Shown piece by piece: positions 1-64,000 of a DNA stretch of 64,000 nt. The notes beneath the pieces are model-generated. The model was not told the origin of the DNA. It searched no databases and saw nothing but the letters and a program-made list of their open reading frames with translations. The stretch lies in assembly GCA_030913385.1 (NCBI GenBank), contig CP133159.1, positions 4,505,001-4,569,000 of the forward strand, read 5' to 3'. A program made the position numbers and the translations under genes. This stretch comes from Cytophagaceae bacterium ABcell3 (GTDB taxonomy: Bacteria; Bacteroidota; Bacteroidia; Cytophagales; Cytophagaceae). How positions within the stretch are numbered: the stretch's first letter is position 1; every line of letters begins with the position of its first letter.

Positions 1-816
1 CAGCGAAACCCTCGAGCGGAACCCTGGCTTTTTTCCGAATATCAGCGCCTCCTGCCCCTCGGCCACCTCCACAAAATTGGTCTTATATTTCAGTTCCTCG
101 TAGTCCTTCAACTCCTTCAGCCGCTGCACCCTGCGGTACACATCTGCCTGATACTGAATTTTATTGATATAGTCGATAATCTGCGACTGAATCTCATTCA
201 GGTAGTCCCTGTTGCGCACAAGTGTATGCCTCAGGTTCAACACAATAGAGTTCAGTTCCGCATCGATAATGGTATTAAAAAAGCCCTGAGATTCAAAAAT
301 TATCTGCTCCGTCTCCTTAATCAGGTTAATGATATCGTCCCGCTTCTGCTTGTATTTGTCCAGTTCCTGCAGTTTGATATAGTAGTTCGACTGGTTTTTA
401 TACGTGTCGTCAATATTCTTGTGCAGCTTAATCACCTCCCGTGAGGTTGTAGAATCAATCTTCTTCAGTGAGCGCTTGATGTTCCGAAGAAAACGGTAGT
501 TATTGTCAATCCGGTAGTATTTCAGGTTTTCGGTAAGCGATTGTACGTTGTCGTTTATAAAACTGGTAGTCACCTCCCCTATCTCCAGAAACTCCTCCAC
601 AAAGGTCACAATCCTGTCATCAAGGCTTACGATTTTGTCATTCTCGTGGATAATTTCATAGGCCACCAACTTCTCCAGCCGCTCATCAGACATATCTTCA
701 CGCGCCAGCAGCTCGTATTTATTGACGGAGTCCTTGTTGCCAAACAATACCTCCACCACTTCTTTATGCTGATAAAGAAGGCCTAACAAGTCCCTAATGT
801 TAAGTGGCTGTTTCAA
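1..816 (-). CDS. Partial helical protein, possibly a kleisin-like (MksF/JetA-type) subunit; 3' end outside window
   Basis: An open frame of 272 codons runs from a TTG at 816 off the left edge without a stop. A stop lies just upstream (about 843-845) and the first in-frame ATG is only at 693, so the TTG is chosen because it keeps the N-terminal residues (begins MKQPLNIRDLLGLLYQHK). The first ~100 residues look like a small helical or winged-helix domain. The rest is strongly helical, rich in K, E, N, I and L with coiled-coil character. This layout resembles kleisin-type subunits of MukBEF, Mks or Wadjet condensin-like complexes, but I see no diagnostic motif, so the function is inference. The neighbouring genes that would settle it lie outside the window. 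Confidence 0.5.
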   Translation of the reverse strand, partial: MKQPLNIRDLLGLLYQHKEVVEVLFGNKDSVNKYELLAREDMSDERLEKLVAYEIIHENDKIVSLDDRIVTFVEEFLEIGEVTTSFINDNVQSLTENLKYYRIDNNYRFLRNIKRSLKKIDSTTSREVIKLHKNIDDTYKNQSNYYIKLQELDKYKQKRDDIINLIKETEQIIFESQGFFNTIIDAELNSIVLNLRHTLVRNRDYLNEIQSQIIDYINKIQYQADVYRRVQRLKELKDYEELKYKTNFVEVAEGQEALIFGKKPGFRSRVSL

Positions 817-962
817 GGGTAAGATTCTGATGATTCCAACAGACTAAAAAACGAAAAATCCCGCTCATTCTGAAACGGCGGGTCAAAAACTTATCCACCA
901 TGATAATTATCAGGGCGCCTGCCCCGGGGCTGTAAATACCTGCTGTTAATAAAAAGATAGAC

Positions 963-1042
963 TAGCCCCGGGTCACCGGGCTATCCGCTATTACTCCTCG
1001 CTTCGCTGCGGGGTAACCGCTCCTATCCCTGGCGCGGATAGC
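963..1042. repeat. GC-rich structured island with nested inverted repeats
   Basis: This short island is much richer in G+C than its surroundings. An inner hairpin pairs AGCCCCGG (964-971) with CCGGGCT (976-982). A larger inverted repeat pairs GCTATCCGC (980-988) with GCGGATAGC (1034-1042), enclosing a further GC-rich stretch (CCTCGC...GCGGGG). It lies between the 3' end of hipT and the 5' end of the leftward gene. It could be a REP-like repeat, a structured RNA or a transcription end. There is no clear U-tract, so a classical terminator is not supported. Confidence 0.45.
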
Positions 1043-1070
1043 AAAGGCTGGAGGTTATTGCTTGCGAAAC

Positions 1071-2024
1071 TTATTCCGTCAAGCCGAGCTGCTTAAATTT
1101 TTTAACAAGCATTTCCTGATAAGCTTCTTTCATATCTTCAGGAAGAAAACTTTCTTCAATAAATTCTTGCCACTTAGGTAGGGCCTTTACAAACCGGTTA
1201 AAAATATTCTTAAAAGCTCTTTCATTCACTTCAAAGCGACTCATTGCAACCTCAAAATCGCTAAACTTTATCTTTTTTTTCTTTCCATTAAGTGTCAATG
1301 CCAATTCCTCATCGTCACCTTCCACCACCAACTCAGAAGCTACCATATCATAAGCCGAGCTCAAATTATAACCTCCTCCTACCTTCTTTATTAAAGAGAA
1401 ATTCTTCAAGTGCATATCATTGTTGCCTGTCAAAAAACAAAAAACAACCTGTTCAAAGTATGCAACAATATCTAATACCGGATTTTCAGAATATTTTCCA
1501 ACTACTTTCCCTATCTGTTCATATAAACCCTTATATTTAAACTCTGTCAACTTCTCAGTAAGCTGACACATATCTTCCATATGAATTTTTTGCTTTCCCT
1601 TTCTATCAATACGCTTCGTCAAATAAGCCAGTTCTCCTGACTTCAACCTTATTAGTGTATGAGGAACTGTTTTTATGCCCGCTAATTCAGCCAAATGCAT
1701 AGTTAAATCTTCTAACTCCGGTAAGTTTGGATAAAATTCTGTAGGAGGCTTCAGGATATAATCCGGCCAGACCCCAACGATGGTCAGTTTAGATGGCACA
1801 TTTTTATCAGACGAAAGTTTATGTCCCAGTGATAATTTGGGCTGCACACCAGTTACAGTTATGTGACTTTGCACCACTTTCTGTGCCAGATGTACCATCT
1901 CGTCGTTAGAATAATCTAAAACAGGAGGAACAGTAGTAGTAAAAAATTTCCTACTACAGGCAGGATGATAACCAAAGTTTTCCTCGGTTAATTCTTTATA
2001 ACAATACAAACATCTATTATTCAT
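1071..2024 (-). CDS. hipT: HipT-like toxin kinase (HipA C-terminal domain) of a three-gene HipBST-type system
   Basis: A 317-residue Ser/Thr kinase-like toxin of the HipA C-terminal family; such proteins phosphorylate aminoacyl-tRNA synthetases and halt growth. It begins with a CxxC...HxxC cluster (CLYCYKE...YHPACSRKFF), common in Bacteroidota members. It then has a Gly-rich loop TVTGVQPKLSL (about residues 56-66), the catalytic segment GNNDMHLKNFSLI (~residues 199-211) and a downstream YDMVAS metal-binding segment. The N-terminal subdomain of full-length HipA is missing and is encoded by the adjacent gene, as in HipBST. Its start overlaps the end of hipS by 8 bp. The loop carries Thr where Ser is the usual autophosphorylated residue. 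The target is not visible from sequence. Confidence 0.9.
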   Translation of the reverse strand: MNNRCLYCYKELTEENFGYHPACSRKFFTTTVPPVLDYSNDEMVHLAQKVVQSHITVTGVQPKLSLGHKLSSDKNVPSKLTIVGVWPDYILKPPTEFYPNLPELEDLTMHLAELAGIKTVPHTLIRLKSGELAYLTKRIDRKGKQKIHMEDMCQLTEKLTEFKYKGLYEQIGKVVGKYSENPVLDIVAYFEQVVFCFLTGNNDMHLKNFSLIKKVGGGYNLSSAYDMVASELVVEGDDEELALTLNGKKKKIKFSDFEVAMSRFEVNERAFKNIFNRFVKALPKWQEFIEESFLPEDMKEAYQEMLVKKFKQLGLTE

Positions 2025-2349
2025 CCTTATCTTCCATTAAAGGCTCAATACTAACCGCACCAATGCAATCTTTACAGGTTTTAAGCAAAAGCTCCATCCT
2101 GTCTCTAGGGTTTACCTTCCAGTTTTTCTCCACAATCTCTAGAAGCCAACCTTCAGGAATCAATCCGTCAAAAAATGGAAACAATACATTGCTATGATAT
2201 GCCTCTTCCTTCAACGGGAGGGTAAGGCTTATAGCTTCCGCCCTTTCAGAACTTACATATTCAGTTCTATACTGAAAATGAAACCCTTCTTCGTCTTCAC
2301 ACAAAACCCCCACCCATTGGTCATACATATATACCTTAGCTTTTTTCAT
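2017..2349 (-). CDS. hipS: HipS-like protein (HipA N-terminal subdomain)
   Basis: About 110 residues matching the HipA N-terminal subdomain 1 as a separate gene. Visible features are an opening strand KKAKVYMYDQWVG, the segment FDGLIPEGWLLE and the closing CKDCIGAVSI typical of this domain. In the known HipBST system the small HipS protein, not HipB, neutralises the kinase, so an antitoxin role is expected by family. The ATG at 2349 is preferred over a GTG at 2364. It overlaps hipB by 14 bp and hipT by 8 bp, which implies translational coupling of the three genes. Confidence 0.85.
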   Translation of the reverse strand: MKKAKVYMYDQWVGVLCEDEEGFHFQYRTEYVSSERAEAISLTLPLKEEAYHSNVLFPFFDGLIPEGWLLEIVEKNWKVNPRDRMELLLKTCKDCIGAVSIEPLMEDKDE

Positions 2350-2572
2350 TGAACAACTTTTCACGGTTTAAAGGTACTGGCCCTAATTCATACCCGAATA
2401 ACATTAAAACATGATTTACCTTGTTCATCTGCAAGGTAGGCTTACCACCCTCTAATTCACGAACAAAGCGCAATCCTACCCCAGCCTTATCCGCCAGCTC
2501 AACCTGTGTTAAACCTAGTGTTTTTCGTTTATTCCTAACCAGTTCACTTATTGTCAAATGCTCTTTTTCCAT
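2336..2572 (-). CDS. hipB: HipB-like XRE-family DNA-binding repressor
   Basis: A 78-residue Cro/CI-type helix-turn-helix protein with the core LGLTQVELADKAGVGLRFV followed by RELEGGKPTLQMNKV. It is first in the operon hipB-hipS-hipT and is expected to repress it by binding the palindromes upstream. An in-frame TTG at 2578 would add two residues, but the ATG at 2572 is the better start. The first palindrome begins only 7 bp upstream of that ATG, so a bound repressor would sit on the transcription start or leader. Confidence 0.9.
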   Translation of the reverse strand: MEKEHLTISELVRNKRKTLGLTQVELADKAGVGLRFVRELEGGKPTLQMNKVNHVLMLFGYELGPVPLNREKLFNEKS

Positions 2573-2578
2573 AAACAA

Positions 2579-2676
2579 ATACCCGTTCGGGTATAAATAT
2601 AATTAAAAAAGTTAAAATCATACCCATTCGGGTATAAAAACAACTATTTTAGGGCAATTTATACCCTATTGGGTAT
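2579..2676. promoter_or_regulatory. Three identical-type 16-bp operators of the HipBST-like operon
   Basis: Three palindromes of the form ATACCC-N4-GGGTAT lie at 2579-2594 (spacer GTTC), 2620-2635 (ATTC) and 2661-2676 (TATT). Both start-to-start distances are exactly 41 bp, close to four helical turns, so all three face the same side of the DNA. Known HipB operators are also two short arms around a spacer, which supports these as HipB binding sites. The array fills the region directly upstream of hipB. Confidence 0.8.
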
Positions 2677-2740
2677 AATTATTAAAATACAAATGTCTTT
2701 TCAACCCTTTTTCCCAATACCTAAAACCTTTAAAAATTTA

Positions 2741-2773
2741 GTTCGGTTTAAACTGAACAATTCGGTAACTTTG
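2741..2773 (+). promoter_or_regulatory. Candidate promoter with overlapping palindrome upstream of the phosphoesterase gene
   Basis: TAACTTTG at 2766-2773 fits the Bacteroidota -7 box TAnnTTTG. About 8 bp upstream is a near-perfect 18-bp palindrome, GTTCGGTTTAAACTGAAC (2741-2758), covering the expected -33 region. The palindrome looks like an operator for an unidentified regulator. The phosphoesterase ATG follows at 2827. Confidence 0.45.
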
Positions 2774-2826
2774 TGGTTATATACCAGCTGTTATAAAGAA
2801 CAGCACTCAGGTAATCAACATAACTG

Positions 2827-3660
2827 ATGGCTTTCTCAAAAAAGAACCTCATTACCGTTAGCCTAACAAAAGTGTCGCTAACGCTATTTTTTCTGCTGGC
2901 ACTTTCCTGTCAGAAGATGAACTACAGCCCTAATGCGGTCTTCAGATCCGACACGCCTCAGGACATCAACCAAAAAAACATAGAAAAGCTGCTGGCCAAT
3001 CCCTCCCACGGCGATACCATCCGTATAGCCATTATAGGCGATTCGCAAAACCATTATGACAATTCTTCAGATTTAGTGGATGTGCTAAATCAAGTTCCCA
3101 ACATTGACTTTATGCTCCATACAGGGGATCTGGTGGACTTTGGTATGTTGGAGGAATTCCATTGGATGCACGATATTTTCTCCAGGTTATACATGCCCTA
3201 CATTACCGTCATAGGCAACCATGACCTGTTGAATAACGGAGAACAGATTTTCAAAAGAATGTATGGCCCGCTGGACTTTACCTTTATTTATAGAGGAATA
3301 AAATTTGTGTACCACAACACCAACAGTCGTGAGTATAATTTTGACGGCACTGTTCCAAATCTGGACTTTTTACGTCGTGAAATGCAACCAGAAGAAGGTG
3401 TGGACTATATAATCCCTGTTTGCCATGTTCCTCCTTTTGATGAGGACTTTGACACCAATCTGGAAGAAGAGTATTCAAAAATAATGAGAGAAAGCGAAAA
3501 TCTTCTTTTTCCGATACACGGCCACCTGCATGGCGGGGGAATACGGGAGTTCTATCAGGACGATATAATTTATGTAAACACCTTTGCCCCTGCCATGAGA
3601 AAGTATAAGATAGCAGAGATTGTGAATGGCAATTGGACTATAAAAGAGTACGATTTCTGA
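2827..3660 (+). CDS. Calcineurin-like metallophosphoesterase lipoprotein
   Basis: 277 residues. The N-terminus has a signal sequence ending in the lipobox LALSC (Cys ~28), so it is probably an envelope lipoprotein. The metallophosphoesterase motifs are in order: IAIIGDSQNHYDN (a D-x-Q variant of the usual DxH), HTGDLVDFG, VIGNHDLL and HGHLHGGG. These build a two-metal site that hydrolyses phosphoesters; the substrate is unknown. Its stop codon overlaps the ATG of the next gene (ATGA), so the two are probably co-translated. Confidence 0.85.
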   Translation: MAFSKKNLITVSLTKVSLTLFFLLALSCQKMNYSPNAVFRSDTPQDINQKNIEKLLANPSHGDTIRIAIIGDSQNHYDNSSDLVDVLNQVPNIDFMLHTGDLVDFGMLEEFHWMHDIFSRLYMPYITVIGNHDLLNNGEQIFKRMYGPLDFTFIYRGIKFVYHNTNSREYNFDGTVPNLDFLRREMQPEEGVDYIIPVCHVPPFDEDFDTNLEEEYSKIMRESENLLFPIHGHLHGGGIREFYQDDIIYVNTFAPAMRKYKIAEIVNGNWTIKEYDF

Positions 3661-4286
3661 TGAGAAGAAAATTACTACAACATATCACAATTTTCTTATT
3701 GCTGGTCGCTTCAACCGCGAGAGCGCAGGAGAACAACTTTTTAGAACGTCTGATACCCCGTGACTTTACCGTCCAGTATGCCGGAGGCATAGGCATGTTT
3801 AGTGCAGGCATTAACTACCCCATGGCCAACAACAAACTTGACCTCAGCTTCCTCTATGGGCATGTACCTCCTAAATTTGGTGGAAAACTGAACAAGATAA
3901 CCACCAAGTTCCAATACAATCCTTTTGACATAAGAATAACAGAAAACATCAGCCTGCGCCCTGTAAACCCTGTTTTCTTCCTCAGTTTTACCCTCAACCG
4001 CAACCACCACCTTATCTGGCCACGCGACCAGTACGGAGCAGGCTATTACTGGTGGAATTCAGCCATGCGCTGGCACCTGGGATTATCGTCGGAGGTGCGT
4101 TTTCATTCCTTCGAGAAAACCATATTCAGCTATGTAGCAGCCTATATTGAAGCCAATGTGCAAGACATGTACCTCTATGCCCGCCTGGACAACCCGGACT
4201 ATTTTACATTTTATGATGTAATGTATATAGGTACAGGTATTCGTTTTGGTATAAAAAACCCTTCCAGAAGGCATCAAGAAGAATAG
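3660..4286 (+). CDS. Small predicted outer-membrane beta-barrel protein
   Basis: 208 residues from the ATG that overlaps the preceding stop codon. A signal peptide (LLQHITIFLLLVASTARAQ) is followed by alternating aromatic and hydrophobic stretches such as FTVQYAGGIGMFSAGINY, DLSFLYGHVPPKFGG and YYWWNSAMRWHLGLSSEVRF, typical of small outer-membrane barrels. I recognise no named family. Coupling to the phosphoesterase gene suggests the two work together in the envelope, which is inference. An in-frame ATG at 3633 inside the upstream gene is rejected because the signal peptide starts at 3660. Confidence 0.7.
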   Translation: MRRKLLQHITIFLLLVASTARAQENNFLERLIPRDFTVQYAGGIGMFSAGINYPMANNKLDLSFLYGHVPPKFGGKLNKITTKFQYNPFDIRITENISLRPVNPVFFLSFTLNRNHHLIWPRDQYGAGYYWWNSAMRWHLGLSSEVRFHSFEKTIFSYVAAYIEANVQDMYLYARLDNPDYFTFYDVMYIGTGIRFGIKNPSRRHQEE

Positions 4287-4324
4287 TAAAGCACACTAAA
4301 ACCTCTCAAAGACCCAGCTTTTTC

Positions 4325-4357
4325 TTTGTTATTATTGATGATATTGGCTTAACTTTA
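4325..4357 (+). promoter_or_regulatory. Candidate promoter of the LtaS-like gene
   Basis: TTTG at 4325-4328 and TAACTTTA at 4350-4357 are separated by 21 bp and resemble the Bacteroidota -33/-7 consensus, with one mismatch in the -7 box. The gene starts 55 bp downstream. Confidence 0.35.
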
Positions 4358-4411
4358 CGTTAATAATAAATTAACAAAAGCCCCAATACGGCTTTTTAAG
4401 TTTTTCCATTC

Positions 4412-6298
4412 ATGAAATACCAGCTGGCCCATATCTGGACCTTACTTCGTCGTCTTGGAATTGCACTGTTATGCTTTTCTATACTGAGGGTTCTATTTTA
4501 TGTATTTAACCATTCATACTTTCCCGATGCGAATTTCTGGGTGTTTATTCTTGGGCTTAGGTTCGACTTTAGTGCCGTGGCCTATCTATTCTCACCTTTT
4601 ATATTGTTACACCTCCTACCCTTCAAGTTTACTGATGCCAAAAGTTATCAAAAAGTCCTCAAGCACACGTTTCTGGGTATAAATGCACTCTGCATAGTTT
4701 TAAATTTAGCAGATATCATCTATTTCAGATTTATATTCAGAAGGACTACTGCTGATGTCTTCCACTTTTTTACTGACTCGGGAGAAGGCTGGACCATGAT
4801 GCCCCGCTTTTTGTATGATTACTGGTACCTGACCATTTTTTTTGGCGCTCTACTTATTCTATCTAATGTCCTTTACAGTAGAACCATTACACCAAGATAC
4901 CCTGTAAGCTATCCTTCTACAACATTTTACAGTCTCAAAACCTTTGCCTTGCTGCTGGCCATACCAATGGTCATCATGTTTGGGAGAGGCGGCCTTCAAA
5001 ACAGGCCCATCCAAATTATTGATGCGTCCCTTTTCTCTAAGGCCAACCTTGTTCCGTTAATTGTCAATACGCCCTTTTCTGTAATGAACACTGTAGGACA
5101 ACCCTCAAGTATACCAACAGTTTCTATGGAGGAACAAGAAGCGCTCAAACACTTCAACTTTCATAAAGAAATCAAGCCTTTTAATACCGACAACCAGGGG
5201 AAGAACGTAGTGCTAATTATTTTAGAAAGCTTTGGTTCTGAATATATTGGATACTTTAACGAAGGCAAGGGATATACACCATTTTTGGATTCCCTAATTG
5301 GCCAATCCATTGTTTTTGAAAATTCATATGCCAATGGCAAAAGATCCATAGATGCTATGCCATCCATTATAGCAGGTCTGCCCTCTATGATGAACGACCC
5401 CTATGTATATTCCCGTTATGCATCAAACAAGCTAAAAACCTTGCCCAATTTACTAAAAGCCCATGGTTACCATTCCGCCTTCTTCCATGGAGGCAAAAAT
5501 GGAACGATGGGCTTTGACTCCTTTTGTCGTCTTGCTGGCTTTGATGATTATTTTGGAAAAAATGAATATACTGGTGCAAAAGAAGATTTTGACGGACACT
5601 GGGGCATTTTTGATGGCCCTTATTTAAAGTATTCAGCAGAAACTATGGGAACCCTTCCCGAACCTTTCTTTAGTACTATTTTCACACTAAGCTCTCACCA
5701 CCCATACCTCATTCCAGAAGAATATCAGGACAAGTTTCCTAAAGGCACACTGGAAATACATGAAAGCATAGGCTACGCAGACCATGCTTTAAAAGAATTT
5801 TTTACCATTGCCTCCCAAAAGCCTTGGTTTAAAAATACTGTGTTTGTAATTACGGCAGATCATACGGCACAGGCCGAGAAAGACTATTACAAATCAGGCC
5901 TGGGAATGTTCTCGGTCCCCATTTTTATTTACGACCCTCAACAGGAAGAAAACTATTCAATATATCGCACTATGCAACATATTGACATTATGCCTTCTGT
6001 ACTTTCTTACCTAGGCTTTAGCACGAGCGGCAACTTCTTTGGCAACAATATTTTCAATGATGATCTTCCTCAAAACATGCCGGTGCTGGCATACAATTTT
6101 GGCACATTTATTTATGAAAAAGATGGGTATGGGCTCGAGTATAACGGTGAGAAAGTTACTTCATTCAACGTTAGTAACACCAAAGGCAATACAGACAAAA
6201 GCTACCTAGACGAGAAAAAAAGCAATCTCGAAACAGGCTTGAAAGCTTATTTAAAAATATACCACTCTGCGCTTAACCAAAACCTGCTGGGTGAATAA
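4412..6298 (+). CDS. LTA synthase-like sulfatase-fold membrane enzyme
   Basis: 628 residues. About five transmembrane segments occupy roughly residues 10-200. An extracytoplasmic alkaline-phosphatase/sulfatase-fold domain follows: metal-binding LIILESFGSEYIG, nucleophile region NGKRSIDAMPSI (about residue 310), FFHGGKNGTMGFD, TLSSHHPY and VITADHTAQ. The family transfers phosphoglycerol or similar head groups onto envelope polymers. Gram-negative members do not make lipoteichoic acid, so the substrate here is unknown. The residue at the nucleophile position appears to be Ser rather than the Thr of LtaS. The gene appears to be a single transcription unit. Confidence 0.85.
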   Translation: MKYQLAHIWTLLRRLGIALLCFSILRVLFYVFNHSYFPDANFWVFILGLRFDFSAVAYLFSPFILLHLLPFKFTDAKSYQKVLKHTFLGINALCIVLNLADIIYFRFIFRRTTADVFHFFTDSGEGWTMMPRFLYDYWYLTIFFGALLILSNVLYSRTITPRYPVSYPSTTFYSLKTFALLLAIPMVIMFGRGGLQNRPIQIIDASLFSKANLVPLIVNTPFSVMNTVGQPSSIPTVSMEEQEALKHFNFHKEIKPFNTDNQGKNVVLIILESFGSEYIGYFNEGKGYTPFLDSLIGQSIVFENSYANGKRSIDAMPSIIAGLPSMMNDPYVYSRYASNKLKTLPNLLKAHGYHSAFFHGGKNGTMGFDSFCRLAGFDDYFGKNEYTGAKEDFDGHWGIFDGPYLKYSAETMGTLPEPFFSTIFTLSSHHPYLIPEEYQDKFPKGTLEIHESIGYADHALKEFFTIASQKPWFKNTVFVITADHTAQAEKDYYKSGLGMFSVPIFIYDPQQEENYSIYRTMQHIDIMPSVLSYLGFSTSGNFFGNNIFNDDLPQNMPVLAYNFGTFIYEKDGYGLEYNGEKVTSFNVSNTKGNTDKSYLDEKKSNLETGLKAYLKIYHSALNQNLLGE

Positions 6299-6398
6299 AA
6301 CATGATGTGTGTTCAAAAGTACACTCCAATATTTTTTAAACTTTAAAAGTTTTGCCTTCCCTTATTAACCTTATCTAAACTCCTATTGCTTAGTTCGG

Positions 6399-6737
6399 CT
6401 AAAACTGCCTTGAGATGACTTCGCCGTCATGTACTACTTGAAGGGGTTTATCGTCGTCAATGGTAAAGCGTAGATCAATCACTTCAACATTACCTGCACG
6501 CAGCTCCCTAGCGGGCAAAGAAGCACTATTGCTACCGTTTACAATTCTCCAGCCATCCATATCTTCATTTTTACATGTGTTGTTAATGATACGGGCTTTT
6601 TCCTCACTACCAGTAATAAAGATTCCCATTTCCAACACATTCCCTTCATTGTCTGAAAATCCGTGAATACAGCCGTCATCTTTTCCACAAGAAAAAAACA
6701 GACTTATAAAAGCGGCAAAAACCAATACTTTTTTCAT
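6399..6737 (-). CDS. Small hypothetical lipoprotein
   Basis: 112 residues with an N-terminal signal and lipobox LFFSC (Cys ~17) followed by GKDDGC. The remaining ~90 residues are strand-rich and contain three further Cys or near-lipobox Cys residues. No family is recognised. It is convergent with the LtaS-like gene and lies downstream of the AlkD-like gene on the same strand with a ~60-bp gap. Confidence 0.65.
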   Translation of the reverse strand: MKKVLVFAAFISLFFSCGKDDGCIHGFSDNEGNVLEMGIFITGSEEKARIINNTCKNEDMDGWRIVNGSNSASLPARELRAGNVEVIDLRFTIDDDKPLQVVHDGEVISRQF

Positions 6738-6801
6738 AAAGACACACTTAATACACAGTAAAAATAAGAAATATTTCTATAAACGATGCATTCATGCTAT
6801 T

Positions 6802-7557
6802 TCATATTTTTCCTTTTAAGAATTTTTGCCTCAAATCTTCCTCAAACTTTTCTATTGCGTACCTGAGCATAGTCCTTGGCATTTGCCGATAAAACTTAGC
6901 TAAAAATTCATACTCAACATCAAAATTCCGGTTGCCTATTTCTCTCAGCATCCATCCAACTGCCTTATGGATAAGGTCATGTTCATGAGACAGAAGAATC
7001 TCTGCCAGTTTTAATGTATCAGAAAAATCTTTCTTCTTGATAAAATAGAAGGTGCTAATTATTGCAATGCGCTGTTTCCATAATTCTCCCGAATTGACAA
7101 GATCATATAATAGCTCACGGTCTCTATCATACAAATAGCTCCCAAGAATCTTGTCTGCAGACGAATCTACCAAATCCCAATTGTTTACCGCATGAAGGTT
7201 ACGCAAATAAGTATCAACAATTTCCTGCTTTTCACTTTCACCTTTTGCTTTTTCATACTTAAGCACTAAAATAAAAAGTGCCGTAAGCCGATGTTCATGC
7301 ACAGGGTGTTGAAGCAAAGCGCTTACATCATTCAAGTCAGCTTGTTTATAAAACTGTTTGGCCGTTTTCCTTTGATTAGGCACACTAACGCCAATAAAGG
7401 CATCCCCTTCTCCATACCCTCCTGGCAAAGCCTTGAAGAACTGGGGCAAAAAAGCAGCTTTTGTCGCATCGGCATGACTGGCCAAGGATTTGATTATGCT
7501 ATCTTCAACAGACACTGTATTTGCATTTTTTATGAGTAATCTTGTAAAGATAAACAC
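6802..7557 (-). CDS. DNA alkylation repair protein, AlkD-like (HEAT-repeat glycosylase family)
   Basis: About 238-251 residues, the usual size for this family. Recognisable segments are LPGGYGEGDAFIGVSVPNQRK near the N-terminus, NNWDLVDSSADKILG, WKQRIAIISTFYFI and HKAVGWMLREIG; the NWDLVD and WKQRIA blocks are hallmarks of the family. AlkD-type enzymes excise positively charged alkylated bases using HEAT-like helices. The outermost start is a GTG at 7557, but a second GTG at 7515 (MSVEDSIIKSL) agrees better with family N-termini. Confidence 0.88.
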   Translation of the reverse strand: MFIFTRLLIKNANTVSVEDSIIKSLASHADATKAAFLPQFFKALPGGYGEGDAFIGVSVPNQRKTAKQFYKQADLNDVSALLQHPVHEHRLTALFILVLKYEKAKGESEKQEIVDTYLRNLHAVNNWDLVDSSADKILGSYLYDRDRELLYDLVNSGELWKQRIAIISTFYFIKKKDFSDTLKLAEILLSHEHDLIHKAVGWMLREIGNRNFDVEYEFLAKFYRQMPRTMLRYAIEKFEEDLRQKFLKGKI

Positions 7558-7605
7558 AACTCATAGAATTGAATTGTTATTATATAAAAAGCTAGCGTAT
7601 AAATT

Positions 7606-8562
7606 ATGAAAATTGAGATTTGGTCTGATATCATGTGCCCGTTTTGCTATATTGGCAAGCGGCATTTTGACAAAGCATTAAAAAAGTTTCCTCATAAAGA
7701 CAAAGTTCAGATACAATGGCACAGCTTTCAATTACAGCCAGATATTGAGACAAAGCCAGGAAAAAGTGTAAAAGAGTTTTTAGCTGAAGTGAAAGGGATA
7801 AGCCTGGAAAAGTCTCAACAAATACACGAAAATGTCACTAAAATGGCATTTGACGCAGGGCTTCACTATGACTTTGACAAAGCTATAGTAGCCAACACCA
7901 TGGATGCCCATAGACTTACCCATTTAGCTGAAAAATATAGACTACAGCACCAAATAGAAGAAAGGCTCTTTAGCGCCTATTTCACAGAAGGCTCAAATAG
8001 GGCACGCTGAAAAACGCCCAAAACATTGAACTGTTGATATTTCTATAAGAATTAGGATCTATAGGCGCAAGGTTTTTTCGGTTATTTCTTATTTTCCCGT
8101 GCACATTAAAGTGAGAAGCCTTAACGCCAATACTTTTTTTGGGCTAGCCACAAGCGCACAATCTACTTTATGGCCTTACATTCGAAGTATTCCAATACGT
8201 CTTCATGCAAGGCCATGCGTATCTTGCACACTTGTGACTTTTTCAGCAGGCCCTAAATAGGCGACCATGACACACTTGTTCAATTAGGTAGTGAGGTAGG
8301 CTTGCCTCCAGAAGAAATTACGACAATGCTAAATTCAGACCAGTATGCTTATGAAGTTAAATCCGATATACTAGAAGCGCGAAATTTAGGGATTAACAGT
8401 GTCCCGTTTTTTGTCATTAACAGAAAATATGGGATTCCAGGTGCACAACCCGAAGAAGCTTTTCTTCAGGCCCTAGAAGAAGCATGGAAGGAAATGCCAG
8501 AGCCAAAAAATATAAACTCCCAAGAAGGCAACGCATGTAATGGGGGGAGTTGCGACATTTAG
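7606..8562 (+). pseudogene. DsbA-family (FrnE-like) thiol oxidoreductase gene interrupted by a MITE-like insert
   Basis: The 5' part (7606-7998, 131 codons) encodes a thioredoxin-fold start with the CPFC redox motif (SDIMCPFCYIGKRHF) and the FrnE-type segment up to FTEGSN. The rest resumes at 8257 with IGDHDTLVQLG and runs through a LGINSVPFFVINRKYGIPGAQ block to a Cys-containing tail (NACNGGSCDI) at 8562. Between them lie 258 bp of unrelated sequence bringing a TGA at 8008-8010. The two halves are in the same frame (258 = 86 codons), so the original protein was about 233 residues. The product would now be a truncated 134-residue protein without the C-terminal half of the fold. Confidence 0.85.
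7998..8255. mobile_element. MITE-like non-coding insertion with 17-bp terminal inverted repeats
   Basis: The insert starts TAGGGCACGCTGAAAAA and, read from the other end, TAGGGCCTGCTGAAAAA: 17-bp terminal inverted repeats with two mismatches. The direct repeat AAATAGG flanks it (7995-8001 and 8255-8261). It has no open frame of useful length, so it must be non-autonomous. The motif GCCTGCTGAAAA of one end recurs at about 8599-8610, beside a long palindrome, suggesting related debris nearby. Confidence 0.7.
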
Positions 8563-8598
8563 GTAAGGACTTCTCTTGACCAATCATATACACATAGA

Positions 8599-8657
8599 GC
8601 CTGCTGAAAAGTTCACACAATCGTAGCCACAAGGCATGCCTTGTGGCTACGATTGTG
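8599..8657. repeat. 42-bp perfect palindrome with adjacent MITE-end motif
   Basis: 8616-8657 is a perfect palindrome, each arm 21 bp, from CACAATCGTAGCC to GGCTACGATTGTG. A second GTGGCTACG copy follows directly. It is preceded at 8599-8610 by GCCTGCTGAAAA, the terminal motif of the insert in the upstream FrnE gene. It lies between the convergent FrnE pseudogene and methyltransferase gene. It could act as a bidirectional terminator but has no U-tract; a mobile-element remnant is more likely. Confidence 0.75.
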
Positions 8658-8771
8658 GCTACGCAAAAAGAAACTTTGGATCAGGTTTTCTCAGTTTACT
8701 GTGCATCGAAAAAGCCTTTCACTTATACCTCAAAAGCTTTTACAAATATTTACAAATCAACAATTTTAACT

Positions 8772-9581
8772 TTATTCAGCACCCTCTACATAGCCTGTCA
8801 CAGCTTTAAGGCATAGCTTTATACCTTCCCCCTCCTCCTCCATCCACCAGTCGTAAGCATCCACCGCCTTCTTCCTTAACTCTTCCGAAATATAGCCGTC
8901 CATCACCATTTGGAGACCATGGGTTTCCGCAATTTTACTCCAGGCAACCGCTTCGTCAACAAATCCTGCATCATGCTTTTGAATAAACTCCGACTGGTCA
9001 GAAACAGCTATATTTTTCAATCCAGCCTTTTCGAACAAATCAGCAAGATTATCAGCAAGCACATTATCCATTCCTGCATCTTCTCTCCAATTTAAAAAAG
9101 CCTTATAAAAAATCTCCATAGGCTCAGGTAAAGCAGGAATGAACTCATTTTTTTCAAGGCTGAAATCCAATACCGAAAGACAGCCTCCTTCTTTAACCAG
9201 ATCTCTCATAATACAGATAACCTGATAAGGGTTATGCGCCCATTGCAATGCACGAGCAGAAGTTACCACGTCGTATTTATCTTCCGAGCTAAAAAAATTG
9301 ATATCTGCTTTAAAGAAAGAAAGTCCAAAAACACCTTTGTTCATGTTTTGCGCCATTTCGATCATATAGTCCCTGGTATCGATCCCTGTAACCACCCCAA
9401 ACTTTCCAGCAAGCTCCTTAATACCTTTGGTGATATTTCCTGCGCCACATCCAACATCCAGCACCCGGTGTCCAGGTTTTACAAGATCCAACAGGTTTTT
9501 ATTACTGTTCCACACATTTCTCCTTTCCAGCGCTCCGCTGGCCGATTTCCACATTTCCGGATGCCTTTTAGATTCCTTCAT
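8772..9581 (-). CDS. Class I SAM-dependent methyltransferase
   Basis: 269 residues. The SAM-binding motif I VLDVGCGAGN (about residues 40-49) is followed by the acidic loop VVTGIDTRDYM (motif II) and by YDVVTSARALQWAHNPYQ (the motif IV region), as in UbiE/BioC-like enzymes. The substrate cannot be told from sequence. The C-terminal part is helical and acidic. It appears to be transcribed alone, convergent with the FrnE pseudogene. Confidence 0.8.
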   Translation of the reverse strand: MKESKRHPEMWKSASGALERRNVWNSNKNLLDLVKPGHRVLDVGCGAGNITKGIKELAGKFGVVTGIDTRDYMIEMAQNMNKGVFGLSFFKADINFFSSEDKYDVVTSARALQWAHNPYQVICIMRDLVKEGGCLSVLDFSLEKNEFIPALPEPMEIFYKAFLNWREDAGMDNVLADNLADLFEKAGLKNIAVSDQSEFIQKHDAGFVDEAVAWSKIAETHGLQMVMDGYISEELRKKAVDAYDWWMEEEGEGIKLCLKAVTGYVEGAE

Positions 9582-10053
9582 TTTAACAACATATTTGCAA
9601 ATGCCTAAACTATACGTTTCACGTCATCTTGCCCTAAAAACACGGGCAAAGTAATAAATTCCAGTGGAATAGTTATAAAGCAAATATTAACCGGATCAGG
9701 AAATTCGCCCTAGCATACTTTCAAAGCGATTTTCAGCAAAACAAGAGGGGTAAAAAAAACTGCAAACCCACATGTATCAAGAGGTTTGTTCTATAAATGG
9801 AAAGGAAAGTATGGATTATTGTAAGTACTGATATAGTCAGACCTATACAAAAGCTAAACAGCAATACAGCCACTGCTATAGGAGAGCCTAATGAAAGGTT
9901 GCACCAATAAAGACACAAACCTCCATTAAATGACAAAAGACAAGAGGAGTATATTACCTTATAAGCAAACAGCTATCCTGTACTTGACCATAACTTCAAG
10001 AATACAAGCTGTCCGACTTAAAGCTTCAAAACTGGTTGTTAAGGGATAAATAT
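9582..10053. other. Intergenic region, no supported gene
   Basis: About 470 bp. The only notable frame, 9733-9936 on the minus strand, would give 67 hydrophobic residues with no recognisable start context. I do not call it a gene. No repeat shared with the rest of the window was found here. Confidence 0.4.
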
Positions 10054-10087
10054 GGTTCTTCTTCTATTGTACAATAAAAGAAGAACC
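10054..10087 (-). terminator. 34-bp hairpin after the small lipoprotein gene
   Basis: A 34-bp near-perfect palindrome (one C/A mismatch), GGTTCTTCTT...AAGAAGAACC, starts 8 bp beyond the stop codon of the minus-strand gene. The following sequence on that strand is AT-rich but lacks a pure U-run. Confidence 0.6.
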
Positions 10088-10094
10088 CTGGGTT

Positions 10095-10286
10095 TTAGGC
10101 TTCCAACGCCTTCTCTAATATAATTATTTGCCCTGTATAGTTCTTTCCTTTTTTAGGTTTCTTACCTTTTCTTGGCCCCCAGTTTTCTTTATGAAATTTT
10201 CCAGTATAATTACCACATCCAGAGAAGGTCATACCAAAACCTGTAAGCATTAAAACCGTAAAAGTGTATACAAATAATTTTTTCAT
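10095..10286 (-). CDS. Small lysine-rich lipoprotein
   Basis: 63 residues. A signal sequence with lipobox TFSGC (Cys ~24) is followed by NYTGKFHKENWGPRKGKKP and a second NYTG. The mature part is only ~40 residues and strongly basic. It resembles the tiny basic lipoproteins frequent in Bacteroidota, whose role is unknown. The ATG, signal and downstream hairpin together support a real gene. Confidence 0.65.
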   Translation of the reverse strand: MKKLFVYTFTVLMLTGFGMTFSGCGNYTGKFHKENWGPRKGKKPKKGKNYTGQIIILEKALEA

Positions 10287-10456
10287 GAGACACTATATTT
10301 TTGCAACTAACAAATTTAACGTTTTTTGCGGAATGTTACATCTTTTAATTCAAAAAAATCTTTATAAAGTTATTTTATACATAAAAAGCAGATACCCCGA
10401 TTGGTCTATACAGAAAACCTCAAAACCCTCAGATGGTTTGAAAAAAAATGATTTAG

Positions 10457-10590
10457 CCTGGATTATGCATTAGATTTCGTTATGAGGCGCAAAAGAACAA
10501 AAAATCAGCGTATTTGGTTTGCATAGCATAGTGGTTCTATGGTTAAAAATCAAATACGAGTGAAGCGTCTGATTTGAAGTTATTTTGCCC
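10457..10590. repeat. Dispersed inverted-repeat element, copy A (truncated, reverse orientation)
   Basis: Read on the minus strand this copy contains AATAACTTCAAATCAGACGC, the region TTTTTAACCATAGAACCACT and ACTATGCTATGCA. It ends at the CCTGGATTATGCATTAG terminus (10457). The same order occurs in copies B (44069) and C (51666). The opposite terminus is missing beyond 10590. Confidence 0.7.
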
Positions 10591-10764
10591 CACCTAGTCA
10601 AAGTTTCAGCGAAGCATAACCTTGACCCATAACCTATGTAAGCTTTTATCTAGCCATAGCTAAAAGCAATGAAAGTATTTATCAAGGCAAGTTAAAAGCT
10701 CGCCAGAACTGTAGGTATAAGTTACACTGCGTTAAACTTCGACCACTGGGAAACTGTAAAATCT
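10591..10764. repeat. Intergenic block with short dispersed repeat R1, copy a (10600-10648)
   Basis: 10600-10648 carries TTTCAGCGAAGCATAAC followed by TTGACCCATAACCTATG and AAGCTTTTA. A second copy with a few mismatches is at 25119-25168. The remaining bases to the stop of the next gene show no gene or clear structure. Confidence 0.55.
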
Positions 10765-11211
10765 TCAATCCTCAGAATTTCTTTCTAAAGAGTCTGAGGA
10801 TTGGTTATTTTCTGGGACTACTTCATAAGGCGAAAAAAAGGAGGTTTTCACAGGCTTTAAATAATCATTTACCCCATCAACATACTCCTCTAACTCAGAC
10901 ACATACACATCCAAAAACTCAGTTGATATGTCATTACAACCTTTGGGAGTATCCTCCAATGAATTAACTCCTGATTTCCAATTTTTCCTTTGTAAAATTC
11001 CAATTCTTTCGTATCGCTGAAAACATTTTTTATTATAAAAATACATTCTCCCTGAGTTTACCGTAATACTGGTAGTATCTAAAGTTTCTTTTGATATAAA
11101 GTCATCCAGGTCAATCTCTTGCTTTCCTGATAAATAAGTATAAAATACCATAGAATCATTTATAATATAATATACCTCTTCATAAAAACTGTATGGGTAT
11201 AAATTCGCCAT
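10765..11211 (-). CDS. Hypothetical protein at the end of the accessory operon
   Basis: 148 residues beginning MANLYPYSFYEEVYYIIND. It has no signal peptide, is rich in Tyr, Ser and acidic residues, and ends with a charged tail (SDSLERNSED). No family recognised. It is last in a minus-strand series of accessory genes, 53 bp after the preceding exported protein gene. If the block is an effector locus this could be a cytoplasmic partner, but nothing in the sequence shows that. Confidence 0.55.
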   Translation of the reverse strand: MANLYPYSFYEEVYYIINDSMVFYTYLSGKQEIDLDDFISKETLDTTSITVNSGRMYFYNKKCFQRYERIGILQRKNWKSGVNSLEDTPKGCNDISTEFLDVYVSELEEYVDGVNDYLKPVKTSFFSPYEVVPENNQSSDSLERNSED

Positions 11212-11264
11212 TTCAACTTGTCTGCCTTTATTAATATTATAGCTATAAATAACACTTACGACTT

Positions 11265-11750
11265 TCAGTATACCGTTCTCATCATAAAAAAAGTTCTTTT
11301 AGTTGAATTGCTATGAAGGTTTTCCTCTTCCTTTATGGGATCAATTATCTCCTTAAAATTATCTTGAAGAAGCTCTCTGGTAGATTGAGACTTATAAAAA
11401 ACATCATAATAACCATCATAAACATCTCTATACGAATTGGGAAAAACTACTTGACGAAAATATCTTTTCTCTTCTTCCAATCTTGTGACTTCTTGATTGA
11501 ATATCCCTAGAAGCTGATATTTCTGTTCAAATGTTAAAGATTCATTTATTTCCTGAGGAGATTTTTTTAAGACAGGTTGACCTCTAATTACATTTATAGC
11601 ATTATACAACTCAAATGGAGTCATAGAAGACAACTCCTCACTTGAATAAACCTGAAGAAGAGAATCTTTAAGAGCTTCATCTTGTGCATATAAATTGACA
11701 GTAAAAAAAGCACTAATGACAAATATTGCCAATGACAAATTAGTTTTCAT
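11265..11750 (-). CDS. Hypothetical exported protein
   Basis: 161 residues from the ATG at 11750, where a clear signal peptide begins (MKTNLSLAIFVISAFFTV, cleavage after NLYAQ). A frame-extended start at 11807 would add 19 residues before the signal and is rejected. The mature part is helical and polar (SLLQVYSSEELSSMTPFELY, EINESLTFEQKYQLLG). No family recognised. It starts 32 bp after the stop of the broken paralogue gene, so the two were probably co-transcribed before the insertions. Confidence 0.65.
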   Translation of the reverse strand: MKTNLSLAIFVISAFFTVNLYAQDEALKDSLLQVYSSEELSSMTPFELYNAINVIRGQPVLKKSPQEINESLTFEQKYQLLGIFNQEVTRLEEEKRYFRQVVFPNSYRDVYDGYYDVFYKSQSTRELLQDNFKEIIDPIKEEENLHSNSTKRTFFMMRTVY

Positions 11751-11782
11751 AAACCCTGAAACTGTTTGTTGTTTTGCATTTA

Positions 11783-12070
11783 TTACGGCTTCCCAAACTT
11801 CGCCCACCTTTTTCTTTCAGCCAAGGGGTCCCAAAAAACCTCAGGATAAGGATTTTTTATACTGAAGTTTCTTCTTGCTTTTCGCGGAATATCTACTGCG
11901 AATTTATCTGCAACCCAAAAAACCTCATTAACATCAAAATAATCCTCTGAACAGATATTTATCTGATCCCAAAATCCTCTGCTCTCCTCTGTTCCTTTTC
12001 CACTACAATAGGCAAACATTTCTTCAGCATTAAATTCGTCCATAGACCAAACAAACCGTCTGACTGTCTC
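11783..12070 (-). pseudogene. 3' fragment of the secreted-protein gene split by IS21 (5' part at 18348-19523)
   Basis: 95 codons continuing the frame of the gene at 18348-19523. Across one copy of the CGTAGG duplication the joined codons read VDFDPT-ETVRRFVWSMDEF without a break. A 6.27-kb element now separates the halves. An ATG at 12043 could start an 86-residue product (MDEFNAEEMFAYCSGKG), but it would lack a signal peptide and three quarters of the protein. The rebuilt protein would have 489 residues. Confidence 0.85.
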
Positions 12071-12157
12071 CGTAGGTGGTTATTTCGGTGATATGGTGCC
12101 AGTTATTTCGGAGGATATAGTGCCACTTTCCAGTACAAGATTACGAATATAATTTCT

Positions 12158-12892
12158 CTAGTTCAAGTTTTGTTTTTTACGCAATGATTCACCTTGCAAG
12201 TCTAACCTGTGAGAGGAGTAGACAACACGGTCTAAAATAGCATCAGCAATGGTTCCTTCACCTATTAGTTCATGCCATTTACTTACTGGTATTTGAGAAC
12301 AAAATATGGTAGAAGCTCTCTGATGCCTTTCTTCTATAAGATCTAAAAGTATTTGTCTATCAAACTGATCCATTGCATGTAGCCCAAAGTCATCAAGGAT
12401 TAAAAGAGGCGTTTTATGCAACTGATTCAAAAGCTTAATGTATGTACCGTTTAATTTGGCTAGTTTAGCTTGATCAAAGAACCTTGCGGCTATATAATAG
12501 CGGGTTTTATATAACATTTGACAAGCATGATTTCCAATAGCTTGGGCGATGTAACTCTTTCCTACACCTGTAGGGCCTGTAGCAATGATGTTCTCTTTGT
12601 TCTTTATAAAGTTTAAGGTAAAGAGCCGCTGTAAAAAAGTTTTATCAAGGCTTCTATTGCTTTGGTAATCAATATTGTTTGCAGAAGCATCCGTTCTAAA
12701 ACCGGCCAGTTTGATTAGCCTGGCGATCTTTTTTCTTTGGCGTTCTTCCCATTCATTATCAACAAGCAAGGTCATGAATTCATCCGTGCTCATGTCTTTA
12801 TACAGGTTCTCGGTTATGGCTTGATGATATAGGGTTGCCATAGACGAAAGTTGCATCTGCCGAAGTTTTTCTACTGTGTTGTGTTGGTTCAT
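12158..12892 (-). CDS. istB: IS21-family helper ATPase IstB
   Basis: 244 residues, the standard IstB length. Walker A GPTGVGKSYIAQAIGNHAC (about residue 106) and Walker B TPLLILDDFGL identify the AAA+ ATPase that selects target DNA and activates the IstA transposase. It also has the N-terminal IstB region (MQLSSMATLYHQ...). It lies downstream of istA with a ~27-bp gap. The gene looks intact, but its partner istA is broken. Confidence 0.95.
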   Translation of the reverse strand: MNQHNTVEKLRQMQLSSMATLYHQAITENLYKDMSTDEFMTLLVDNEWEERQRKKIARLIKLAGFRTDASANNIDYQSNRSLDKTFLQRLFTLNFIKNKENIIATGPTGVGKSYIAQAIGNHACQMLYKTRYYIAARFFDQAKLAKLNGTYIKLLNQLHKTPLLILDDFGLHAMDQFDRQILLDLIEERHQRASTIFCSQIPVSKWHELIGEGTIADAILDRVVYSSHRLDLQGESLRKKQNLN

Positions 12893-12919
12893 TTATGTAT
12901 TGTTTTGATGTTAAATAGT

Positions 12920-14408
12920 TTATATGTAGTTAGAAGCTCCCCTGATATTATCATGGTCAGGCGTGTTACTTTGGAGGTTGCAGGTAAAATTTGCCTCTTG
13001 GTCCAAGTTGTTTTTCAGTATTCGATCAATAGTCTTGTAGCTGGCCTTATGGTACTGCAAGGCTCGTTTACAAGCACTTTCTAGTCTTTCTGCAGAGTAA
13101 GCCTTCAAGAATGACAAAATGCCTTGTGCTTGTTTATAGGCTAGCTCAGGATAATTGTATTGGCTGATTAACCTGGTAATATAATCACAGGTATACCTGC
13201 CGACTTTTTCAGCTTTTTGGATAAAGTACTCCGGATTCCAATCGTTATAAGCCTGATGGCTAGAAGGTAGATGCTCTTTTACAGTGCTATACCCGCCTGC
13301 CTTATAACTTCTTCTATGGGAGGCAACGCGTTCTTTATTGAAGAATACCTCAACATTACAAGCGTCATATTGAACTTCGACATGTTGACCTATATACCGG
13401 TGAGGAACACTGTAATAGTTTCTGTCTTCACTTAAAAAGACATGGCCAATCTTCTGAACCTTAGCTCTTTTATAGTTTTTTATCAGGTATGGGGACGAAG
13501 GCAAAGGAGCCAAGAACTCCTTTTCGATTTCCTGAAAACGCTGCTTTCGGGTCACCCTACTGGTTTGAAAACAGTATTTGTCATTGTAGCTAATTAATTG
13601 TTCAGCAATGGCATCATTGAGCTCTTTGAGGCTAAAAAAGGTGTGTTTTGATAAAGGGTAATAAATCCTTTGATAAACGAGCTTTACAGCTCCTTCTACC
13701 AGGGCTTTATCTTGTGGATGATATGGCCTTGTGGGGTCTATTACGCATTTATAGTGCAAGGCGAGTGATTTGAGTGTTTTATTAATCACCGGAGCATATT
13801 TATGCCCTTTGCTAACTGCCGCTTTCAAGTTGTCTGACACAATAGCTTTAGGTACTCCTCCAAGCCATTGCAAGCATCCATTGAGACAGGAGATGAAATC
13901 TTCCCTTTTTTGACTTTCAACCGCCTGAACATAGGTATATTGACTGCAGGGAAGGATTGCTACGAATACTTCAGCTCCTTTTACTTCACCGGTGCTTCGG
14001 TCAACATAGCTGAGTTTTTTACCTGCAAAATCCACATAAAGCTTCTCTGCTGCCTTATGTATTAATATTCCACTACCATTCTTTGCATTGCTCCACTGGT
14101 TGTAATAAGTGACAAATTGTGTATAGCGGTAACCATCAGCATGTTTACTGAGATATTCATGCCAAAGTACCTGCAAGGTACAGCCGGGCTTATTAAGCTC
14201 TTTTTGGAAATAAGGAAAGCATTTAATTAGCTGCTCGTAGCGAGTGCTATCTTTATAGTCCGCTTTAGGGAAGAGGTCGGCCAAATCAGTCTCAGTAAGC
14301 CCTTCAAGGTCTTCAATGCTGAGCTGGTGCTCTTTGAAGGTTTTAAAATAGGAATTGACCGTATTGCGGCTAATTCCAAGGGCAGAGGCAATCTGACGAT
14401 TGCTCATT
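12920..14408 (-). pseudogene. istA: IstA transposase, main 3' portion (5' end at 18124-18185)
   Basis: Carries most of IstA: the end of the helix-turn-helix (SNRQIASALGISRNTVNSYF) and the DDE integrase core, with D in YVDFAGKKLSYVD, D in AIVSDNLKAAVSK and E in DKALVEGAVKLVY, plus the C-terminal domain. The ISAon1-like insertion after the 8-bp duplication CCTTTTTT removed the first 20-odd codons. Joining 18185-18124 to 14408-12920 gives 517 codons in frame including stop. As it stands the frame opens inside the inserted element at 14449, giving foreign N-terminal residues (MLKSPEKYGDPKK). Confidence 0.9.
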
Positions 14409-14441
14409 CCTTTTTTCGGGTCACCGTATTTTTCTGGGGAT

Positions 14442-15214
14442 TTAAGCAAAAAGCTTAGAGAGCCTGAACAAGAAAAACCTGGTATCTACAACGCCTCTTA
14501 AGTTTGCCCTGAAGAGCTTTATTTTTGAATTAAAAGATTCCGCATTTGCATTGGTAGATCTATTGTCAAAGAAGTTTAGAATATTGCTCATATGGTTGCT
14601 TACTGTATTTGCTACCGTTAAAAATTCTTTAATTTCCATCTCATGAGTTTTATTGATCCATTCATTAAACTTTTTTTCAGCGGAAATTTTTGTGTTGCTT
14701 TCATATATTAGCCTAAACTCAAGAACATGGTCATAAGCTTTTTTGAGGTCTGGATAATTTTCAAAAGCTATGTTGGCTCTCTGCTCTTGGCTTTGAGTCC
14801 AATCAGCTTTCTTTTTGGCAAAGACATACCTGCAGCGGGCCAAAAGTTGCTTTGGGGTGTCCCCATTGGGCAATAAGGGTGCTTTATACCTAACGCCATT
14901 CTTTTTGGCAGCTTCGATAGCCTTGTTTTCCATATCCAGTTCAACCCATCTTTGATTGACCCTTATATGTTGTAGAGCCTCCAGGGCCAGCCTTACTACA
15001 TGAAAGCGGTCTGTAACCAAATTTGCCATGGGGAAACATGTTCTTGCGGATGACTCCATGTTTTTTGCCATGTCAAGGGTTACTTCCTTTACTTTATTCC
15101 TTTGTTCCAGAGGGATTTTCTCCAGAACTTGTATGATATTTGCCGACAATGTGCCTTTTACAGAAGCTACCAAAGAGCCTCTTTTGCCTCTCCCGTTTTT
15201 ATTGGTAATAAAAG
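14442..15214 (-). pseudogene. ISAon1-family transposase, C-terminal fragment
   Basis: Contains the DDE_Tnp_ISL3 catalytic region: TLDMAKNMESSARTCFPMAN with VTDRFHVVRLALEAL, the LPNGDTPKQLLARCRY block, and the final NRSTNANAESFNSKIK with its conserved Glu, ending FFLFRLSKLFA. Residues before TFITNKNGRGKRGS were separated by IS66. The frame now runs into IS66 sequence to a spurious start at 15269. Joined to 17651-17504 it gives 307 codons in frame including the stop. Confidence 0.9.
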
Positions 15215-15301
15215 TGTACAACGTATACCTACGGCCAAGTACATCTTTATTCCCAAAAAATAACGCCATAAGTTTGCATTACAAACTATAACAGCAAAAT
15301 A

Positions 15302-15601
15302 ATGGCAACAAACACAAAAGTATCTGACCAGATGCGTGAGCTTTATCAGCTCTGGCAACAAAGCGGTATCAGTAAAAAAGAATTTAGCCTTCGGCAGAAC
15401 ATCAATTATCAAAAATTCATCTATTGGTGCGGCAAATATAGAACAGAGGAGCCCGGTACCGGATTTGTCCCTCTGAAAGTAAGCAGCCCTGATGAAATTA
15501 ACCCTGCGGCCGGCAACATGGAAGTTGTCTTTCCTTCCGGTGCCAAGGTCATATTCCACGGCATGGCAGATCCATCATTTGTTAAACAATTAGTCAGCTA
15601 G
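15302..15601 (+). CDS. tnpA: IS66 TnpA (accessory protein)
   Basis: 99 residues with an N-terminal helix-turn-helix-like segment (LYQLWQQSGISKKEFSLRQN followed by INYQKFIYW) and a strand-rich C-terminus. This matches the IS66 TnpA / IS3-like helper found first in such operons. Only 2 bp separate it from tnpB. Required for IS66 transposition in characterised members; its precise role is unclear. Confidence 0.85.
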   Translation: MATNTKVSDQMRELYQLWQQSGISKKEFSLRQNINYQKFIYWCGKYRTEEPGTGFVPLKVSSPDEINPAAGNMEVVFPSGAKVIFHGMADPSFVKQLVS

Positions 15602-15603
15602 CC

Positions 15604-15963
15604 ATGCTTTCATTGTCTCACCAGTGCAGGTACTTTCTCTATTCGGGCAAAACCGACATGCGGAAAGGGTTTGACAGCCTATCAGGTATTGTAAGGAGCA
15701 AACTTAACGAAAACCCCATGAACGGGGACATTTTTATTTTCCTGAACCGAAACCGAAACCATGTCAAGCTCCTTTTATGGGAAGGCGACGGTTTCAGTAT
15801 GTATCACAAACGCCTTGAAAGAGGGACTTATGAAATACCTGTCCATTGCAAAAATGTGACCAAATCTGAAATATCCGCCTCGGTATTGCAACTGGTCTTA
15901 CAAGGGATTTCCCTTGAGTCGGTCAGGCACCGCAAAAGATATAAAAGTCCTGGAAATCTTTAA
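15604..15963 (+). CDS. tnpB: IS66 family accessory protein TnpB
   Basis: 119 residues with the diagnostic TnpB motifs YSGKTDMRKGFDSLSGIV, FIFLNRNRNHVKLLLWEGDG and FSMYHKRLERGTYEIP. Length is standard. It is the second gene of the IS66 operon, followed after 56 bp by tnpC. Confidence 0.95.
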   Translation: MLSLSHQCRYFLYSGKTDMRKGFDSLSGIVRSKLNENPMNGDIFIFLNRNRNHVKLLLWEGDGFSMYHKRLERGTYEIPVHCKNVTKSEISASVLQLVLQGISLESVRHRKRYKSPGNL

Positions 15964-16019
15964 ACTTATTCTTTTTTTCCTAATACCACCTACATAGGTA
16001 TATTATTTATCTTTGCAAC

Positions 16020-17474
16020 ATGCTTGCCGAAGGTATAGACTATAAAGAAAAATATGAGGAGGCGATGTCCGAGATCGCACTTTTGAAGTTTGAGCTCAAA
16101 GAGCTGAAGCGCCTCATATATGGCACCAAAAGCGAGCGTTTTGTGCCTTCGTCCGCACCGGAACAGTTAAACCTGGGACTTGGTGAAGAGCAGGCAACTG
16201 CCCCTGAAAAAGAGGAGGTCGTCAGGTTTAAGCGTGTCAAAAAAGAAACAGCCCGCAAGCACCCGGGCCGCCTCCCTATACCGGCACATGTACCAAGGGT
16301 GGAAGAGATTGTTGAGCCTGAAGAAGATACCTCAGGCATGAAAAAAATTGGGGAAGAGGTGACAGAGGTTCTTGAATATACCACCGGAAAGTTTCATGTG
16401 CGCAAAATTGTACGCCCGAAATACGCAAAACCTGAAGGGGAGGGTGTTGCCATTGGAGAATTGCCATACAGGGCGATAGAGAAAGGGATAGCCGGAGCAA
16501 GCCTTGTCGCTTTCCTTGTTGTCAGCAAGTATGTTGACCACCTTCCTTTATACCGCCAGATACAGATATTTAAGAGAGAAGGCCTTAATTTTCCTTCTTC
16601 CACAATGTCAGACTGGGTAAAACAAGGGGTAAACAAGCTTAAAATCTTATACGAACTGCATAAAAAGAGGACACTGCAAGCCGGTTACCTGATGGCAGAC
16701 GAGACACCCATAAAAGTTCTCGACAAGGATAAAAAAAGTAAAATCCACCGGGGGTATTACTGGGTATATTATGACCCTGTCGGGAAACAGGTGCTGTTCG
16801 ACTATCGTCCCGGGCGCGGGAGCGAAGGGCCATCAGATATACTGAAGGGTTTTCAGGGATACCTGCAATGTGACGGGTATAACGTATATGATATGTTTGC
16901 CAACATCAAGGGCATAACATTGTTCCATTGTATGGCACATGCCAGAAGGATGTTTGAGAAAGCATTGGACAATGACAAAGAAAATGCAGAACATGCCTTG
17001 AAAGAATTTCAGAAGTTATATGATATTGAGCGTAAAGCAAGGGAGGCCGGGATGTCTTTTGAAGAAAGAAAGGAATCAAGGCTTGATGCAAAAACAACAT
17101 TGGACGACCTGGAAGAATGGATGAAAAACCTGTACCCTAATATTGCCCCTAGGAGTCCTATTGGAAAGGCGCTCGAATACTCCTTGAGCAGATGGGAAAG
17201 GCTCTCCATATATCTTGAGGATGGCAAGCTGGAGATAGATAACAATCTGGTGGAAAACTCAATAAGGCCAGTAGCCATAGGAAGGAAAAATTATCTGTTT
17301 GCCGGTTCACATGATGCTGCCCAGAGAGCCGCCCAAATATACTCGCTTGTGGCAAGCTGCAAAATCAACGGTGTAAACCCATTGGAATGGATGAAAGATG
17401 TTCTGGAAAGAATAGACAATCACCCGGTAAACAGGCTGGAAGAACTGCTACCCGGGAAGTGGGTAAAATTATAA
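16020..17474 (+). CDS. tnpC: IS66 transposase TnpC
   Basis: 484 residues. The N-terminal leucine-rich/coiled helix (YEEAMSEIALLKFELKELK) and KRLIYGTKSERF are followed by a Cys-poor linker and the DDE core (LMADETPIKVLDKD; CDGYNVYDMF; NNLVENSIRPVAIGRKNYLF with the catalytic Glu), then the C-terminal IS66 domain. It ends 29 bp before the right terminal repeat. No disruption is visible. Confidence 0.95.
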   Translation: MLAEGIDYKEKYEEAMSEIALLKFELKELKRLIYGTKSERFVPSSAPEQLNLGLGEEQATAPEKEEVVRFKRVKKETARKHPGRLPIPAHVPRVEEIVEPEEDTSGMKKIGEEVTEVLEYTTGKFHVRKIVRPKYAKPEGEGVAIGELPYRAIEKGIAGASLVAFLVVSKYVDHLPLYRQIQIFKREGLNFPSSTMSDWVKQGVNKLKILYELHKKRTLQAGYLMADETPIKVLDKDKKSKIHRGYYWVYYDPVGKQVLFDYRPGRGSEGPSDILKGFQGYLQCDGYNVYDMFANIKGITLFHCMAHARRMFEKALDNDKENAEHALKEFQKLYDIERKAREAGMSFEERKESRLDAKTTLDDLEEWMKNLYPNIAPRSPIGKALEYSLSRWERLSIYLEDGKLEIDNNLVENSIRPVAIGRKNYLFAGSHDAAQRAAQIYSLVASCKINGVNPLEWMKDVLERIDNHPVNRLEELLPGKWVKL

Positions 17475-17511
17475 AATCAACATGCACTTGCCCGAAGGCT
17501 TACTGTACAAC

Positions 17512-17651
17512 TCTCCTTTTGACAGTGCAACTTCGTCTATACTGAGATGCTCTCCGATATTGTCCGGAAAGACCAAATAGTCTTCTGCATGCTCTTTTTG
17601 TTCCCACTGCTTAAACCCACTGCTTTTCTTCTTATAGTGCCTCCTCAACAA
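17512..17651 (-). pseudogene. ISAon1-family transposase, N-terminal fragment
   Basis: Encodes YKKKSSGFKQWEQKEHAEDY, then LVFPDNIGEHLSIDEVALSKGELY, the conserved start of ISAon1 transposases with the first catalytic Asp (SIDE). It breaks at the 8-bp duplication TGTACAAC where IS66 entered; the frame then reads ~11 residues of IS66 before a stop at 17469. The frame upstream of the TTG at 17651 stays open and overlaps the end of the N-terminal-region gene in another frame. Confidence 0.85.
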
Positions 17652-17682
17652 ATCCCCTTTGACCTCATAATAGCTGCCAATG

Positions 17683-18069
17683 TTACCAATGGTATCTTCG
17701 CGGGTCTCGACCTGTACCTTTTAAAAAATCTGAAAGCTCTTGAGTGATTTTAGAGCCTTCAGCTACAAATGAATAGTCATTGTAAACTATTTTGTTCTTG
17801 CATGTTTTATGCCTCCACCTTCGTCGCTTAAATTCAAGATAAACGGCTTTTCCCCTTATAGGGAAATCTTGCACAATTTTAGGTTCATAAAAACCTTTAG
17901 ACTCGTACTCTTCAGGATTATGTTTTCCTAATAGCCGGTTCTGCTCAATGAGGTTGATTTTATAAAAGGATCTTTTGCTGTTCAGGTCACATAGCTCTAT
18001 TACAGCTTCTATTTCAAAAAAATCTAGTATGCCTTCCGGCAAAAAAGGGGCAATAATATTTTCTTTCAT
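17683..18069 (-). CDS. ISAon1-family transposase N-terminal region protein
   Basis: 128 residues beginning MKENIIAPFLPEGILDFFEI, a typical start of the separate N-terminal-region protein of ISAon1 elements. The segment YLEFKRRRWRHKTCKNKIVY is the usual basic block of this protein. It precedes the catalytic frame, which is in a different reading frame, as is common in these elements. Apparently complete within the element. Confidence 0.85.
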   Translation of the reverse strand: MKENIIAPFLPEGILDFFEIEAVIELCDLNSKRSFYKINLIEQNRLLGKHNPEEYESKGFYEPKIVQDFPIRGKAVYLEFKRRRWRHKTCKNKIVYNDYSFVAEGSKITQELSDFLKGTGRDPRRYHW

Positions 18070-18123
18070 CTTGCCTTAAAATTAACAAATCAAACCAAAA
18101 CTCCCCAACTTTTACGTGTGAGC

Positions 18124-18185
18124 CCTTTTTTCTTTAATTGAATTATTTGAAGTATTTCCATAATGTCCAATCGTTGACCTGCCAT
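18124..18185 (-). pseudogene. istA: IstA transposase, 5' fragment
   Basis: Starts at an ATG (18185) and reads MAGQRLDIMEILQIIQLKKK before the ISAon1-like insertion. With the 8-bp CCTTTTTT duplication counted once, it joins in frame to 14408, giving LKKKG-MSNRQIASALG. This confirms where and in what order the elements inserted. Confidence 0.85.
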
Positions 18186-18221
18186 TGCTTTTTATGGCAA
18201 GACTAATAAGTATTATGGAAA

Positions 18222-18334
18222 GTGGCACAATGATCTCCGAAACAATGCTCAAGGGCTAGCTATAAACTGGCACAATGACGTCCGAAATGGGTGGCACAAC
18301 ATGGCCCGAAATGGGTGGCACAATGATCTCCGAA
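18222..18334. repeat. IS21 right-end transposase-binding repeats (four copies)
   Basis: Four 20-bp repeats of the form GTGGCACAATGATCTCCGAA lie at 18222-18241, 18267-18286, 18291-18310 and 18315-18334. The last three are exactly 24 bp apart. Two reversed copies occur at the left end (about 12086-12126). Such multiple sites at IS21 termini are IstA binding sites. Confidence 0.85.
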
Positions 18335-18347
18335 TTATCCACGTAGG

Positions 18348-19523
18348 ATCAAAGTCTACCCACCACTGACCATCCTGCCATCTAAGAAGGAGACGGTATC
18401 TTCCTATATTAGTATAGCTAATATTTGATCCTCGAGGTTTGGGTTCATAATTATGGAAATAAACAATAGCGTATAAAACCCCTTCAGAATGAAATACGGT
18501 TTTCCGAAAAAGTTTGATATCTCCAAATTCATTATCATTATGATATTCTTTCCCCAATAATTGCTCTTTAACCTTGGGAGCGCCGATTGATACTTTCCCC
18601 TTATTTTCAAACCCTTTCGCAAACATAAATGACGCAACAGCCTCTTCAGGGTTTTCATTCATTACAGTTCCTTTCCTATTATTATCAAAAAATGAGACTT
18701 TCTTATTATCATATTTAAATAGAGTCCCCCTTTGTTCAGAAATAACATAGCTAATGCCAACCCTTGTATTTCCCCTATAAGAAACTTCAAAGTCTTGCTT
18801 TATGATTTGTCCTGAATTGGGTATCTGATTGTCTGCAACCCCTGGCGCACCCGCATTCCGGCCTATTAAAGACTTAAATGAAAATCCTTTGTCCACCCGA
18901 AAAGTTTGCTTGAATATGTATTCTTTATAGTCCTCATGCACATCATCAAGATCAAATGCCCCAAACAAAAAGCGCTCAAAGTGCAAAGGCTCTAATAACA
19001 TAAAATAAGACAAACCTGCTATCTGTTTATCAGTCGTAATCTTCCATTCCTCGCCCACCTGTTCTACGATGTATGGAAAAACGTAATACCCCTCCGGTTC
19101 CACCTGGTGCCTTATCACATAACCCCTATAATTCTTACCTTCTAGCGTAAACCAAAATTCTATCCAAATCTCAAAAAGGTATCCGTCTTTATATTCCTTA
19201 CTGTTTCTGAAAGCTAGTTTCTTTTCACTCAAATTGGCGTTACCTTTCCCGGCATATAGTTTTGCCAGCCAGGCAGTATCAGTTGCAGCGAGGTATGACT
19301 GAATTACTTTTACAGGATCTTTAAGAGCTTTATTTGAAAGTTTGATTTTTTTTAATGCTTTTTGTTTCTTAGGTTCGGAATAGGCCCAGTAAGAGACATC
19401 TTTAAAGTATACCCGCTTGAGGAATTTAGGAATATCATACTGTCTTGTACCCAATTGCCAGGCATTTTGGGCATGAGTTTGAAAGGCAAAAAATACAAAA
19501 AGAATAATCAGAACTTTCTTCAT
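18348..19523 (-). pseudogene. 5' portion of a secreted-protein gene split by IS21; paralogue of the gene at 26495-27910
   Basis: From the ATG at 19523 a signal peptide (KKVLIILFVFFAFQTHAQ) leads ~390 residues that align throughout with the protein at 26495-27910. Examples: WKITTDKQIAGLSYFMLLEP versus WKISYDKHLSAFSYFFYLEP, PEEAVASFMFAKG versus PEAAAASWIFSND, and VLYAIVYFHNYEP versus DLYVLMFFHEREN. It breaks at VDFDPT where IS21 inserted; the open frame then reads ~30 foreign residues to 18249. The 3' part is at 11783-12070. The family is unrecognised. By position it may be an immunity or accessory protein of the locus. Confidence 0.85.
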
Positions 19524-19758
19524 TAAAGCAAAAGACATGTTGCGTAAGGAGATCTATATAAAGGCCAAAGTTAAAGATAAAAAATAATGGGCAAATTAGG
19601 AAGGTATAAATAAGAAACAGATTTATTAATTGCTCATTTTCGGAATAAAACAGATTTTCGCTTTGCTGTCCTCTATGGTTTTACAGGTAAAATAAGAGGC
19701 AAAAAAATACTAGGGGCATTCTTATCAGGTTTACTTCAATCCACCTGCCTCCAATAAT

Positions 19759-20098
19759 CCTCCAAGGGTTCTAAAACCCTTGGAGGGTTGATAGCGCAAG
19801 TTATCGGATATAAATTATATTTACCCCATGCTCTGCTGGAGGACAGGCCATGGGAGATTGATATTCTTCATTGTTAGCATTCTTGTTTCCGCCACGCCTG
19901 AACATCCACAACCCACGCCTCGTAAAAAAATCTGTTTGCGTGATAATAGCAAAAGACACGAAGTAAGGTTGGAAATACCCAACGCAAGCCACAACCTTGC
20001 ATTATTTTGGGTGTAGGATACGCTAGGCTAATCTCTTAGACCAGAGGGACGGTATGACGCCCGCTGCAAATGGTAGGCCTTAGTGGGACGCTAAGACC
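19759..20098. repeat. Intergenic block: 28-bp hairpin and dispersed repeat R2, copy a
   Basis: The gene-free stretch 19539-20128 holds a perfect 12-bp-stem hairpin with a 4-base loop at 19759-19786 (CCTCCAAGGGTT/AACCCTTGGAGG). It also holds repeat R2a at 19949-20098, which contains ACGCAAGCCACAACCTTGCA, CGCCCGCTGCAAATGGTAGG and GGGACGCTAA. Related copies occur at 25260-25394 and, for the last part only, 26413-26463. No coding potential was found. Confidence 0.6.
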
Positions 20099-20128
20099 TT
20101 AAGAACAAGTTCGTACTTGTAAGGTTTT

Positions 20129-21253
20129 TCATCTTATTATTTTAAATATAATAACGCCACCCATATTAGTGAAAGCAATGAGCTTCCCATCAGTTTCAGA
20201 GGAGAAAAATAATTCGAAAGGCCGGTAACCATCACCATGTTCATCATAATGATCCTCATCACTATTTAAAACCTTATAAAAATTCATATCATAAAAGCCT
20301 TCTGCTATAACCTCTCCAGATACCGAATAAAGTTTAAAATCATCAAAGTAACTATACAATAATTTATCGTCAAATGCAGCAATAACACTTCCCATTGAGG
20401 CAAATTTAGCTATAGGTTTTAACTTATCTACATCAAAAATATTTGTTCCAAAGTCATCTGTGACATACAATTTATTTTTACAAATATAGAAGTCACTACC
20501 TTCTGAAATAGTGTGAACGGATCCATTTTTTAGATCTAAAAACTTTACATATGTCCCTGTTCTCTCAGTACTAAAACCGTCACCTTTAATTTTATATTCT
20601 ATCTCTACAAACACACATTTCCCATCTATTCTTAAACTTTGAGGAGTAAATCTACTTCCAGATCCTATTTGGGTTTTCCAAATAAGTTTCCCCGATTCTT
20701 TTTCATATAAATAGCAGTTAGTCATATGATCTCTTACTATTTCTTCCATTACTAAATAACCATCCTTTAATTCTCTAGAAAAAATAACATTTCCTTTATA
20801 TTCCTTTTCCCACAGACGAAAACCTGAAGAAATTTCAAATAAGAAGACTTTATTTATCTCACTTATTAAAACTTCATCCTTATTAAAGAAATTATTTTCA
20901 GCTATGCATTTATAATATGGAAGACCAAACTTGTAAATTATCTTGCCTAAGGATATATCAAAAATTGAGTAATGAGGAGCACTAAAAATATAATACTTCC
21001 CTTTACTTGTCCAATTCTTTATGCCTGAAATATCAACTTCTTTTCCTGAAGCAAGGCTCCAAATCTTGTTTTTCCACAAAATATGATCATTAACAATCTT
21101 AATAGGTACACTTAGATCAGCAATACCATTAGAGCTTATAAAAGCTTCTTCCTCTAAATAATTACTAATACTTGGATATTCTTTTTGAGCATTGGTTTCA
21201 GAAACATAAGCCCAAAACATTAAAATAGTATATAAAATAGCTTTATAATTCAT
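20129..21253 (-). CDS. Exported PQQ-like beta-propeller protein
   Basis: 374 residues with a signal peptide (YKAILYTILMFWAYVSETNAQ). The body is repeated strands with WD/PQQ-like blades: ILWKNKIWSLASGKEVDISG, FEISSGFRLWEKEYKGNV, YEKESGKLIWKTQIGSG, LKNGSVHTISEGSDFY. Such propellers are mostly binding scaffolds; no PQQ-enzyme catalytic residues are seen. It starts 3 bp after the stop of the dual-peptidase gene, so it is certainly in the same transcript. A second propeller gene sits on the other side. An immunity role is plausible but inferred. Confidence 0.75.
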   Translation of the reverse strand: MNYKAILYTILMFWAYVSETNAQKEYPSISNYLEEEAFISSNGIADLSVPIKIVNDHILWKNKIWSLASGKEVDISGIKNWTSKGKYYIFSAPHYSIFDISLGKIIYKFGLPYYKCIAENNFFNKDEVLISEINKVFLFEISSGFRLWEKEYKGNVIFSRELKDGYLVMEEIVRDHMTNCYLYEKESGKLIWKTQIGSGSRFTPQSLRIDGKCVFVEIEYKIKGDGFSTERTGTYVKFLDLKNGSVHTISEGSDFYICKNKLYVTDDFGTNIFDVDKLKPIAKFASMGSVIAAFDDKLLYSYFDDFKLYSVSGEVIAEGFYDMNFYKVLNSDEDHYDEHGDGYRPFELFFSSETDGKLIAFTNMGGVIIFKIIR

Positions 21254-21256
21254 AAA

Positions 21257-23860
21257 TTAATCATTAATTATAATTAAATATTCTTCTTCTGAATCCCACT
21301 CAACCACAATCCCAAGGTTTTCGAGTTCATTTTTAAGTTTAGGCAACGGATACATTTCATATATCAACCTTGCAGATTCTGGTTGTGATGCACCAAAAGT
21401 TTTGCTATCCTCTCTTACTTCAAAGTGCATCCAGTCCTTTTGTCTGGGGAAATAACCTCCCCACGACATATGCCCTGATTCCATCATTTTTTCTACAAAA
21501 CTTGTATTTAGTTCAAAAAAGCCATACTTTAACAACTTACCTCCTGTTGCTTCATCACTGTTAATACCTTCAATTATTCTTTTTCCCACACTTTCAAAAC
21601 TTTTACTATTACTAATTTCATTTTTCACTAAAATAGAGGATTGAATTTTATTAAAAACATCTAAAGTATTTTCTAACCTAACTAAATAAACATTGGATTC
21701 AAACAAATCATCATTATTATAAATATTTACTGAATATTCGCTTAAATCATCTTTTATCAAAGCAATAGCCATCAAGAGGGAGTTCAAATATTCATTTAAA
21801 ACATTACAATCATATTCATGCGTTACATCCAAAAATAGAGCTAATTTTACTTTAGCATTAAAGTAATCTTTGAATCCATCAATCTTTTCTTCTAAATCAT
21901 TTAATTCAGAAAGTTTTACATTAATAAATTGAACAATATCATCCTTTGGTCTTAACATTTGATAGTCAACAACCTCATCTACTATATTCTCAATTAAAAC
22001 ATTAAGCTCTCCTTCTTGTAAATCCAAAATAGAAATACAGTCATTACAATTAAAATAACTATCTAAATCTTTCATTAAATCCATCCTCAAAGAAACTTTT
22101 TCATTGAGTAGCGGAATATTATTAGCAGACTGAGCTGATCTTTCTATTCCCTCAATATTAGCTAATTCATCACATTTCATAATAAAGTTATTATGAATCG
22201 ATTTCATATGATTTATAGCATTCCCCCCTGTAGTATTATAGTTAAATAAGTGGTCATTAGTGAGTAGCCAAACTAAATAATGCAGCTCAACAATTTGAAA
22301 CATTGGGTTTTTTACAGGGTTAATATCGATGGCAAGTCCAAGATTATGATTAGCATGTGAAGATGGAGGTGCCGCAAACCTTATTGAATTACTTAAGTCG
22401 AGGTAAGTAGGAGGATCTAGTTTAATTTCTGCTTCTGCTTTTTTCAATAGATAATACAAGTAAATATTAATTGAAAAATCTGGCTTTCTCCCTAAAAAAG
22501 TCCATGTACCAGCATCAACAAGATATTTGTTTAAATAATTAATTGGATTTACAGGTTCTTCATTTAAATATCTTAAATAATGATTATAACTTACTGCATC
22601 ATCAATATCGTAATATTTCAATAAGTTAGGAAAGTTAGGGTAGGGATTTCTATTCCTTTTGGAATATACGCCATGCCTAAGGTTAGGTCTCCTTAGAGCC
22701 AATTGTTCAAATTCAAAACCAAACCATAATTCAGGAATTTCATTAATCAGTCCTAAAAAACGAGAGTTAATATTTAGCGTTTCATTACTTAGAAGGGAAG
22801 TCTCAGGTCTACCACCAAACCGCAAAGACTGCCATCTTATTTCATCATTGGCTTGATAGGTAGTAGGGAAGACTCCTAATGCAAAATCACAACTATTATT
22901 TGAAGTACGATTAGCTGCTATAACTCTCTCATTATAAGAAAAATCATTTTTTATCGGATAAATAAACCCTGTCCAACTAACAGGGTTTCTTTCGACCAAG
23001 CCAGTAATACTATAATCTAATATTTCAAAATTATTACTATTATAGACTAAAAGTGAAACTACGTAATCACTCTCCAAATCTGGCATATTATAACTCTTTA
23101 TATTCTTTAAGGCTTTATCTAATTCACTATTGGTAATTTTATATTTGATACTTATATTTTCATTCCTTAGGCCATAAGCTACCGGATTATCAAATTGCAT
23201 TCCATTTACAAAATTTGAATTAGCTCTATCTATTTGTATCCAATCAACTAAGTAAGCCTCATGATCCCTATCCCTTCTCAAAATCCCCCATACATGTCCC
23301 GGATCATGCACAATGTCCCACTGAAGCTTCCATAAATCTATACCAGAGCCATAATCCATCAGATTGTCTGTGGCACCTTCTGAATTCTTGCCTAAGTATA
23401 TTCTCAGGAAGGTATGTTCCAAATGGTATGCCCCATGCCCTATTTCATGGGCTACGGTACGTGCTAATGCTTCTTCTCGAACATTGGCGGTATAAATAAA
23501 GCCGAACTGTTGCGTAGGCGGCATTTTGCCCAACTGATCATCTTCTATATTGGAGACCTCATTCACTGCCAATATGTAGGCGGTTTCAGGATCCATTTCA
23601 TCTTCTCCACCTTTAGATTCCACATAGCTAAAGATCATTTCGGCCTCCTCGCCTTTGTATTCCACGCTAAAGTTGCGGGTTCCTGAAGCCTGCACCCTAC
23701 CATCACCATTCAAGTCCCAATCTTTGTTGTTTCTAAAAGATTCGTCTAATGTAACGCTATACGTAATGCCTAGCGGGGCATAGGTATTGTTCATTGCATC
23801 TTCATAAGCCTGAACGTTCATTTCATGCTGCCCTACAGGAATCAGGGACGCTAATACCAT
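21257..23860 (-). CDS. Dual metallopeptidase: toxin-type HExxH domain plus M15 (peptidoglycan) peptidase domain
   Basis: 867 residues, no signal peptide. Residues ~1-200 match the metallopeptidase domain that ends many Bacteroidota polymorphic toxins: WDLNGDGRVQASGTRNFS, TVAHEIGHGAYHLEHTF (Zn ligands H138, H142 and probably H149) and ATDNLMDYGSGIDLWKLQWD. Around residue 500 is SSHANHNLGLAIDINPVKNP, the HxxGxAxD motif of M15 peptidases, and at ~808 KDWMHFEVRED, the DxxHFE motif of L-Ala-D-Glu or D,D-type members. The two M15 halves are ~300 residues apart because of a helical insertion. It lies 8 bp after one propeller gene and 3 bp before another. Probably a peptidoglycan- or protein-cleaving effector or an orphan toxin module; the export route is not visible. 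Confidence 0.8.
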   Translation of the reverse strand: MVLASLIPVGQHEMNVQAYEDAMNNTYAPLGITYSVTLDESFRNNKDWDLNGDGRVQASGTRNFSVEYKGEEAEMIFSYVESKGGEDEMDPETAYILAVNEVSNIEDDQLGKMPPTQQFGFIYTANVREEALARTVAHEIGHGAYHLEHTFLRIYLGKNSEGATDNLMDYGSGIDLWKLQWDIVHDPGHVWGILRRDRDHEAYLVDWIQIDRANSNFVNGMQFDNPVAYGLRNENISIKYKITNSELDKALKNIKSYNMPDLESDYVVSLLVYNSNNFEILDYSITGLVERNPVSWTGFIYPIKNDFSYNERVIAANRTSNNSCDFALGVFPTTYQANDEIRWQSLRFGGRPETSLLSNETLNINSRFLGLINEIPELWFGFEFEQLALRRPNLRHGVYSKRNRNPYPNFPNLLKYYDIDDAVSYNHYLRYLNEEPVNPINYLNKYLVDAGTWTFLGRKPDFSINIYLYYLLKKAEAEIKLDPPTYLDLSNSIRFAAPPSSHANHNLGLAIDINPVKNPMFQIVELHYLVWLLTNDHLFNYNTTGGNAINHMKSIHNNFIMKCDELANIEGIERSAQSANNIPLLNEKVSLRMDLMKDLDSYFNCNDCISILDLQEGELNVLIENIVDEVVDYQMLRPKDDIVQFINVKLSELNDLEEKIDGFKDYFNAKVKLALFLDVTHEYDCNVLNEYLNSLLMAIALIKDDLSEYSVNIYNNDDLFESNVYLVRLENTLDVFNKIQSSILVKNEISNSKSFESVGKRIIEGINSDEATGGKLLKYGFFELNTSFVEKMMESGHMSWGGYFPRQKDWMHFEVREDSKTFGASQPESARLIYEMYPLPKLKNELENLGIVVEWDSEEEYLIIIND

Positions 23861-23868
23861 AGCTTTTA

Positions 23869-25020
23869 TTATTCATCAATCAAAAAACAAGAAAGTTCAC
23901 CATTACCAATAGCGATCAAATATCCATTATAAACTTTGTCAGCAAACAACAAATATTTATCAAAATGCATTTCTGTATTAACAGGACATAAACCATCAAA
24001 TAGGGGAGTTCCTGTTTCCTTATCATAAAATACAGTCCTTTCAAAATTCCCACAACCTTCACCATCCCCAAAATTAGAAATAAGATATTTTTGAGAAACG
24101 CTACTTCCTTTTAAAAAACATTGAAATTCAAATTTCTCATAGTTTGTTTTACACTCATCATAAACAATTTTCCGATTACCAACATCTACTGCGAACCCAC
24201 AATCAGGATTATATAAAAAACCGTTATCAATTACACCATTTTCGAGATCACGCATATCCCTTTCAAAAATAAGCTTTTTTTCCTTCTTTTGAATATCTAT
24301 TTCCCAAACCCCTACCTCAGAGTAAAGCCAAAACAGGTTTTCACTAATAATGATTGGTTTTTTATCAATTCCAGAAATTTTAGTTTTCCACTTTATTTCT
24401 CCAGACAAAACATTTAGACAAAACAGATAGGAGTCTGTATAGAAAAAAACTTCATCTCCTTGGTGAATAAAAAAAGCTCGGCAATTAATAAATTCTTTGC
24501 TCCACAAAACTTCACTATTGTTTAAATCATATGCTTTTATTAACTTATGATTCTCTACTGTAATCGCAATATTCCCCTTCAAAAAAAACGGCCTCATATC
24601 GTTATACCAGCAGTTATTCTTAAATGTATAAGTTTCATTTGAATGTAAATTTACAATATATAATTCGGCAGTATTGCGAAAACACAAAAAAGGGTTAGAA
24701 ATCTTACTTCTAAAAACCTGCTGTTTTTGAGGATCATTAAAAAGAAGCTCTTCTCCAGAGGATAAGTCAAAAGCTCTATGCTTTTCTCCATGAATGAAAA
24801 CTAATCCATCATGAATTAATGGACTAGAAAAGAAAATATTTTCTTCTATAGGCACTTTCCATTTTAAGGAAGCTGAACTTAAGCAAGGAAGTTTTTGCCC
24901 CATAGAGAAACATGATTTAAATATAAGTAGACAAAGAACTACATAAGTCTTACTTTTTTTTACAATATCGAATTGTACGACCAGAGGGCAATACCTCTGA
25001 AACAATTTCATATTTTTCAT
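23869..25020 (-). CDS. Exported PQQ-like beta-propeller protein
   Basis: 383 residues. An N-terminal basic and hydrophobic segment (KTYVVLCLLIFKSCFSMGQ) acts as signal peptide. Blades include LIHDGLVFIHGEKHRAFDLS with SGEEL, LIKAYDLNNSEVLWSKEF, YLFCLNVLSGEIKWKTKISG and GVWEIDIQKKEKKLI. It is of the same class as the protein at 20129-21253 but low in identity. It is directly upstream (8 bp) of the dual-peptidase gene. Cys-rich for an exported protein. Role unknown; a partner or immunity protein is the main hypothesis. Confidence 0.75.
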   Translation of the reverse strand: MKNMKLFQRYCPLVVQFDIVKKSKTYVVLCLLIFKSCFSMGQKLPCLSSASLKWKVPIEENIFFSSPLIHDGLVFIHGEKHRAFDLSSGEELLFNDPQKQQVFRSKISNPFLCFRNTAELYIVNLHSNETYTFKNNCWYNDMRPFFLKGNIAITVENHKLIKAYDLNNSEVLWSKEFINCRAFFIHQGDEVFFYTDSYLFCLNVLSGEIKWKTKISGIDKKPIIISENLFWLYSEVGVWEIDIQKKEKKLIFERDMRDLENGVIDNGFLYNPDCGFAVDVGNRKIVYDECKTNYEKFEFQCFLKGSSVSQKYLISNFGDGEGCGNFERTVFYDKETGTPLFDGLCPVNTEMHFDKYLLFADKVYNGYLIAIGNGELSCFLIDE

Positions 25021-25118
25021 TGCTGTTCAAGTTTAGTAGTTCCACAATATTTCCCAATGGAACTTCACTTCAAAACTTTAAAATAAGAATCTGATTACTA
25101 ATACCATACGCCTTTGGT

Positions 25119-25394
25119 AAAATTTCAGCGAAGCATAACTTTGACCCATAACCTATGCAAGCTTTTAGACTTGCGTGTATAATACTCAGCAAACCTCGCT
25201 ATAATCAATTGCACTGCTATATATATACCCACCTTACAAATACATCACTACATTTGATGGTAGCAAAAGACGCAAAGTAAGGCTGGGAATACGTAACGCA
25301 AGCCACAACCTTGCATTAAGCTGGGTCTAGGATACTACGCAATCTTAGGCCAGGTTATATGGGAGAAGCTTAGCAGGACGCTAAAACCATAGGG
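25119..25394. repeat. Intergenic block: dispersed repeats R1 copy b and R2 copy b
   Basis: 25119-25168 repeats the R1 sequence (TTTCAGCGAAGCATAACTTT then GACCCATAACCTATGCAAGC) seen at 10600. 25260-25394 repeats R2 (AAAGACGCAAAGTAAGG, ACGCAAGCCACAACCTTGCA, AGGACGCTAA) seen at 19949. The rest of 25021-25420 shows no gene. Confidence 0.6.
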
Positions 25395-25420
25395 AGGGAA
25401 GGGAAAGTTAATTGCTATTT

Positions 25421-26344
25421 TCACCTCCGCCCCACTCTGCTTTTATGAATATATCCTCCTGTAAGCATTATTAACTTTTTATTTCCATCATTAAATACAT
25501 CCAAAGGAATATCACCTTTTAGAGCACACAAACAAACTTCTATAACTCGGTACCAGTCTTTATTATCAATGTCTTCAACCAATAAATATTTTTCATCCTT
25601 AACCTTAAAAACTACTTTAGAGTTAATATTGGGCTTTTCTCGAACATTCACCCAACCGTCCGTATCATTTACTTTCGTTCTAAAAATTGATGATATCTCC
25701 TGAACTTTTTGAATGGAAGTTTGCTGAAAATATCCTTCGGAGTTTAGGGAATATTTAATTTCAACAAAATACTCTTCCATATCCTGTAACTCTTCATTAA
25801 AGTCATAAAATGTATCATACTGAGTAAAAGTAAAATCTTTATCTATAACAGATCGGGATATACTTGTTGCAGAAATAAACTTTCCTTGTTTTCGGTTGTA
25901 AGAGTAAATATCAAAATACTTTAGATACCCAGCCTCCCAGTCAAATCCATCATAATACAAGATAAGCAAAACTATTTCAGGGTTAATATCAACCCTACCT
26001 AAAGCGAATAAATTGTTATATGGCTTATCAGGGAATCCTGATTTTTTATGAAACCTTCCTAGTTCACTTTTAGCATAAGAACCGTCAACTGTTATATAGT
26101 GAGGACCTTTTACAGCCCAACTATAATTTGTAACCTTTTTCCGATCAGCAACAGCTTTATCATCCCACATGAATTCATTTGCTTTATCAATATCCAGTTT
26201 ATCACCCAAAGGCAAATTATAGATCATTTCAGGAAGATCATCCCATTTATACTGAGGGAAAATTTCAATAAACTGATTTATCGACTCTTGAGAATAAAGA
26301 TTACTCCATAAAAACATTAACAAGCACAAACAATAAGTTTTCAT
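25421..26344 (-). CDS. Exported SH3b-domain protein
   Basis: 307 residues from the ATG at 26344 (a TTG at 26350 is less likely). Signal peptide MKTYCLCLLMFLWSNLYSQ. Residues ~205-265 form a bacterial SH3 domain: NDTDGWVNVREKPNINSKVV followed by FKVKDEKYLLVEDIDNKDWY, a fold that often binds peptidoglycan peptides. The N-terminal ~190 residues are unrecognised. Within the accessory block a peptidoglycan-binding partner would suit a neighbouring M15 peptidase, but this is inference. Confidence 0.75.
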   Translation of the reverse strand: MKTYCLCLLMFLWSNLYSQESINQFIEIFPQYKWDDLPEMIYNLPLGDKLDIDKANEFMWDDKAVADRKKVTNYSWAVKGPHYITVDGSYAKSELGRFHKKSGFPDKPYNNLFALGRVDINPEIVLLILYYDGFDWEAGYLKYFDIYSYNRKQGKFISATSISRSVIDKDFTFTQYDTFYDFNEELQDMEEYFVEIKYSLNSEGYFQQTSIQKVQEISSIFRTKVNDTDGWVNVREKPNINSKVVFKVKDEKYLLVEDIDNKDWYRVIEVCLCALKGDIPLDVFNDGNKKLIMLTGGYIHKSRVGRR

Positions 26345-26412
26345 AAACAACTATATTAACGTGAAAAAATCCTATAATACTTTATTTTTGTACCTTATCC
26401 AGTCCTGTATTA

Positions 26413-26463
26413 CAATAACGCCCGCTGCAAATGGTAGGTCTAAGCGAGACGCAGGATCATAGG
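26413..26463. repeat. Dispersed repeat R2, partial copy c
   Basis: Holds CGCCCGCTGCAAATGGTAGG followed by TCTAAGCGAGACGC, matching the 3' part of R2a at 19949-20098. It lies between two genes of the accessory block. Confidence 0.55.
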
Positions 26464-26494
26464 GAAAATATTTACAAGTCAGCAAATTCAAATG

Positions 26495-27910
26495 TCAGTC
26501 TTTCTTTATCAAACTGGGTATTGTTTCAGGAATATAAATAGAGTTTATATAAATAGTTCCATCTGGGTACCTTCCTAAATACACTCCCCTAAAAAATTGA
26601 TCTACTTTAGGATCGCCTGTAGTCTCACCAGAAAACAGCATTCTTAATCCTTCATAATTCAACTTACTCAATGCAGAAACTAATGCTTTTATTTCATCGG
26701 AAGGATTCAAATTAACTCTCCAGGAATCTTCCCCTGCAGTTAAAAGAATAGAATTATGGCCCTTATATTTATATACCTTATAGCCACCTTCTTGCATAGA
26801 AAAATTTTCTCTTTCGTGAAAAAACATCAGTACATATAAATCACTTTTATCGTAAAACATAATTTTATAGTCAAAATCCATAGACGCTTCACGATCAAAG
26901 CTCCCCATAGCCTTCAACTCATTATTGGTATAACCATTGGACCCAAGGGAGTATTTCTTCATTTCTTGTAAATCATTAGAGAATATCCAGCTAGCAGCTG
27001 CAGCTTCTGGAGTTCCATCAAATTTTCGTTCCCTATAAGAACCGGCATATAATGTCCGTTTATCTGCTGTTTCGTAATTAAAAAACATTCCATCATTCTT
27101 AGACCAGTCAGTCGTTATTCCTATTTTATGGGGTATTTCATCAGAACTGACATTAAACTTCAGATTTGTTTGAAAATATTTGTCTTTGGGAATTGTTACA
27201 TTAGGAAGAGGACGCTCCTTACTATACTCATAAAGCATTCCGAAATTTTTAGTACCTGTAACATTAAACACCCCACCATAGAAGTAATAATCAAAAAACT
27301 CCGGCGATACTGTATTGAAATAAGAGACATTACCAAACAATAAATTTTTAAACCTTTTAGGCTCTAAATAAAAAAAATAAGAAAAGGCAGAAAGGTGCTT
27401 ATCATAAGAGATTTTCCATACATTTTTATTTTTCCCTAGCACTAACGTATACATCCTGTTTCCCATTTCTGGTGTATGGACATAGGATAGAAGAATACAA
27501 TATTCTTTATCATGCATTTTGAAATAAAACTCTGAAACAACTTTACAAACGTAATTTTCCCTAAACTCTTCTGAAGATTTATAATTAGAAAAATCTTCAG
27601 TTATACGGCCCTTCCCCTTTATTTCGCTTATTTCATCAATCCACTCATTGCTATTAGCAGCAAGCAAAGACTGCAAAACCAGATATGGAGACTCCAAATG
27701 TTTTTTATTAAAACTTTCATCATTAATAAGAGGCAAGTCAATGTCATCCTCACCATGGACTACATATTTAAACTCCTGAAAATACTCCACATATTTAAAA
27801 GGCCTTACCAAAGATTCAATATGGCCATTAACTAAAGTAGAATCTTCAAAGCTTTGCCCAAAAGATTGCACATTAGCAATAACAAATATAAAAACAAGAA
27901 GTCTGTTCAT
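26495..27910 (-). CDS. Secreted protein, intact paralogue of the IS-split gene
   Basis: 471 residues with a signal peptide (NRLLVFIFVIANVQSFGQ). Aligns over most of its length with the gene broken at 18348/12070, including LVLQSLLAANSNEWIDEISE, WKISYDKHLSAFSYFFYLEP and DLYVLMFFHEREN. No known domain is recognised; it is strand-rich with many aromatic residues. It lies 11 bp after a 55-residue frame and begins the series of larger accessory genes. Two diverged copies in one locus is the pattern of duplicated partner or immunity genes. Confidence 0.75.
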   Translation of the reverse strand: MNRLLVFIFVIANVQSFGQSFEDSTLVNGHIESLVRPFKYVEYFQEFKYVVHGEDDIDLPLINDESFNKKHLESPYLVLQSLLAANSNEWIDEISEIKGKGRITEDFSNYKSSEEFRENYVCKVVSEFYFKMHDKEYCILLSYVHTPEMGNRMYTLVLGKNKNVWKISYDKHLSAFSYFFYLEPKRFKNLLFGNVSYFNTVSPEFFDYYFYGGVFNVTGTKNFGMLYEYSKERPLPNVTIPKDKYFQTNLKFNVSSDEIPHKIGITTDWSKNDGMFFNYETADKRTLYAGSYRERKFDGTPEAAAASWIFSNDLQEMKKYSLGSNGYTNNELKAMGSFDREASMDFDYKIMFYDKSDLYVLMFFHERENFSMQEGGYKVYKYKGHNSILLTAGEDSWRVNLNPSDEIKALVSALSKLNYEGLRMLFSGETTGDPKVDQFFRGVYLGRYPDGTIYINSIYIPETIPSLIKKD

Positions 27911-27921
27911 AGTTTATAAAA

Positions 27922-28089
27922 TTATTGATTTCGTATTAAACAAAATGGTTCAAAAGTTTTCCCTGGTATAGGTGCAGATACTGTCCCTTCGACTCCCAAA
28001 ATGACACCAGTAAGGTTGTCGGTAGTGTTTTCAAGGTCTTTATCCTCGCTATTGCAGGGTTCTATAACTGTTTTATGGGTGTGTGACAT
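27922..28089 (-). CDS. Small protein at the head of the accessory operon
   Basis: 55 residues beginning MSHTHKTVIEPCNSEDKDLE and ending TFEPFCLIRNQ; no signal peptide or membrane segment. It lies 32 bp downstream of a good promoter match and 11 bp before the next gene, arguing for translation. It could also be the remnant of a longer gene removed by rearrangement. The rest of the 27.9-28.4 kb divergent region has no other frame I can support. Confidence 0.45.
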   Translation of the reverse strand: MSHTHKTVIEPCNSEDKDLENTTDNLTGVILGVEGTVSAPIPGKTFEPFCLIRNQ

Positions 28090-28120
28090 TGTGGAACAAG
28101 ATCAAGAACACAAACAGAAA

Positions 28121-28151
28121 CCAAGATAAACATTTAAAAAGTAAAGACCAA
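28121..28151 (-). promoter_or_regulatory. Candidate promoter of the accessory operon
   Basis: On the minus strand TTGG (28151-28148) is followed after 19 bp by TATCTTGG (28128-28121). This matches the Bacteroidota TTTG-N19-TAnnTTTG pattern with one mismatch in each box. Confidence 0.45.
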
Positions 28152-28350
28152 CAATAAAACAGACTCAATAAACACCAATAGATGATTAAGGGGAATATGG
28201 CGGTAAGATTATAAATCAATTAAAGTAGAGACCTGAGAACTGGCGAGTATTATTCATAACCTTAATTTAGTTTGTGCAATAATTTGGCTTCAGCTACTTT
28301 ATATCATGGCAGAATAATAAAAAAACTTACAAAACAACTTACTTTTTTGC

Positions 28351-28358
28351 TATTTTTG
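28351..28358 (+). promoter_or_regulatory. Candidate -7 box of the first giant surface-protein gene
   Basis: TATTTTTG is a perfect TAnnTTTG match 37 bp before the ATG. No convincing -33 box is present at the usual distance. Confidence 0.35.
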
Positions 28359-28394
28359 GTATGTATGTCTAGGTATGATTGATATAGAAGAAAC

Positions 28395-31300
28395 ATGGAG
28401 AAACATTACTTTATCTTATTTGCCCTATTATGCATTAACATGGTTGCTTTTGGCCAGTGTGGCACAGAAACCTATACGGGCAGCTATTGTGCGGATCAAA
28501 ATGCTGAATATGAAATACAATCAACAGATCCGGATGCGCAATTCAGGTGGTTTGTAAGAGACAGTGATGGTAATCTAAACGATAATGGGGTTTCAAATGC
28601 ATTTGTTTCACCCGTACCATATCCTTCTGGCTCTGGCACAGTAGAGTATTACTACCAAAGAGAGTCTCCTGCTAGCGGAGGACCGTCAGCAACCCCTGTA
28701 CCTGATTTTGACAATGCTGGAGTCCTTGAAAACAACAATCTAGATTATGAAATCACTTATACCGCCACAAGTGATTTCAAGCTTAATAGCTTAACAGTTC
28801 CTATTTACGTAAATGGACTTCAGGCAAACAACTTATATCGAATCAAAATAGAGATTAATGGAAATTTTTCTACATGGTTTTATTTTAGAGGCAACGAGGT
28901 TACCAATACAAACCACAATAATGTTTACCTAATCACCATGCAGGTGATGGAGGCTGAAAATATAGCAGGAATCAGAGGGGAAGCCGGCACAAATACCATA
29001 CGCGTATTTTCTGCCGAAGATGGAATGGAAGAAGCAAATTCAAACGCTGTGGGTTTTCCATGGGTCCAAGAGAACTTTCTTGATGAGACCTATGACATAG
29101 ACCAGTTAACTCTTGAATTTGGCGAAAGCACGCAAGCAGTTCACAACAATACAAGAATCCCTGCGCTATTCGATTTAGATATCACTACCATATGTGATCG
29201 GGTTACAGCCATTGCCGAAGAAACCACCGAAGGATGCTGTACTCCTGTAGCCGATGCACCAGTATTAAATACAAGCACAGGTAGCAATATCGTAAGATCG
29301 CCTATTGACCCTGATTTTTATATATCCGCATCAGGAACAGCAGACTCTTATTATTACATATGGTACCTAAATGAACAGCCAATAGGAGGGAGTCAATATG
29401 AAGGTGTAGGGGTTAAAGAAATTCCTATAACTGAGCCAGGAAGATATAGAGTAAGAGTTGTTGAGGATGAATCACATGCACATAGGATAGCTTGTTATCA
29501 GGAACGCTCAATATGGATTCAGGAAAGAATCTTATTTGCAGAAGCAGATAAACAAGAAATTTGTCTGGGAGAAAGCGCCCGATTAAATGCAAGAGGCGCA
29601 ACTGACTCCATAAAATGGTCTCCAAGCACCTACCTACCTGACACTACTCTCTCAAATCCTGTTTTCATACCCGATACTCCAGGCGTATACCAATTCGAAG
29701 TTGAAGCAATTGTCCCATTGGGCAATCAGGTCATCAATGGCGATTTTGAACAAGGTAATGTGGGAGTAAATCCAAGTAGTTATTACCCAAACTATATAGA
29801 TCCGGCAGATGCAACTGAACCTGAAAATTGGGCAGACCCACCACGCCCTTTTTTAGATGTAGCAGAACCAGGAAGGTGGACAATAAACGAGTTTGTATTC
29901 TGGCCAGGGTTTAACTCATGGCAACCCTGCGCAGACCACACCACTGGGACAGGCAAGTTCATGTATGTAGATGGTGCTGCTGGTGGAAATGGGTATGACA
30001 GCTATTTTTGGAGTCAAGAAGTTTCGGTTGAACCTCATACTGAGTATGATTTTTCTGTATGGGCAATGAACTTTAATATGGCGGATGAGCCGACACCACT
30101 AGTCCAACTTTATATTAATGATGAGCCACTTTTGGCAGACCCTTATGAAGTAGATGGTGAGGTTTGCGAATGGAACAGGATTAACCAAGTATGGAACTCC
30201 GGCAATACTAGCGGTACAGTAAGGCTTAAAATAGCTACTGTCAGAAACACCCGAAGTGGCAATGATTTTGCCATTGACGACGTTAGTTTCGGAGCACCTG
30301 GCCCTCAAAAAGATACCATTTCTATTGTAGTTAAAGATTGCTTTGAAATAGAAGCCGAACAAGTAGGAACGTGTGATGGTGACTCTGTGATGGTTCAGGC
30401 TTATACTAACGGTGTATTTGCTGGCTGGAGAAATATAGCTACTGATGGTACCGAAGGAATAGGAAACCCTGAAAGTGCTACCACTATGGTTAATGCAGCC
30501 CTAGGCTACACACTTTTTGAAGCTACCGCTAAGTTTCCATTAGGAAACTTAATTGAAAATGGCGACTTTGAAGACCATGGGGGATTTGACTCCGATTTTG
30601 GATCAATGCAGTATGATCAAAACCAAGGCAATTATGCTGTTACTGACAACCCAAACTCCGTCAATAACAATTGGCTAAATATAGGAGATCGTACGAGTGA
30701 CTCAGGAAATATGTTTATCGCGCATGCTCGTTATGATAATAGAGTCATCTACAATACCGAAGTAGAAGTAGAAAATGGGGTGGAATACGGGTTTAGTGCA
30801 TGGTTTGCTAATATCCACCAGGAATTTTCCAGAGAAGAGCCTGATGAAAATTTTATGACTACTAACGTTGGGGTTTTTATTGATGGAGAATTAGTCGCTC
30901 CAGTTGTACTTCAAAGAGACAATGACTGGCATAACTTTTCTGCACTTTGGACTGCCACCACTACCGGAACAGTTGACATAGAGGTTAGGAACCTGCAAGC
31001 CCAACATAACCCAGAAAGGAATGGTAATATTTTCGCCATGGACGACCTTTCTTTTGGTCCAATTTCAGAAATTATCAAGAAGGATACTGTAGAAATTGAA
31101 TCTTGCTGCCCTCCTTTTGAAATTGTCACACACCCTGAGCCAACCAGTGCATGTGTAAGCAACAATGCTATTTTCACTGTTGAAGCAGCGTTAACTACTT
31201 CAAACCCTGCTCCTGAACAAACATATATTTACCAATGGGAAGTAAGTACTGACAATGGGGATACATGGGCAACCTTGGAAAACGGAGCTTCTTATTCAGG

Positions 31301-34300
31301 TGTTGATCAAGACACGTTAACTATTATTGATGCGATAGCGTCTATGGACGGTTACCTCTTCCGTACAATAGTACAAACAGATACCACCTGTCCTGAGATA
31401 ATTTCGGATGAAGCTGTACTTACTATTATAGACGAGGTATTGCCAGGAGAAATTGAAGTTGACGGGGATTCTGAAATCTGTGCCAACACGATACCTCCTG
31501 CTATTATAAATTACACAGACCCAACCGGCGGTGACCCTGGTGAGGAATTTTCTTTCTTATGGGAATACTCCATAGACGAAGGTGAAAATTGGACCATTAT
31601 TGACAATGAAGAAGCTGATGAATTTACGCCTACTGACCCCATTGATTCAGAAACATGGTTCAGAAGGATAGCCATCAATGGCCCTTGCGACTCAATCCCG
31701 TCAGATCCAGTCGTCATTACCATAAAACCTGAAGTTACCGGAGGTAGAATTTCAAGTTCACAAAGAACCTGCTACAATGAGGAACCTGAACTCCCATTGG
31801 TAAGCGAACAAGATGCCGATGGCGGGGACGGAACCTATGAGTACACCTGGCAGTCTGCCTCTCTGGACGATCCTGAGAACTGGACACCGGAAAGTGCTGC
31901 CGATGGCAGTGAACTTGTACTTGGTGCCCTTACCGAAAGCAGGATGTACAGACGTATGGTAGTGTCGGGTGACAACGAAGAGTGTAATACTGCTTATTCC
32001 GACACCGTCACTGTTACTGTTTATGAGATGACAGAACCAGGCACCATCGGTGACCCGGAGATCATTTGCTATAACGGAACGCCTTCGGAACTGATCAATG
32101 TTGACCTGCCTACGGAAGGCGATACCGAAGAGGTTGTACCTTATACATACCGCTGGTTATATGCAGAAGAAAGCGCACCAGGCTCTTGGGCCGCTGCCGG
32201 AGGAACGGGAGAGAATTTCCAGCCGGGGCAACTTACCGAAACCACTTGGTTTGTAAGGGAAGTTACTTCTGGCAACTGCCCTCCTGTAGAGTCTGACCCT
32301 ATAGAGATTGCTGTTACAGACCCACTGGAGCCGGGCGCTATCGGGGACGACACAACCATATGCGCAGGTTCTTCGCCTGGCACTATTGCGGAAATTGACC
32401 CTGCCGAAGGCGGTGGCGGAGGCTATACCTACGTTTGGGAAAAATCTGAGGACAACGGCCCATGGGAAGTGATAGATGACGAAACAGCTTTTGAATACAC
32501 CCCTGACAATGTCCTTGTCGATACAAGGTACAGAAGGATTGTGTCCACCGATGTTTGCGATGCAGAAGAGTCAAATATCGTCACAGTCTCTGTACTGCCA
32601 GGGCTTGACCCAGGAGAGATTGCCGATGACCAGGCCATCTGTTACGATACCCAGCCAGACGAGATCATTAGCGTGTCATCGGCACAGGGCGGTACAGGAG
32701 ATTTTGACTACTCTTGGCTCTATGCGACCGAAGACGATATCGCAAATGACGACTGGAACCCAATAACTGGCGAAGATGGCCTTACCTATACCCCGGACAA
32801 CCTTACCGAGTCTACCTACTTTGCCAGAATGGTAGTGTCCGGTACGGGCGACTGTAACACTTCTGTTACCATGCCTGTATTCATCGAGGTTTATGAAGAC
32901 TTGACCCCAGGTGCAATCGAAGAGGATCAAGAGATTTGTGAAGGCGATACACCAGAAGAAATAACAGAGTTGACCCCTGCAGAAGGTGGCGACGGTGACT
33001 ATACCTACACTTGGGAAATGACCGAAGACAATGGCACTACCTGGACGACAATAAGTGGCGCAACGACTGCAACCTATGCACCTGGTGCGCTTACCCAGAC
33101 CACTATCTACAGAAGGAACGTGACTTCGGGCGACTGTGGCACGGTGACTTCAAACATGGTAGAAATCGATGTGACCCCAAATGAAGCGGTAGACGTTTCG
33201 ATCAACAACCCGGGAAATGCTTGTATCGGGGAAAACATAACTTTCAATGCAACCCCTCAAAATGAAGGAAATTCCCCTGTATATGCCTGGTATGTCAATG
33301 ATACCGAAGTACCGGGGGAAACAGGATCCAGTTTCACTACCGATGACCTCAATGACGGGGACAGGGTAAAAGTAATCCTTACTTCTTCTATAGAATGTAC
33401 AACAAACAACCCGGCAGAGTCAAACGAAGAAGTGGCGGACATCACCACTTCAGTGATCCCTGCCGTAACGATCAACAACCCGGATGATATCTGTGAAGGT
33501 GAAGAAGTGAACTTTACGGCCAGCCCTTCTGGGGGCGGGAACACTCCTACCTACGAGTGGTTTGTAAACGGTGTCTCGCAAGGACCGGAAGATTTAGTTG
33601 CCACATGGTCGAGCGACCAGTTGCAAGATGGCGACGAAGTACACGTGGTCATGACCTCTAGCTCACAATGTATCGATGCGAGCGTTAGCGATGAAGCAAC
33701 CTCCAACACCCATGAGATGGAAGTGATCGAGAATGCGGTTGTAAGTGTGTCCATAAGCGCCAACCCTGCTTCAAGGGAGTGCGAAGGCACACCGGTCACC
33801 TTTACGGCCACTCCGACCAACGAAGGCACCTCCCCTACTTACCAATGGTATGTCAACGGGCAGCCAACAGGGATGAACAATCCGGTATTTGAAGCGGACG
33901 ACCTAGAAGACGGAGACGACGTATGGGTAGAGATAGAGTCGTCACTTAGATGTGTTGTGCAAAGGGATGCTGCCTCAAACATCCATGAGATGGAGGTCGA
34001 GCCGATAGTGGCCGTTTCTGTTTCCCTACAAGGGCCTTCAGGTACCATTTGCGAAGGCACACCGGCCACCTTTACCGCTACCCCGACCAATGGTGGCTCC
34101 AACCCTACATACCAGTGGCGTGTAGAAGGACAGTTGCAAGCCGAAACGAGCGACGAGTTCGAGAGCGACGAACTTGATGACGAGAATATAGTTGAGGTAA
34201 GGCTTACCTCAAGCGAAATGTGCCCGGACGGCACGGCCAGCGACAACTTCACGGCTAACATATTTACTAAGCCGGAAATAAATATCACCCCTAACCCTGT

Positions 34301-35249
34301 GGTGCTTTGCGAAGGACGCACTGAAGAACTAGACCTTGATGTAACCGAACAAGGAAGTCTTTATACATGGCATATCGATAATGATCCCCAAGGCCCACCA
34401 TCTACAGATAGCCGTTTCACGACGGCTGGGACTGGAACATATACTGTCCATATTGATTTCCCGTACGACGACTGCGAAACTTGGTCAAATCCGGCTGATG
34501 TTACCGTACTGCCTGAGCCTGACCCTGTGATCAACGAGGACAGTACGACTATTTGCGAAGACGAATATGCCACTTTCACTGTGGACGCCTCTGACAACAA
34601 CAACTCGATACAGTGGTACCTGAACGGTATGCCTATAGACGGTGAGACCGGCCATACCATACACATCAACGAGCCGGGCTTGCTAACGGTAGTAGAAGAC
34701 AACGGGACATGCGACACCAGGTCTACAGAAGTGCCGCTGGTAGTGATACCAAATCCTGTTCCGTATGCCGGGGAAGACGTGACGGTAATAGAAGGAGATC
34801 CGGTACAATTGGCGGCGACTGGCGGGGAAACATTTAGCTGGTACCCTGAAGACGGGCTGGACGACCCGAACATCCCTAACCCGGTTTTCATTTCGGAGGA
34901 CAACATTACCTATACGGTAACCGTGGCAAACGAGCACTGTGAAGGACAGGACGAAGTGAACATTACGGTCCAAAAGCCGATCGTAGTACGCAACTCGTTT
35001 ACGCCAAACGGTGACAACATCAACGACACTTGGTACATCGAAAACCTAGAAAGGTTCCCGGATGCAAGGATCGAGATATACAACAGGTGGGGAAGCCTTG
35101 TATGGTTGTCAGATGGCCCTGCCGAGTGGGACGGAACAAACTTCAGGAACAACGAAGACTTGCCGGTAGCCACTTATTACTATGTCATCATCCTTAATTC
35201 TGAAATATTTGACAAGCCATATACTGGCCATGTAACTATTGTGAGATAA
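28395..35249 (+). CDS. Giant Ig-repeat surface protein with type B T9SS (gliding-type) C-terminal domain
   Basis: 2284 residues. Signal peptide MEKHYFILFALLCINMVAFG. Residues ~440-650 and ~715-890 are two CBM4/9-like jelly-roll domains (each starts with NGDFE and ends with DDxSFG). From ~1018 six ~95-residue modules with the pattern G.I...EIC....P. follow, then from ~1595 five Ig-like modules (CIGENITFNATPQNEGNSP type). The last ~90 residues (NSFTPNGDNINDTWYIENL, FPDARIEIYNRWG, ATYYYVIIL) are the gliding-motility-associated C-terminal domain (CHU_C), a type B sorting signal for the type IX secretion system. Acidic throughout. It shares a long near-identical part with the next gene and probably forms part of a surface adhesin set. 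Confidence 0.9.
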   Translation: MEKHYFILFALLCINMVAFGQCGTETYTGSYCADQNAEYEIQSTDPDAQFRWFVRDSDGNLNDNGVSNAFVSPVPYPSGSGTVEYYYQRESPASGGPSATPVPDFDNAGVLENNNLDYEITYTATSDFKLNSLTVPIYVNGLQANNLYRIKIEINGNFSTWFYFRGNEVTNTNHNNVYLITMQVMEAENIAGIRGEAGTNTIRVFSAEDGMEEANSNAVGFPWVQENFLDETYDIDQLTLEFGESTQAVHNNTRIPALFDLDITTICDRVTAIAEETTEGCCTPVADAPVLNTSTGSNIVRSPIDPDFYISASGTADSYYYIWYLNEQPIGGSQYEGVGVKEIPITEPGRYRVRVVEDESHAHRIACYQERSIWIQERILFAEADKQEICLGESARLNARGATDSIKWSPSTYLPDTTLSNPVFIPDTPGVYQFEVEAIVPLGNQVINGDFEQGNVGVNPSSYYPNYIDPADATEPENWADPPRPFLDVAEPGRWTINEFVFWPGFNSWQPCADHTTGTGKFMYVDGAAGGNGYDSYFWSQEVSVEPHTEYDFSVWAMNFNMADEPTPLVQLYINDEPLLADPYEVDGEVCEWNRINQVWNSGNTSGTVRLKIATVRNTRSGNDFAIDDVSFGAPGPQKDTISIVVKDCFEIEAEQVGTCDGDSVMVQAYTNGVFAGWRNIATDGTEGIGNPESATTMVNAALGYTLFEATAKFPLGNLIENGDFEDHGGFDSDFGSMQYDQNQGNYAVTDNPNSVNNNWLNIGDRTSDSGNMFIAHARYDNRVIYNTEVEVENGVEYGFSAWFANIHQEFSREEPDENFMTTNVGVFIDGELVAPVVLQRDNDWHNFSALWTATTTGTVDIEVRNLQAQHNPERNGNIFAMDDLSFGPISEIIKKDTVEIESCCPPFEIVTHPEPTSACVSNNAIFTVEAALTTSNPAPEQTYIYQWEVSTDNGDTWATLENGASYSGVDQDTLTIIDAIASMDGYLFRTIVQTDTTCPEIISDEAVLTIIDEVLPGEIEVDGDSEICANTIPPAIINYTDPTGGDPGEEFSFLWEYSIDEGENWTIIDNEEADEFTPTDPIDSETWFRRIAINGPCDSIPSDPVVITIKPEVTGGRISSSQRTCYNEEPELPLVSEQDADGGDGTYEYTWQSASLDDPENWTPESAADGSELVLGALTESRMYRRMVVSGDNEECNTAYSDTVTVTVYEMTEPGTIGDPEIICYNGTPSELINVDLPTEGDTEEVVPYTYRWLYAEESAPGSWAAAGGTGENFQPGQLTETTWFVREVTSGNCPPVESDPIEIAVTDPLEPGAIGDDTTICAGSSPGTIAEIDPAEGGGGGYTYVWEKSEDNGPWEVIDDETAFEYTPDNVLVDTRYRRIVSTDVCDAEESNIVTVSVLPGLDPGEIADDQAICYDTQPDEIISVSSAQGGTGDFDYSWLYATEDDIANDDWNPITGEDGLTYTPDNLTESTYFARMVVSGTGDCNTSVTMPVFIEVYEDLTPGAIEEDQEICEGDTPEEITELTPAEGGDGDYTYTWEMTEDNGTTWTTISGATTATYAPGALTQTTIYRRNVTSGDCGTVTSNMVEIDVTPNEAVDVSINNPGNACIGENITFNATPQNEGNSPVYAWYVNDTEVPGETGSSFTTDDLNDGDRVKVILTSSIECTTNNPAESNEEVADITTSVIPAVTINNPDDICEGEEVNFTASPSGGGNTPTYEWFVNGVSQGPEDLVATWSSDQLQDGDEVHVVMTSSSQCIDASVSDEATSNTHEMEVIENAVVSVSISANPASRECEGTPVTFTATPTNEGTSPTYQWYVNGQPTGMNNPVFEADDLEDGDDVWVEIESSLRCVVQRDAASNIHEMEVEPIVAVSVSLQGPSGTICEGTPATFTATPTNGGSNPTYQWRVEGQLQAETSDEFESDELDDENIVEVRLTSSEMCPDGTASDNFTANIFTKPEINITPNPVVLCEGRTEELDLDVTEQGSLYTWHIDNDPQGPPSTDSRFTTAGTGTYTVHIDFPYDDCETWSNPADVTVLPEPDPVINEDSTTICEDEYATFTVDASDNNNSIQWYLNGMPIDGETGHTIHINEPGLLTVVEDNGTCDTRSTEVPLVVIPNPVPYAGEDVTVIEGDPVQLAATGGETFSWYPEDGLDDPNIPNPVFISEDNITYTVTVANEHCEGQDEVNITVQKPIVVRNSFTPNGDNINDTWYIENLERFPDARIEIYNRWGSLVWLSDGPAEWDGTNFRNNEDLPVATYYYVIILNSEIFDKPYTGHVTIVR
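31793..32818 (+). repeat. ~1.03-kb block apparently identical to 39007-40032
   Basis: From CCCATTGGTAAGCGAACAAG onward I find no base difference from the copy 7214 bp downstream until a C/T change at 32819. The block covers about three and a half Ig-like modules. Beyond it the two genes stay highly similar to their stops, with scattered substitutions and one swapped module. Silent sites are also unchanged, so the copies were homogenised recently. Confidence 0.85.
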
Positions 35250-35295
35250 TTATAAATTTTCATTTCGATCCTAAATACCCATTAATATAACCAAA

Positions 35296-35343
35296 CTAGT
35301 GCATTCAATGGTCAACCATAGAGAAACCATTTGAATGCACTAG
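35296..35343. terminator. Long hairpin between the two giant genes
   Basis: CTAGTGCATTCA(A)ATGGT pairs with its complement across a ~14-base loop: 17 paired bases and one bulged base. It starts 46 bp after the stop codon. It could terminate or protect the upstream transcript. The following bases to 35617 are AT-rich with no gene seen. Confidence 0.55.
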
Positions 35344-35617
35344 ACCTATTTTCGTCACACCTTAACCTCTACAATACAAACGGCATGGATTATAATATAT
35401 AAGCAGCTACAAATCAACAACAAACTACCTACCCAACAATAATTAAAGATTATTAAAGTTATTCTACCAAAATAAAAAAGCACTACCTTTTTCACATTTA
35501 AAGCCAAAAAAGTTCAATTTTTATGGTTACATATCTACTTTTAGATATATTAACCAGTAAAAAAAGAATAAAGCTCAACGTGAAAGCCTCACAGCTCTGA
35601 AATATACTTTAGATTCC

Positions 35618-38600
35618 ATGAAAATTAACAGGCGGTTCAATTACATCAATTTAACAAAGGCCTTCTTGGTTGCCTTTTGCTCTATATTAATCAATGAAAG
35701 CTATGCTCAGAATTTGAGGATTTCTGGGGGAAATACTGTATCAACAGCTTTATGTGCTGACGGCAAAATGTTTACATGGGGATTAAATACAGGAGGGCAG
35801 CTAGGGCATGATGAGTCAAATGCAGACGGATACACTTTGGCACCTGAAGAAGTTGAATTTCCAGCAAACGACCCTTATTTTGATTATCTTAACAGTGGTA
35901 TTCGCTTAAGGAATGTAGATGCAGGTTCTGGCGCCCACTTTATTGCTTCAGATTGTGAAGGAGGTGTATGGTCATGGGGCAACAATAACCATGGACAAAC
36001 AGGCACCAACAGTCCGGACGAAAGGCTAAACCGGCCACAACGAGTAAGAAGAGGACAACATCCTGGTGGCGGAGATATACATCCTAGTCTTGAAGATTAT
36101 TTAGTTGATGTGGCTTTTATTGCAGGAGGCAACAACTCCAGCTATGTAGTAACCAATACGGGAGAAGTTTTGGCCTGGGGGGAAAACGCAGATGGACAAT
36201 TAGGCGATGGAACTTTTGATGACTCTCCCACCCCCCGCTATGTATTAACAGGTCCAGGAGAAAGGCTCCAAAACGTTATAGAAGTAGGAGCTGGAGACGA
36301 AACAGCATATGCTTTAACGGCGGATGGTATTGTATATTCATGGGGTAATTATGGAAATGCTTACCTTGGACGCCCAGATAACAATAATGAATATGCAAGA
36401 CCTGTATTAAGGGACGGAGAACCATTAAGTAATATTGTTTCATTAAATGCCGGAGACGTAATGAGTTTTGCCCTTGATGACGAAGGTTTTGTTTGGGCTT
36501 GGGGCGACCATGGCTGGGGAGGGTCTGCTGGAACTGGTACCCCTACCAATCAACATGAAGAGCCTAAAAGAGTAGTAGCTGGCGAATGGGGTACAACCGA
36601 AGGCACTGCAGGATTTGGACAAACATATTTAAGAGCCAGGTCTATATCAGGTGGACAGGGCTTTGGTACAGCAGTAACTATTGATGGAATACCTGTTGCT
36701 TGGGGGAATGATGGAGCCTGTGGAGGAGCTGCTGCTGGTGGAAACCTAGGAAATGGAGGCGGAGGCGACTCCCCTGCCCCTGTAATAGTTAGAACTGACG
36801 CCAACTCATACCACACCAATGTAATTCAAATATCTGCTGCTGACACTTGGGGGTATTATATTACAGACAACAACGATATTTACGCATGGGGAAATAATGC
36901 ATTAGGCCAACTAGGTATCAACAGTACCGAATGTCAAGACTATGCAGTACCCTTAACCTTACCAGATTGTGGACTGCCAGCCCCGCTCCCTGAAGCACGG
37001 ATTTCTCCGGCAGGATTATATGTTTGTCCGCTAAACTGGGATGGCACCATGCTTAACTCAGGCTTTTCAGTAGGCCCAGACCTAATTGACGATTATACCA
37101 TTACATGGTTTAGAAACAGTCAGCCTTTAACCAATCCCTCTACCGATCCGTTAACATATGAAGCTACAGAGCCAGGCATTTATTCGGTAAATATTGAATA
37201 TATAGGTAATGACACACCATGCGAACCTTATGAAACAGCTACTGACAACATAGAAATTTTAATTTACGAGAGAGAGTTTGAAGTACCTGAAGACTTAACT
37301 TTCTGCGGTGACACGATAACTGCACATATTGAATCAGGATATGGACTTTACGAATGGTATACAGAAGAGATTGGAGGAGAATTAATAGGTACCAGCACAA
37401 GAACAAATGAGGTTAGATTCCCGAAAAGTTCAGTCACTGAAGTCTCTGGCACTGAACACACTGTATATGTAGAAGAAGTAGGTTTGGGAAATGGCAATGT
37501 AGGTCCTGTTTCCTCTTCATGCGATTCCGAAGATTTGCATGGAACCACAACATCTAATACCATGATAAGGGTTTTTGAAGGCTCTATTACCATAGATACT
37601 ATATCAATTTTTCATGAAGGCGAATGGCAAGGCTCTTCTACAAATTATGATTGGCAGGTCTGTATATATGGTTCAAAATTAGATCCGAACGGAAACGAAG
37701 TATCAGATGAAGATAATATTATTGCTTGTGGAGAAGTCGTAACACTACCCTCACATGATGACCAAGATGAATATCTCGAATTAAAAATCCCGGTCAATAT
37801 CACCCTTGAAGGGGCCAGAGTAGGTCGTGAATACTGGATAGGATTTGGAGACAATACCACCGGGATCAGATCTCAATACTTCACATGCCCCCCAGGACCT
37901 GCCATAGATGATATTGACAACAAAGATTACATACACCTTATACGAGCCGATCAGCATGGCAATCATCAAAGTGACGTTGAATGGGGACAATTTGCTAATA
38001 TCCAGTTTACAGCAAATCAGGGTTTTTGTGAAAGAGTGCCTGTAACTATAACAGAAGAATGTCCATGCTTACCACCTAATGAAGTTTCAGTAACCCCAAG
38101 CGACACCCTAATATTTTGCGAAGGTGAAGCTCTAAACATTGAAGCTACTGTAGATACCACAGGTTTAAGCCCGGTAAATGATGCATATTACTTCACTTGG
38201 TACTTAGACGAAGATCAGCTTGGCGCACCTTCTGTAGATTATGAAGATATTGATATTGCCGAAATCACTGTTGACCAAAGCGGACTTTACAGAATTAGAG
38301 TGGAAGACGGTACTACCGGAAACTCTAGCTGCTACTTAGAAGACTCTGTTTACGTCATTGTCGACGAACCTGTAGACCCGGGATCTATTGTTGATGAAGA
38401 ACAAGTCATCTGTGTTGGCACAATACCAGATGCCCTACTTTCTGACGAACCTGCATCAGGCGGAAACGACTCAGGAGACTTCGATTACCAGTGGCAAAGC
38501 TCCCTAACCGGGGACGAGGAAGATTTTGATGACATTGCCGGTGCAGATGAGGAAGACTTTACACCTGATGCACTAGAAGAAAGTACTTATTTTAGAAGAA

Positions 38601-41600
38601 TGGCAACTTCAGGGGAGTGCCCTCCAACCTATACAGATCCAGTCCTTGTAACTGTTATAGATGAAGTTGACCCTGGTGAGATCGGAGAAGACGTAGAAAT
38701 TTGTATCAATACAATTCCTCCAACAATTGAAGAAACCGTTGCTGCAAGCGGCGGAGATGAGGATTTTGTTTATCAGTGGGAGGTGTCAATAGACGGAGAC
38801 ACTTGGGATGAAATAGATGGTGAAACAAGTATAGATTATTCTCCGTCTGACCCAATAAGTGAAGAGACTTATTATAGAAGAAGAGTTTCAGCAGGACCAT
38901 GCGACTCTGTTTACTCTAACATTGTTACTATATCTATTACCCCAGTACTGACAGGTGGCGCCATCAGCCAAGACCAAAGAACCTGCTACGATGTAGAACC
39001 TGACTTCCCATTGGTAAGCGAACAAGATGCCGATGGCGGGGACGGAACCTATGAGTACACCTGGCAGTCTGCCTCTCTGGACGATCCTGAGAACTGGACA
39101 CCGGAAAGTGCTGCCGATGGCAGTGAACTTGTACTTGGTGCCCTTACCGAAAGCAGGATGTACAGACGTATGGTAGTGTCGGGTGACAACGAAGAGTGTA
39201 ATACTGCTTATTCCGACACCGTCACTGTTACTGTTTATGAGATGACAGAACCAGGCACCATCGGTGACCCGGAGATCATTTGCTATAACGGAACGCCTTC
39301 GGAACTGATCAATGTTGACCTGCCTACGGAAGGCGATACCGAAGAGGTTGTACCTTATACATACCGCTGGTTATATGCAGAAGAAAGCGCACCAGGCTCT
39401 TGGGCCGCTGCCGGAGGAACGGGAGAGAATTTCCAGCCGGGGCAACTTACCGAAACCACTTGGTTTGTAAGGGAAGTTACTTCTGGCAACTGCCCTCCTG
39501 TAGAGTCTGACCCTATAGAGATTGCTGTTACAGACCCACTGGAGCCGGGCGCTATCGGGGACGACACAACCATATGCGCAGGTTCTTCGCCTGGCACTAT
39601 TGCGGAAATTGACCCTGCCGAAGGCGGTGGCGGAGGCTATACCTACGTTTGGGAAAAATCTGAGGACAACGGCCCATGGGAAGTGATAGATGACGAAACA
39701 GCTTTTGAATACACCCCTGACAATGTCCTTGTCGATACAAGGTACAGAAGGATTGTGTCCACCGATGTTTGCGATGCAGAAGAGTCAAATATCGTCACAG
39801 TCTCTGTACTGCCAGGGCTTGACCCAGGAGAGATTGCCGATGACCAGGCCATCTGTTACGATACCCAGCCAGACGAGATCATTAGCGTGTCATCGGCACA
39901 GGGCGGTACAGGAGATTTTGACTACTCTTGGCTCTATGCGACCGAAGACGATATCGCAAATGACGACTGGAACCCAATAACTGGCGAAGATGGCCTTACC
40001 TATACCCCGGACAACCTTACCGAGTCTACCTATTTTGCCAGAATGGTAGTGTCCGGTACGGGCGACTGTAACACTTCTGTTACCATGCCTGTATTCATCG
40101 AGGTATATGAAGACTTGACCCCTGGCGCTATCGAAGATGACCAGGAAATTTGCGAGGACGAAACTCCTGAGCCGATCACAGAGCTTACGCCTGCTGCAGG
40201 AGGAGACGGTGACTATGCCTACACTTGGGAAATGACAGAAGACAATGGCACTACCTGGACAACAATAAGTGGCGCAACGACTGCAACCTATGCACCTGGC
40301 GCGCTTACCCAGACCACTATCTACAGAAGGAACGTGACTTCGGGCGACTGTGGCACGGTAACATCGAACATGGTAGAAATCGATGTGACCCCAAATGAAG
40401 CGGTAGACGTTTCAATCACCAACCCAGGGAATACGTGTATCGGGGAAAACATGACTTTCAATGCAACCCCTCAAAATGAAGGAAATTCCCCTGTATATGC
40501 CTGGTATGTCAATGATACCGAAGTACCGGGGGGAACAGGATCCAGTTTCACTACCGATGACCTCAATGACGGGGACAGGGTAAAAGTGATACTTACTTCT
40601 TCTATAGAATGTACAACAAACAACCCGGCAGAGTCAAACGAAGAAGTGGCGGACATCACCACTTCAGTGATCCCTGCCGTAACGATCAACAACCCGGATG
40701 ATATCTGTGAAGGTGAAGAAGTGAACTTTACGGCCAACCCTTCTGGTGGCGGGAACACTCCTACCTACGAGTGGTTTGTAAACGGTGTATCGCAAGGACC
40801 GGAAGACTTAGTTGCCACATGGTCAAGCGACCAGTTGCAAGATGGAGACGAGGTACACGTGGTCATGACCTCTAGCTCACAATGTATCGATGCGAGCGTT
40901 AGCGATGAAGCAACCTCCAACACCCATGAGATGGAAGTGATCGAGAATGCGGTTGTAAGTGTGTCCATAAGCGCCAACCCTGCTTCAAGGGAGTGCGAAG
41001 GCACACCGGTCACCTTTACGGCCACTCCGACCAACGAAGGCACCTCCCCTACTTACCAATGGTATGTCAACGGGCAGCCAACAGGGATGAACAATCCGGT
41101 ATTTGAAGCGGACGACCTAGAAGACGAAGACGAGGTATGGGTAGAGATGGAGTCGTCGCTTAGATGTGTCGTGCAAAGGGATGCTGCCTCAAACATCCAT
41201 GAGATGGAAGTCGAGCCGATAGTACCCGTTTCTGTTTCCCTACAAGGGCCTTCAGGAACCATTTGCGAAGGTGCAGAAGCCACCTTTACCGCTACCCCGA
41301 CCAATGGCGGGTCAAACCCTACATACCAGTGGTTTGTAGAAGGACAGTTGCAAGCCGAAACAAGCGACGTATTTGTGAGCGACGAGCTCAGTGACGATGA
41401 TGAAGTTGAGGTAAGGCTTACCTCAAGCGAAATGTGCCCGGACGGCACGGCCAGCGACAACTTCACTGCCGACATATTTACCATGCCAGATATCAATGTC
41501 ACCCCAACACCTGTGGTGATGTGCGAAGGAAGTTCTCAGCTATTGACACCTGACGTTAACGAATCAGGAAGTACCTATGAATGGTTTATCGACGGTACAA

Positions 41601-42454
41601 GCACAGGACATAACTCAAGGACTTACATGGCTTCTGAGACTGGAACACATACTGTATGGGTAGACTTCCCGCACGGATGCGGCAAGGAGTCGGAGCCGGC
41701 AGAGGTGACCGTACTGCCTGAGCCTGACCCTGTGATCAACGAAGACAGCACGACCATTTGTGAAGACGAATATGCTACTTTCACTGTGGACGCCTCTGAC
41801 AACAACAACTCGATACAGTGGTACCTGAACGGTATGCCTATAGACGGTGAGACCGGCCATACCATACATATCAACGAGCCGGGCTTGCTGACGGTAGTCG
41901 AAGACAACGGGACATGCAACACTAGGTCTACAGAAGTGCCGCTGGTAGTGATACCAAACCCTGTTCCATATGCCGGGGAAGACGTGACGGTAATAGAAGG
42001 GGATCCGGTACAACTGACGGCAACTGGCGGGGAAACATTTAGCTGGTACCCTGAAGACGGGCTGGACGACCCGAACATCCCTAACCCGGTTTTCATTTCG
42101 GAAGACAACATTACCTATACGGTAACGGTGGCAAACGAGCACTGTGAGGGACAGGACGAAGTGAACATTACGGTCCAAAAGCCGATCGTGGTACGCAACT
42201 CGTTCACGCCAAACGGTGACAACATAAACGACACTTGGTACATCGAGAACCTGGAAAGGTTCCCGGACGCAAGGATCGAGATATACAACAGGTGGGGTAG
42301 TCTTGTATGGTTGTCAGATGGCCCTGCCGAGTGGGACGGTACAAACTTCAGGAACAACGAAGATTTGCCGGTGGCCACTTATTACTATGTCATCATCCTT
42401 AATTCTGAAATATTTGACAAGCCATATACTGGCCATGTAACTATTGTGAGATAA
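35618..42454 (+). CDS. Giant RCC1/Ig-repeat surface protein with type B T9SS C-terminal domain
   Basis: 2278 residues. Signal peptide up to LINESYAQ. Residues ~35-450 form an RCC1-type (regulator of chromosome condensation/BLIP-II) beta-propeller with repeated blades such as MFTWGLNTGGQLGHD, VWSWGNNNHGQTGTN, VLAWGENADGQLGDG and IYAWGNNALGQLGIN. A middle region (~500-820) is unassigned. The remaining part is Ig-like modules and a CHU_C domain almost identical to those of the preceding gene. Same export route and probably the same surface partner, but a different binding head. Followed 20 bp later by the PorP/SprF gene. Confidence 0.9.
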   Translation: MKINRRFNYINLTKAFLVAFCSILINESYAQNLRISGGNTVSTALCADGKMFTWGLNTGGQLGHDESNADGYTLAPEEVEFPANDPYFDYLNSGIRLRNVDAGSGAHFIASDCEGGVWSWGNNNHGQTGTNSPDERLNRPQRVRRGQHPGGGDIHPSLEDYLVDVAFIAGGNNSSYVVTNTGEVLAWGENADGQLGDGTFDDSPTPRYVLTGPGERLQNVIEVGAGDETAYALTADGIVYSWGNYGNAYLGRPDNNNEYARPVLRDGEPLSNIVSLNAGDVMSFALDDEGFVWAWGDHGWGGSAGTGTPTNQHEEPKRVVAGEWGTTEGTAGFGQTYLRARSISGGQGFGTAVTIDGIPVAWGNDGACGGAAAGGNLGNGGGGDSPAPVIVRTDANSYHTNVIQISAADTWGYYITDNNDIYAWGNNALGQLGINSTECQDYAVPLTLPDCGLPAPLPEARISPAGLYVCPLNWDGTMLNSGFSVGPDLIDDYTITWFRNSQPLTNPSTDPLTYEATEPGIYSVNIEYIGNDTPCEPYETATDNIEILIYEREFEVPEDLTFCGDTITAHIESGYGLYEWYTEEIGGELIGTSTRTNEVRFPKSSVTEVSGTEHTVYVEEVGLGNGNVGPVSSSCDSEDLHGTTTSNTMIRVFEGSITIDTISIFHEGEWQGSSTNYDWQVCIYGSKLDPNGNEVSDEDNIIACGEVVTLPSHDDQDEYLELKIPVNITLEGARVGREYWIGFGDNTTGIRSQYFTCPPGPAIDDIDNKDYIHLIRADQHGNHQSDVEWGQFANIQFTANQGFCERVPVTITEECPCLPPNEVSVTPSDTLIFCEGEALNIEATVDTTGLSPVNDAYYFTWYLDEDQLGAPSVDYEDIDIAEITVDQSGLYRIRVEDGTTGNSSCYLEDSVYVIVDEPVDPGSIVDEEQVICVGTIPDALLSDEPASGGNDSGDFDYQWQSSLTGDEEDFDDIAGADEEDFTPDALEESTYFRRMATSGECPPTYTDPVLVTVIDEVDPGEIGEDVEICINTIPPTIEETVAASGGDEDFVYQWEVSIDGDTWDEIDGETSIDYSPSDPISEETYYRRRVSAGPCDSVYSNIVTISITPVLTGGAISQDQRTCYDVEPDFPLVSEQDADGGDGTYEYTWQSASLDDPENWTPESAADGSELVLGALTESRMYRRMVVSGDNEECNTAYSDTVTVTVYEMTEPGTIGDPEIICYNGTPSELINVDLPTEGDTEEVVPYTYRWLYAEESAPGSWAAAGGTGENFQPGQLTETTWFVREVTSGNCPPVESDPIEIAVTDPLEPGAIGDDTTICAGSSPGTIAEIDPAEGGGGGYTYVWEKSEDNGPWEVIDDETAFEYTPDNVLVDTRYRRIVSTDVCDAEESNIVTVSVLPGLDPGEIADDQAICYDTQPDEIISVSSAQGGTGDFDYSWLYATEDDIANDDWNPITGEDGLTYTPDNLTESTYFARMVVSGTGDCNTSVTMPVFIEVYEDLTPGAIEDDQEICEDETPEPITELTPAAGGDGDYAYTWEMTEDNGTTWTTISGATTATYAPGALTQTTIYRRNVTSGDCGTVTSNMVEIDVTPNEAVDVSITNPGNTCIGENMTFNATPQNEGNSPVYAWYVNDTEVPGGTGSSFTTDDLNDGDRVKVILTSSIECTTNNPAESNEEVADITTSVIPAVTINNPDDICEGEEVNFTANPSGGGNTPTYEWFVNGVSQGPEDLVATWSSDQLQDGDEVHVVMTSSSQCIDASVSDEATSNTHEMEVIENAVVSVSISANPASRECEGTPVTFTATPTNEGTSPTYQWYVNGQPTGMNNPVFEADDLEDEDEVWVEMESSLRCVVQRDAASNIHEMEVEPIVPVSVSLQGPSGTICEGAEATFTATPTNGGSNPTYQWFVEGQLQAETSDVFVSDELSDDDEVEVRLTSSEMCPDGTASDNFTADIFTMPDINVTPTPVVMCEGSSQLLTPDVNESGSTYEWFIDGTSTGHNSRTYMASETGTHTVWVDFPHGCGKESEPAEVTVLPEPDPVINEDSTTICEDEYATFTVDASDNNNSIQWYLNGMPIDGETGHTIHINEPGLLTVVEDNGTCNTRSTEVPLVVIPNPVPYAGEDVTVIEGDPVQLTATGGETFSWYPEDGLDDPNIPNPVFISEDNITYTVTVANEHCEGQDEVNITVQKPIVVRNSFTPNGDNINDTWYIENLERFPDARIEIYNRWGSLVWLSDGPAEWDGTNFRNNEDLPVATYYYVIILNSEIFDKPYTGHVTIVR
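39007..40032 (+). repeat. Second copy of the ~1.03-kb block (see 31793-32818)
   Basis: Matches 31793-32818 at a constant offset of 7214 bp. The left boundary is sharp: upstream of CCCATTGG the two genes differ (GAACCTGAACT versus GAACCTGACTT, then increasing divergence). Confidence 0.85.
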
Positions 42455-42474
42455 TTATAAGACAAAGATAAAAC

Positions 42475-43434
42475 ATGAAAAAACTACTAATATTCTTTTT
42501 CCTGCAATTATCTGTAGTTGCAGTATTTGGCCAGCAAAGGCCCCAGTACTCCCAGTATATGGTGAACCCGTTCCTGCTCAACCCCGCGGTGGCAGGAACG
42601 GAAGACTATGCTGATTTCAGGGCCGGTTACAGAAATCAATGGATCGGGTTTCCAGGCGCACCGACCACTATCTACCTTAGTGGACATGCCCCCATAGGAA
42701 AGGGAATGGTACAGAACAACAGGACAAGGGTCAAAAAGAACGGGTTCCATGCTGTAGGTGGTGTCGTGTCAAACGATGTCACAGGGCCAAGCAGCAGGTT
42801 GACAATTACCGCTTCCTACGCTTACCACCTAAAAATTGCCCCTAAAACTTTTATCTCCATGGGTATATCGGGTGGAATGCAGCAATATATGTTGGACGAG
42901 TCACAACTGACCACTGTAGTGGACAACGACCCGATGATTCACGGGATTTCAAATACCTCGTTGGCAGATGTAAGCACAGGCTTCTGGTTGTACAACCCTA
43001 ACTATTTTGTGGGCGGTTCCATTAGCCAGATATTCAACCCTGTTATTTTCAACCACCATACCAATGAGATGGAAAACCATGGAAGGCTTAACCACCATTA
43101 CTTCATAACTTCCGGTGTAAGGATCCCATTGGATCATGACTGGTCGTTGGTGCCATCGGTACTACTTAAAGGCGTCACCCCTGCCCCACTATCTTTTGAC
43201 GTAAACTGCAAGATCAGGTACCAAAACATTGCATGGGGCGGTATCTCCTACAGACGTACAGATGCAGTGGCAGCCATGGTAGGCTTTATATTGAACGACA
43301 GGTTTGACATTAGTTATTCTTATGACTTCATCACCTCCAATATCAGGCACTATACAGGAGGTAGCCACGAAATTGTGATAGGTTATAGAATGCCACTCGC
43401 TCCAGGACTTGTATGTCCTTCTAAGTATTGGTAA
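42475..43434 (+). CDS. PorP/SprF family type IX secretion system membrane protein
   Basis: 319 residues. Signal peptide (KKLLIFFFLQLSVVAVFGQ) followed by the family hallmark RPQYSQYMVNPFLLNPAVAG and RAGYRNQWIGFPGAPTTIYL; the C-terminus alternates hydrophobic strands as in an outer-membrane barrel. PorP/SprF proteins act with surface proteins that carry type B C-terminal domains, and in known cases sit directly downstream of them, as here (20-bp gap). It probably anchors or helps export one or both giant proteins. Confidence 0.95.
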   Translation: MKKLLIFFFLQLSVVAVFGQQRPQYSQYMVNPFLLNPAVAGTEDYADFRAGYRNQWIGFPGAPTTIYLSGHAPIGKGMVQNNRTRVKKNGFHAVGGVVSNDVTGPSSRLTITASYAYHLKIAPKTFISMGISGGMQQYMLDESQLTTVVDNDPMIHGISNTSLADVSTGFWLYNPNYFVGGSISQIFNPVIFNHHTNEMENHGRLNHHYFITSGVRIPLDHDWSLVPSVLLKGVTPAPLSFDVNCKIRYQNIAWGGISYRRTDAVAAMVGFILNDRFDISYSYDFITSNIRHYTGGSHEIVIGYRMPLAPGLVCPSKYW

Positions 43435-43450
43435 GAAACAACTAGCTCAA

Positions 43451-43909
43451 ATGAAACATTTGTTTACTATAATTGCTCCTTTATTAATCTTTAGTACTGC
43501 CTTTATTCCTCAAGAAAAATCAATAAACGAAGGCATCAAATTCCATACAAGCTCGTGGGAAGAGGTACAGGAATTAGCATCCAAAGAGGGCAAACCAATT
43601 TTTATTGATTTGTATGCTTCATGGTGTGGCGTGTGCCGATCTCTTAAAGAAAAAACTTTTAGTGATGCAAAAGCTGCGGAGTTTTTTAACACCAACTATA
43701 TAAATTATGCGGTAGACGGGGAAAGTAAAGAAGGCAAAAAACTATTAGAAAAGTATATACTCACCGACGAGGAAGATCCACGGATGAAATTCCGACAATA
43801 TCCACAATTACTAATTTTAGATCAAGCCGGAAATCTTGTTCAAAAACACAATGGATTTCTTTCTGCAGAAGAACTTATTGAATTGGGAAATATAAAAAAT
43901 AGTCATTAG
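43451..43909 (+). CDS. Exported thioredoxin-like protein
   Basis: 152 residues from the ATG at 43451, where a signal peptide begins (MKHLFTIIAPLLIFSTAF). A longer frame from 43409 overlaps the PorP gene and is rejected. The thioredoxin fold has the redox motif CGVC in IDLYASWCGVCRSLKEKTF and the cis-Pro region FRQYPQLLILDQAGN. Probably a periplasmic disulphide enzyme. Only 16 bp after the PorP/SprF stop, so it may help folding of the exported proteins, whose Ig-like modules each carry Cys; this is inference. Confidence 0.85.
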   Translation: MKHLFTIIAPLLIFSTAFIPQEKSINEGIKFHTSSWEEVQELASKEGKPIFIDLYASWCGVCRSLKEKTFSDAKAAEFFNTNYINYAVDGESKEGKKLLEKYILTDEEDPRMKFRQYPQLLILDQAGNLVQKHNGFLSAEELIELGNIKNSH

Positions 43910-43941
43910 GCCGGCTACAAAAGCCGACCCGGTGACCATTT

Positions 43942-44023
43942 TACAAATCATTCCCCACCGCCACGTACAACCGGTACTGTTTTTTGTTATAATCAGAAAC
44001 CGACCTGATATAATCAAGGCGGT
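43942..44023. repeat. 82-bp direct repeat, copy 1 (duplicate of the tolC-like gene 3' end)
   Basis: TACAAATCATTCCCC...AATCAAGGCGGT matches 45937-46018 with four mismatches, in the same orientation. The second copy is the true 3' end of the TolC-like gene, so this one is a gene fragment. Between the copies lie a dispersed-repeat copy and one hypothetical gene. Confidence 0.85.
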
Positions 44024-44068
44024 CAGGTGTGCCATAGCTATCTGATAAAGTTATCACCAGAAACTATT

Positions 44069-44175
44069 GAACCTGAAATATGCATTAGAACTTTCTATTG
44101 CGTGGCATAATAACTTCAAATCAGACGCTTTGCTCACATTTGGTTTTTAACCGTAGAACTACTATGCTTTGCACT
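44069..44175. repeat. Dispersed inverted-repeat element, copy B (truncated)
   Basis: Begins CCTGAAATATGCATTAGAAC, contains AATAACTTCAAATCAGACGC and TTTTTAACCGTAGAACTACT and ends near ATGCTTTGCA. The left half matches copy C; the right terminus is missing. The gene-free stretch 44176-44411 downstream shows no further structure I can name. Confidence 0.7.
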
Positions 44176-44411
44176 GCTGGTTTGAACAAGGCTGTAAGCA
44201 AGCCCCTAGAGCAAAGCCTGAAAAGCAGTTACTGGTTACCCTCAAAAGTCATTTTTTAAGATTTTCAAGAGCCAACCGTTTGCAACTCTTTAGAAAGCTG
44301 CTGAGACTGAAAAAAACAGAGAAATTGTTGTAACAATGGCAACAAGCGTTTTCAAAACCGAAATTTTTACCAACTCTTCCCAAAATAATCTTGGCTCGTA
44401 ATGGCTATCTA

Positions 44412-45476
44412 TTAACGAGGGTAGGAAATAGCGTACCACATATCGTTAAACCGGATAAAATGACTAAGAAGGACTTCTATAGGAAATTCAGAATAAACAT
44501 CTTCAAAATAATATGTAACAATGGCGACTTCATAGCACCCACTCCTCTCAGGTACGTTTCTTTGCTTCATCAGGAAATCCTGATATCCAACTTCTATATT
44601 TATGCTGTCTAAAGTTAAATGTTCCACTTCATTCCTTCCAAAAGTCCTATTCAGATCATTCATAAAGGTATTTTGTAATTGCTCAATTAAATCAGGCATA
44701 CCATTACCAACCATTACTTTTCTATAGAACTCTCCACTTATGTTGGATTCTACGTTCTTTTCAAACATATATTTATAAGTCTGTTCCGTTGGAAGTAATT
44801 CTTTTATTGCCAGCTTAAGTTTATTCTGGTCTCCCTTCAGATAGAGAGAATAAATATCATTTGCCTTAACTTTTAATTCTTCACCGTGAAACTCCTTTTG
44901 TTTTCTGATAGTCTTTTTTATTAAAGGACAATCTATCTTTAAGTTCTCTGGAAGTAATTTCCAGATAAACTTATCAAGTTCAGGATTAAAAAAGTAGCTA
45001 TTATTAACATACCAATAAAACTCATAATCACAACTACTAATTTCTCTACGTAGCTGATACTCTTTTCCTCCAACTGCTAATTTAAGTTCTATTGCAAAAG
45101 GACTATTAAGCATTTTGACTTTACGATCAGAAATCTTATATTCTTTTCCTAATATTTTTACAATTCTGTCTATATCCTTTTGGGAAAAACTAATATTTAG
45201 TTTTTCTACAGATCTGTCTTCCCTGAAAATATAGGTGGAATCGAAATCATACCTGTACCTTCTGTAATAATGGTTAATTTCTCCATTATATCTTTCTGAA
45301 AGTGAATCAAAATGATAAATAATATTGAATAAAGATGTAGAATCATCAAGAACTGTCTTCTTTTCATCAAAATATTCATCCGTAATTGTCTGATACCCCA
45401 GTGTTATTTTAACACTTTGAGCTAGTGCAAGCCCATGAAGACACCCTATAAAAAATATCAACAGAAAGGTTTTCAT
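44412..45476 (-). CDS. Hypothetical exported protein
   Basis: 354 residues with a signal peptide (KTFLLIFFIGCLHGLALAQ). The body is rich in Tyr, Lys and Asp with segments such as YNGEINHYYRRYRYDFDSTY and VGGKEYQLRREISSCDYEFY. No family is recognised. It stands alone in a ~1.9-kb unit flanked by 82-bp direct repeats, which suggests it arrived or was rearranged as a block. Confidence 0.65.
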   Translation of the reverse strand: MKTFLLIFFIGCLHGLALAQSVKITLGYQTITDEYFDEKKTVLDDSTSLFNIIYHFDSLSERYNGEINHYYRRYRYDFDSTYIFREDRSVEKLNISFSQKDIDRIVKILGKEYKISDRKVKMLNSPFAIELKLAVGGKEYQLRREISSCDYEFYWYVNNSYFFNPELDKFIWKLLPENLKIDCPLIKKTIRKQKEFHGEELKVKANDIYSLYLKGDQNKLKLAIKELLPTEQTYKYMFEKNVESNISGEFYRKVMVGNGMPDLIEQLQNTFMNDLNRTFGRNEVEHLTLDSINIEVGYQDFLMKQRNVPERSGCYEVAIVTYYFEDVYSEFPIEVLLSHFIRFNDMWYAISYPR

Positions 45477-45936
45477 TATTTAAATTGGGATTGAGTTATT
45501 TAAATAGTTTTAAAAACAGCATCAAACACTGGCTTTCAACCTATGTAGCGGTGGTATGATTTATTTATTCAACCTTCACATTGCTTCAAACACCCACCTT
45601 CTTTAAAATAGTCTCAGGCATTCCAAGTTGGTGAACGACTATAGACGGCTAAACACAGAAAAATATCAGACGCTTGTTGTAATGCTGAAAATACACTAAT
45701 AAATCAATTAAGACAACTGAATGATGAACACTTTTTGAAATATCCTCATATTTGTTTAAAATTTTTTGAGAAGTTACGCTATATAATTATAAGAATTCGG
45801 ACTATGAGCAGAGGCCATAAAACACCTCCTCCCCTCTTATTACATAACTGCCGTTCCGGTAAGCTCCCGGCAGACCCCAGGTTTCCAGCCTGCCGGAATG
45901 GGGTAGTGCTGCAATGGTTACCCCTTTTATGAAAGC
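45477..45936. other. Intergenic region with a weak GC-rich inverted repeat, no supported gene
   Basis: About 460 bp. At 45850-45900 a GC-richer stretch pairs CCGGCA with TGCCGG. A fragment ATATCAGACGCTTG near 45665 recalls the dispersed element but is too short to call. A frame at 45735-45932 is not supported. Confidence 0.4.
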
Positions 45937-47288
45937 TACAAATCATTCCCCTCCGCCACGTACAACCGGTACTGGTTTTTGTTATAATCAGAAACTGACC
46001 TGATGTAATCAAGGCGGTTTTGCAGGTAAGCTTCCTGCGCCTGAAGAATTTCAAAAGGCCTTACCGTTCCGACTTCTTGACGGAGTATGCTTTGCTGAAG
46101 CGCTTCCCGCGCCAATATACTCCCCTCTTCTGCCACCTCCATCTGCTCTCTGGAAAGAACCATATTTTCTCTAGCCCTTAAGACTTCTTCATTAACCCTG
46201 TTCTCTGCCTGCCTGAGACGTGTTTCCTGCAGTGCCACACCGACATTAAACTGCTGTAGTTCTCCACCGCTGAAAATCCGGCCCAGAGGGATTCTCCACA
46301 TCAAAGAGGCATCCCATGCTCCGGTGGGATAAAATGTCTGAGTTTCGGGATATTGGTCGGAAAACATAGGCTGAACCGGAGAGAACAAACCTCCGAATGC
46401 CGCTCCCCAGGTGTTGAAACTTAAGGTTGGAAGCAAGAGTCCGGTGGTGGTAGTTTTTCTTTCCAGCTGCACAGCCTGAAGCCGTAATTGCGCTTCCTTA
46501 ACTTCCGGTCTTCTTTGACGTGCCTCAGCAAAATCGGTAAAAAGCTCCTCACCTTCTTCCAACTCCAGCGGAACAAGCACTGTATCCACACTTATCAATC
46601 TGGCCTCCGGCTCCATGTTCAGCAGGCGCTTGAGGCGGGCGCTATGGTTGGCAAAATCCCTGCGGGCACTGAGCATCTGAACCCGCATATGGTTTATATT
46701 GCTCCTGGCCAGAAGCAATTCAGATTCATAGCGCATACCTGCTTCTACCTGCACCTCCACCTGCCTTGCAATGGTATCTGCCTGGTGGTAAAGTTGCTCA
46801 TAAGCCTGATAGTTAAGCTGGGCTGTCATAAAATCATAATAAGCCTCTACCGCCTCCAGCAGTGCCTGATTACGCTCTGCCTGTGCCTGATGCTTTACAG
46901 CCTGACTTTGCGCCTGTGCTGACTGAGCCGCAAAAATCCCGCTGCCAAAGTCCCACGAAGCATTTAATCCCATGCCAGACCAGAAAGTACGGCGGTTTAC
47001 ATCAAGAAAAAAACGACCATCGGCATTCATGGCTGCACCGCCAAGCTGGTGTCCCTGAAATCCGGCATAAAGCTCCGGAAGCCACCACTCTCTTGCCCGT
47101 CTCTGGTCTGCATTTGCCAGTTCCTGTCGCTGGCGGTACTCCTGAATGGTCAGGTTGTTGGCACCTCCTGCAGTAAGTATATATTCTAAGTTTACAGGAA
47201 CCACATTTTCGTCCTGCGCTATTCCTTGAAAACAAGTCAGAAGCATCAGGACGAGAGAGGTTCTAAAAAAATTACTCTTCAAAAACAT
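45936..47288 (-). CDS. TolC-family outer-membrane efflux channel
   Basis: 450 residues. Signal peptide up to CFQGIAQ, then two structural repeats of long helices with TolC-type segments: IQEYRQRQELANADQRRARE, LNASWDFGSGIF and, in the second repeat, SLMWRIPLGRIFSGGELQQF. The C-terminus ends with the usual QEAYLQNRLDYIRSVSDYNK region. It is last in the RND operon; its ATG shares one base with the adaptor stop (TAATG). Exports drugs, metals or other compounds across the outer membrane. Confidence 0.92.
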   Translation of the reverse strand: MFLKSNFFRTSLVLMLLTCFQGIAQDENVVPVNLEYILTAGGANNLTIQEYRQRQELANADQRRAREWWLPELYAGFQGHQLGGAAMNADGRFFLDVNRRTFWSGMGLNASWDFGSGIFAAQSAQAQSQAVKHQAQAERNQALLEAVEAYYDFMTAQLNYQAYEQLYHQADTIARQVEVQVEAGMRYESELLLARSNINHMRVQMLSARRDFANHSARLKRLLNMEPEARLISVDTVLVPLELEEGEELFTDFAEARQRRPEVKEAQLRLQAVQLERKTTTTGLLLPTLSFNTWGAAFGGLFSPVQPMFSDQYPETQTFYPTGAWDASLMWRIPLGRIFSGGELQQFNVGVALQETRLRQAENRVNEEVLRARENMVLSREQMEVAEEGSILAREALQQSILRQEVGTVRPFEILQAQEAYLQNRLDYIRSVSDYNKNQYRLYVAEGNDL

Positions 47289-48379
47289 TATTTCTCAGCT
47301 TTTATAACAGGTTCAACAATTTGTCCAGGCTTCACAAGGCTTTTTCCCTGAATTATGACCATGTCTTCCTCTCCCACTTCAGAATTCAGTACCTCAAAAA
47401 AATCTTTATTGGATAAGCCTTTGCGCAAAGACACTCTTTCTACCTTATTGTCCCTCACAACTAAAAGGAAAGGCTGGTTTTGATAGATTGTCTGAGCTGA
47501 TACGGGCAGGGACAGAATGTTTTCCCTGCTGCTAACCTGCATCCGTGCCTTAGCATACATGCCCGGCCTGATTTTTCCATCAGGATTTTGCACGTCTATC
47601 TCCACCTGCATGGTTTTAGAAGCCGGGTCAAGTGCCTTGGATGTACGGCTGACTTTTGCTGTGAATGCCTCGCCTGCCAGCTCAGGAAATTGAACGTTTA
47701 CTTCCATATCTTCCCGAACTGCGGCTACATCGGTTTCCGGAAGGGGAATCGTTACCCTTACAGGATTTATTTCCTGAACCTCCACAATGGCTGCTGCCCC
47801 AGAATTGGCAATACCGCTCTGGACAAGAGCCCCTTTGTCTACAAACCTTTGGGTGATTACTCCTGAAAAAGGTGCCTTTACCTTCAGGAAGCTGATGCGG
47901 TCATTTACTGCATCAAGTTCAGCCTTTACAGAAAGATAGTCCGCTTCGGCATCTTCCACCAACTGAATGGTAGTGATGGCAGGTGTTTTTTCACGGGTTG
48001 ACTTAAGGCGCTCATAAATTGCCTGCTTAGCCTTCACCTGCGCCTGCAGTTTCTGGGACTGCCTTACCAGCTCAGGATTTCTGAGTTCAGCTATTACTTC
48101 CCCTGCCCTCACGGCATCACCGATGTCCTTGCGGATATAGTGGACATAACCACTTTCCATGGCATGTACTTTTACCACTTGATTAGGCTTTGCGGTACCT
48201 GTTATATGAATTTCGCCCGTAAAGCTGGTTTTACGAGGCTTTACAACCTCTACCGTTGTTATTTTACCGGCATCAGCTTTTACAACACCCTTTTCTTCAG
48301 GCTTTGAAGAAGTACAGGACATCTGAACTGCAAAAAGCATTATCAGCATCCATAATTTTATATTATTTGTAAATTTCAT
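47288..48379 (-). CDS. RND efflux periplasmic adaptor (membrane fusion protein)
   Basis: 363 residues. Lipobox QMSC (Cys ~22) marks a lipoprotein anchor. Order: barrel-sandwich half (VKVHAMESGYVHYIRKDIGD), alpha-hairpin (LVRQSQKLQAQVKAKQAIYE), second half (VKAPFSGVITQRFVDKGALV), beta-barrel and membrane-proximal domains. Standard length. Lies 6 bp after the pump gene and overlaps the channel gene by one base. Confidence 0.93.
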   Translation of the reverse strand: MKFTNNIKLWMLIMLFAVQMSCTSSKPEEKGVVKADAGKITTVEVVKPRKTSFTGEIHITGTAKPNQVVKVHAMESGYVHYIRKDIGDAVRAGEVIAELRNPELVRQSQKLQAQVKAKQAIYERLKSTREKTPAITTIQLVEDAEADYLSVKAELDAVNDRISFLKVKAPFSGVITQRFVDKGALVQSGIANSGAAAIVEVQEINPVRVTIPLPETDVAAVREDMEVNVQFPELAGEAFTAKVSRTSKALDPASKTMQVEIDVQNPDGKIRPGMYAKARMQVSSRENILSLPVSAQTIYQNQPFLLVVRDNKVERVSLRKGLSNKDFFEVLNSEVGEEDMVIIQGKSLVKPGQIVEPVIKAEK

Positions 48380-48385
48380 CAGAAA

Positions 48386-51300
48386 CTATTTTTTAGCTAT
48401 GAAAGAATAAAGAACAGGAATTACAAAAAGCGTGAGAAGCGTAGCCATAAAAGTACCTCCGATAACCGTAATGGCCAGTGGCATATTGGCTTCACTACCC
48501 TTGCTCAGCCCTATGGCTGTAGGCAGAAGGCCAAAAATAGTAGTCGCTGCTGTCATCAGCACCGGCCGGAAACGGTCTCCGGCACCTGAGATGATAGCAT
48601 CTGTCAGCGCCTTTCCTTCCTGTCTCAGGCTGTTCATCCGGTCTATGAGAATATTTCCGTAAGAAACTGAAATCCCCACCATCATGATGATTCCCATAAT
48701 GGATTGAATGCTGAGCAAAGTACCTATCCCCCACATCAGGAAGGCCACTCCGATAATTCCCAAAGGAAAAGCAAGGATAATGATAAACGGAAGCCTGAAG
48801 GAGCGGAAGAGCGGCGTAATGATCAGAAATGCCAGAATTGCCGCAAGAACAAGCCCGAGGCCAAGTTCCGAAAAGGACTTGTCGATAATACCCGTTTCAC
48901 CTTCAAAACTGACAGAATATCCTTTGGAAAGCTCCATAGCGTCAATCCTTCTGCGGATTTCATCCGATACACGCCCCACATCCATACCTTCCACATTGGC
49001 ATAGACATTAAACTCCCGGTTAAGATTATGATGGTTTATTTCCACAGGGGAATTTTTTTCTGTAATTCTGGCGAAATTCCTGAATGGAACCGGCTTATCA
49101 TGGGTTTTGCTTGTTACAGTTACATTGCTGAAAACCTGCTCATCGTTAATAAGGAATTCAGGATAGGTCACACCTACATAATAGTGGTTGCCATTTCCTT
49201 CATCAATCCAGAAAGCTTTGTCATAAGTAGCGGTAGAGTTCAGTGCAGCCACCATATTTTTAATCGCATCCAACGGTTCCACACCCAATTCGGCAGCTTT
49301 TATCCGGTCTATGCTTATATCCTTAGATGGCTGGTCAATACGCTGAAGCACGCGCACATCGCGGGTAGCGGGAATAAGTGCAACCGTATCCCTTATCCTT
49401 TCGGAAATATTACGAAGCACTTTAAGGTCATTACCTTTTACCTGCACATCTATAGGGGCAGGCTTGCCCTCGTTGAGTGCAGCCGTAATCATACCACCTG
49501 TATTGAAGCTGATTTCCACGCCCGGAAACTCCTTATGGAACCGTTCCCTGAGCACAGGCACATAGTCAAAAGTACTTATCCGGTGGTCTTCTTTTAACTG
49601 CACCCCGATAAAAGCATCCTGCGTACCGGAGTTAGGTGTATAAGCAGCCGGAAGGTCATAAAATATACCAATGTTGGAAATCACCTGTTCCAGATCACTG
49701 CCCAGCTCCTCTTTTATCGCTTCTTCCATTTGTGCAATGGTTCTTTCTGTCAGTGGAAGCGGCATACCGGATTCCATCCTCACCTGAATCTCCATTTGCC
49801 CGACATCCGCTTTCGGGAAAAGCTCATAGCCAAGGTTACTTAATATATACAGAGAAAAACCGAAAAGCCCACCGGTGACAACCAGAACAGCCACACGTTT
49901 TTTAAGTACATACCCCAATATCTTCTGATAAGAGTCCTTCTGTCTATCTATAAACCTCTGGAAAAACCCAAGAAAATTTCTCTTTGGCCGCTCTCCAGCT
50001 TTGGGCAGTTTATCTTTAAATAAATAAGCAGCCGCAAGGGGGATAAGTGTGAGAGAGAAAATATAAGAGCCAACCATGGCACCTGCCACTGTAATTGCCA
50101 GCGGAGAAAACAAGAATTTGGCTATTCCCGTAAGGAACATAACGGGAAGGAATACTACCATAATAACCAATGTGGATGCAAGCACCGGCATAGAAACCTC
50201 CATGGATGCATCAAGGGCTGCTTGATAAGGCTTTTTATCCATCTTCATGTGCCGGTCAATGTTTTCCAACACCACAATGGAATTATCTACCAGAAGCCCC
50301 AGCACAAGCGCTATTCCTCCAAGAGTTATACTGTTGATGGCCTGCCCCGTTGCGTAAAGGACGATAAAGGCAAAAAGCACCGACAAAGGAAGGCTTATAG
50401 AAACGACCAGTGCCGACCTGAAATTTCCTAAAAACAGCACCAGAACAACCACTACAAGCGCAAGTCCTCCGATACCGGCCCAGGCAAGTCCGGAGATGGA
50501 TTGCCGCACATAAGAAGACTGGTCAAAGATGACGTTTAGCTTCACATCGTCAGGAAGACGTGCCTGAAGTTGAGGAATGGCTTCCTTGACCGCTTCCACC
50601 GATTCAATGGTGTTGGCATTGGGCCTCTTGAATATAGGAAGGTAAACCTGCTCCTTTCCATCCACCCGCGCAATGTTGGTTTGGATGACACTGGCATCTT
50701 CCGTACGGCCAATATCTTTTATATAAACAGGCTTGCCGTTTTTGTAGGTTACCACTATGTCATCAAACTCCCTGATATCTCCAATCATACCTTTTGCATC
50801 AACCCCATAGTTGATGTCGCCTACCTGCGCAATGCCTGAAGGAATCATGGTAGTGTTTTTTTGAATAGCATCGCTTACCTGTGTTTGAGATATGCCCAGT
50901 GCTTCCATTCTAGCAGGATCTACATAAACAGTAATCCGGCGCAGTGAACCACCATAAGCTGCAGGTGCAATTATGCCTTTCACACCACTCAGCATCTGCC
51001 GCAGGGCATAATAAGCCACATCATAAAGCTCTTTCCCGTTTTTCTCATCACTGCTTACCGTAAGTAGCATTAAAGGAATAGAAGCCGTAGGGTCAAAGGG
51101 CTGCACCATTGGCGGAAGTGTTCCCGGTGGCTGGTAATACATATCAGACATGGCATAAGAAGACGTATTGGCCATGGCCTCGGCAGGGTCCACATCCTCA
51201 CCATAAAAGTTGGTAACGATGCTTACCCCCATTATGCTTTTGGAAACTTGCTTTTCTATTCCGGGCGATTGGCCGGTCCACCGTTCCATACGGCTGGTAA

Positions 51301-51481
51301 TGTCTTTTTCTACCACTTCAGCAGGCATGCCTGGATAAAGGGTCAGAATCTGCATGGCAGATTTTTTAAACTGTGGCAGTATGTCCACCGGCATCCGGGG
51401 TATCAGCACCCCGGAAAGAATGATGACAATGACGGAAAACACCACCACCAGATATGGGTTTTTAAATGACAGTTTTATCAT
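48386..51481 (-). CDS. RND-family efflux pump permease
   Basis: 1031 residues, standard for AcrB-type pumps. N-terminal TM1 (YLVVVFSVIVIILSGVLIP), porter domain, TM block with the proton-relay segment ALVLGLLVDNSIVVLEN (Asp399), the repeat of both after ~residue 520, and a C-terminal segment GIIMMVGISVSYGNILIDRM. First gene of the pump-adaptor-channel operon. The substrate class is not certain; a His-rich small protein upstream hints at metals, but the usual heavy-metal DxxxExxxD signature is not evident. Confidence 0.93.
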   Translation of the reverse strand: MIKLSFKNPYLVVVFSVIVIILSGVLIPRMPVDILPQFKKSAMQILTLYPGMPAEVVEKDITSRMERWTGQSPGIEKQVSKSIMGVSIVTNFYGEDVDPAEAMANTSSYAMSDMYYQPPGTLPPMVQPFDPTASIPLMLLTVSSDEKNGKELYDVAYYALRQMLSGVKGIIAPAAYGGSLRRITVYVDPARMEALGISQTQVSDAIQKNTTMIPSGIAQVGDINYGVDAKGMIGDIREFDDIVVTYKNGKPVYIKDIGRTEDASVIQTNIARVDGKEQVYLPIFKRPNANTIESVEAVKEAIPQLQARLPDDVKLNVIFDQSSYVRQSISGLAWAGIGGLALVVVVLVLFLGNFRSALVVSISLPLSVLFAFIVLYATGQAINSITLGGIALVLGLLVDNSIVVLENIDRHMKMDKKPYQAALDASMEVSMPVLASTLVIMVVFLPVMFLTGIAKFLFSPLAITVAGAMVGSYIFSLTLIPLAAAYLFKDKLPKAGERPKRNFLGFFQRFIDRQKDSYQKILGYVLKKRVAVLVVTGGLFGFSLYILSNLGYELFPKADVGQMEIQVRMESGMPLPLTERTIAQMEEAIKEELGSDLEQVISNIGIFYDLPAAYTPNSGTQDAFIGVQLKEDHRISTFDYVPVLRERFHKEFPGVEISFNTGGMITAALNEGKPAPIDVQVKGNDLKVLRNISERIRDTVALIPATRDVRVLQRIDQPSKDISIDRIKAAELGVEPLDAIKNMVAALNSTATYDKAFWIDEGNGNHYYVGVTYPEFLINDEQVFSNVTVTSKTHDKPVPFRNFARITEKNSPVEINHHNLNREFNVYANVEGMDVGRVSDEIRRRIDAMELSKGYSVSFEGETGIIDKSFSELGLGLVLAAILAFLIITPLFRSFRLPFIIILAFPLGIIGVAFLMWGIGTLLSIQSIMGIIMMVGISVSYGNILIDRMNSLRQEGKALTDAIISGAGDRFRPVLMTAATTIFGLLPTAIGLSKGSEANMPLAITVIGGTFMATLLTLFVIPVLYSFIAKK

Positions 51482-51665
51482 TTCACAATAAGGTTAAGAT
51501 TTAGAATCTTAGAAGTAAATAAATAGGAACAACAAGAAAACTTGCAGCAAAAAGACTAAGGCCGGAGAGCAGAAAACTCAGGAGGTAAATCAGGACATAA
51601 AACAGTCCCGGAAAAGCAGAATATTCAGATTGTAAAGGCAATATAATTCCACAACTTCACAAGAA

Positions 51666-51830
51666 CCTGAAATATGGAATAGAACTGTCTATTACGTAGC
51701 AAAATAACTTCAAATCAATCGCTTCGCTCACATTTGTGTCTTAACCATAGCGCTGCTATGCTTTGCAACCCAAAAGTGCTGATTAATTGTTATTTTGCTC
51801 CTCATGACGATACCTATCGCATTATTCAGG
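51666..51830. repeat. Dispersed inverted-repeat element, copy C (complete, 165 bp)
   Basis: The best copy. It starts CCTGAAATATGGAATAG and its other end, reversed, starts CCTGAATAATGCGATAG. Inner parts are also roughly inverted: AGCAAAATAACTTCAAATCA against AGCAAAATAACAATTAATCA. The whole can fold into a long imperfect hairpin. It fills most of the gap between the RND pump and the His-rich protein gene and has no coding capacity. Confidence 0.75.
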
Positions 51831-51831
51831 C

Positions 51832-52275
51832 TTAAACCTGAGTTTTCAGGTGTGAATCCGGAGGACCACGGAAAGAAAAAGCGGTTAAAAATGTATCTTT
51901 TAAACTAAAGCCACCACCAGGGTCAGGCGGTTTGTCTAGTAGCTCATCTTCAAAAGAAATTCCTAATATTTCACAGAGAAGAACATTTAAAACTATATTC
52001 TGAGCTGATGAACTAAAATGAATTGTATTGTCAGGGAGTTGGCTATCATCCGTATCTACGAAAATTTTAAAACACTCCATAGGAGGCCAATAGCCATAAT
52101 CAATAAAACGAATCTCACACGTACCATGTGTGCGAGGTCCATCATTTACATAGTCATGCTCTTCATGGGAATGCTCATGCCCAAAAGGATGAACCGTACA
52201 GAAGTTAAACCATTGTAAAGGGAAAATGGAGAAACAGAAAAGGAAAAGTAATATGTAGGATAATACTTTTTTCAC
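51832..52275 (-). CDS. Small His-rich exported protein
   Basis: 147 residues from a GTG at 52275, where a signal-like helix begins (KKVLSYILLFLFCFSIF). A TTG at 52311 would add 12 residues and is less likely. Shortly after the helix is the cluster HPFGHEHSHEEHDY, a probable metal-binding stretch. The rest has two or three Cys and a PPDPGGG linker; no family recognised. Lies upstream of the RND operon on the same strand, separated by a repeat element. Confidence 0.65.
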   Translation of the reverse strand: MKKVLSYILLFLFCFSIFPLQWFNFCTVHPFGHEHSHEEHDYVNDGPRTHGTCEIRFIDYGYWPPMECFKIFVDTDDSQLPDNTIHFSSSAQNIVLNVLLCEILGISFEDELLDKPPDPGGGFSLKDTFLTAFSFRGPPDSHLKTQV

Positions 52276-52635
52276 AAAGACAAAGATAGACCTTGACAAG
52301 TAAACGACCAAATATTTGGGAAAGTGTGAATAATGACTTTAAATTCCATAGGCTCACAGTACTTTACCGTTTCCATCTAGCAAAAATAAAAGAGTTAGCT
52401 TGATTGTATGTAAGAGATATGTTTTTCACCATTTAAACCAAGGGCTGCAAAACATACCCGACAAAGTTTTTCAAAAAATAAGCAGCCCTAATAAGTTAAA
52501 ACATTCTCAAGTTTAAAAAGTAACGCCTTTTTAAGCAAAACTTCAATTGCTTCAACTTTCTTTGAATTATCCAATAATATCATTTCAAAACAGGCCATAT
52601 TGCATTATCTTGCAGGCAAATAAAAACAACACATC
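52276..52635. other. Intergenic region between divergent genes, no supported gene
   Basis: About 360 bp, AT-rich. Probably holds the promoters of the divergent His-rich and GH8 genes, but I find no consensus boxes at correct spacing and no structure. Confidence 0.4.
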
Positions 52636-54612
52636 ATGATTAAACACCTATCTCTTTTTCTCTTCTTTTTAATTTTCTCATTTAGCGCTGGCGCACAGAA
52701 TCTATTCTACAATCCTGATTTTGAAGAAGGCGACGACGGCTGGCATGATCAAGTGGGAGGCGATGGCCAAGCTACGTTTAACTACGAATCAGGTGAAGCT
52801 TATACAGGTTCCTATGGACTTCATGTCCAGGTTATTGAAACCTCTGAAGAAAACCACCAAATTCAACTAAATACTCCGTCCGGTTGGGTAGCAGAGGAAG
52901 GGGTGACTTACACAATTTCTTTTTATGCAAAAACTGACGAAAACAAAAGCTTTCATTTGGCAGCCCAGGATGGTCCTCCCGGCTATGCTTATAGAGCAGG
53001 GACTGATATTTCCCTTACCACAGAATGGAGGAGATTTGAGTACAGCTTTACGGCAGATACAAGTGGCGAAGGAGTTGTGCGATTCAACTTCTTTTTAGGA
53101 GCGCAAACAGGAGACTATTATTTTGACAATTTTAGCTTGGTAGCAGAAGACGATATCGAACTACCAGCCCCTACCCCACCAACAGAAGGAGCATGGGAAT
53201 CGGATGTCTATAGAAACATGCTTGCAGAACTAGGGAAAACTCCAGAACAGATTAACAGCAAAATTGACGAGGCATTTAACCAATTATTTTATGGCAATCC
53301 AGAAAATGAAGCTATCTACTATGAAACGGACGATGACATGGCCTACATTTTAGATGTTTCCGCTAATGACATCCGTACAGAAGGTGTTTCTTATGGAATG
53401 ATGATTGCCGTACAACTGGATAAGCAGGAAGAATTTGACAAACTATGGAAGTTTGCAAAAACATATATGCAACATCAGGAGGGACCAAGAAAGGGATACT
53501 TTGCATGGCAGGTAGATGCCGACACCTATGAAAAACTTGACAATAACTCAGCTCCTGACGGTGAGGTATGGTTTGCCATGTCTCTTTTCTTTGCTTCTCA
53601 CAGATGGGGCGACGGAGAAGGCATTTTTGATTATCAAGCAGAAGCTCAGGCCCTGCTTTATGACATGCTAAACCTGGAAGAAAGAAACGGTGGCATAGTA
53701 GACGGTTTGACCAACATGTTTAACAGAGATGAAAAGCAGATTGTATTCGTCCCTGAAGGTGAAAATGCAGAATATACCGACCCTTCTTACCACGTGCCTG
53801 GCTTCTTTAAACTGTTTGCAAAATGGTCTGAGCATGACAATGAGCTTTGGAGCGATATAGCTGATACCAGCAGATCGTTCCTGCTAAAAGCAATGCACCC
53901 TGAAACCGGCCTGACAACAGAATACATGACTTTTGATGCTCAACCTAAAGAAACATCTTTTAATGATAAGTCACATTACTTCGCCTATGACTCATGGAGA
54001 GTTGTTGGTAACGTAGCAATGGACGCACATTGGTTTGGGGAAGACTGGCACACAGAGCAGGCAGACAAAGTTCTTTCCTTCTTCAATGCACAAGGCACCA
54101 CCTACCCTGCCCTTTATGAGCAAGACGGCACACCGCTCGAGGACAACCACAGTTCCCCAGGGCTGGTGGCTATGAATGCAGCGGGCACATTGGCTTCTGC
54201 TGAAGAGCATGCTTGGACATTCCTTAACAGCTTTTATAACCAATCCGTACCAACAGGTGAGCATAGATACTATGACGGTGTTTTGCATATGCTAGGCCTT
54301 TTACATACGTCTGGAAACTTCAGGATCTGGGCACCAGATGAAACTACATCCGCCGCTAAAAAGTCTGAAAACGCATTTTCTGTAACAGTTTACCCAAATC
54401 CTGCTAACGCCGGCCAAGGCATTGTTATAAAGTCGGAAGACCTAGAAAAGGGAACTGCTTTGCTTAAAGATTCTTCAGGAAGAATTTTACGTTCTACTGA
54501 ACTAGTTTCAGGTGAAGGAATAATAGCTACAGAATCTTTAGCAAAAGGAATGTACTTTATTCAGGTAACCTCTTCTAAAGGAAGTTATGTTAAGAAAGTA
54601 ATTGTTCAGTAA
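52636..54612 (+). CDS. GH8 reducing-end exo-oligoxylanase-like enzyme with CBM and type A T9SS sorting domain
   Basis: 658 residues. Signal peptide (IKHLSLFLFFLIFSFSAGAQ), then a CBM4/9-like domain (~residues 20-170), then a GH8 catalytic domain (~190-570). The domain follows the Rex (reducing-end xylose-releasing exo-oligoxylanase) pattern: NSKIDEAFNQLFYGNPENEA, YYETDDDMAYILD, IRTEGVSYGMM with the likely acid Glu, PDGEVWFAMSLFFASHRWGD, DPSYHVPGFF, and a final RYYDGVLHMLGLLHTSGNF. Last ~75 residues (VYPNPANAGQGIVIKSEDLE ... YVKKVIVQ) are a type A T9SS sorting domain. It should release xylose from xylo-oligosaccharides outside the cell. Other GH8 activities cannot be excluded. Confidence 0.88.
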   Translation: MIKHLSLFLFFLIFSFSAGAQNLFYNPDFEEGDDGWHDQVGGDGQATFNYESGEAYTGSYGLHVQVIETSEENHQIQLNTPSGWVAEEGVTYTISFYAKTDENKSFHLAAQDGPPGYAYRAGTDISLTTEWRRFEYSFTADTSGEGVVRFNFFLGAQTGDYYFDNFSLVAEDDIELPAPTPPTEGAWESDVYRNMLAELGKTPEQINSKIDEAFNQLFYGNPENEAIYYETDDDMAYILDVSANDIRTEGVSYGMMIAVQLDKQEEFDKLWKFAKTYMQHQEGPRKGYFAWQVDADTYEKLDNNSAPDGEVWFAMSLFFASHRWGDGEGIFDYQAEAQALLYDMLNLEERNGGIVDGLTNMFNRDEKQIVFVPEGENAEYTDPSYHVPGFFKLFAKWSEHDNELWSDIADTSRSFLLKAMHPETGLTTEYMTFDAQPKETSFNDKSHYFAYDSWRVVGNVAMDAHWFGEDWHTEQADKVLSFFNAQGTTYPALYEQDGTPLEDNHSSPGLVAMNAAGTLASAEEHAWTFLNSFYNQSVPTGEHRYYDGVLHMLGLLHTSGNFRIWAPDETTSAAKKSENAFSVTVYPNPANAGQGIVIKSEDLEKGTALLKDSSGRILRSTELVSGEGIIATESLAKGMYFIQVTSSKGSYVKKVIVQ

Positions 54613-54654
54613 AACCAATAAAAACCGCAAAACCTTTTGCAAACTTATAACAAA

Positions 54655-54683
54655 AGCACAGAGTCCAATCAGGGCTCTGTGCT
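54655..54683 (+). terminator. Hairpin after the GH8 gene
   Basis: AGCACAGAG and CTCTGTGCT form a 9-bp stem around an 11-base loop, 42 bp after the stop. The downstream U-tract is poor. Confidence 0.55.
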
Positions 54684-54687
54684 TAAA

Positions 54688-54725
54688 CCTGAAATATCAA
54701 TAGAACAGTTCTTACTCCTCTAACC
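54688..54725. repeat. Dispersed inverted-repeat element, copy E (terminal fragment)
   Basis: CCTGAAATATCAATAGAACA followed by GTTCTTACTCCTC matches the first ~30 bp of copies B and C. Only the terminus is present. Confidence 0.5.
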
Positions 54726-54901
54726 ACTCTATCTGTTTCAGTTCTTATAATTTCAAAATCCTGACCCCCTAAGGATAACTATGAATAAACGCAAACAGCC
54801 TAACTAAAGCAACTAATCCTGAGCACCTTGCATATAAAACTCTTTTTTATTATTTTTTCATAGTTATTAACCCCATTTTTTAATTATTAAAATAAAACAA
54901 C

Positions 54902-55987
54902 ATGTCATTTGTACAAAAACTTCCGACTAAGGGAAAAGCTACATCCTATGCAGATTTCTGGAACTGGTTTCAGGAGAATGAAAAACCTTTTCATCAAGCA
55001 ATTAAGGAAGGCGAGCATATTGAAGCTAAATTTTTCAACAAATTGCACCCAAAGCTTGCGGAACTGAACGAAGGGTTCTACTTTTTGGCCGGAATGATGG
55101 ATGACCATACCGCAGAGCTAATAGTTACCCCAGAAGGAATTATTAAAAACATAGTTTTCACAGAAGAACTCATAAAAGCAGCTCCGCCTATAGAAGGTTG
55201 GAAGTTTACTGCATTAAAACCTTCACTAGACATTAGCAACGTATGCATAATGATGGAAGGTATTGAGTTCAGTAAAGACAACCTGTTTTTCTACCCAACT
55301 GTAAACACTAGCTATCCAGACGAAATAAACATCAATATTGTCCACAGGGATTATAGCGAAAATAATAAAGAAGTTATCAATCACGGTGTACTAATTTTTC
55401 TTGACAACTATCTTGGGGAACTGAATTTTGTAGAAACAATTGACAACCTGTCTGTTTCAGAAGACATGAACATAAAAGAAGAGTTAATCCCTATAGAAAA
55501 GCTAAAGGCTTTCCTCAACTGGCGCCAGAAAGAGTTTACCGAAAAGTACCATGGAATCCGGCTGGACACCAGCAATGATGCACATGCTATTTTAGAAGCA
55601 AGCTTGGAAAATGGCGACCCGCTATTGGCAGCTATTAACACAGATTTACTCCAATGGGATTGTAAAGCTTCTCACCCATGGATAGTTATTGTAGAACTGC
55701 AATTCAATGGTGATACAAATACCGGAATGCCCAACACTGAGGATTACCAAAAGCTTAATGAAATAGAAGAAGATATAAAGTTAAAAGACGCCGAGGGTTA
55801 CCTTTACATTGGCCGACAAACAACTCGAAACTCAAGAGAAATATATTTCGCTTGTAAAGACTTCAGAAAACCTTCCAAAATCCTCTATATGGCACAACAA
55901 AAATATTCGGGGTTATTCGGCTTCGACTATCATATCTACAAAGACAAATACTGGAAAACCTTTAAGCGCTTTTTGCCAAACAAGTGA
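54902..55987 (+). CDS. DUF695-family protein
   Basis: 361 residues, no signal peptide, probably cytoplasmic. The C-terminal ~130 residues (WIVIVELQFNGDTNTGMPNT, EDYQKLNEIEEDI, YIGRQTTRNSREIYFACKDF) fit the DUF695 family, whose function is unknown. The N-terminal half (FWNWFQENEKPFHQAIKEGE and following) resembles a second domain often fused to it in Bacteroidota. Transcribed alone as far as can be seen. Confidence 0.75.
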   Translation: MSFVQKLPTKGKATSYADFWNWFQENEKPFHQAIKEGEHIEAKFFNKLHPKLAELNEGFYFLAGMMDDHTAELIVTPEGIIKNIVFTEELIKAAPPIEGWKFTALKPSLDISNVCIMMEGIEFSKDNLFFYPTVNTSYPDEININIVHRDYSENNKEVINHGVLIFLDNYLGELNFVETIDNLSVSEDMNIKEELIPIEKLKAFLNWRQKEFTEKYHGIRLDTSNDAHAILEASLENGDPLLAAINTDLLQWDCKASHPWIVIVELQFNGDTNTGMPNTEDYQKLNEIEEDIKLKDAEGYLYIGRQTTRNSREIYFACKDFRKPSKILYMAQQKYSGLFGFDYHIYKDKYWKTFKRFLPNK

Positions 55988-56128
55988 GACTACACTCCTA
56001 GAAAAAGCAGTACTGATTTTTAAGGGAAATTTTTAAAAACTTATAACTAATCCGGCCCTTTACAAGTTATTTATATAAAAAAACGGGTATTTTTTATAAA
56101 CATCCCAATACCTCCAAACTACAGAACT

Positions 56129-56290
56129 ATGAACAGATTCAACGAAAATGAGCTCATCTTCAAAAACAAAAATGAAATTACTTTACGCATCCTTATAAAC
56201 TCAGCTATTAAAAATGAATATGCTGGACTGATAAACCTTAAAGAGATGCCAGAGATACACGAGATTATAAATTTATATTCAGAAAATTAA
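56129..56290 (+). CDS. Small hypothetical protein
   Basis: 53 residues: begins MNRFNENELIFKNKNEITLR and ends EIHEIINLYSEN. No signal or membrane segment; mixed polar helical composition. A good rho-independent terminator follows 12 bp after the stop, which supports a real transcription unit. No family recognised. The remainder of 55988-56432 holds no other gene. Confidence 0.5.
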   Translation: MNRFNENELIFKNKNEITLRILINSAIKNEYAGLINLKEMPEIHEIINLYSEN

Positions 56291-56302
56291 AACTAAAACA
56301 AG

Positions 56303-56336
56303 AACCGCCAGTTTAACACATTGGCGGTTTTGCTTT
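56303..56336 (+). terminator. Rho-independent terminator after the small protein gene
   Basis: AACCGCCA (56303-56310) pairs with TGGCGGTT (56322-56329) around an 11-base loop, followed by TTGCTTTT. Confidence 0.75.
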
Positions 56337-56432
56337 TACATTAGTTTGTAGAAGGAAAAAATATTACCAAAAAAATATCCACCAAAGTAATTGCTATCAG
56401 CGAAAGATTGACATTTATACCTAGGTCAAATA

Positions 56433-57248
56433 ATGACTTTTCGAAAAAAAGTATTTTTAGTTTTAGAAGAAACCACTGAACCAAAGTCTCTTAGTTGGTA
56501 TTTCGACCTATTTCTGATAAATCTTATTGTATTAAATGTTGTAGCTGTAATTTTAGAAACAGTAGATGGTATTTATAACCCTTTAAGTATTTTCTTTACT
56601 GGGTTTGAATACTTTTCCATTACATTTTTCGCCATTGAATATCTACTCCGCGTATGGGCCATTATCGAATCACCAAAAAAAAGACACCCTATTAAAGGCC
56701 GTTTAAACTACATGTATTCATTTTTAGGCATAGTAGATTTGCTTGCATTTTTACCATTCTTTCTCCCCTTTTTAGGTATTGATTTCAGGTTTATAAGAAT
56801 GTTACGCTTACTCCGCCTTTTCAGGCTGATGAAAATTACCAGGTATTTTGGAACCTTAGAGTTAATATCTAACGTGGTAAAAAACAAAAGGGTCGAACTG
56901 TCCATTACCATTACGTTGCTAGCTTTAATATTAATATTTACATCCAGCTTAATGTACTTTGTTGAACACACTGCACAACCAGAAGCATTTTCTAGCATAC
57001 CTGCCACCATGTGGTGGGGTGTGGCTACATTAACAACAGTAGGGTATGGAGACATGTACCCTTTTACTCCATTAGGCAGGTTTTTAGGGGCTGTCATCGC
57101 AGTACTAGGACTTGGTTTCTTTGCTTTGCCTGCCGGTATATTATCATCAGGATTTGCGGAAGAAATTAAAAAAAGGAAAACAAAACCTCATAAAAATAAA
57201 GCGAACGGCAAATGCCCTCATTGCGGAAAAAGCTTAAAAGGTCAATAA
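56433..57248 (+). CDS. Voltage-gated potassium channel (Kv-type, six-helix)
   Basis: 271 residues. Segments S1-S4 fall in the first ~150 residues; S4 carries regularly spaced arginines (RFIRMLRLLRLFRLMKITRY). The pore has the potassium selectivity filter TVGYGD in MWWGVATLTTVGYGDMYPFT. S6 is FLGAVIAVLGLGFFALPAGI. The cytoplasmic tail is short and basic and ends with CPHCGKSLKGQ, a single CxxC knuckle. Bacterial members carry potassium in tetramers. No cyclic-nucleotide domain is present. Confidence 0.92.
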   Translation: MTFRKKVFLVLEETTEPKSLSWYFDLFLINLIVLNVVAVILETVDGIYNPLSIFFTGFEYFSITFFAIEYLLRVWAIIESPKKRHPIKGRLNYMYSFLGIVDLLAFLPFFLPFLGIDFRFIRMLRLLRLFRLMKITRYFGTLELISNVVKNKRVELSITITLLALILIFTSSLMYFVEHTAQPEAFSSIPATMWWGVATLTTVGYGDMYPFTPLGRFLGAVIAVLGLGFFALPAGILSSGFAEEIKKRKTKPHKNKANGKCPHCGKSLKGQ

Positions 57249-57442
57249 TACTGTATTTCATATCAAACCCGCCCCAAAAGCTCGTATAAATAACCTACAC
57301 CCCAGAAAAAGCATATAAAACCATACAATCATCACATTCTGCACTAATAAAAGTCATTTTTTCATACACCAAAGATTTGTTCCTTTGTATAAGAAAAAAG
57401 GGATAAATCCTTGAAAATTAAGGACAATAAAATGGTAGAAAT

Positions 57443-57622
57443 ATGGATATTTTAAGCTATTCTAAACTGATACTGGAAAAAGTAAGCTTTGACCGTGGTT
57501 TATTTGAAAAGGAATTAAAAAAGTCACTTATAAACCTTAACTACCTACAGCAAAGAGAACTGATAGATTGGTGCAGAAACAAGTTTGGGAAAAGCCGTCC
57601 AGACCTCTGGGTTCATGCATAA
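57443..57622 (+). CDS. Small conserved-type hypothetical protein
   Basis: 59 residues beginning MDILSYSKLILEKVSFDRGL and ending with KSRPDLWVHA. Two predicted amphipathic helices with a central KELKKSLINLNYLQQRELID. It recalls small proteins commonly found in Cytophagales, though I cannot name a family. The last bases abut copy D of the dispersed repeat (57620). No other gene is supported in 57249-57852. Confidence 0.5.
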   Translation: MDILSYSKLILEKVSFDRGLFEKELKKSLINLNYLQQRELIDWCRNKFGKSRPDLWVHA

Positions 57623-57696
57623 ACCTAAACATGAGCAAAGCAACTGATTTTGAAGTTATTTTGCTAACATAACAGAAACCTATTTGCCATTTCAGG
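57620..57696. repeat. Dispersed inverted-repeat element, copy D (partial, reverse orientation)
   Basis: Read on the minus strand: CCTGAAATGGCAAATAGG then AGCAAAATAACTTCAAAATC and GCTTTGCTCATGTTTAGG, in the same order as copy C. The other half is absent. Confidence 0.65.
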
Positions 57697-57785
57697 TTAA
57701 AAAAAATAGGTTAAAAGATCATAAACCTGTCCTTTAACCTATTGATGATATAACTAGACTCCTTTACAAAAGCAGACAACCTCCA

Positions 57786-57821
57786 AGCAGGTACTTTTAA
57801 ACTTATCCGAAAGTACCTGCT
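57786..57821 (-). terminator. Hairpin after the glycosyltransferase gene
   Basis: AGCAGGTACTTT (57786-57797) pairs perfectly with AAAGTACCTGCT (57810-57821), 12 bp of stem, 32 bp past the minus-strand stop. No clear U-tract follows. Confidence 0.55.
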
Positions 57822-57852
57822 GTTGTTTCATCTATTGTCTGAAGCACCAAGC

Positions 57853-59067
57853 TTAAACAGCAAGAGCGTATTCAAATCTTTCAACAGCTAAGATAGCATT
57901 ATATATTCCCCTCACACTGTTTTCCCAAGTGTGTGTGGCCGCAAACGCCTTCAACATGTTAGCCCTGTCGTCCGTAAATTCATTATAGGCTTTTCTGATC
58001 AGCTGGACGTACTCTTCTTTAGAGTTTGCCAAATAAACATGATCCTTAAAAACCTCCATAGCTTTTGTCTTAGTAGCCACCGATGGTTTACCCATAGCTA
58101 GATATTCGTCAATCTTCCGAGGGTAATTGCCAATTGTAAGAGCATTGACAAGCTGCGGGTTAAGACAGACATCAAAACGTTGAATATATTGGGGCAACTC
58201 TTGTATGCTCTTGTTTCCAAGAAAGTGTACATTCTTCCTCTTGTGCAAAGAACTTTTTTGAAAGTTTTCATCTTCTGGACCTACCAGTACAAGATTCCAC
58301 TCAGGCATGTTATCTGCAATATATTCTAAAATAGATATATCTAATCGATGACTGTTTAAAGCTCCAACATAACCTACAACTGGACTTTGTATATTTTGCA
58401 AATCTTCAGGAGCTCCTACACCTGCCCTTTCTTTAAAATGACTCAAATCGCAACCTTGACCAACATAGAACACCTTATGGTTATAAGCCTCTGCATATTG
58501 AGAAAGGTAAGTAGAATTGGTTACCACCACATCAGCCTTGCCAATAAGCTTCTTTTCCATTCTTTCACCATGTTTTGCCCAATACTTCAAACCAACCAGA
58601 TAGTCCCGTATATAATACACATATTGGCTTGGCTGTAAAAGCTCTTTTAAGTGGTAGCCTTTAAAGAAGTCATTATCATTAAATAATATAAAATCCTTGA
58701 ACCCCAAACGTTCTATTGCTCCAAGAATTTTATTTGCAAGACGCTGATTGTTAACTTTATTTATGTAGTCAAATATACTATTAATATTTAGCCAGTTCAC
58801 AGACTCCATTACAGTCTTTGGATAAAGGTTCCAAAGGTTTTCGGAAACTTGGACTAGGTCTTCCTTTTCCCCTTTATTAATAGCGATCCTTTTCTGCATA
58901 GAGGGATTATTTCGCCTAGTAATTAGTGAAGCCCTGTCTACTGGTCTATTAATGTAAAGCACTCTGTTATGCTTTGCAATCTCTTCTGCAATATTTTTAC
59001 AGTTGCTACCAAACTCAACATCATAAGGTGTCAACCCCACAATTACAAAATCTCTCCCTCTTACCAT
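57853..59067 (-). CDS. Glycosyltransferase, GT4-like (GT-B fold)
   Basis: 404 residues. N-terminal Rossmann half starts RGRDFVIVGLTPYDVEFGSN; the C-terminal donor half has VVGYVGALNSHRLDISILEY, WNLVLVGPEDENFQ, FLGNKSIQELPQYIQRFDVC and the nucleotide-sugar region YPRKIDEYLAMGKPSVATKT. This resembles GT4/group 1 enzymes that build exopolysaccharide or lipopolysaccharide chains. Donor and acceptor are not deducible. No neighbouring sugar genes are seen, so it may act alone. Confidence 0.85.
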   Translation of the reverse strand: MVRGRDFVIVGLTPYDVEFGSNCKNIAEEIAKHNRVLYINRPVDRASLITRRNNPSMQKRIAINKGEKEDLVQVSENLWNLYPKTVMESVNWLNINSIFDYINKVNNQRLANKILGAIERLGFKDFILFNDNDFFKGYHLKELLQPSQYVYYIRDYLVGLKYWAKHGERMEKKLIGKADVVVTNSTYLSQYAEAYNHKVFYVGQGCDLSHFKERAGVGAPEDLQNIQSPVVGYVGALNSHRLDISILEYIADNMPEWNLVLVGPEDENFQKSSLHKRKNVHFLGNKSIQELPQYIQRFDVCLNPQLVNALTIGNYPRKIDEYLAMGKPSVATKTKAMEVFKDHVYLANSKEEYVQLIRKAYNEFTDDRANMLKAFAATHTWENSVRGIYNAILAVERFEYALAV

Positions 59068-59438
59068 CTGACATCTATTTAGAATACTTACAAATAACGT
59101 TAGGTTCTAAATTTTTTTCAAAATTCGCCAAACATATCACTTACAAACCTGTTATTAAAACGTAAGTCTATAAAAGTGTAGTTCAAAAACACATGGTCAG
59201 ATCTATACCACAGTACTTTACAAATGCCAAATTTTACAAAATAGGCAGGTAGAACTTATTATAATGACAATAAATTAATCAGGAGAAGTTAAGGCTGCCA
59301 CTGTACCCAATGCATTATAAAAAAGATTGAGATACAACATCGCCGCTTAAAAAAGTATAGTTTCGTCCACTTTAAAGATACCCATCAATCTACTGTAACA
59401 GTCTCACATGGACATATGCGATCAAGTCGTAAATAATA
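59068..59438. other. Intergenic region, no supported gene
   Basis: About 370 bp of AT-rich sequence between two minus-strand genes. I see no repeat, hairpin or frame worth calling. Confidence 0.4.
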
Positions 59439-60803
59439 TCACTTAATCCACACTGTTTTGGCATTTACAAATTCCTTAATGCCAAGTGTAGAAAGTTCAC
59501 GTCCATATCCTGACTTTTTAATACCTCCAAAAGGCAACCGAGGATCAGACTTTACCAAACCATTAATGAATACAGCACCTGACTCTATACCTTTAGCCAA
59601 CTCAATAGCTTTAGGCATATCAGAAGTCCACAAGGAAGCCCCTAAGCCATATCTGTTATCATTGGCCACCCTGATAGCTTCTTCTTCGCTTTCTACTTTG
59701 ATCAAAGAAAAAACTGGGCCAAACAATTCTTCCTCCCAAGCCGGCATGCCAGGCTGTACATTGGTTAAAATAGCAGGGTTAACAAAACTCCCGTCTAGGT
59801 CAGGTCTTCCCCCACCCCATGTTAGTACTGCACCTTGTTCTAAACTTTTATCAACTTGCCTAAGAAGTGACTGCACTAAATCTTCCCTAGCCAAGGGACC
59901 AAGTTTCGCATCAGGAGACAAAGGGTTTGCCGGTACATATTCCGAGGCATATTTTTTTAGTGAATCTAAAAACTCATCAAAAACAGAAGAAACAACAATA
60001 AACCTTTTAGCTGCTATGCAACTTTGTCCAGAATTCAACAATCTGGAATCAGCCGCAACTTGCGCTGCCCGATCTATTTCTGCATCTGGCAAGACAATAA
60101 AAGGGTCGCTGCCTCCGAGTTCCAATACTGTTTTCTTTATATGTTTTCCTGAGGTAGAGGCAACTATTGAACCAGCTGCTTCACTCCCTGTAATAGTAAC
60201 AGCTTTGATTGCCGGGTCAGCAATAACATCTTCAACGATATCATTATTAATCAATAAGCTTTGAAAAACATTGTCATGGAAACCGCTATTTTTAAAAACC
60301 TCTTCTATGGCCAACGCACATTGAGGAACGTTAGAGGCATGTTTCAATACAGCTGTATTTCCCGCCATCAGAGCTGGTGCAGCAAAACGAAAGACTTGCC
60401 AAAATGGAAAGTTCCAAGGCATTATGGCAAAAATCGTCCCTAATGGCTCATAAGAAACAAAAGACTCGGTCGCATCGCTTTCAATATGTTCATCTTTAAG
60501 AAAATCCTGCGCCATTACAGCATAATATTCGCAAACCCAAGCACATTTTTCAATTTCACTAACCGACTGTGTAATTGGTTTGCCCATTTCTTTTGTAATC
60601 AGGCTTGCAAACTTGCTTTTATTATCGAGCAAGTATTCAGAACATTTCATAAAACATGTTCTTCTAAAATTAAAACCAGTGTCACGCCACTCTAAAAAAG
60701 CCTTTCCTGCCTGAACAAGGGCCAAATCTACAGCTGCTTTAGAAAACACTGGATATTTGTCGATAACTTCCTGATTTGATGGATTTATTGAGACCAGAGC
60801 CAT
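59439..60803 (-). CDS. NAD(P)-dependent aldehyde dehydrogenase, succinate-semialdehyde type
   Basis: 454 residues, typical of the short SSADH-like group. Nucleotide-binding FAIMPWNFPFWQVFRFAAPA and TGSEAAGS; general base Glu228 in VLELGGSDPF; catalytic Cys262 in NSGQSCIAAKRF; late motif EELFGPVFSLIKV and the C-terminal LPFGGIKKSGYGRELS. Oxidises an aldehyde to the acid; succinate semialdehyde is the commonest substrate for this subfamily but is not proven here. Confidence 0.9.
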   Translation of the reverse strand: MALVSINPSNQEVIDKYPVFSKAAVDLALVQAGKAFLEWRDTGFNFRRTCFMKCSEYLLDNKSKFASLITKEMGKPITQSVSEIEKCAWVCEYYAVMAQDFLKDEHIESDATESFVSYEPLGTIFAIMPWNFPFWQVFRFAAPALMAGNTAVLKHASNVPQCALAIEEVFKNSGFHDNVFQSLLINNDIVEDVIADPAIKAVTITGSEAAGSIVASTSGKHIKKTVLELGGSDPFIVLPDAEIDRAAQVAADSRLLNSGQSCIAAKRFIVVSSVFDEFLDSLKKYASEYVPANPLSPDAKLGPLAREDLVQSLLRQVDKSLEQGAVLTWGGGRPDLDGSFVNPAILTNVQPGMPAWEEELFGPVFSLIKVESEEEAIRVANDNRYGLGASLWTSDMPKAIELAKGIESGAVFINGLVKSDPRLPFGGIKKSGYGRELSTLGIKEFVNAKTVWIK

Positions 60804-60873
60804 ATTGCTTATACTTTTGTTTTATCCAATTAATATACGTTCGTACCCTTCTTTCTCACAGCGGTAAATATAT

Positions 60874-60908
60874 AAAAAAAAGCAACCGTTTCCGGTTGCT
60901 TTTTTTTA
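60874..60908 (-). terminator. Rho-independent terminator after the GH3 gene
   Basis: AGCAACCG (60881-60888) and CGGTTGCT (60893-60900) form the stem with a 4-base loop. It is flanked by A7 and T8 runs, so it works on both strands. It lies between the GH3 stop and the aldehyde dehydrogenase start. Confidence 0.85.
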
Positions 60909-60929
60909 ACCCTCTAAAGAAGGAAATGT

Positions 60930-63269
60930 TTATTTACCATATGAAATGGTTGCAGATTGGTTACCAATGTGCAATTCAATATCACCAGGTTCAATAACAA
61001 AGGTTTTGCTATCAGTACCAACAAACTTCAAGTCATCAGCACCGATCTCAAAGCTTACAGTCTTAGTTTCACCAGGCTCTAAGTCAACTTTAGAAAAGTC
61101 TCTTAGTCTTCTGTAACGTGGAACTACTGAAGCATATAAAGTTCTGCTGTACAGTTCTACAGCTTCTTTACCTGCAAGTTTACCTGTGTTAGTAACGTCT
61201 ACGCTAACTTTAATTGAGTTGTCATCAGAAAGTTTAGCAGAGCTAGTTTTGATATTACTATACTCGAAAGTAGTATAACTCAGACCAAAACCAAAAGGCC
61301 ACTGTGGCTTATATCCTCCTTCGCCCATTTTACCTGGAGCAAGCTCAGTAACTCTGTCACTTTGAGTATGATCGTAAGTTAACAAGTCACCAGAGAACCT
61401 AGGGTAAGAATAAGGTAGCTTACCGTTAGGGTTATAATCTCCGAAAAGAACGTCAGCGATAGCTGGGCCACCTTGGCTTCCAGGTATGTAAGCTAAAACA
61501 ATACCTTTAGCATCTTCTTCGATTTCACGGATAATTCTAGGTCTACCTTCTACAAGAACAAGGATAACTGGTTTACCAGTAGCATACATAGCCTTTACAA
61601 GTCTCTGCTGTACTTCAGGAAGGTCTAAGTTATCAATTACTCCAGGAGATTCTGCATAAGCATCTTCACCGATACAAACTACAACATAGTCAACATCTTT
61701 TGCTTTTTCTGCAGTTTCTTTGATATCAAAGTCTCTTCTTTCAAACCTTGTACCTTTAGTGAAGACAACATTTTCCTCACCAACTTTATCTTGGATAGCC
61801 TCAACAACAGTTCTGTTTCCTTCAGGGTACCATTTTTCGTCAGTACCTTGCCAAGTATAAGACCAAGCACCATTTAGAGAAGAGTGAGAGTTTGCGGCAG
61901 GGCCAGTTACAAGAACTTTTTTACCTTTCGCTAAAGGAAGTGTATTGTCTGCATTTTTAAGAAGAGTTATAGACTCTCTTGCAGCATCTAAAGCAGCAGT
62001 TTTATATTCTCCTTTTCCAAACTGCTCGATAGCGTCTGGTTCAGGATAAGCATTATCAAACAAACCTACCTTAAATTTAAGAGCTAGAATTCTAGAAACC
62101 GCCTCGTCAATTCTAGACATAGGAACTTCTCCTTCATTTACTAACTCTACAAGCAGTTCATGGAAAGAAAAGTCATGAGGAACCATACTCATATCTACAC
62201 CAGCCATAACACCCATTTTTACAGCTTCCTTAGGAGTACGCGCCACTCTATGTTTTGTATGAAGTCTGATAATATCTTCCCAGTCAGAAACAGCCACACC
62301 TTCGAAACCAAGCTCATCTCTTAAGATAGTAGTCAGAAGGTAATGGTTACCATGTACAGGAATACCATTAACATCACCAGAATTAATCATAATTGTATGA
62401 GAACCTGACTTAACAGCCTCAATAAAAGGAGGAAGGAAAAACTCTCTTAGTTGTCTTTCTGGTATGAAAGCAGGCGTTCTGTCCTTACCACTTCTAGGAT
62501 CAGAGTAACCGATATAGTGCTTCATACAAGAAGCCACTCTATCAACTCTGTTAAGCTCACCGTCACCTTCCATACCTTTGATAGAAGCTACACCAAGTTC
62601 CTTAACAAGGTTAACATCTTCACCATAAGTTTCTCCAAATCTAGGCCAAAGCGGTTGTCTTCCTACATCTAGTACAGGAGCAAAGTTCCATCTGATACCA
62701 GAAGCCCTAGTTTCTTTGGCAGTGATTTCTCCAGCAAGTCTAGAAAGCTCTTTGTTACGAGCCGCACCAATACCAATGTTTTGAGGGAATAGAGTAGATT
62801 CTAGCGTAAATGTAACACCGTGAATAGCATCAATTCCGTAAAGAACAGGGATATTATTAGGAGTATTGTTAGTTGCTTCGTCCTGAATGGCTTTAATGAT
62901 AGTATGCCATGTGTCAAGATCATAAGCATGGTTGATCGCGTTTAGAATAGAACCAACTTTATACTCAGAAACGGCCTTCTTAAGCAACTCGTCATCTATA
63001 GTACCATCTTGGTTGGCGTATCCTCCTTTTAAAAGAACATTAAGGTTAACTTGGGTCATTTGCCCAACTTTTTCCTCAACGCTCATTTTGGAAATTAATT
63101 CCTGTACGCGCTTATCAGTTTCAGCGTCTGTAAGCGGATATTTAACAGCATTAGCAGAAGCTTTCTTTACTTGCGCACTATTTTCTGGTTCAGAACAACT
63201 GACCATAAAAGCACAAGAAACAGCCAATACACAAGCTGAAACTTTGTTTAGTAAGCTGATTTTCATCAT
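60930..63269 (-). CDS. bglX: GH3 beta-glucosidase, periplasmic or envelope lipoprotein (BglX-like)
   Basis: 779 residues, usual BglX length. Lipobox FMVSC (Cys25) anchors it in the envelope. The (beta/alpha)8 domain begins RVQELISKMSVEEKVGQMTQ; the nucleophile is Asp in GVAVSDWEDIIRLH (~residue 322). The C-terminal sandwich domain (DYVVVCIGEDAYAESPGV) and fibronectin-III-like end (PFGFGLSYTTFEYSNIK, VELYSRT) are present. It cleaves terminal beta-glucosyl, and possibly xylosyl, residues from oligosaccharides. With the GH8 enzyme and the adjacent carbohydrate-binding-like protein it supports a role in plant-polymer use. Confidence 0.92.
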   Translation of the reverse strand: MMKISLLNKVSACVLAVSCAFMVSCSEPENSAQVKKASANAVKYPLTDAETDKRVQELISKMSVEEKVGQMTQVNLNVLLKGGYANQDGTIDDELLKKAVSEYKVGSILNAINHAYDLDTWHTIIKAIQDEATNNTPNNIPVLYGIDAIHGVTFTLESTLFPQNIGIGAARNKELSRLAGEITAKETRASGIRWNFAPVLDVGRQPLWPRFGETYGEDVNLVKELGVASIKGMEGDGELNRVDRVASCMKHYIGYSDPRSGKDRTPAFIPERQLREFFLPPFIEAVKSGSHTIMINSGDVNGIPVHGNHYLLTTILRDELGFEGVAVSDWEDIIRLHTKHRVARTPKEAVKMGVMAGVDMSMVPHDFSFHELLVELVNEGEVPMSRIDEAVSRILALKFKVGLFDNAYPEPDAIEQFGKGEYKTAALDAARESITLLKNADNTLPLAKGKKVLVTGPAANSHSSLNGAWSYTWQGTDEKWYPEGNRTVVEAIQDKVGEENVVFTKGTRFERRDFDIKETAEKAKDVDYVVVCIGEDAYAESPGVIDNLDLPEVQQRLVKAMYATGKPVILVLVEGRPRIIREIEEDAKGIVLAYIPGSQGGPAIADVLFGDYNPNGKLPYSYPRFSGDLLTYDHTQSDRVTELAPGKMGEGGYKPQWPFGFGLSYTTFEYSNIKTSSAKLSDDNSIKVSVDVTNTGKLAGKEAVELYSRTLYASVVPRYRRLRDFSKVDLEPGETKTVSFEIGADDLKFVGTDSKTFVIEPGDIELHIGNQSATISYGK

Positions 63270-63322
63270 AAATTATTAAAATACTAGATAAGTTAAAGAT
63301 AAGTGGCTAAACATTGGGCAAT

Positions 63323-63362
63323 AAAAAACAGAGAACCAGTATAGTATAACCAGATTCTCTGT
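63323..63362 (-). terminator. Rho-independent terminator after the carbohydrate-binding-like gene
   Basis: ACAGAGAA (63328-63335) pairs with TTCTCTGT (63355-63362), with further weak pairing inside. The minus strand then reads TTTTTT. Confidence 0.75.
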
Positions 63363-63373
63363 TAGTTATTATC

Positions 63374-63970
63374 TTATTCAGCAGGAAGTGCTATGATGTC
63401 GTCCATCCAAACAGTTCCAGAAAAAGCTGGTCCACCTGGATTTAAGAAAACAAGAAGCTCAACAATCTCAACAGCGTCAACTTCTTGCTTGTCAGGCCAA
63501 GACTGAGTCCATCTACCAGTAAAGTCAAACTCTACAGTTTGGAATTCATCGCTTTTCTCAATAGTTTTTACGATAGGCTTAGCGTTAGCAACAAAACCAT
63601 CAACATCTTTTAGGTCAATTCTTACTTTAACATCTTCATCAGACTTAATTTTAAGTCTCATTACAGGGTTCTTGGTAAAATCAATTGGATCGAACTGTTT
63701 TCCAAAACATTCATAATCTTTACCAACACCTTTAGCTTTAACTTTAAGCACTTCACCATCTCTTTCTCTGTCCCATTTTTCAGAGCCACTGTCCCACCAG
63801 CTCCAAATTTCTGTAGAGAAATCATCGATAAGTACACCACCTTTGTTAGTTGCATCTTCAACAAGCACAAGAGGCTTTTCTGAAGCTACTTTTGTTTCCT
63901 TTTCCGCTACAGGTGCAGCACCCATAAACAGAGACAAGAATAAAGCTGAAATAGAGCTAAAATTTACCAT
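63374..63970 (-). CDS. Exported galactose-binding-fold (CBM-like) protein
   Basis: 198 residues. A signal peptide (FSSISALFLSLFMGAAPVA) is followed by a jelly-roll-like domain with LIDDFSTEIWSWWDSGSEKW, NPVMRLKIKSDEDVKVRIDL, FQTVEFDFTGRWTQSWPDKQ and a closing SGTVWMDDIIALPAE. This is the pattern of carbohydrate-binding or CIA30-like domains found near beta-glucan enzymes. No catalytic domain is attached. It lies upstream of the GH3 gene on the same strand but has its own terminator, so co-transcription is at most partial. Confidence 0.7.
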   Translation of the reverse strand: MVNFSSISALFLSLFMGAAPVAEKETKVASEKPLVLVEDATNKGGVLIDDFSTEIWSWWDSGSEKWDRERDGEVLKVKAKGVGKDYECFGKQFDPIDFTKNPVMRLKIKSDEDVKVRIDLKDVDGFVANAKPIVKTIEKSDEFQTVEFDFTGRWTQSWPDKQEVDAVEIVELLVFLNPGGPAFSGTVWMDDIIALPAE

Positions 63971-64000
63971 AAATCAATCTGTTTTATTTATACAATTTAC

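Follow-up and report, generated by a model that had tools for sequence, protein, structure and literature searches.

Type B C-terminal domains (CTDs) of proteins secreted by the type IX system (T9SS) require cognate shuttles, with crosstalk if the CTDs are similar (PMC12618676). The pairing of CTDs with shuttles is known to be specific, and the question is which adhesins can share a shuttle. The locus described here resembles the SprB/SprF system, i.e. the gliding adhesin of Flavobacterium johnsoniae with its shuttle, in that a giant type B CTD protein is followed directly 3' by a PorP/SprF-family gene. It differs in that several heads occur on one stalk, and in the tail of the shuttle after gene B, which ends in VCPSKYW with a single Cys, unlike the Cys-Xaa-Cys given for SprF in an excerpted account (PMC12635249). 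In Flavobacterium psychrophilum, according to part of the published report, 10-kb inverted repeats containing adhesin, PorP/SprF and outer membrane protein genes flank a terminus inversion of about 1.9 Mb (PMC5808330). Here, too, an adhesin end plus porP forms an inverted repeat across a GC-skew switch, with copies 1.58 Mb apart; however, the F. psychrophilum repeat includes the outer membrane protein gene, whereas the present one spares the heads, and the inversion was seen there, whereas here it is putative. Head diversity is not discussed in the excerpted portion of that report (PMC5808330). The gingipain/HagA proteins of Porphyromonas gingivalis, described in part as undergoing domain rearrangement and allelic exchange (PMC5266723), are likewise T9SS surface proteins that have modular adhesin domains, share repeats and recombine, but they have other domains and vary in catalytic and inner adhesin modules, not in an entire N-terminal head carried by a homogenised stalk; the same excerpt mentions no shuttle gene. 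Autotransporter adhesins such as Ag43 also combine a variable passenger with a common export module, with several alleles per genome (PMC6668479, in part). They belong, however, to type V secretion and are unrelated proteins. Rhs and CDI polymorphic proteins have a long conserved core, in which recombination occurs, and an exchangeable end; this end is C-terminal and toxic, whereas here the variable end is N-terminal and no toxin is implied.

The window, the whole 64,000-nucleotide stretch of Cytophagaceae bacterium ABcell3 that was analysed, contains two such genes, A and B (Table 1). The original prediction of two surface proteins of about 2.28 kilo-residues was borne out by open reading frames of 2284 and 2278 residues at the expected places. 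Both have a type B sorting domain (TIGR04131, 63 bits; cut-off 35) that is also recognised by CHU_C (78 bits; cut-off 27), spanning residues 2198-2281 in A compared with 2198-2284 for TIGR04131, and hydrophobic N-termini, possible signal peptides, are visible on inspection of both translations. The first 960-1100 or so residues are unrelated (26% identity in a forced alignment), much as claimed for the N-terminal ~1100. The heads had been contrasted as CBM-like in A and RCC1 in B, and only the latter label stands: B gives Pfam matches to RCC1 (PF25390, E=8e-63; PF00415, E=4e-30), and PF00415 is above cut-off in B, C, D, Q1 and Q6 (see below for these genes). All Pfam matches of head A fall below cut-off, including CBM_4_9 (PF02018, E=0.008, 17.0 bits against a cut-off of 25.9) and MAM (E=0.014), and only one of 11 head-A relatives matches CBM_4_9 at E up to 0.1. 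We did not label head A as carbohydrate-binding, as the sole basis for this was a sub-threshold match. Comparison of head A with PDB sequences gave no significant match, and an AlphaFold model of one of its domains, with the other domain as the only extra alignment row, was discarded (pLDDT 35).

Table 1. Features of genes A and B and of the adjacent shuttle gene (positions in the window)
Feature	Position	Strand	Basis or remark
Gene A, 2284 aa, T9SS type B surface protein, A-like head and shared stalk	28395..35249	+	ORF call; TIGR04131, CHU_C, Ig_7
Head A, two related ~210-aa domains (NGDFE...FA[IM]DD.SFG), possibly jelly-roll-like	29685..31088	+	fold by inspection only
Stalk of A, 94% with B and C	31761..35255	+	self-BLAST
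A side of exact A-B block, 1,027 bp	31792..32818	+	identical to B 39006-40032; permutation
Type B C-terminal sorting domain, A	34986..35246	+	TIGR04131 residues 2198-2284
Gene B, 2278 aa, T9SS type B surface protein, RCC1 head and shared stalk	35618..42454	+	ORF call, Pfam, TIGR04131
RCC1 beta-propeller head of B, residues 31-438	35708..36931	+	Pfam; PDB sequence matches HERC2, UVR8, RCC1
Tract shared with C at the B locus, 99.47% over 5,310 bp	38141..43450	+	C at genome 2.96 Mb, opposite strand
Exact B-C identity, 4,369 bp, stalk to first half of porP/sprF	38576..42944	+	0/631 stalk fourfold sites differ
B side of exact A-B block	39006..40032	+	
Type B C-terminal sorting domain, B	42191..42451	+	TIGR04131 residues 2192-2278
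porP/sprF-family shuttle gene, 319 aa, 20 bp 3' of B, partly within exact B-C tract	42475..43434	+	PF11751 E=1.5e-79, TIGR03519

A near-identical stalk of about 3.4 kb, with about 1.03 kb free of silent differences, had been reported for A and B, and self-BLAST agrees: A 31761-35255 aligns with B 38975-42460 at 94.05% over 3,496 columns, including the exact block of 1,027 bp. Counted in consecutive windows of 50 codons beginning at A residue 1162, silent differences number 0, 0, 0, 0, 0, 0, 6, 15, 7, 2, 0, 6, 0, 2, 7 and 8, i.e. the divergence along the stalk is a mosaic. The longest identical codon run is 341, whereas shuffling these codons 20,000 times gave at most 87, so that the identity is far beyond chance and a uniform divergence, named beforehand as one outcome that would speak against the prediction, is ruled out. 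Homology between A and a further paralogue, E, begins at A nt 3028, and the A-B tract begins further right, at nt 3367.

The original observation is real and larger than first stated, but to call A and B twins, or products of a recent duplication, does not describe them best: this genome has at least five paralogues (A-E), of which they are two, and the strongest exchange of B is with C, 1.58 Mb away on the opposite strand, not with its neighbour A. C is a third locus carrying the B stalk unchanged. Fourfold sites differ between B and C at 145 of 256 positions in the homologous heads and at none of 631 in the stalk, and protein identity is 55% in the head and 100% in the last 250 residues. B, C and D are homologous over their whole length, heads included, D having its own, diverged stalk; D and E are not homogenised. 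With regard to antigenic variation from silent cassettes, each of the five heads is part of an uninterrupted open reading frame, and no common leader was found upstream of A-E, except one 44-bp B-D match inside the coding start. In 20 samples of 20 kb, dnaA lies away from any GC-skew switch, so that origin and terminus positions are approximate. The species and genus are represented in the search by this one genome, as assembly sequence and not as reads.

The same pattern was found in relatives. In a genome of another genus (G012), five of the six giant genes share at least 2,255 bp at 98.9-99.9% identity in all ten pairs, with tract lengths varying by pair from 2,255 to 4,611 bp; several pairs have the same left tract start (Q1 nt 4849, Q2 nt 5011). 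Fourfold differences between Q1 and Q6 are 116/172 in the head and 3/974 in the stalk, and 1/613 in the Q2-Q3 stalk; Q4 is not homogenised. Leader matches among Q1-Q4 probably come from the 3' end of the preceding gene. In G053, from another family, two opposite-strand genes share a tract of 3,001 bp (95.5% identity) that ends 2 bp past the stop codon; the next open reading frames of at least 180 residues after both genes lie on the other strand, and a linked shuttle is therefore not needed for homogenisation. Homogenised stalks occur in single-contig genomes of three genera. Homogenisation is not universal, as no near-identical pair was found in two (G022 and G027) of the three complete genomes from other families that were surveyed on both strands with overlapping stretches marked, or in G016 (L076-L077), and the pairs G011/G011b, G005/G005b and G015/G015b are not homogenised.

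Further heads on the same stalk, which the prediction had suggested seeking in relatives, were found at a syntenic locus of genus g6, with an RCC1 head in two species (G011 and G005) and an unrelated A-like head in two others (G015 and G018). The upstream genes are orthologous, the stalk and porP are homologous, and upstream homology between G005 and G015 stops no more than 10 bp short of the listed starts. The proposed head exchange is shown for this locus, but neither for A nor for B. Between classes, Pontibacter heads are 36-39% alike and may be diverged alleles, not unrelated heads; these loci are supporting, not decisive. The head and stalk comparison covered 19 giants and omitted G006b, G006c, the G007 loci, G012c and G018b, where giant ORFs are cut by a contig end, split, shorter or differently ended; the scan of short-gene loci covered nine of ten (omitting L079), L075 was unused, and L076-L077 entered the pair survey only. 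In the draft genome G007, contigs C29, C2 and C33 end within giant genes. A giant before PorP in Flexithrix dorotheae (L011) was rejected as a head relative, as its listed BLAST matches to the 19 giants start from residue 1489 of 2011, with no head match.

Trees of heads and stalks differ. In the stalk tree, genes of both head classes group by genome, those of ABcell3 forming one clade (100/100); the tree has long branches for G006 and Q4, and G006 meets that clade. A-like heads group across genomes, and a clade of heads A and E is rejected (p-AU 0.00019), the letter make-up of both heads being odd; a Q1+Q6 head clade is also rejected (0.008). The RCC1 heads of B, C and D form a clade (100/99), so that their split need not predate the genus, and a B+C clade is not rejected (p 0.104), with the caveat of an odd letter make-up in C. 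Silent identity within genomes together with separate head histories, as in concerted evolution, was thus found, except for the B, C and D heads.

We consider it likely that homologous recombination homogenises the stalk, sometimes together with the shuttle, and leaves the heads free or swaps them. The recombination part is well supported by these comparisons, in line with the gene conversion originally suggested: head and stalk histories differ, the edge of the A-B tract falls within sequence where A was already homologous to E, and other genera show the pattern again. The selective reason and the binding function of the heads we infer. A, B and their paralogues are giant type IX-secreted (type B) surface proteins. 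Each consists of a distal head, a stalk built from Ig-like repeats and a sorting domain at the C terminus, for which a shuttle of the PorP/SprF family is responsible. The sequences show that the stalk and sorting-domain part, sometimes with the shuttle gene, has been homogenised between loci of one genome by homologous recombination (gene conversion, possibly sometimes crossover), while heads keep old, separate histories; in relatives the whole head differs at an orthologous locus whose leader side, stalk and shuttle are the same. Homology arms may be provided by the conserved stalk and, in relatives, also by the leader, and converted ends may be kept alike by selection for compatibility with a shared shuttle, so that several heads, putatively binding different ligands, could be displayed via one shuttle type and anchoring partner. 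The pattern in relatives suggests a natural way to alter cell display while keeping the route to the surface. A putative crossover between B and C could turn round the 1.58 Mb between them, across the GC-skew switch.

A 3' cassette of stalk with or without porP might instead have been copied whole and fused behind unrelated heads. Such a recent segmental duplication would fit the G053 tract, which stops just past the stop codon, and the common left start of several G012 pairs, but it is unlikely, as B, C and D show homology throughout, with a separately diverged D stalk, A-E stalk homology extends left of the A-B tract, pairwise tract lengths differ and the A-B tract is a mosaic. Whole heads at one locus differ among congeneric species, crossing their apparent relationship, which makes transfer between lineages likely and could suggest that the same foreign allele overwrote B as well as C, or the Q genes. 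We regard this as quite unlikely, since the stalks group by genome whichever head class they carry, and local conversion is a simpler account than double imports recurring in several lineages.

That the identical blocks are collapsed or mis-joined repeats is very unlikely: identical 4.4-kb repeats are hard for short reads, and giants run off contigs in G007, but in our assembly both the B and C copies are present with different edges, single-contig genomes of three genera agree, and optical mapping confirmed the inversion flanked by adhesin-PorP/SprF repeats in the excerpted F. psychrophilum report (PMC5808330). Strong purifying selection on the nucleotides, e.g. for an RNA or overlapping gene, has a negligible probability; no Rfam match at gathering scores occurs within the window, nothing was found in its favour, and fourfold sites in homologous g6 stalks differ by 0.37-0.54 between congeneric species.

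Beyond homogenisation by homologous recombination, it is conceivable, although we would not favour it, that in Bacteroidota the stalk, together with sorting domain and shuttle, is a platform for recombination. Uniform within a genome, it would serve as homology arms that exchange whole N-terminal heads between paralogues, strains and species, and inverted copies could also flip megabase segments, swapping heads between loci. Short-read assemblies can break at loci of this kind, which could also seed inversions of the chromosome. Natural sets of different heads on a homogenised stalk, with whole-head differences at one locus, make shuttle compatibility and head function directly testable.

The proposal of one export and anchoring system agrees with the type B sorting domains and the PorP/SprF gene after B, but A has no such gene directly 3'. 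PF11751 matches lie directly 3' of B, C and D; A and E lack an adjacent porP, so that their shuttle is a guess. Over 10 loci, PorP distance correlates with stalk-end distance (r=0.973, p 0.0001) and not with head distance (r=0.019, p 0.37), a relation confounded by shared ancestry and by tracts containing porP. For 15 of the 17 Pontibacter loci (L022 and L031 were dropped, their PorP start lying outside the position filter), the values are 0.938 with the stalk end and 0.275 with the head.

Genes A and B, two neighbouring genes for giant surface proteins, lie in a window spanning 4505001-4569000 of the single 5.115-Mb contig of this genome. Both encode, at the C-terminus, a sorting domain of type B for type IX secretion (TIGR04131, scoring 63 bits where the cut-off is 35), and both proteins match the CHU_C-associated Ig-like family Ig_7. 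The N-terminal head of A consists of a pair of related domains, each about 210 residues long and 38% identical to the other; its CBM_4_9 and MAM matches both stayed below threshold. B starts with an RCC1 propeller, the nearest solved relatives of which are, by sequence, HERC2, UVR8 and RCC1. Gene A has no porP (shuttle gene of the PorP/SprF family) of its own, and the simplest guess is that it uses that of B.

Features in the window and related genes elsewhere in the genome (positions within the window; Mb values refer to the chromosome)
Feature	Position	Strand	Remarks
Gene A	28395-35249	+	2284 aa, complete ORF
Gene B	35618-42454	+	2278 aa, complete ORF
PorP/SprF-family gene	42475-43434		20 bp 3' of B; PF11751, E=1.5e-79
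Single-Cys tail of its product	43405-43434		
A-B stalk tract	31761-35255 (A), 38975-42460 (B)		
B-C tract	38141-43450		5,310 bp at 99.47% to C and its porP
Identical B-C stretch	38576-42944		4,369 bp, from stalk into porP
Gene C	2.96 Mb	-	2330 aa, RCC1 head, own porP
Gene D	adjoins C	-	2286 aa, RCC1 head, own porP
Gene E	3.43 Mb		2263 aa, A-like head, no porP directly 3'
ORF pair, weak DnaA-type match	12158-12892, 12920-14449		equal score at four genome places
IS66-family transposase (PF03050)	16020-17474		11 kb upstream of gene A
AT-rich block	20129-27910	-	30-35% GC
Repeat pair at AT-rich block	19941-20044, 25255-25353		
Thioredoxin-like gene	43409-43909		directly 3' of porP
Dispersed repeat, ~172 bp	10439-10588, 44069-44173, 51663-51848		

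The stalks behind these heads are 94.05% identical over 3,496 aligned columns and share an identical block of 1,027 bp, in agreement with the original observation of near-identical stalks with a block of about 1 kb. Uniform divergence, named beforehand as the finding that would speak against homogenisation, was not observed: the codon differences (168/1163) are distributed as a mosaic, and the longest identical run spans 341 codons, whereas none of 20,000 shuffles exceeded 87. As the homology between A and E reaches further left, the edge of the A-B tract lies inside homologous sequence.

To call A and B twins is too narrow, since C carries a third near-copy of the stalk DNA, and D and E are further paralogues. 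Of 35 matches to the type B sorting domain in the genome, 31 pass the cut-off; PorP/SprF matches number 26, including a short one. One sorting domain, near 1639510, belongs to an open reading frame of 10,366 codons that is followed immediately by a PorP/SprF match. The heads of B and C are homologous yet distant (55% amino acid identity); that of B is 67% identical to the head of D and 58% to an RCC1 head from another genus (G011), which is thus roughly as distant from it as the head of C. In the last 250 residues, B is 100% identical to C and 47% to the G011 protein. Fourfold sites differ between B and C at 145/256 positions in the heads and 0/631 in the stalk. Judged from these sequences, stalks have recombined with one another, with porP partly inside the B-C tract.

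Separate histories of heads and stalks are also apparent from trees. In the tree of stalk ends (last 330 residues of 19 giants, with a program warning of long branches for G006 and Q4), all five genes of this genome, whichever of the two head classes they carry, group together (100/100); a second clade (100/99) holds five of the six giant genes (Q1-Q6) of G012, a member of another genus of the family. Among A-like heads, E groups with Q3 and the genes of G015 and G018 (100/100), and a clade of the own A and E heads was rejected (p-AU 0.00019, the program flagging odd letter composition of both). In the RCC1 head tree a Q1+Q6 clade was rejected (p-AU 0.008). Speaking against separate histories, the heads of B, C and D form one clade (100/99) in which B+C was not rejected (p 0.104), and their split may therefore be younger than the genus. 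Recombination is very likely the cause of the pattern; gene conversion was one of the two routes originally proposed.

Further heads on one stalk, which the original note proposed to look for in relatives, could be identified in G012 (single contig, 4,433,218 bp) and at a locus of the genus g6. In G012, Q1-Q5 stand in tandem with one porP closing the array. Q6, which has a porP to itself, is encoded on the opposite strand at a distance of about 0.25-0.3 Mb; identity between the two porP genes is 99.5%. All genes except Q4 share a 3' end of at least 2,255 bp at 98.9-99.9% (10/10 pairs), and Q1-Q6 fourfold differences amount to 116/172 in heads and 3/974 in stalks. The heads are RCC1 (Q1, Q6), GH8-related with DUF11 (Q4, Q5) and A-like (Q3), and that of Q2 has no Pfam match. 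Three g6 species have heads that match the head of Q5 at 78-80% identity, whereas the end of Q5 is 62-64% identical to those genes and 99-100% to Q1, Q2, Q3 and Q6.

The g6 locus, with its downstream porP and 16 upstream genes, is present in the stretches fetched from all four species (one upstream gene is split in G018). Its heads are RCC1 in G011 and G005 and A-like in G015 and G018, and the stalk is homologous throughout (G011-G018 80%, G005-G015 76% amino acid identity, over more than 1,200 residues). For 14/16 flanking proteins the nearest match of G005 is in G015, and for 11/17, with one tie, that of G011 is in G018; head type thus cuts across the relationship that the species appear to have. 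Between G005 and G015, which differ in head, upstream DNA homology stops no more than 10 bp short of the listed starts; in other mixed-head pairs the matches are shorter or broken near the starts. The locus is best read as replacement of the whole head with leader and stalk retained. In Pontibacter (pairs of 15 loci), head classes are 36-39% identical, stalk ends 89-98% and PorPs 94-99%; for instance, P. lucknowensis (L018) and Pontibacter sp. FD36 (L021) show 99% for PorP, 96% for stalk end and 37% for head. Flanking proteins of L017 are 81-98%, mostly 89-98%, identical to those of L014, L018, L019 and L021. These head classes may be diverged alleles.

The process is not universal, as the pairs within G011, G005 or G015 are not homogenised. 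A comparison of 3' regions across every type B match in three complete genomes beyond the family (16, 13 and 15 loci) gave one near-identical pair in G053 and none in G022 or G027. The two genes of this pair (1913 and 2228 aa, opposite strands) have 3,001 bp in common at 95.5%, a tract that reaches 2 bp beyond the stop codon; in a third G053 gene the shared stretch is about 3.0-3.9 kb at 76%. Neither gene of the pair has a same-strand ORF of at least 180 aa directly 3', and thus no shuttle is linked to the pair. In draft genome G007, the ends of three contigs cut through giant genes, and the first 1,871 bp of C2 are matched in C33 at 95%.

A-like and RCC1-type heads are also present on shorter proteins of relatives, which carry type A sorting domains in 13 of the 15 scanned (L068-L073, L078, L080-L087) and type B in two. 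Type A was found in 6/6 proteins of 1064-1131 aa with A-like heads and in 7/9 RCC1-type proteins (type B in 2/9). One branch of the A-like head tree splits five long type B forms from six type A forms; sorting-class changes are therefore not frequent there.

A plausible reason for stalk homogenisation is fit to the shuttle, as stalk and shuttle would need to fit each other. PorP distances at 10 family loci correlate with stalk-end distances (Mantel r=0.973, p=0.0001), whereas no correlation was seen with head distances (r=0.019, p=0.37); the respective values at 15/17 Pontibacter loci are 0.938 and 0.275. As the stalk-end correlation is inflated by shared descent and co-conversion, the contrast with the heads is what counts. 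Because of the G053 pair, shuttle fit is not the whole story. SprB was found bound to SprF, and a PorP-like partner may anchor type B proteins (PMC9143113). SprF has Cys-Xaa-Cys in its tail, whereas a motif with a single Cys (CPSKYW, CPSNFW, CPSHFW, CPEKFW, CPQW[IV]W) ends the tails of the Flexithrix PorP, of the 10 PorPs from the family and of the 15 listed from Pontibacter; no Cys was found in those of L026, L029, L030 and L032-L035. Diversity in binding is a putative use of the heads. The parts of this pattern were already known and their combination is new: among titles and abstract openings, mainly of open-access papers, none was found to report homogenisation of stalk plus shuttle with free heads.

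GC skew, in 20 samples, changes sign at 0.26-0.53 Mb and 3.07-3.35 Mb, which with their strands places A/B (4.54 Mb) and C/D on opposite sides of a switch, in inverted orientation; dnaA (1.48 Mb) is away from any switch. A crossover between B and C, if it occurred, would produce a 1.58-Mb inversion spanning the switch near 3.2 Mb. Among the published cases found, the closest is that of Flavobacterium psychrophilum, in which an inversion of about 1.9 Mb around the terminus, confirmed by optical mapping, is flanked by 10-kb inverted repeats with adhesin, PorP/SprF and outer membrane protein genes (PMC5808330).

Other features of the window include the thioredoxin-like gene, which has no real counterpart near the porP of C and an in-frame ATG at 43451, just beyond the end of the B-C tract. 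The few Pfam matches in the AT-rich block of minus-strand genes are M15 peptidase-like, PQQ propeller and SH3. The ORF pair with the DnaA-type match is presumably an IstB/IstA insertion sequence. No Rfam match was found within the window. The dispersed repeat of about 172 bp occurs at no fewer than 40 places in the genome at 78-100% identity (40 scored of 222 first-look candidates), and one copy folds better than 200 shuffles (z -3.67).
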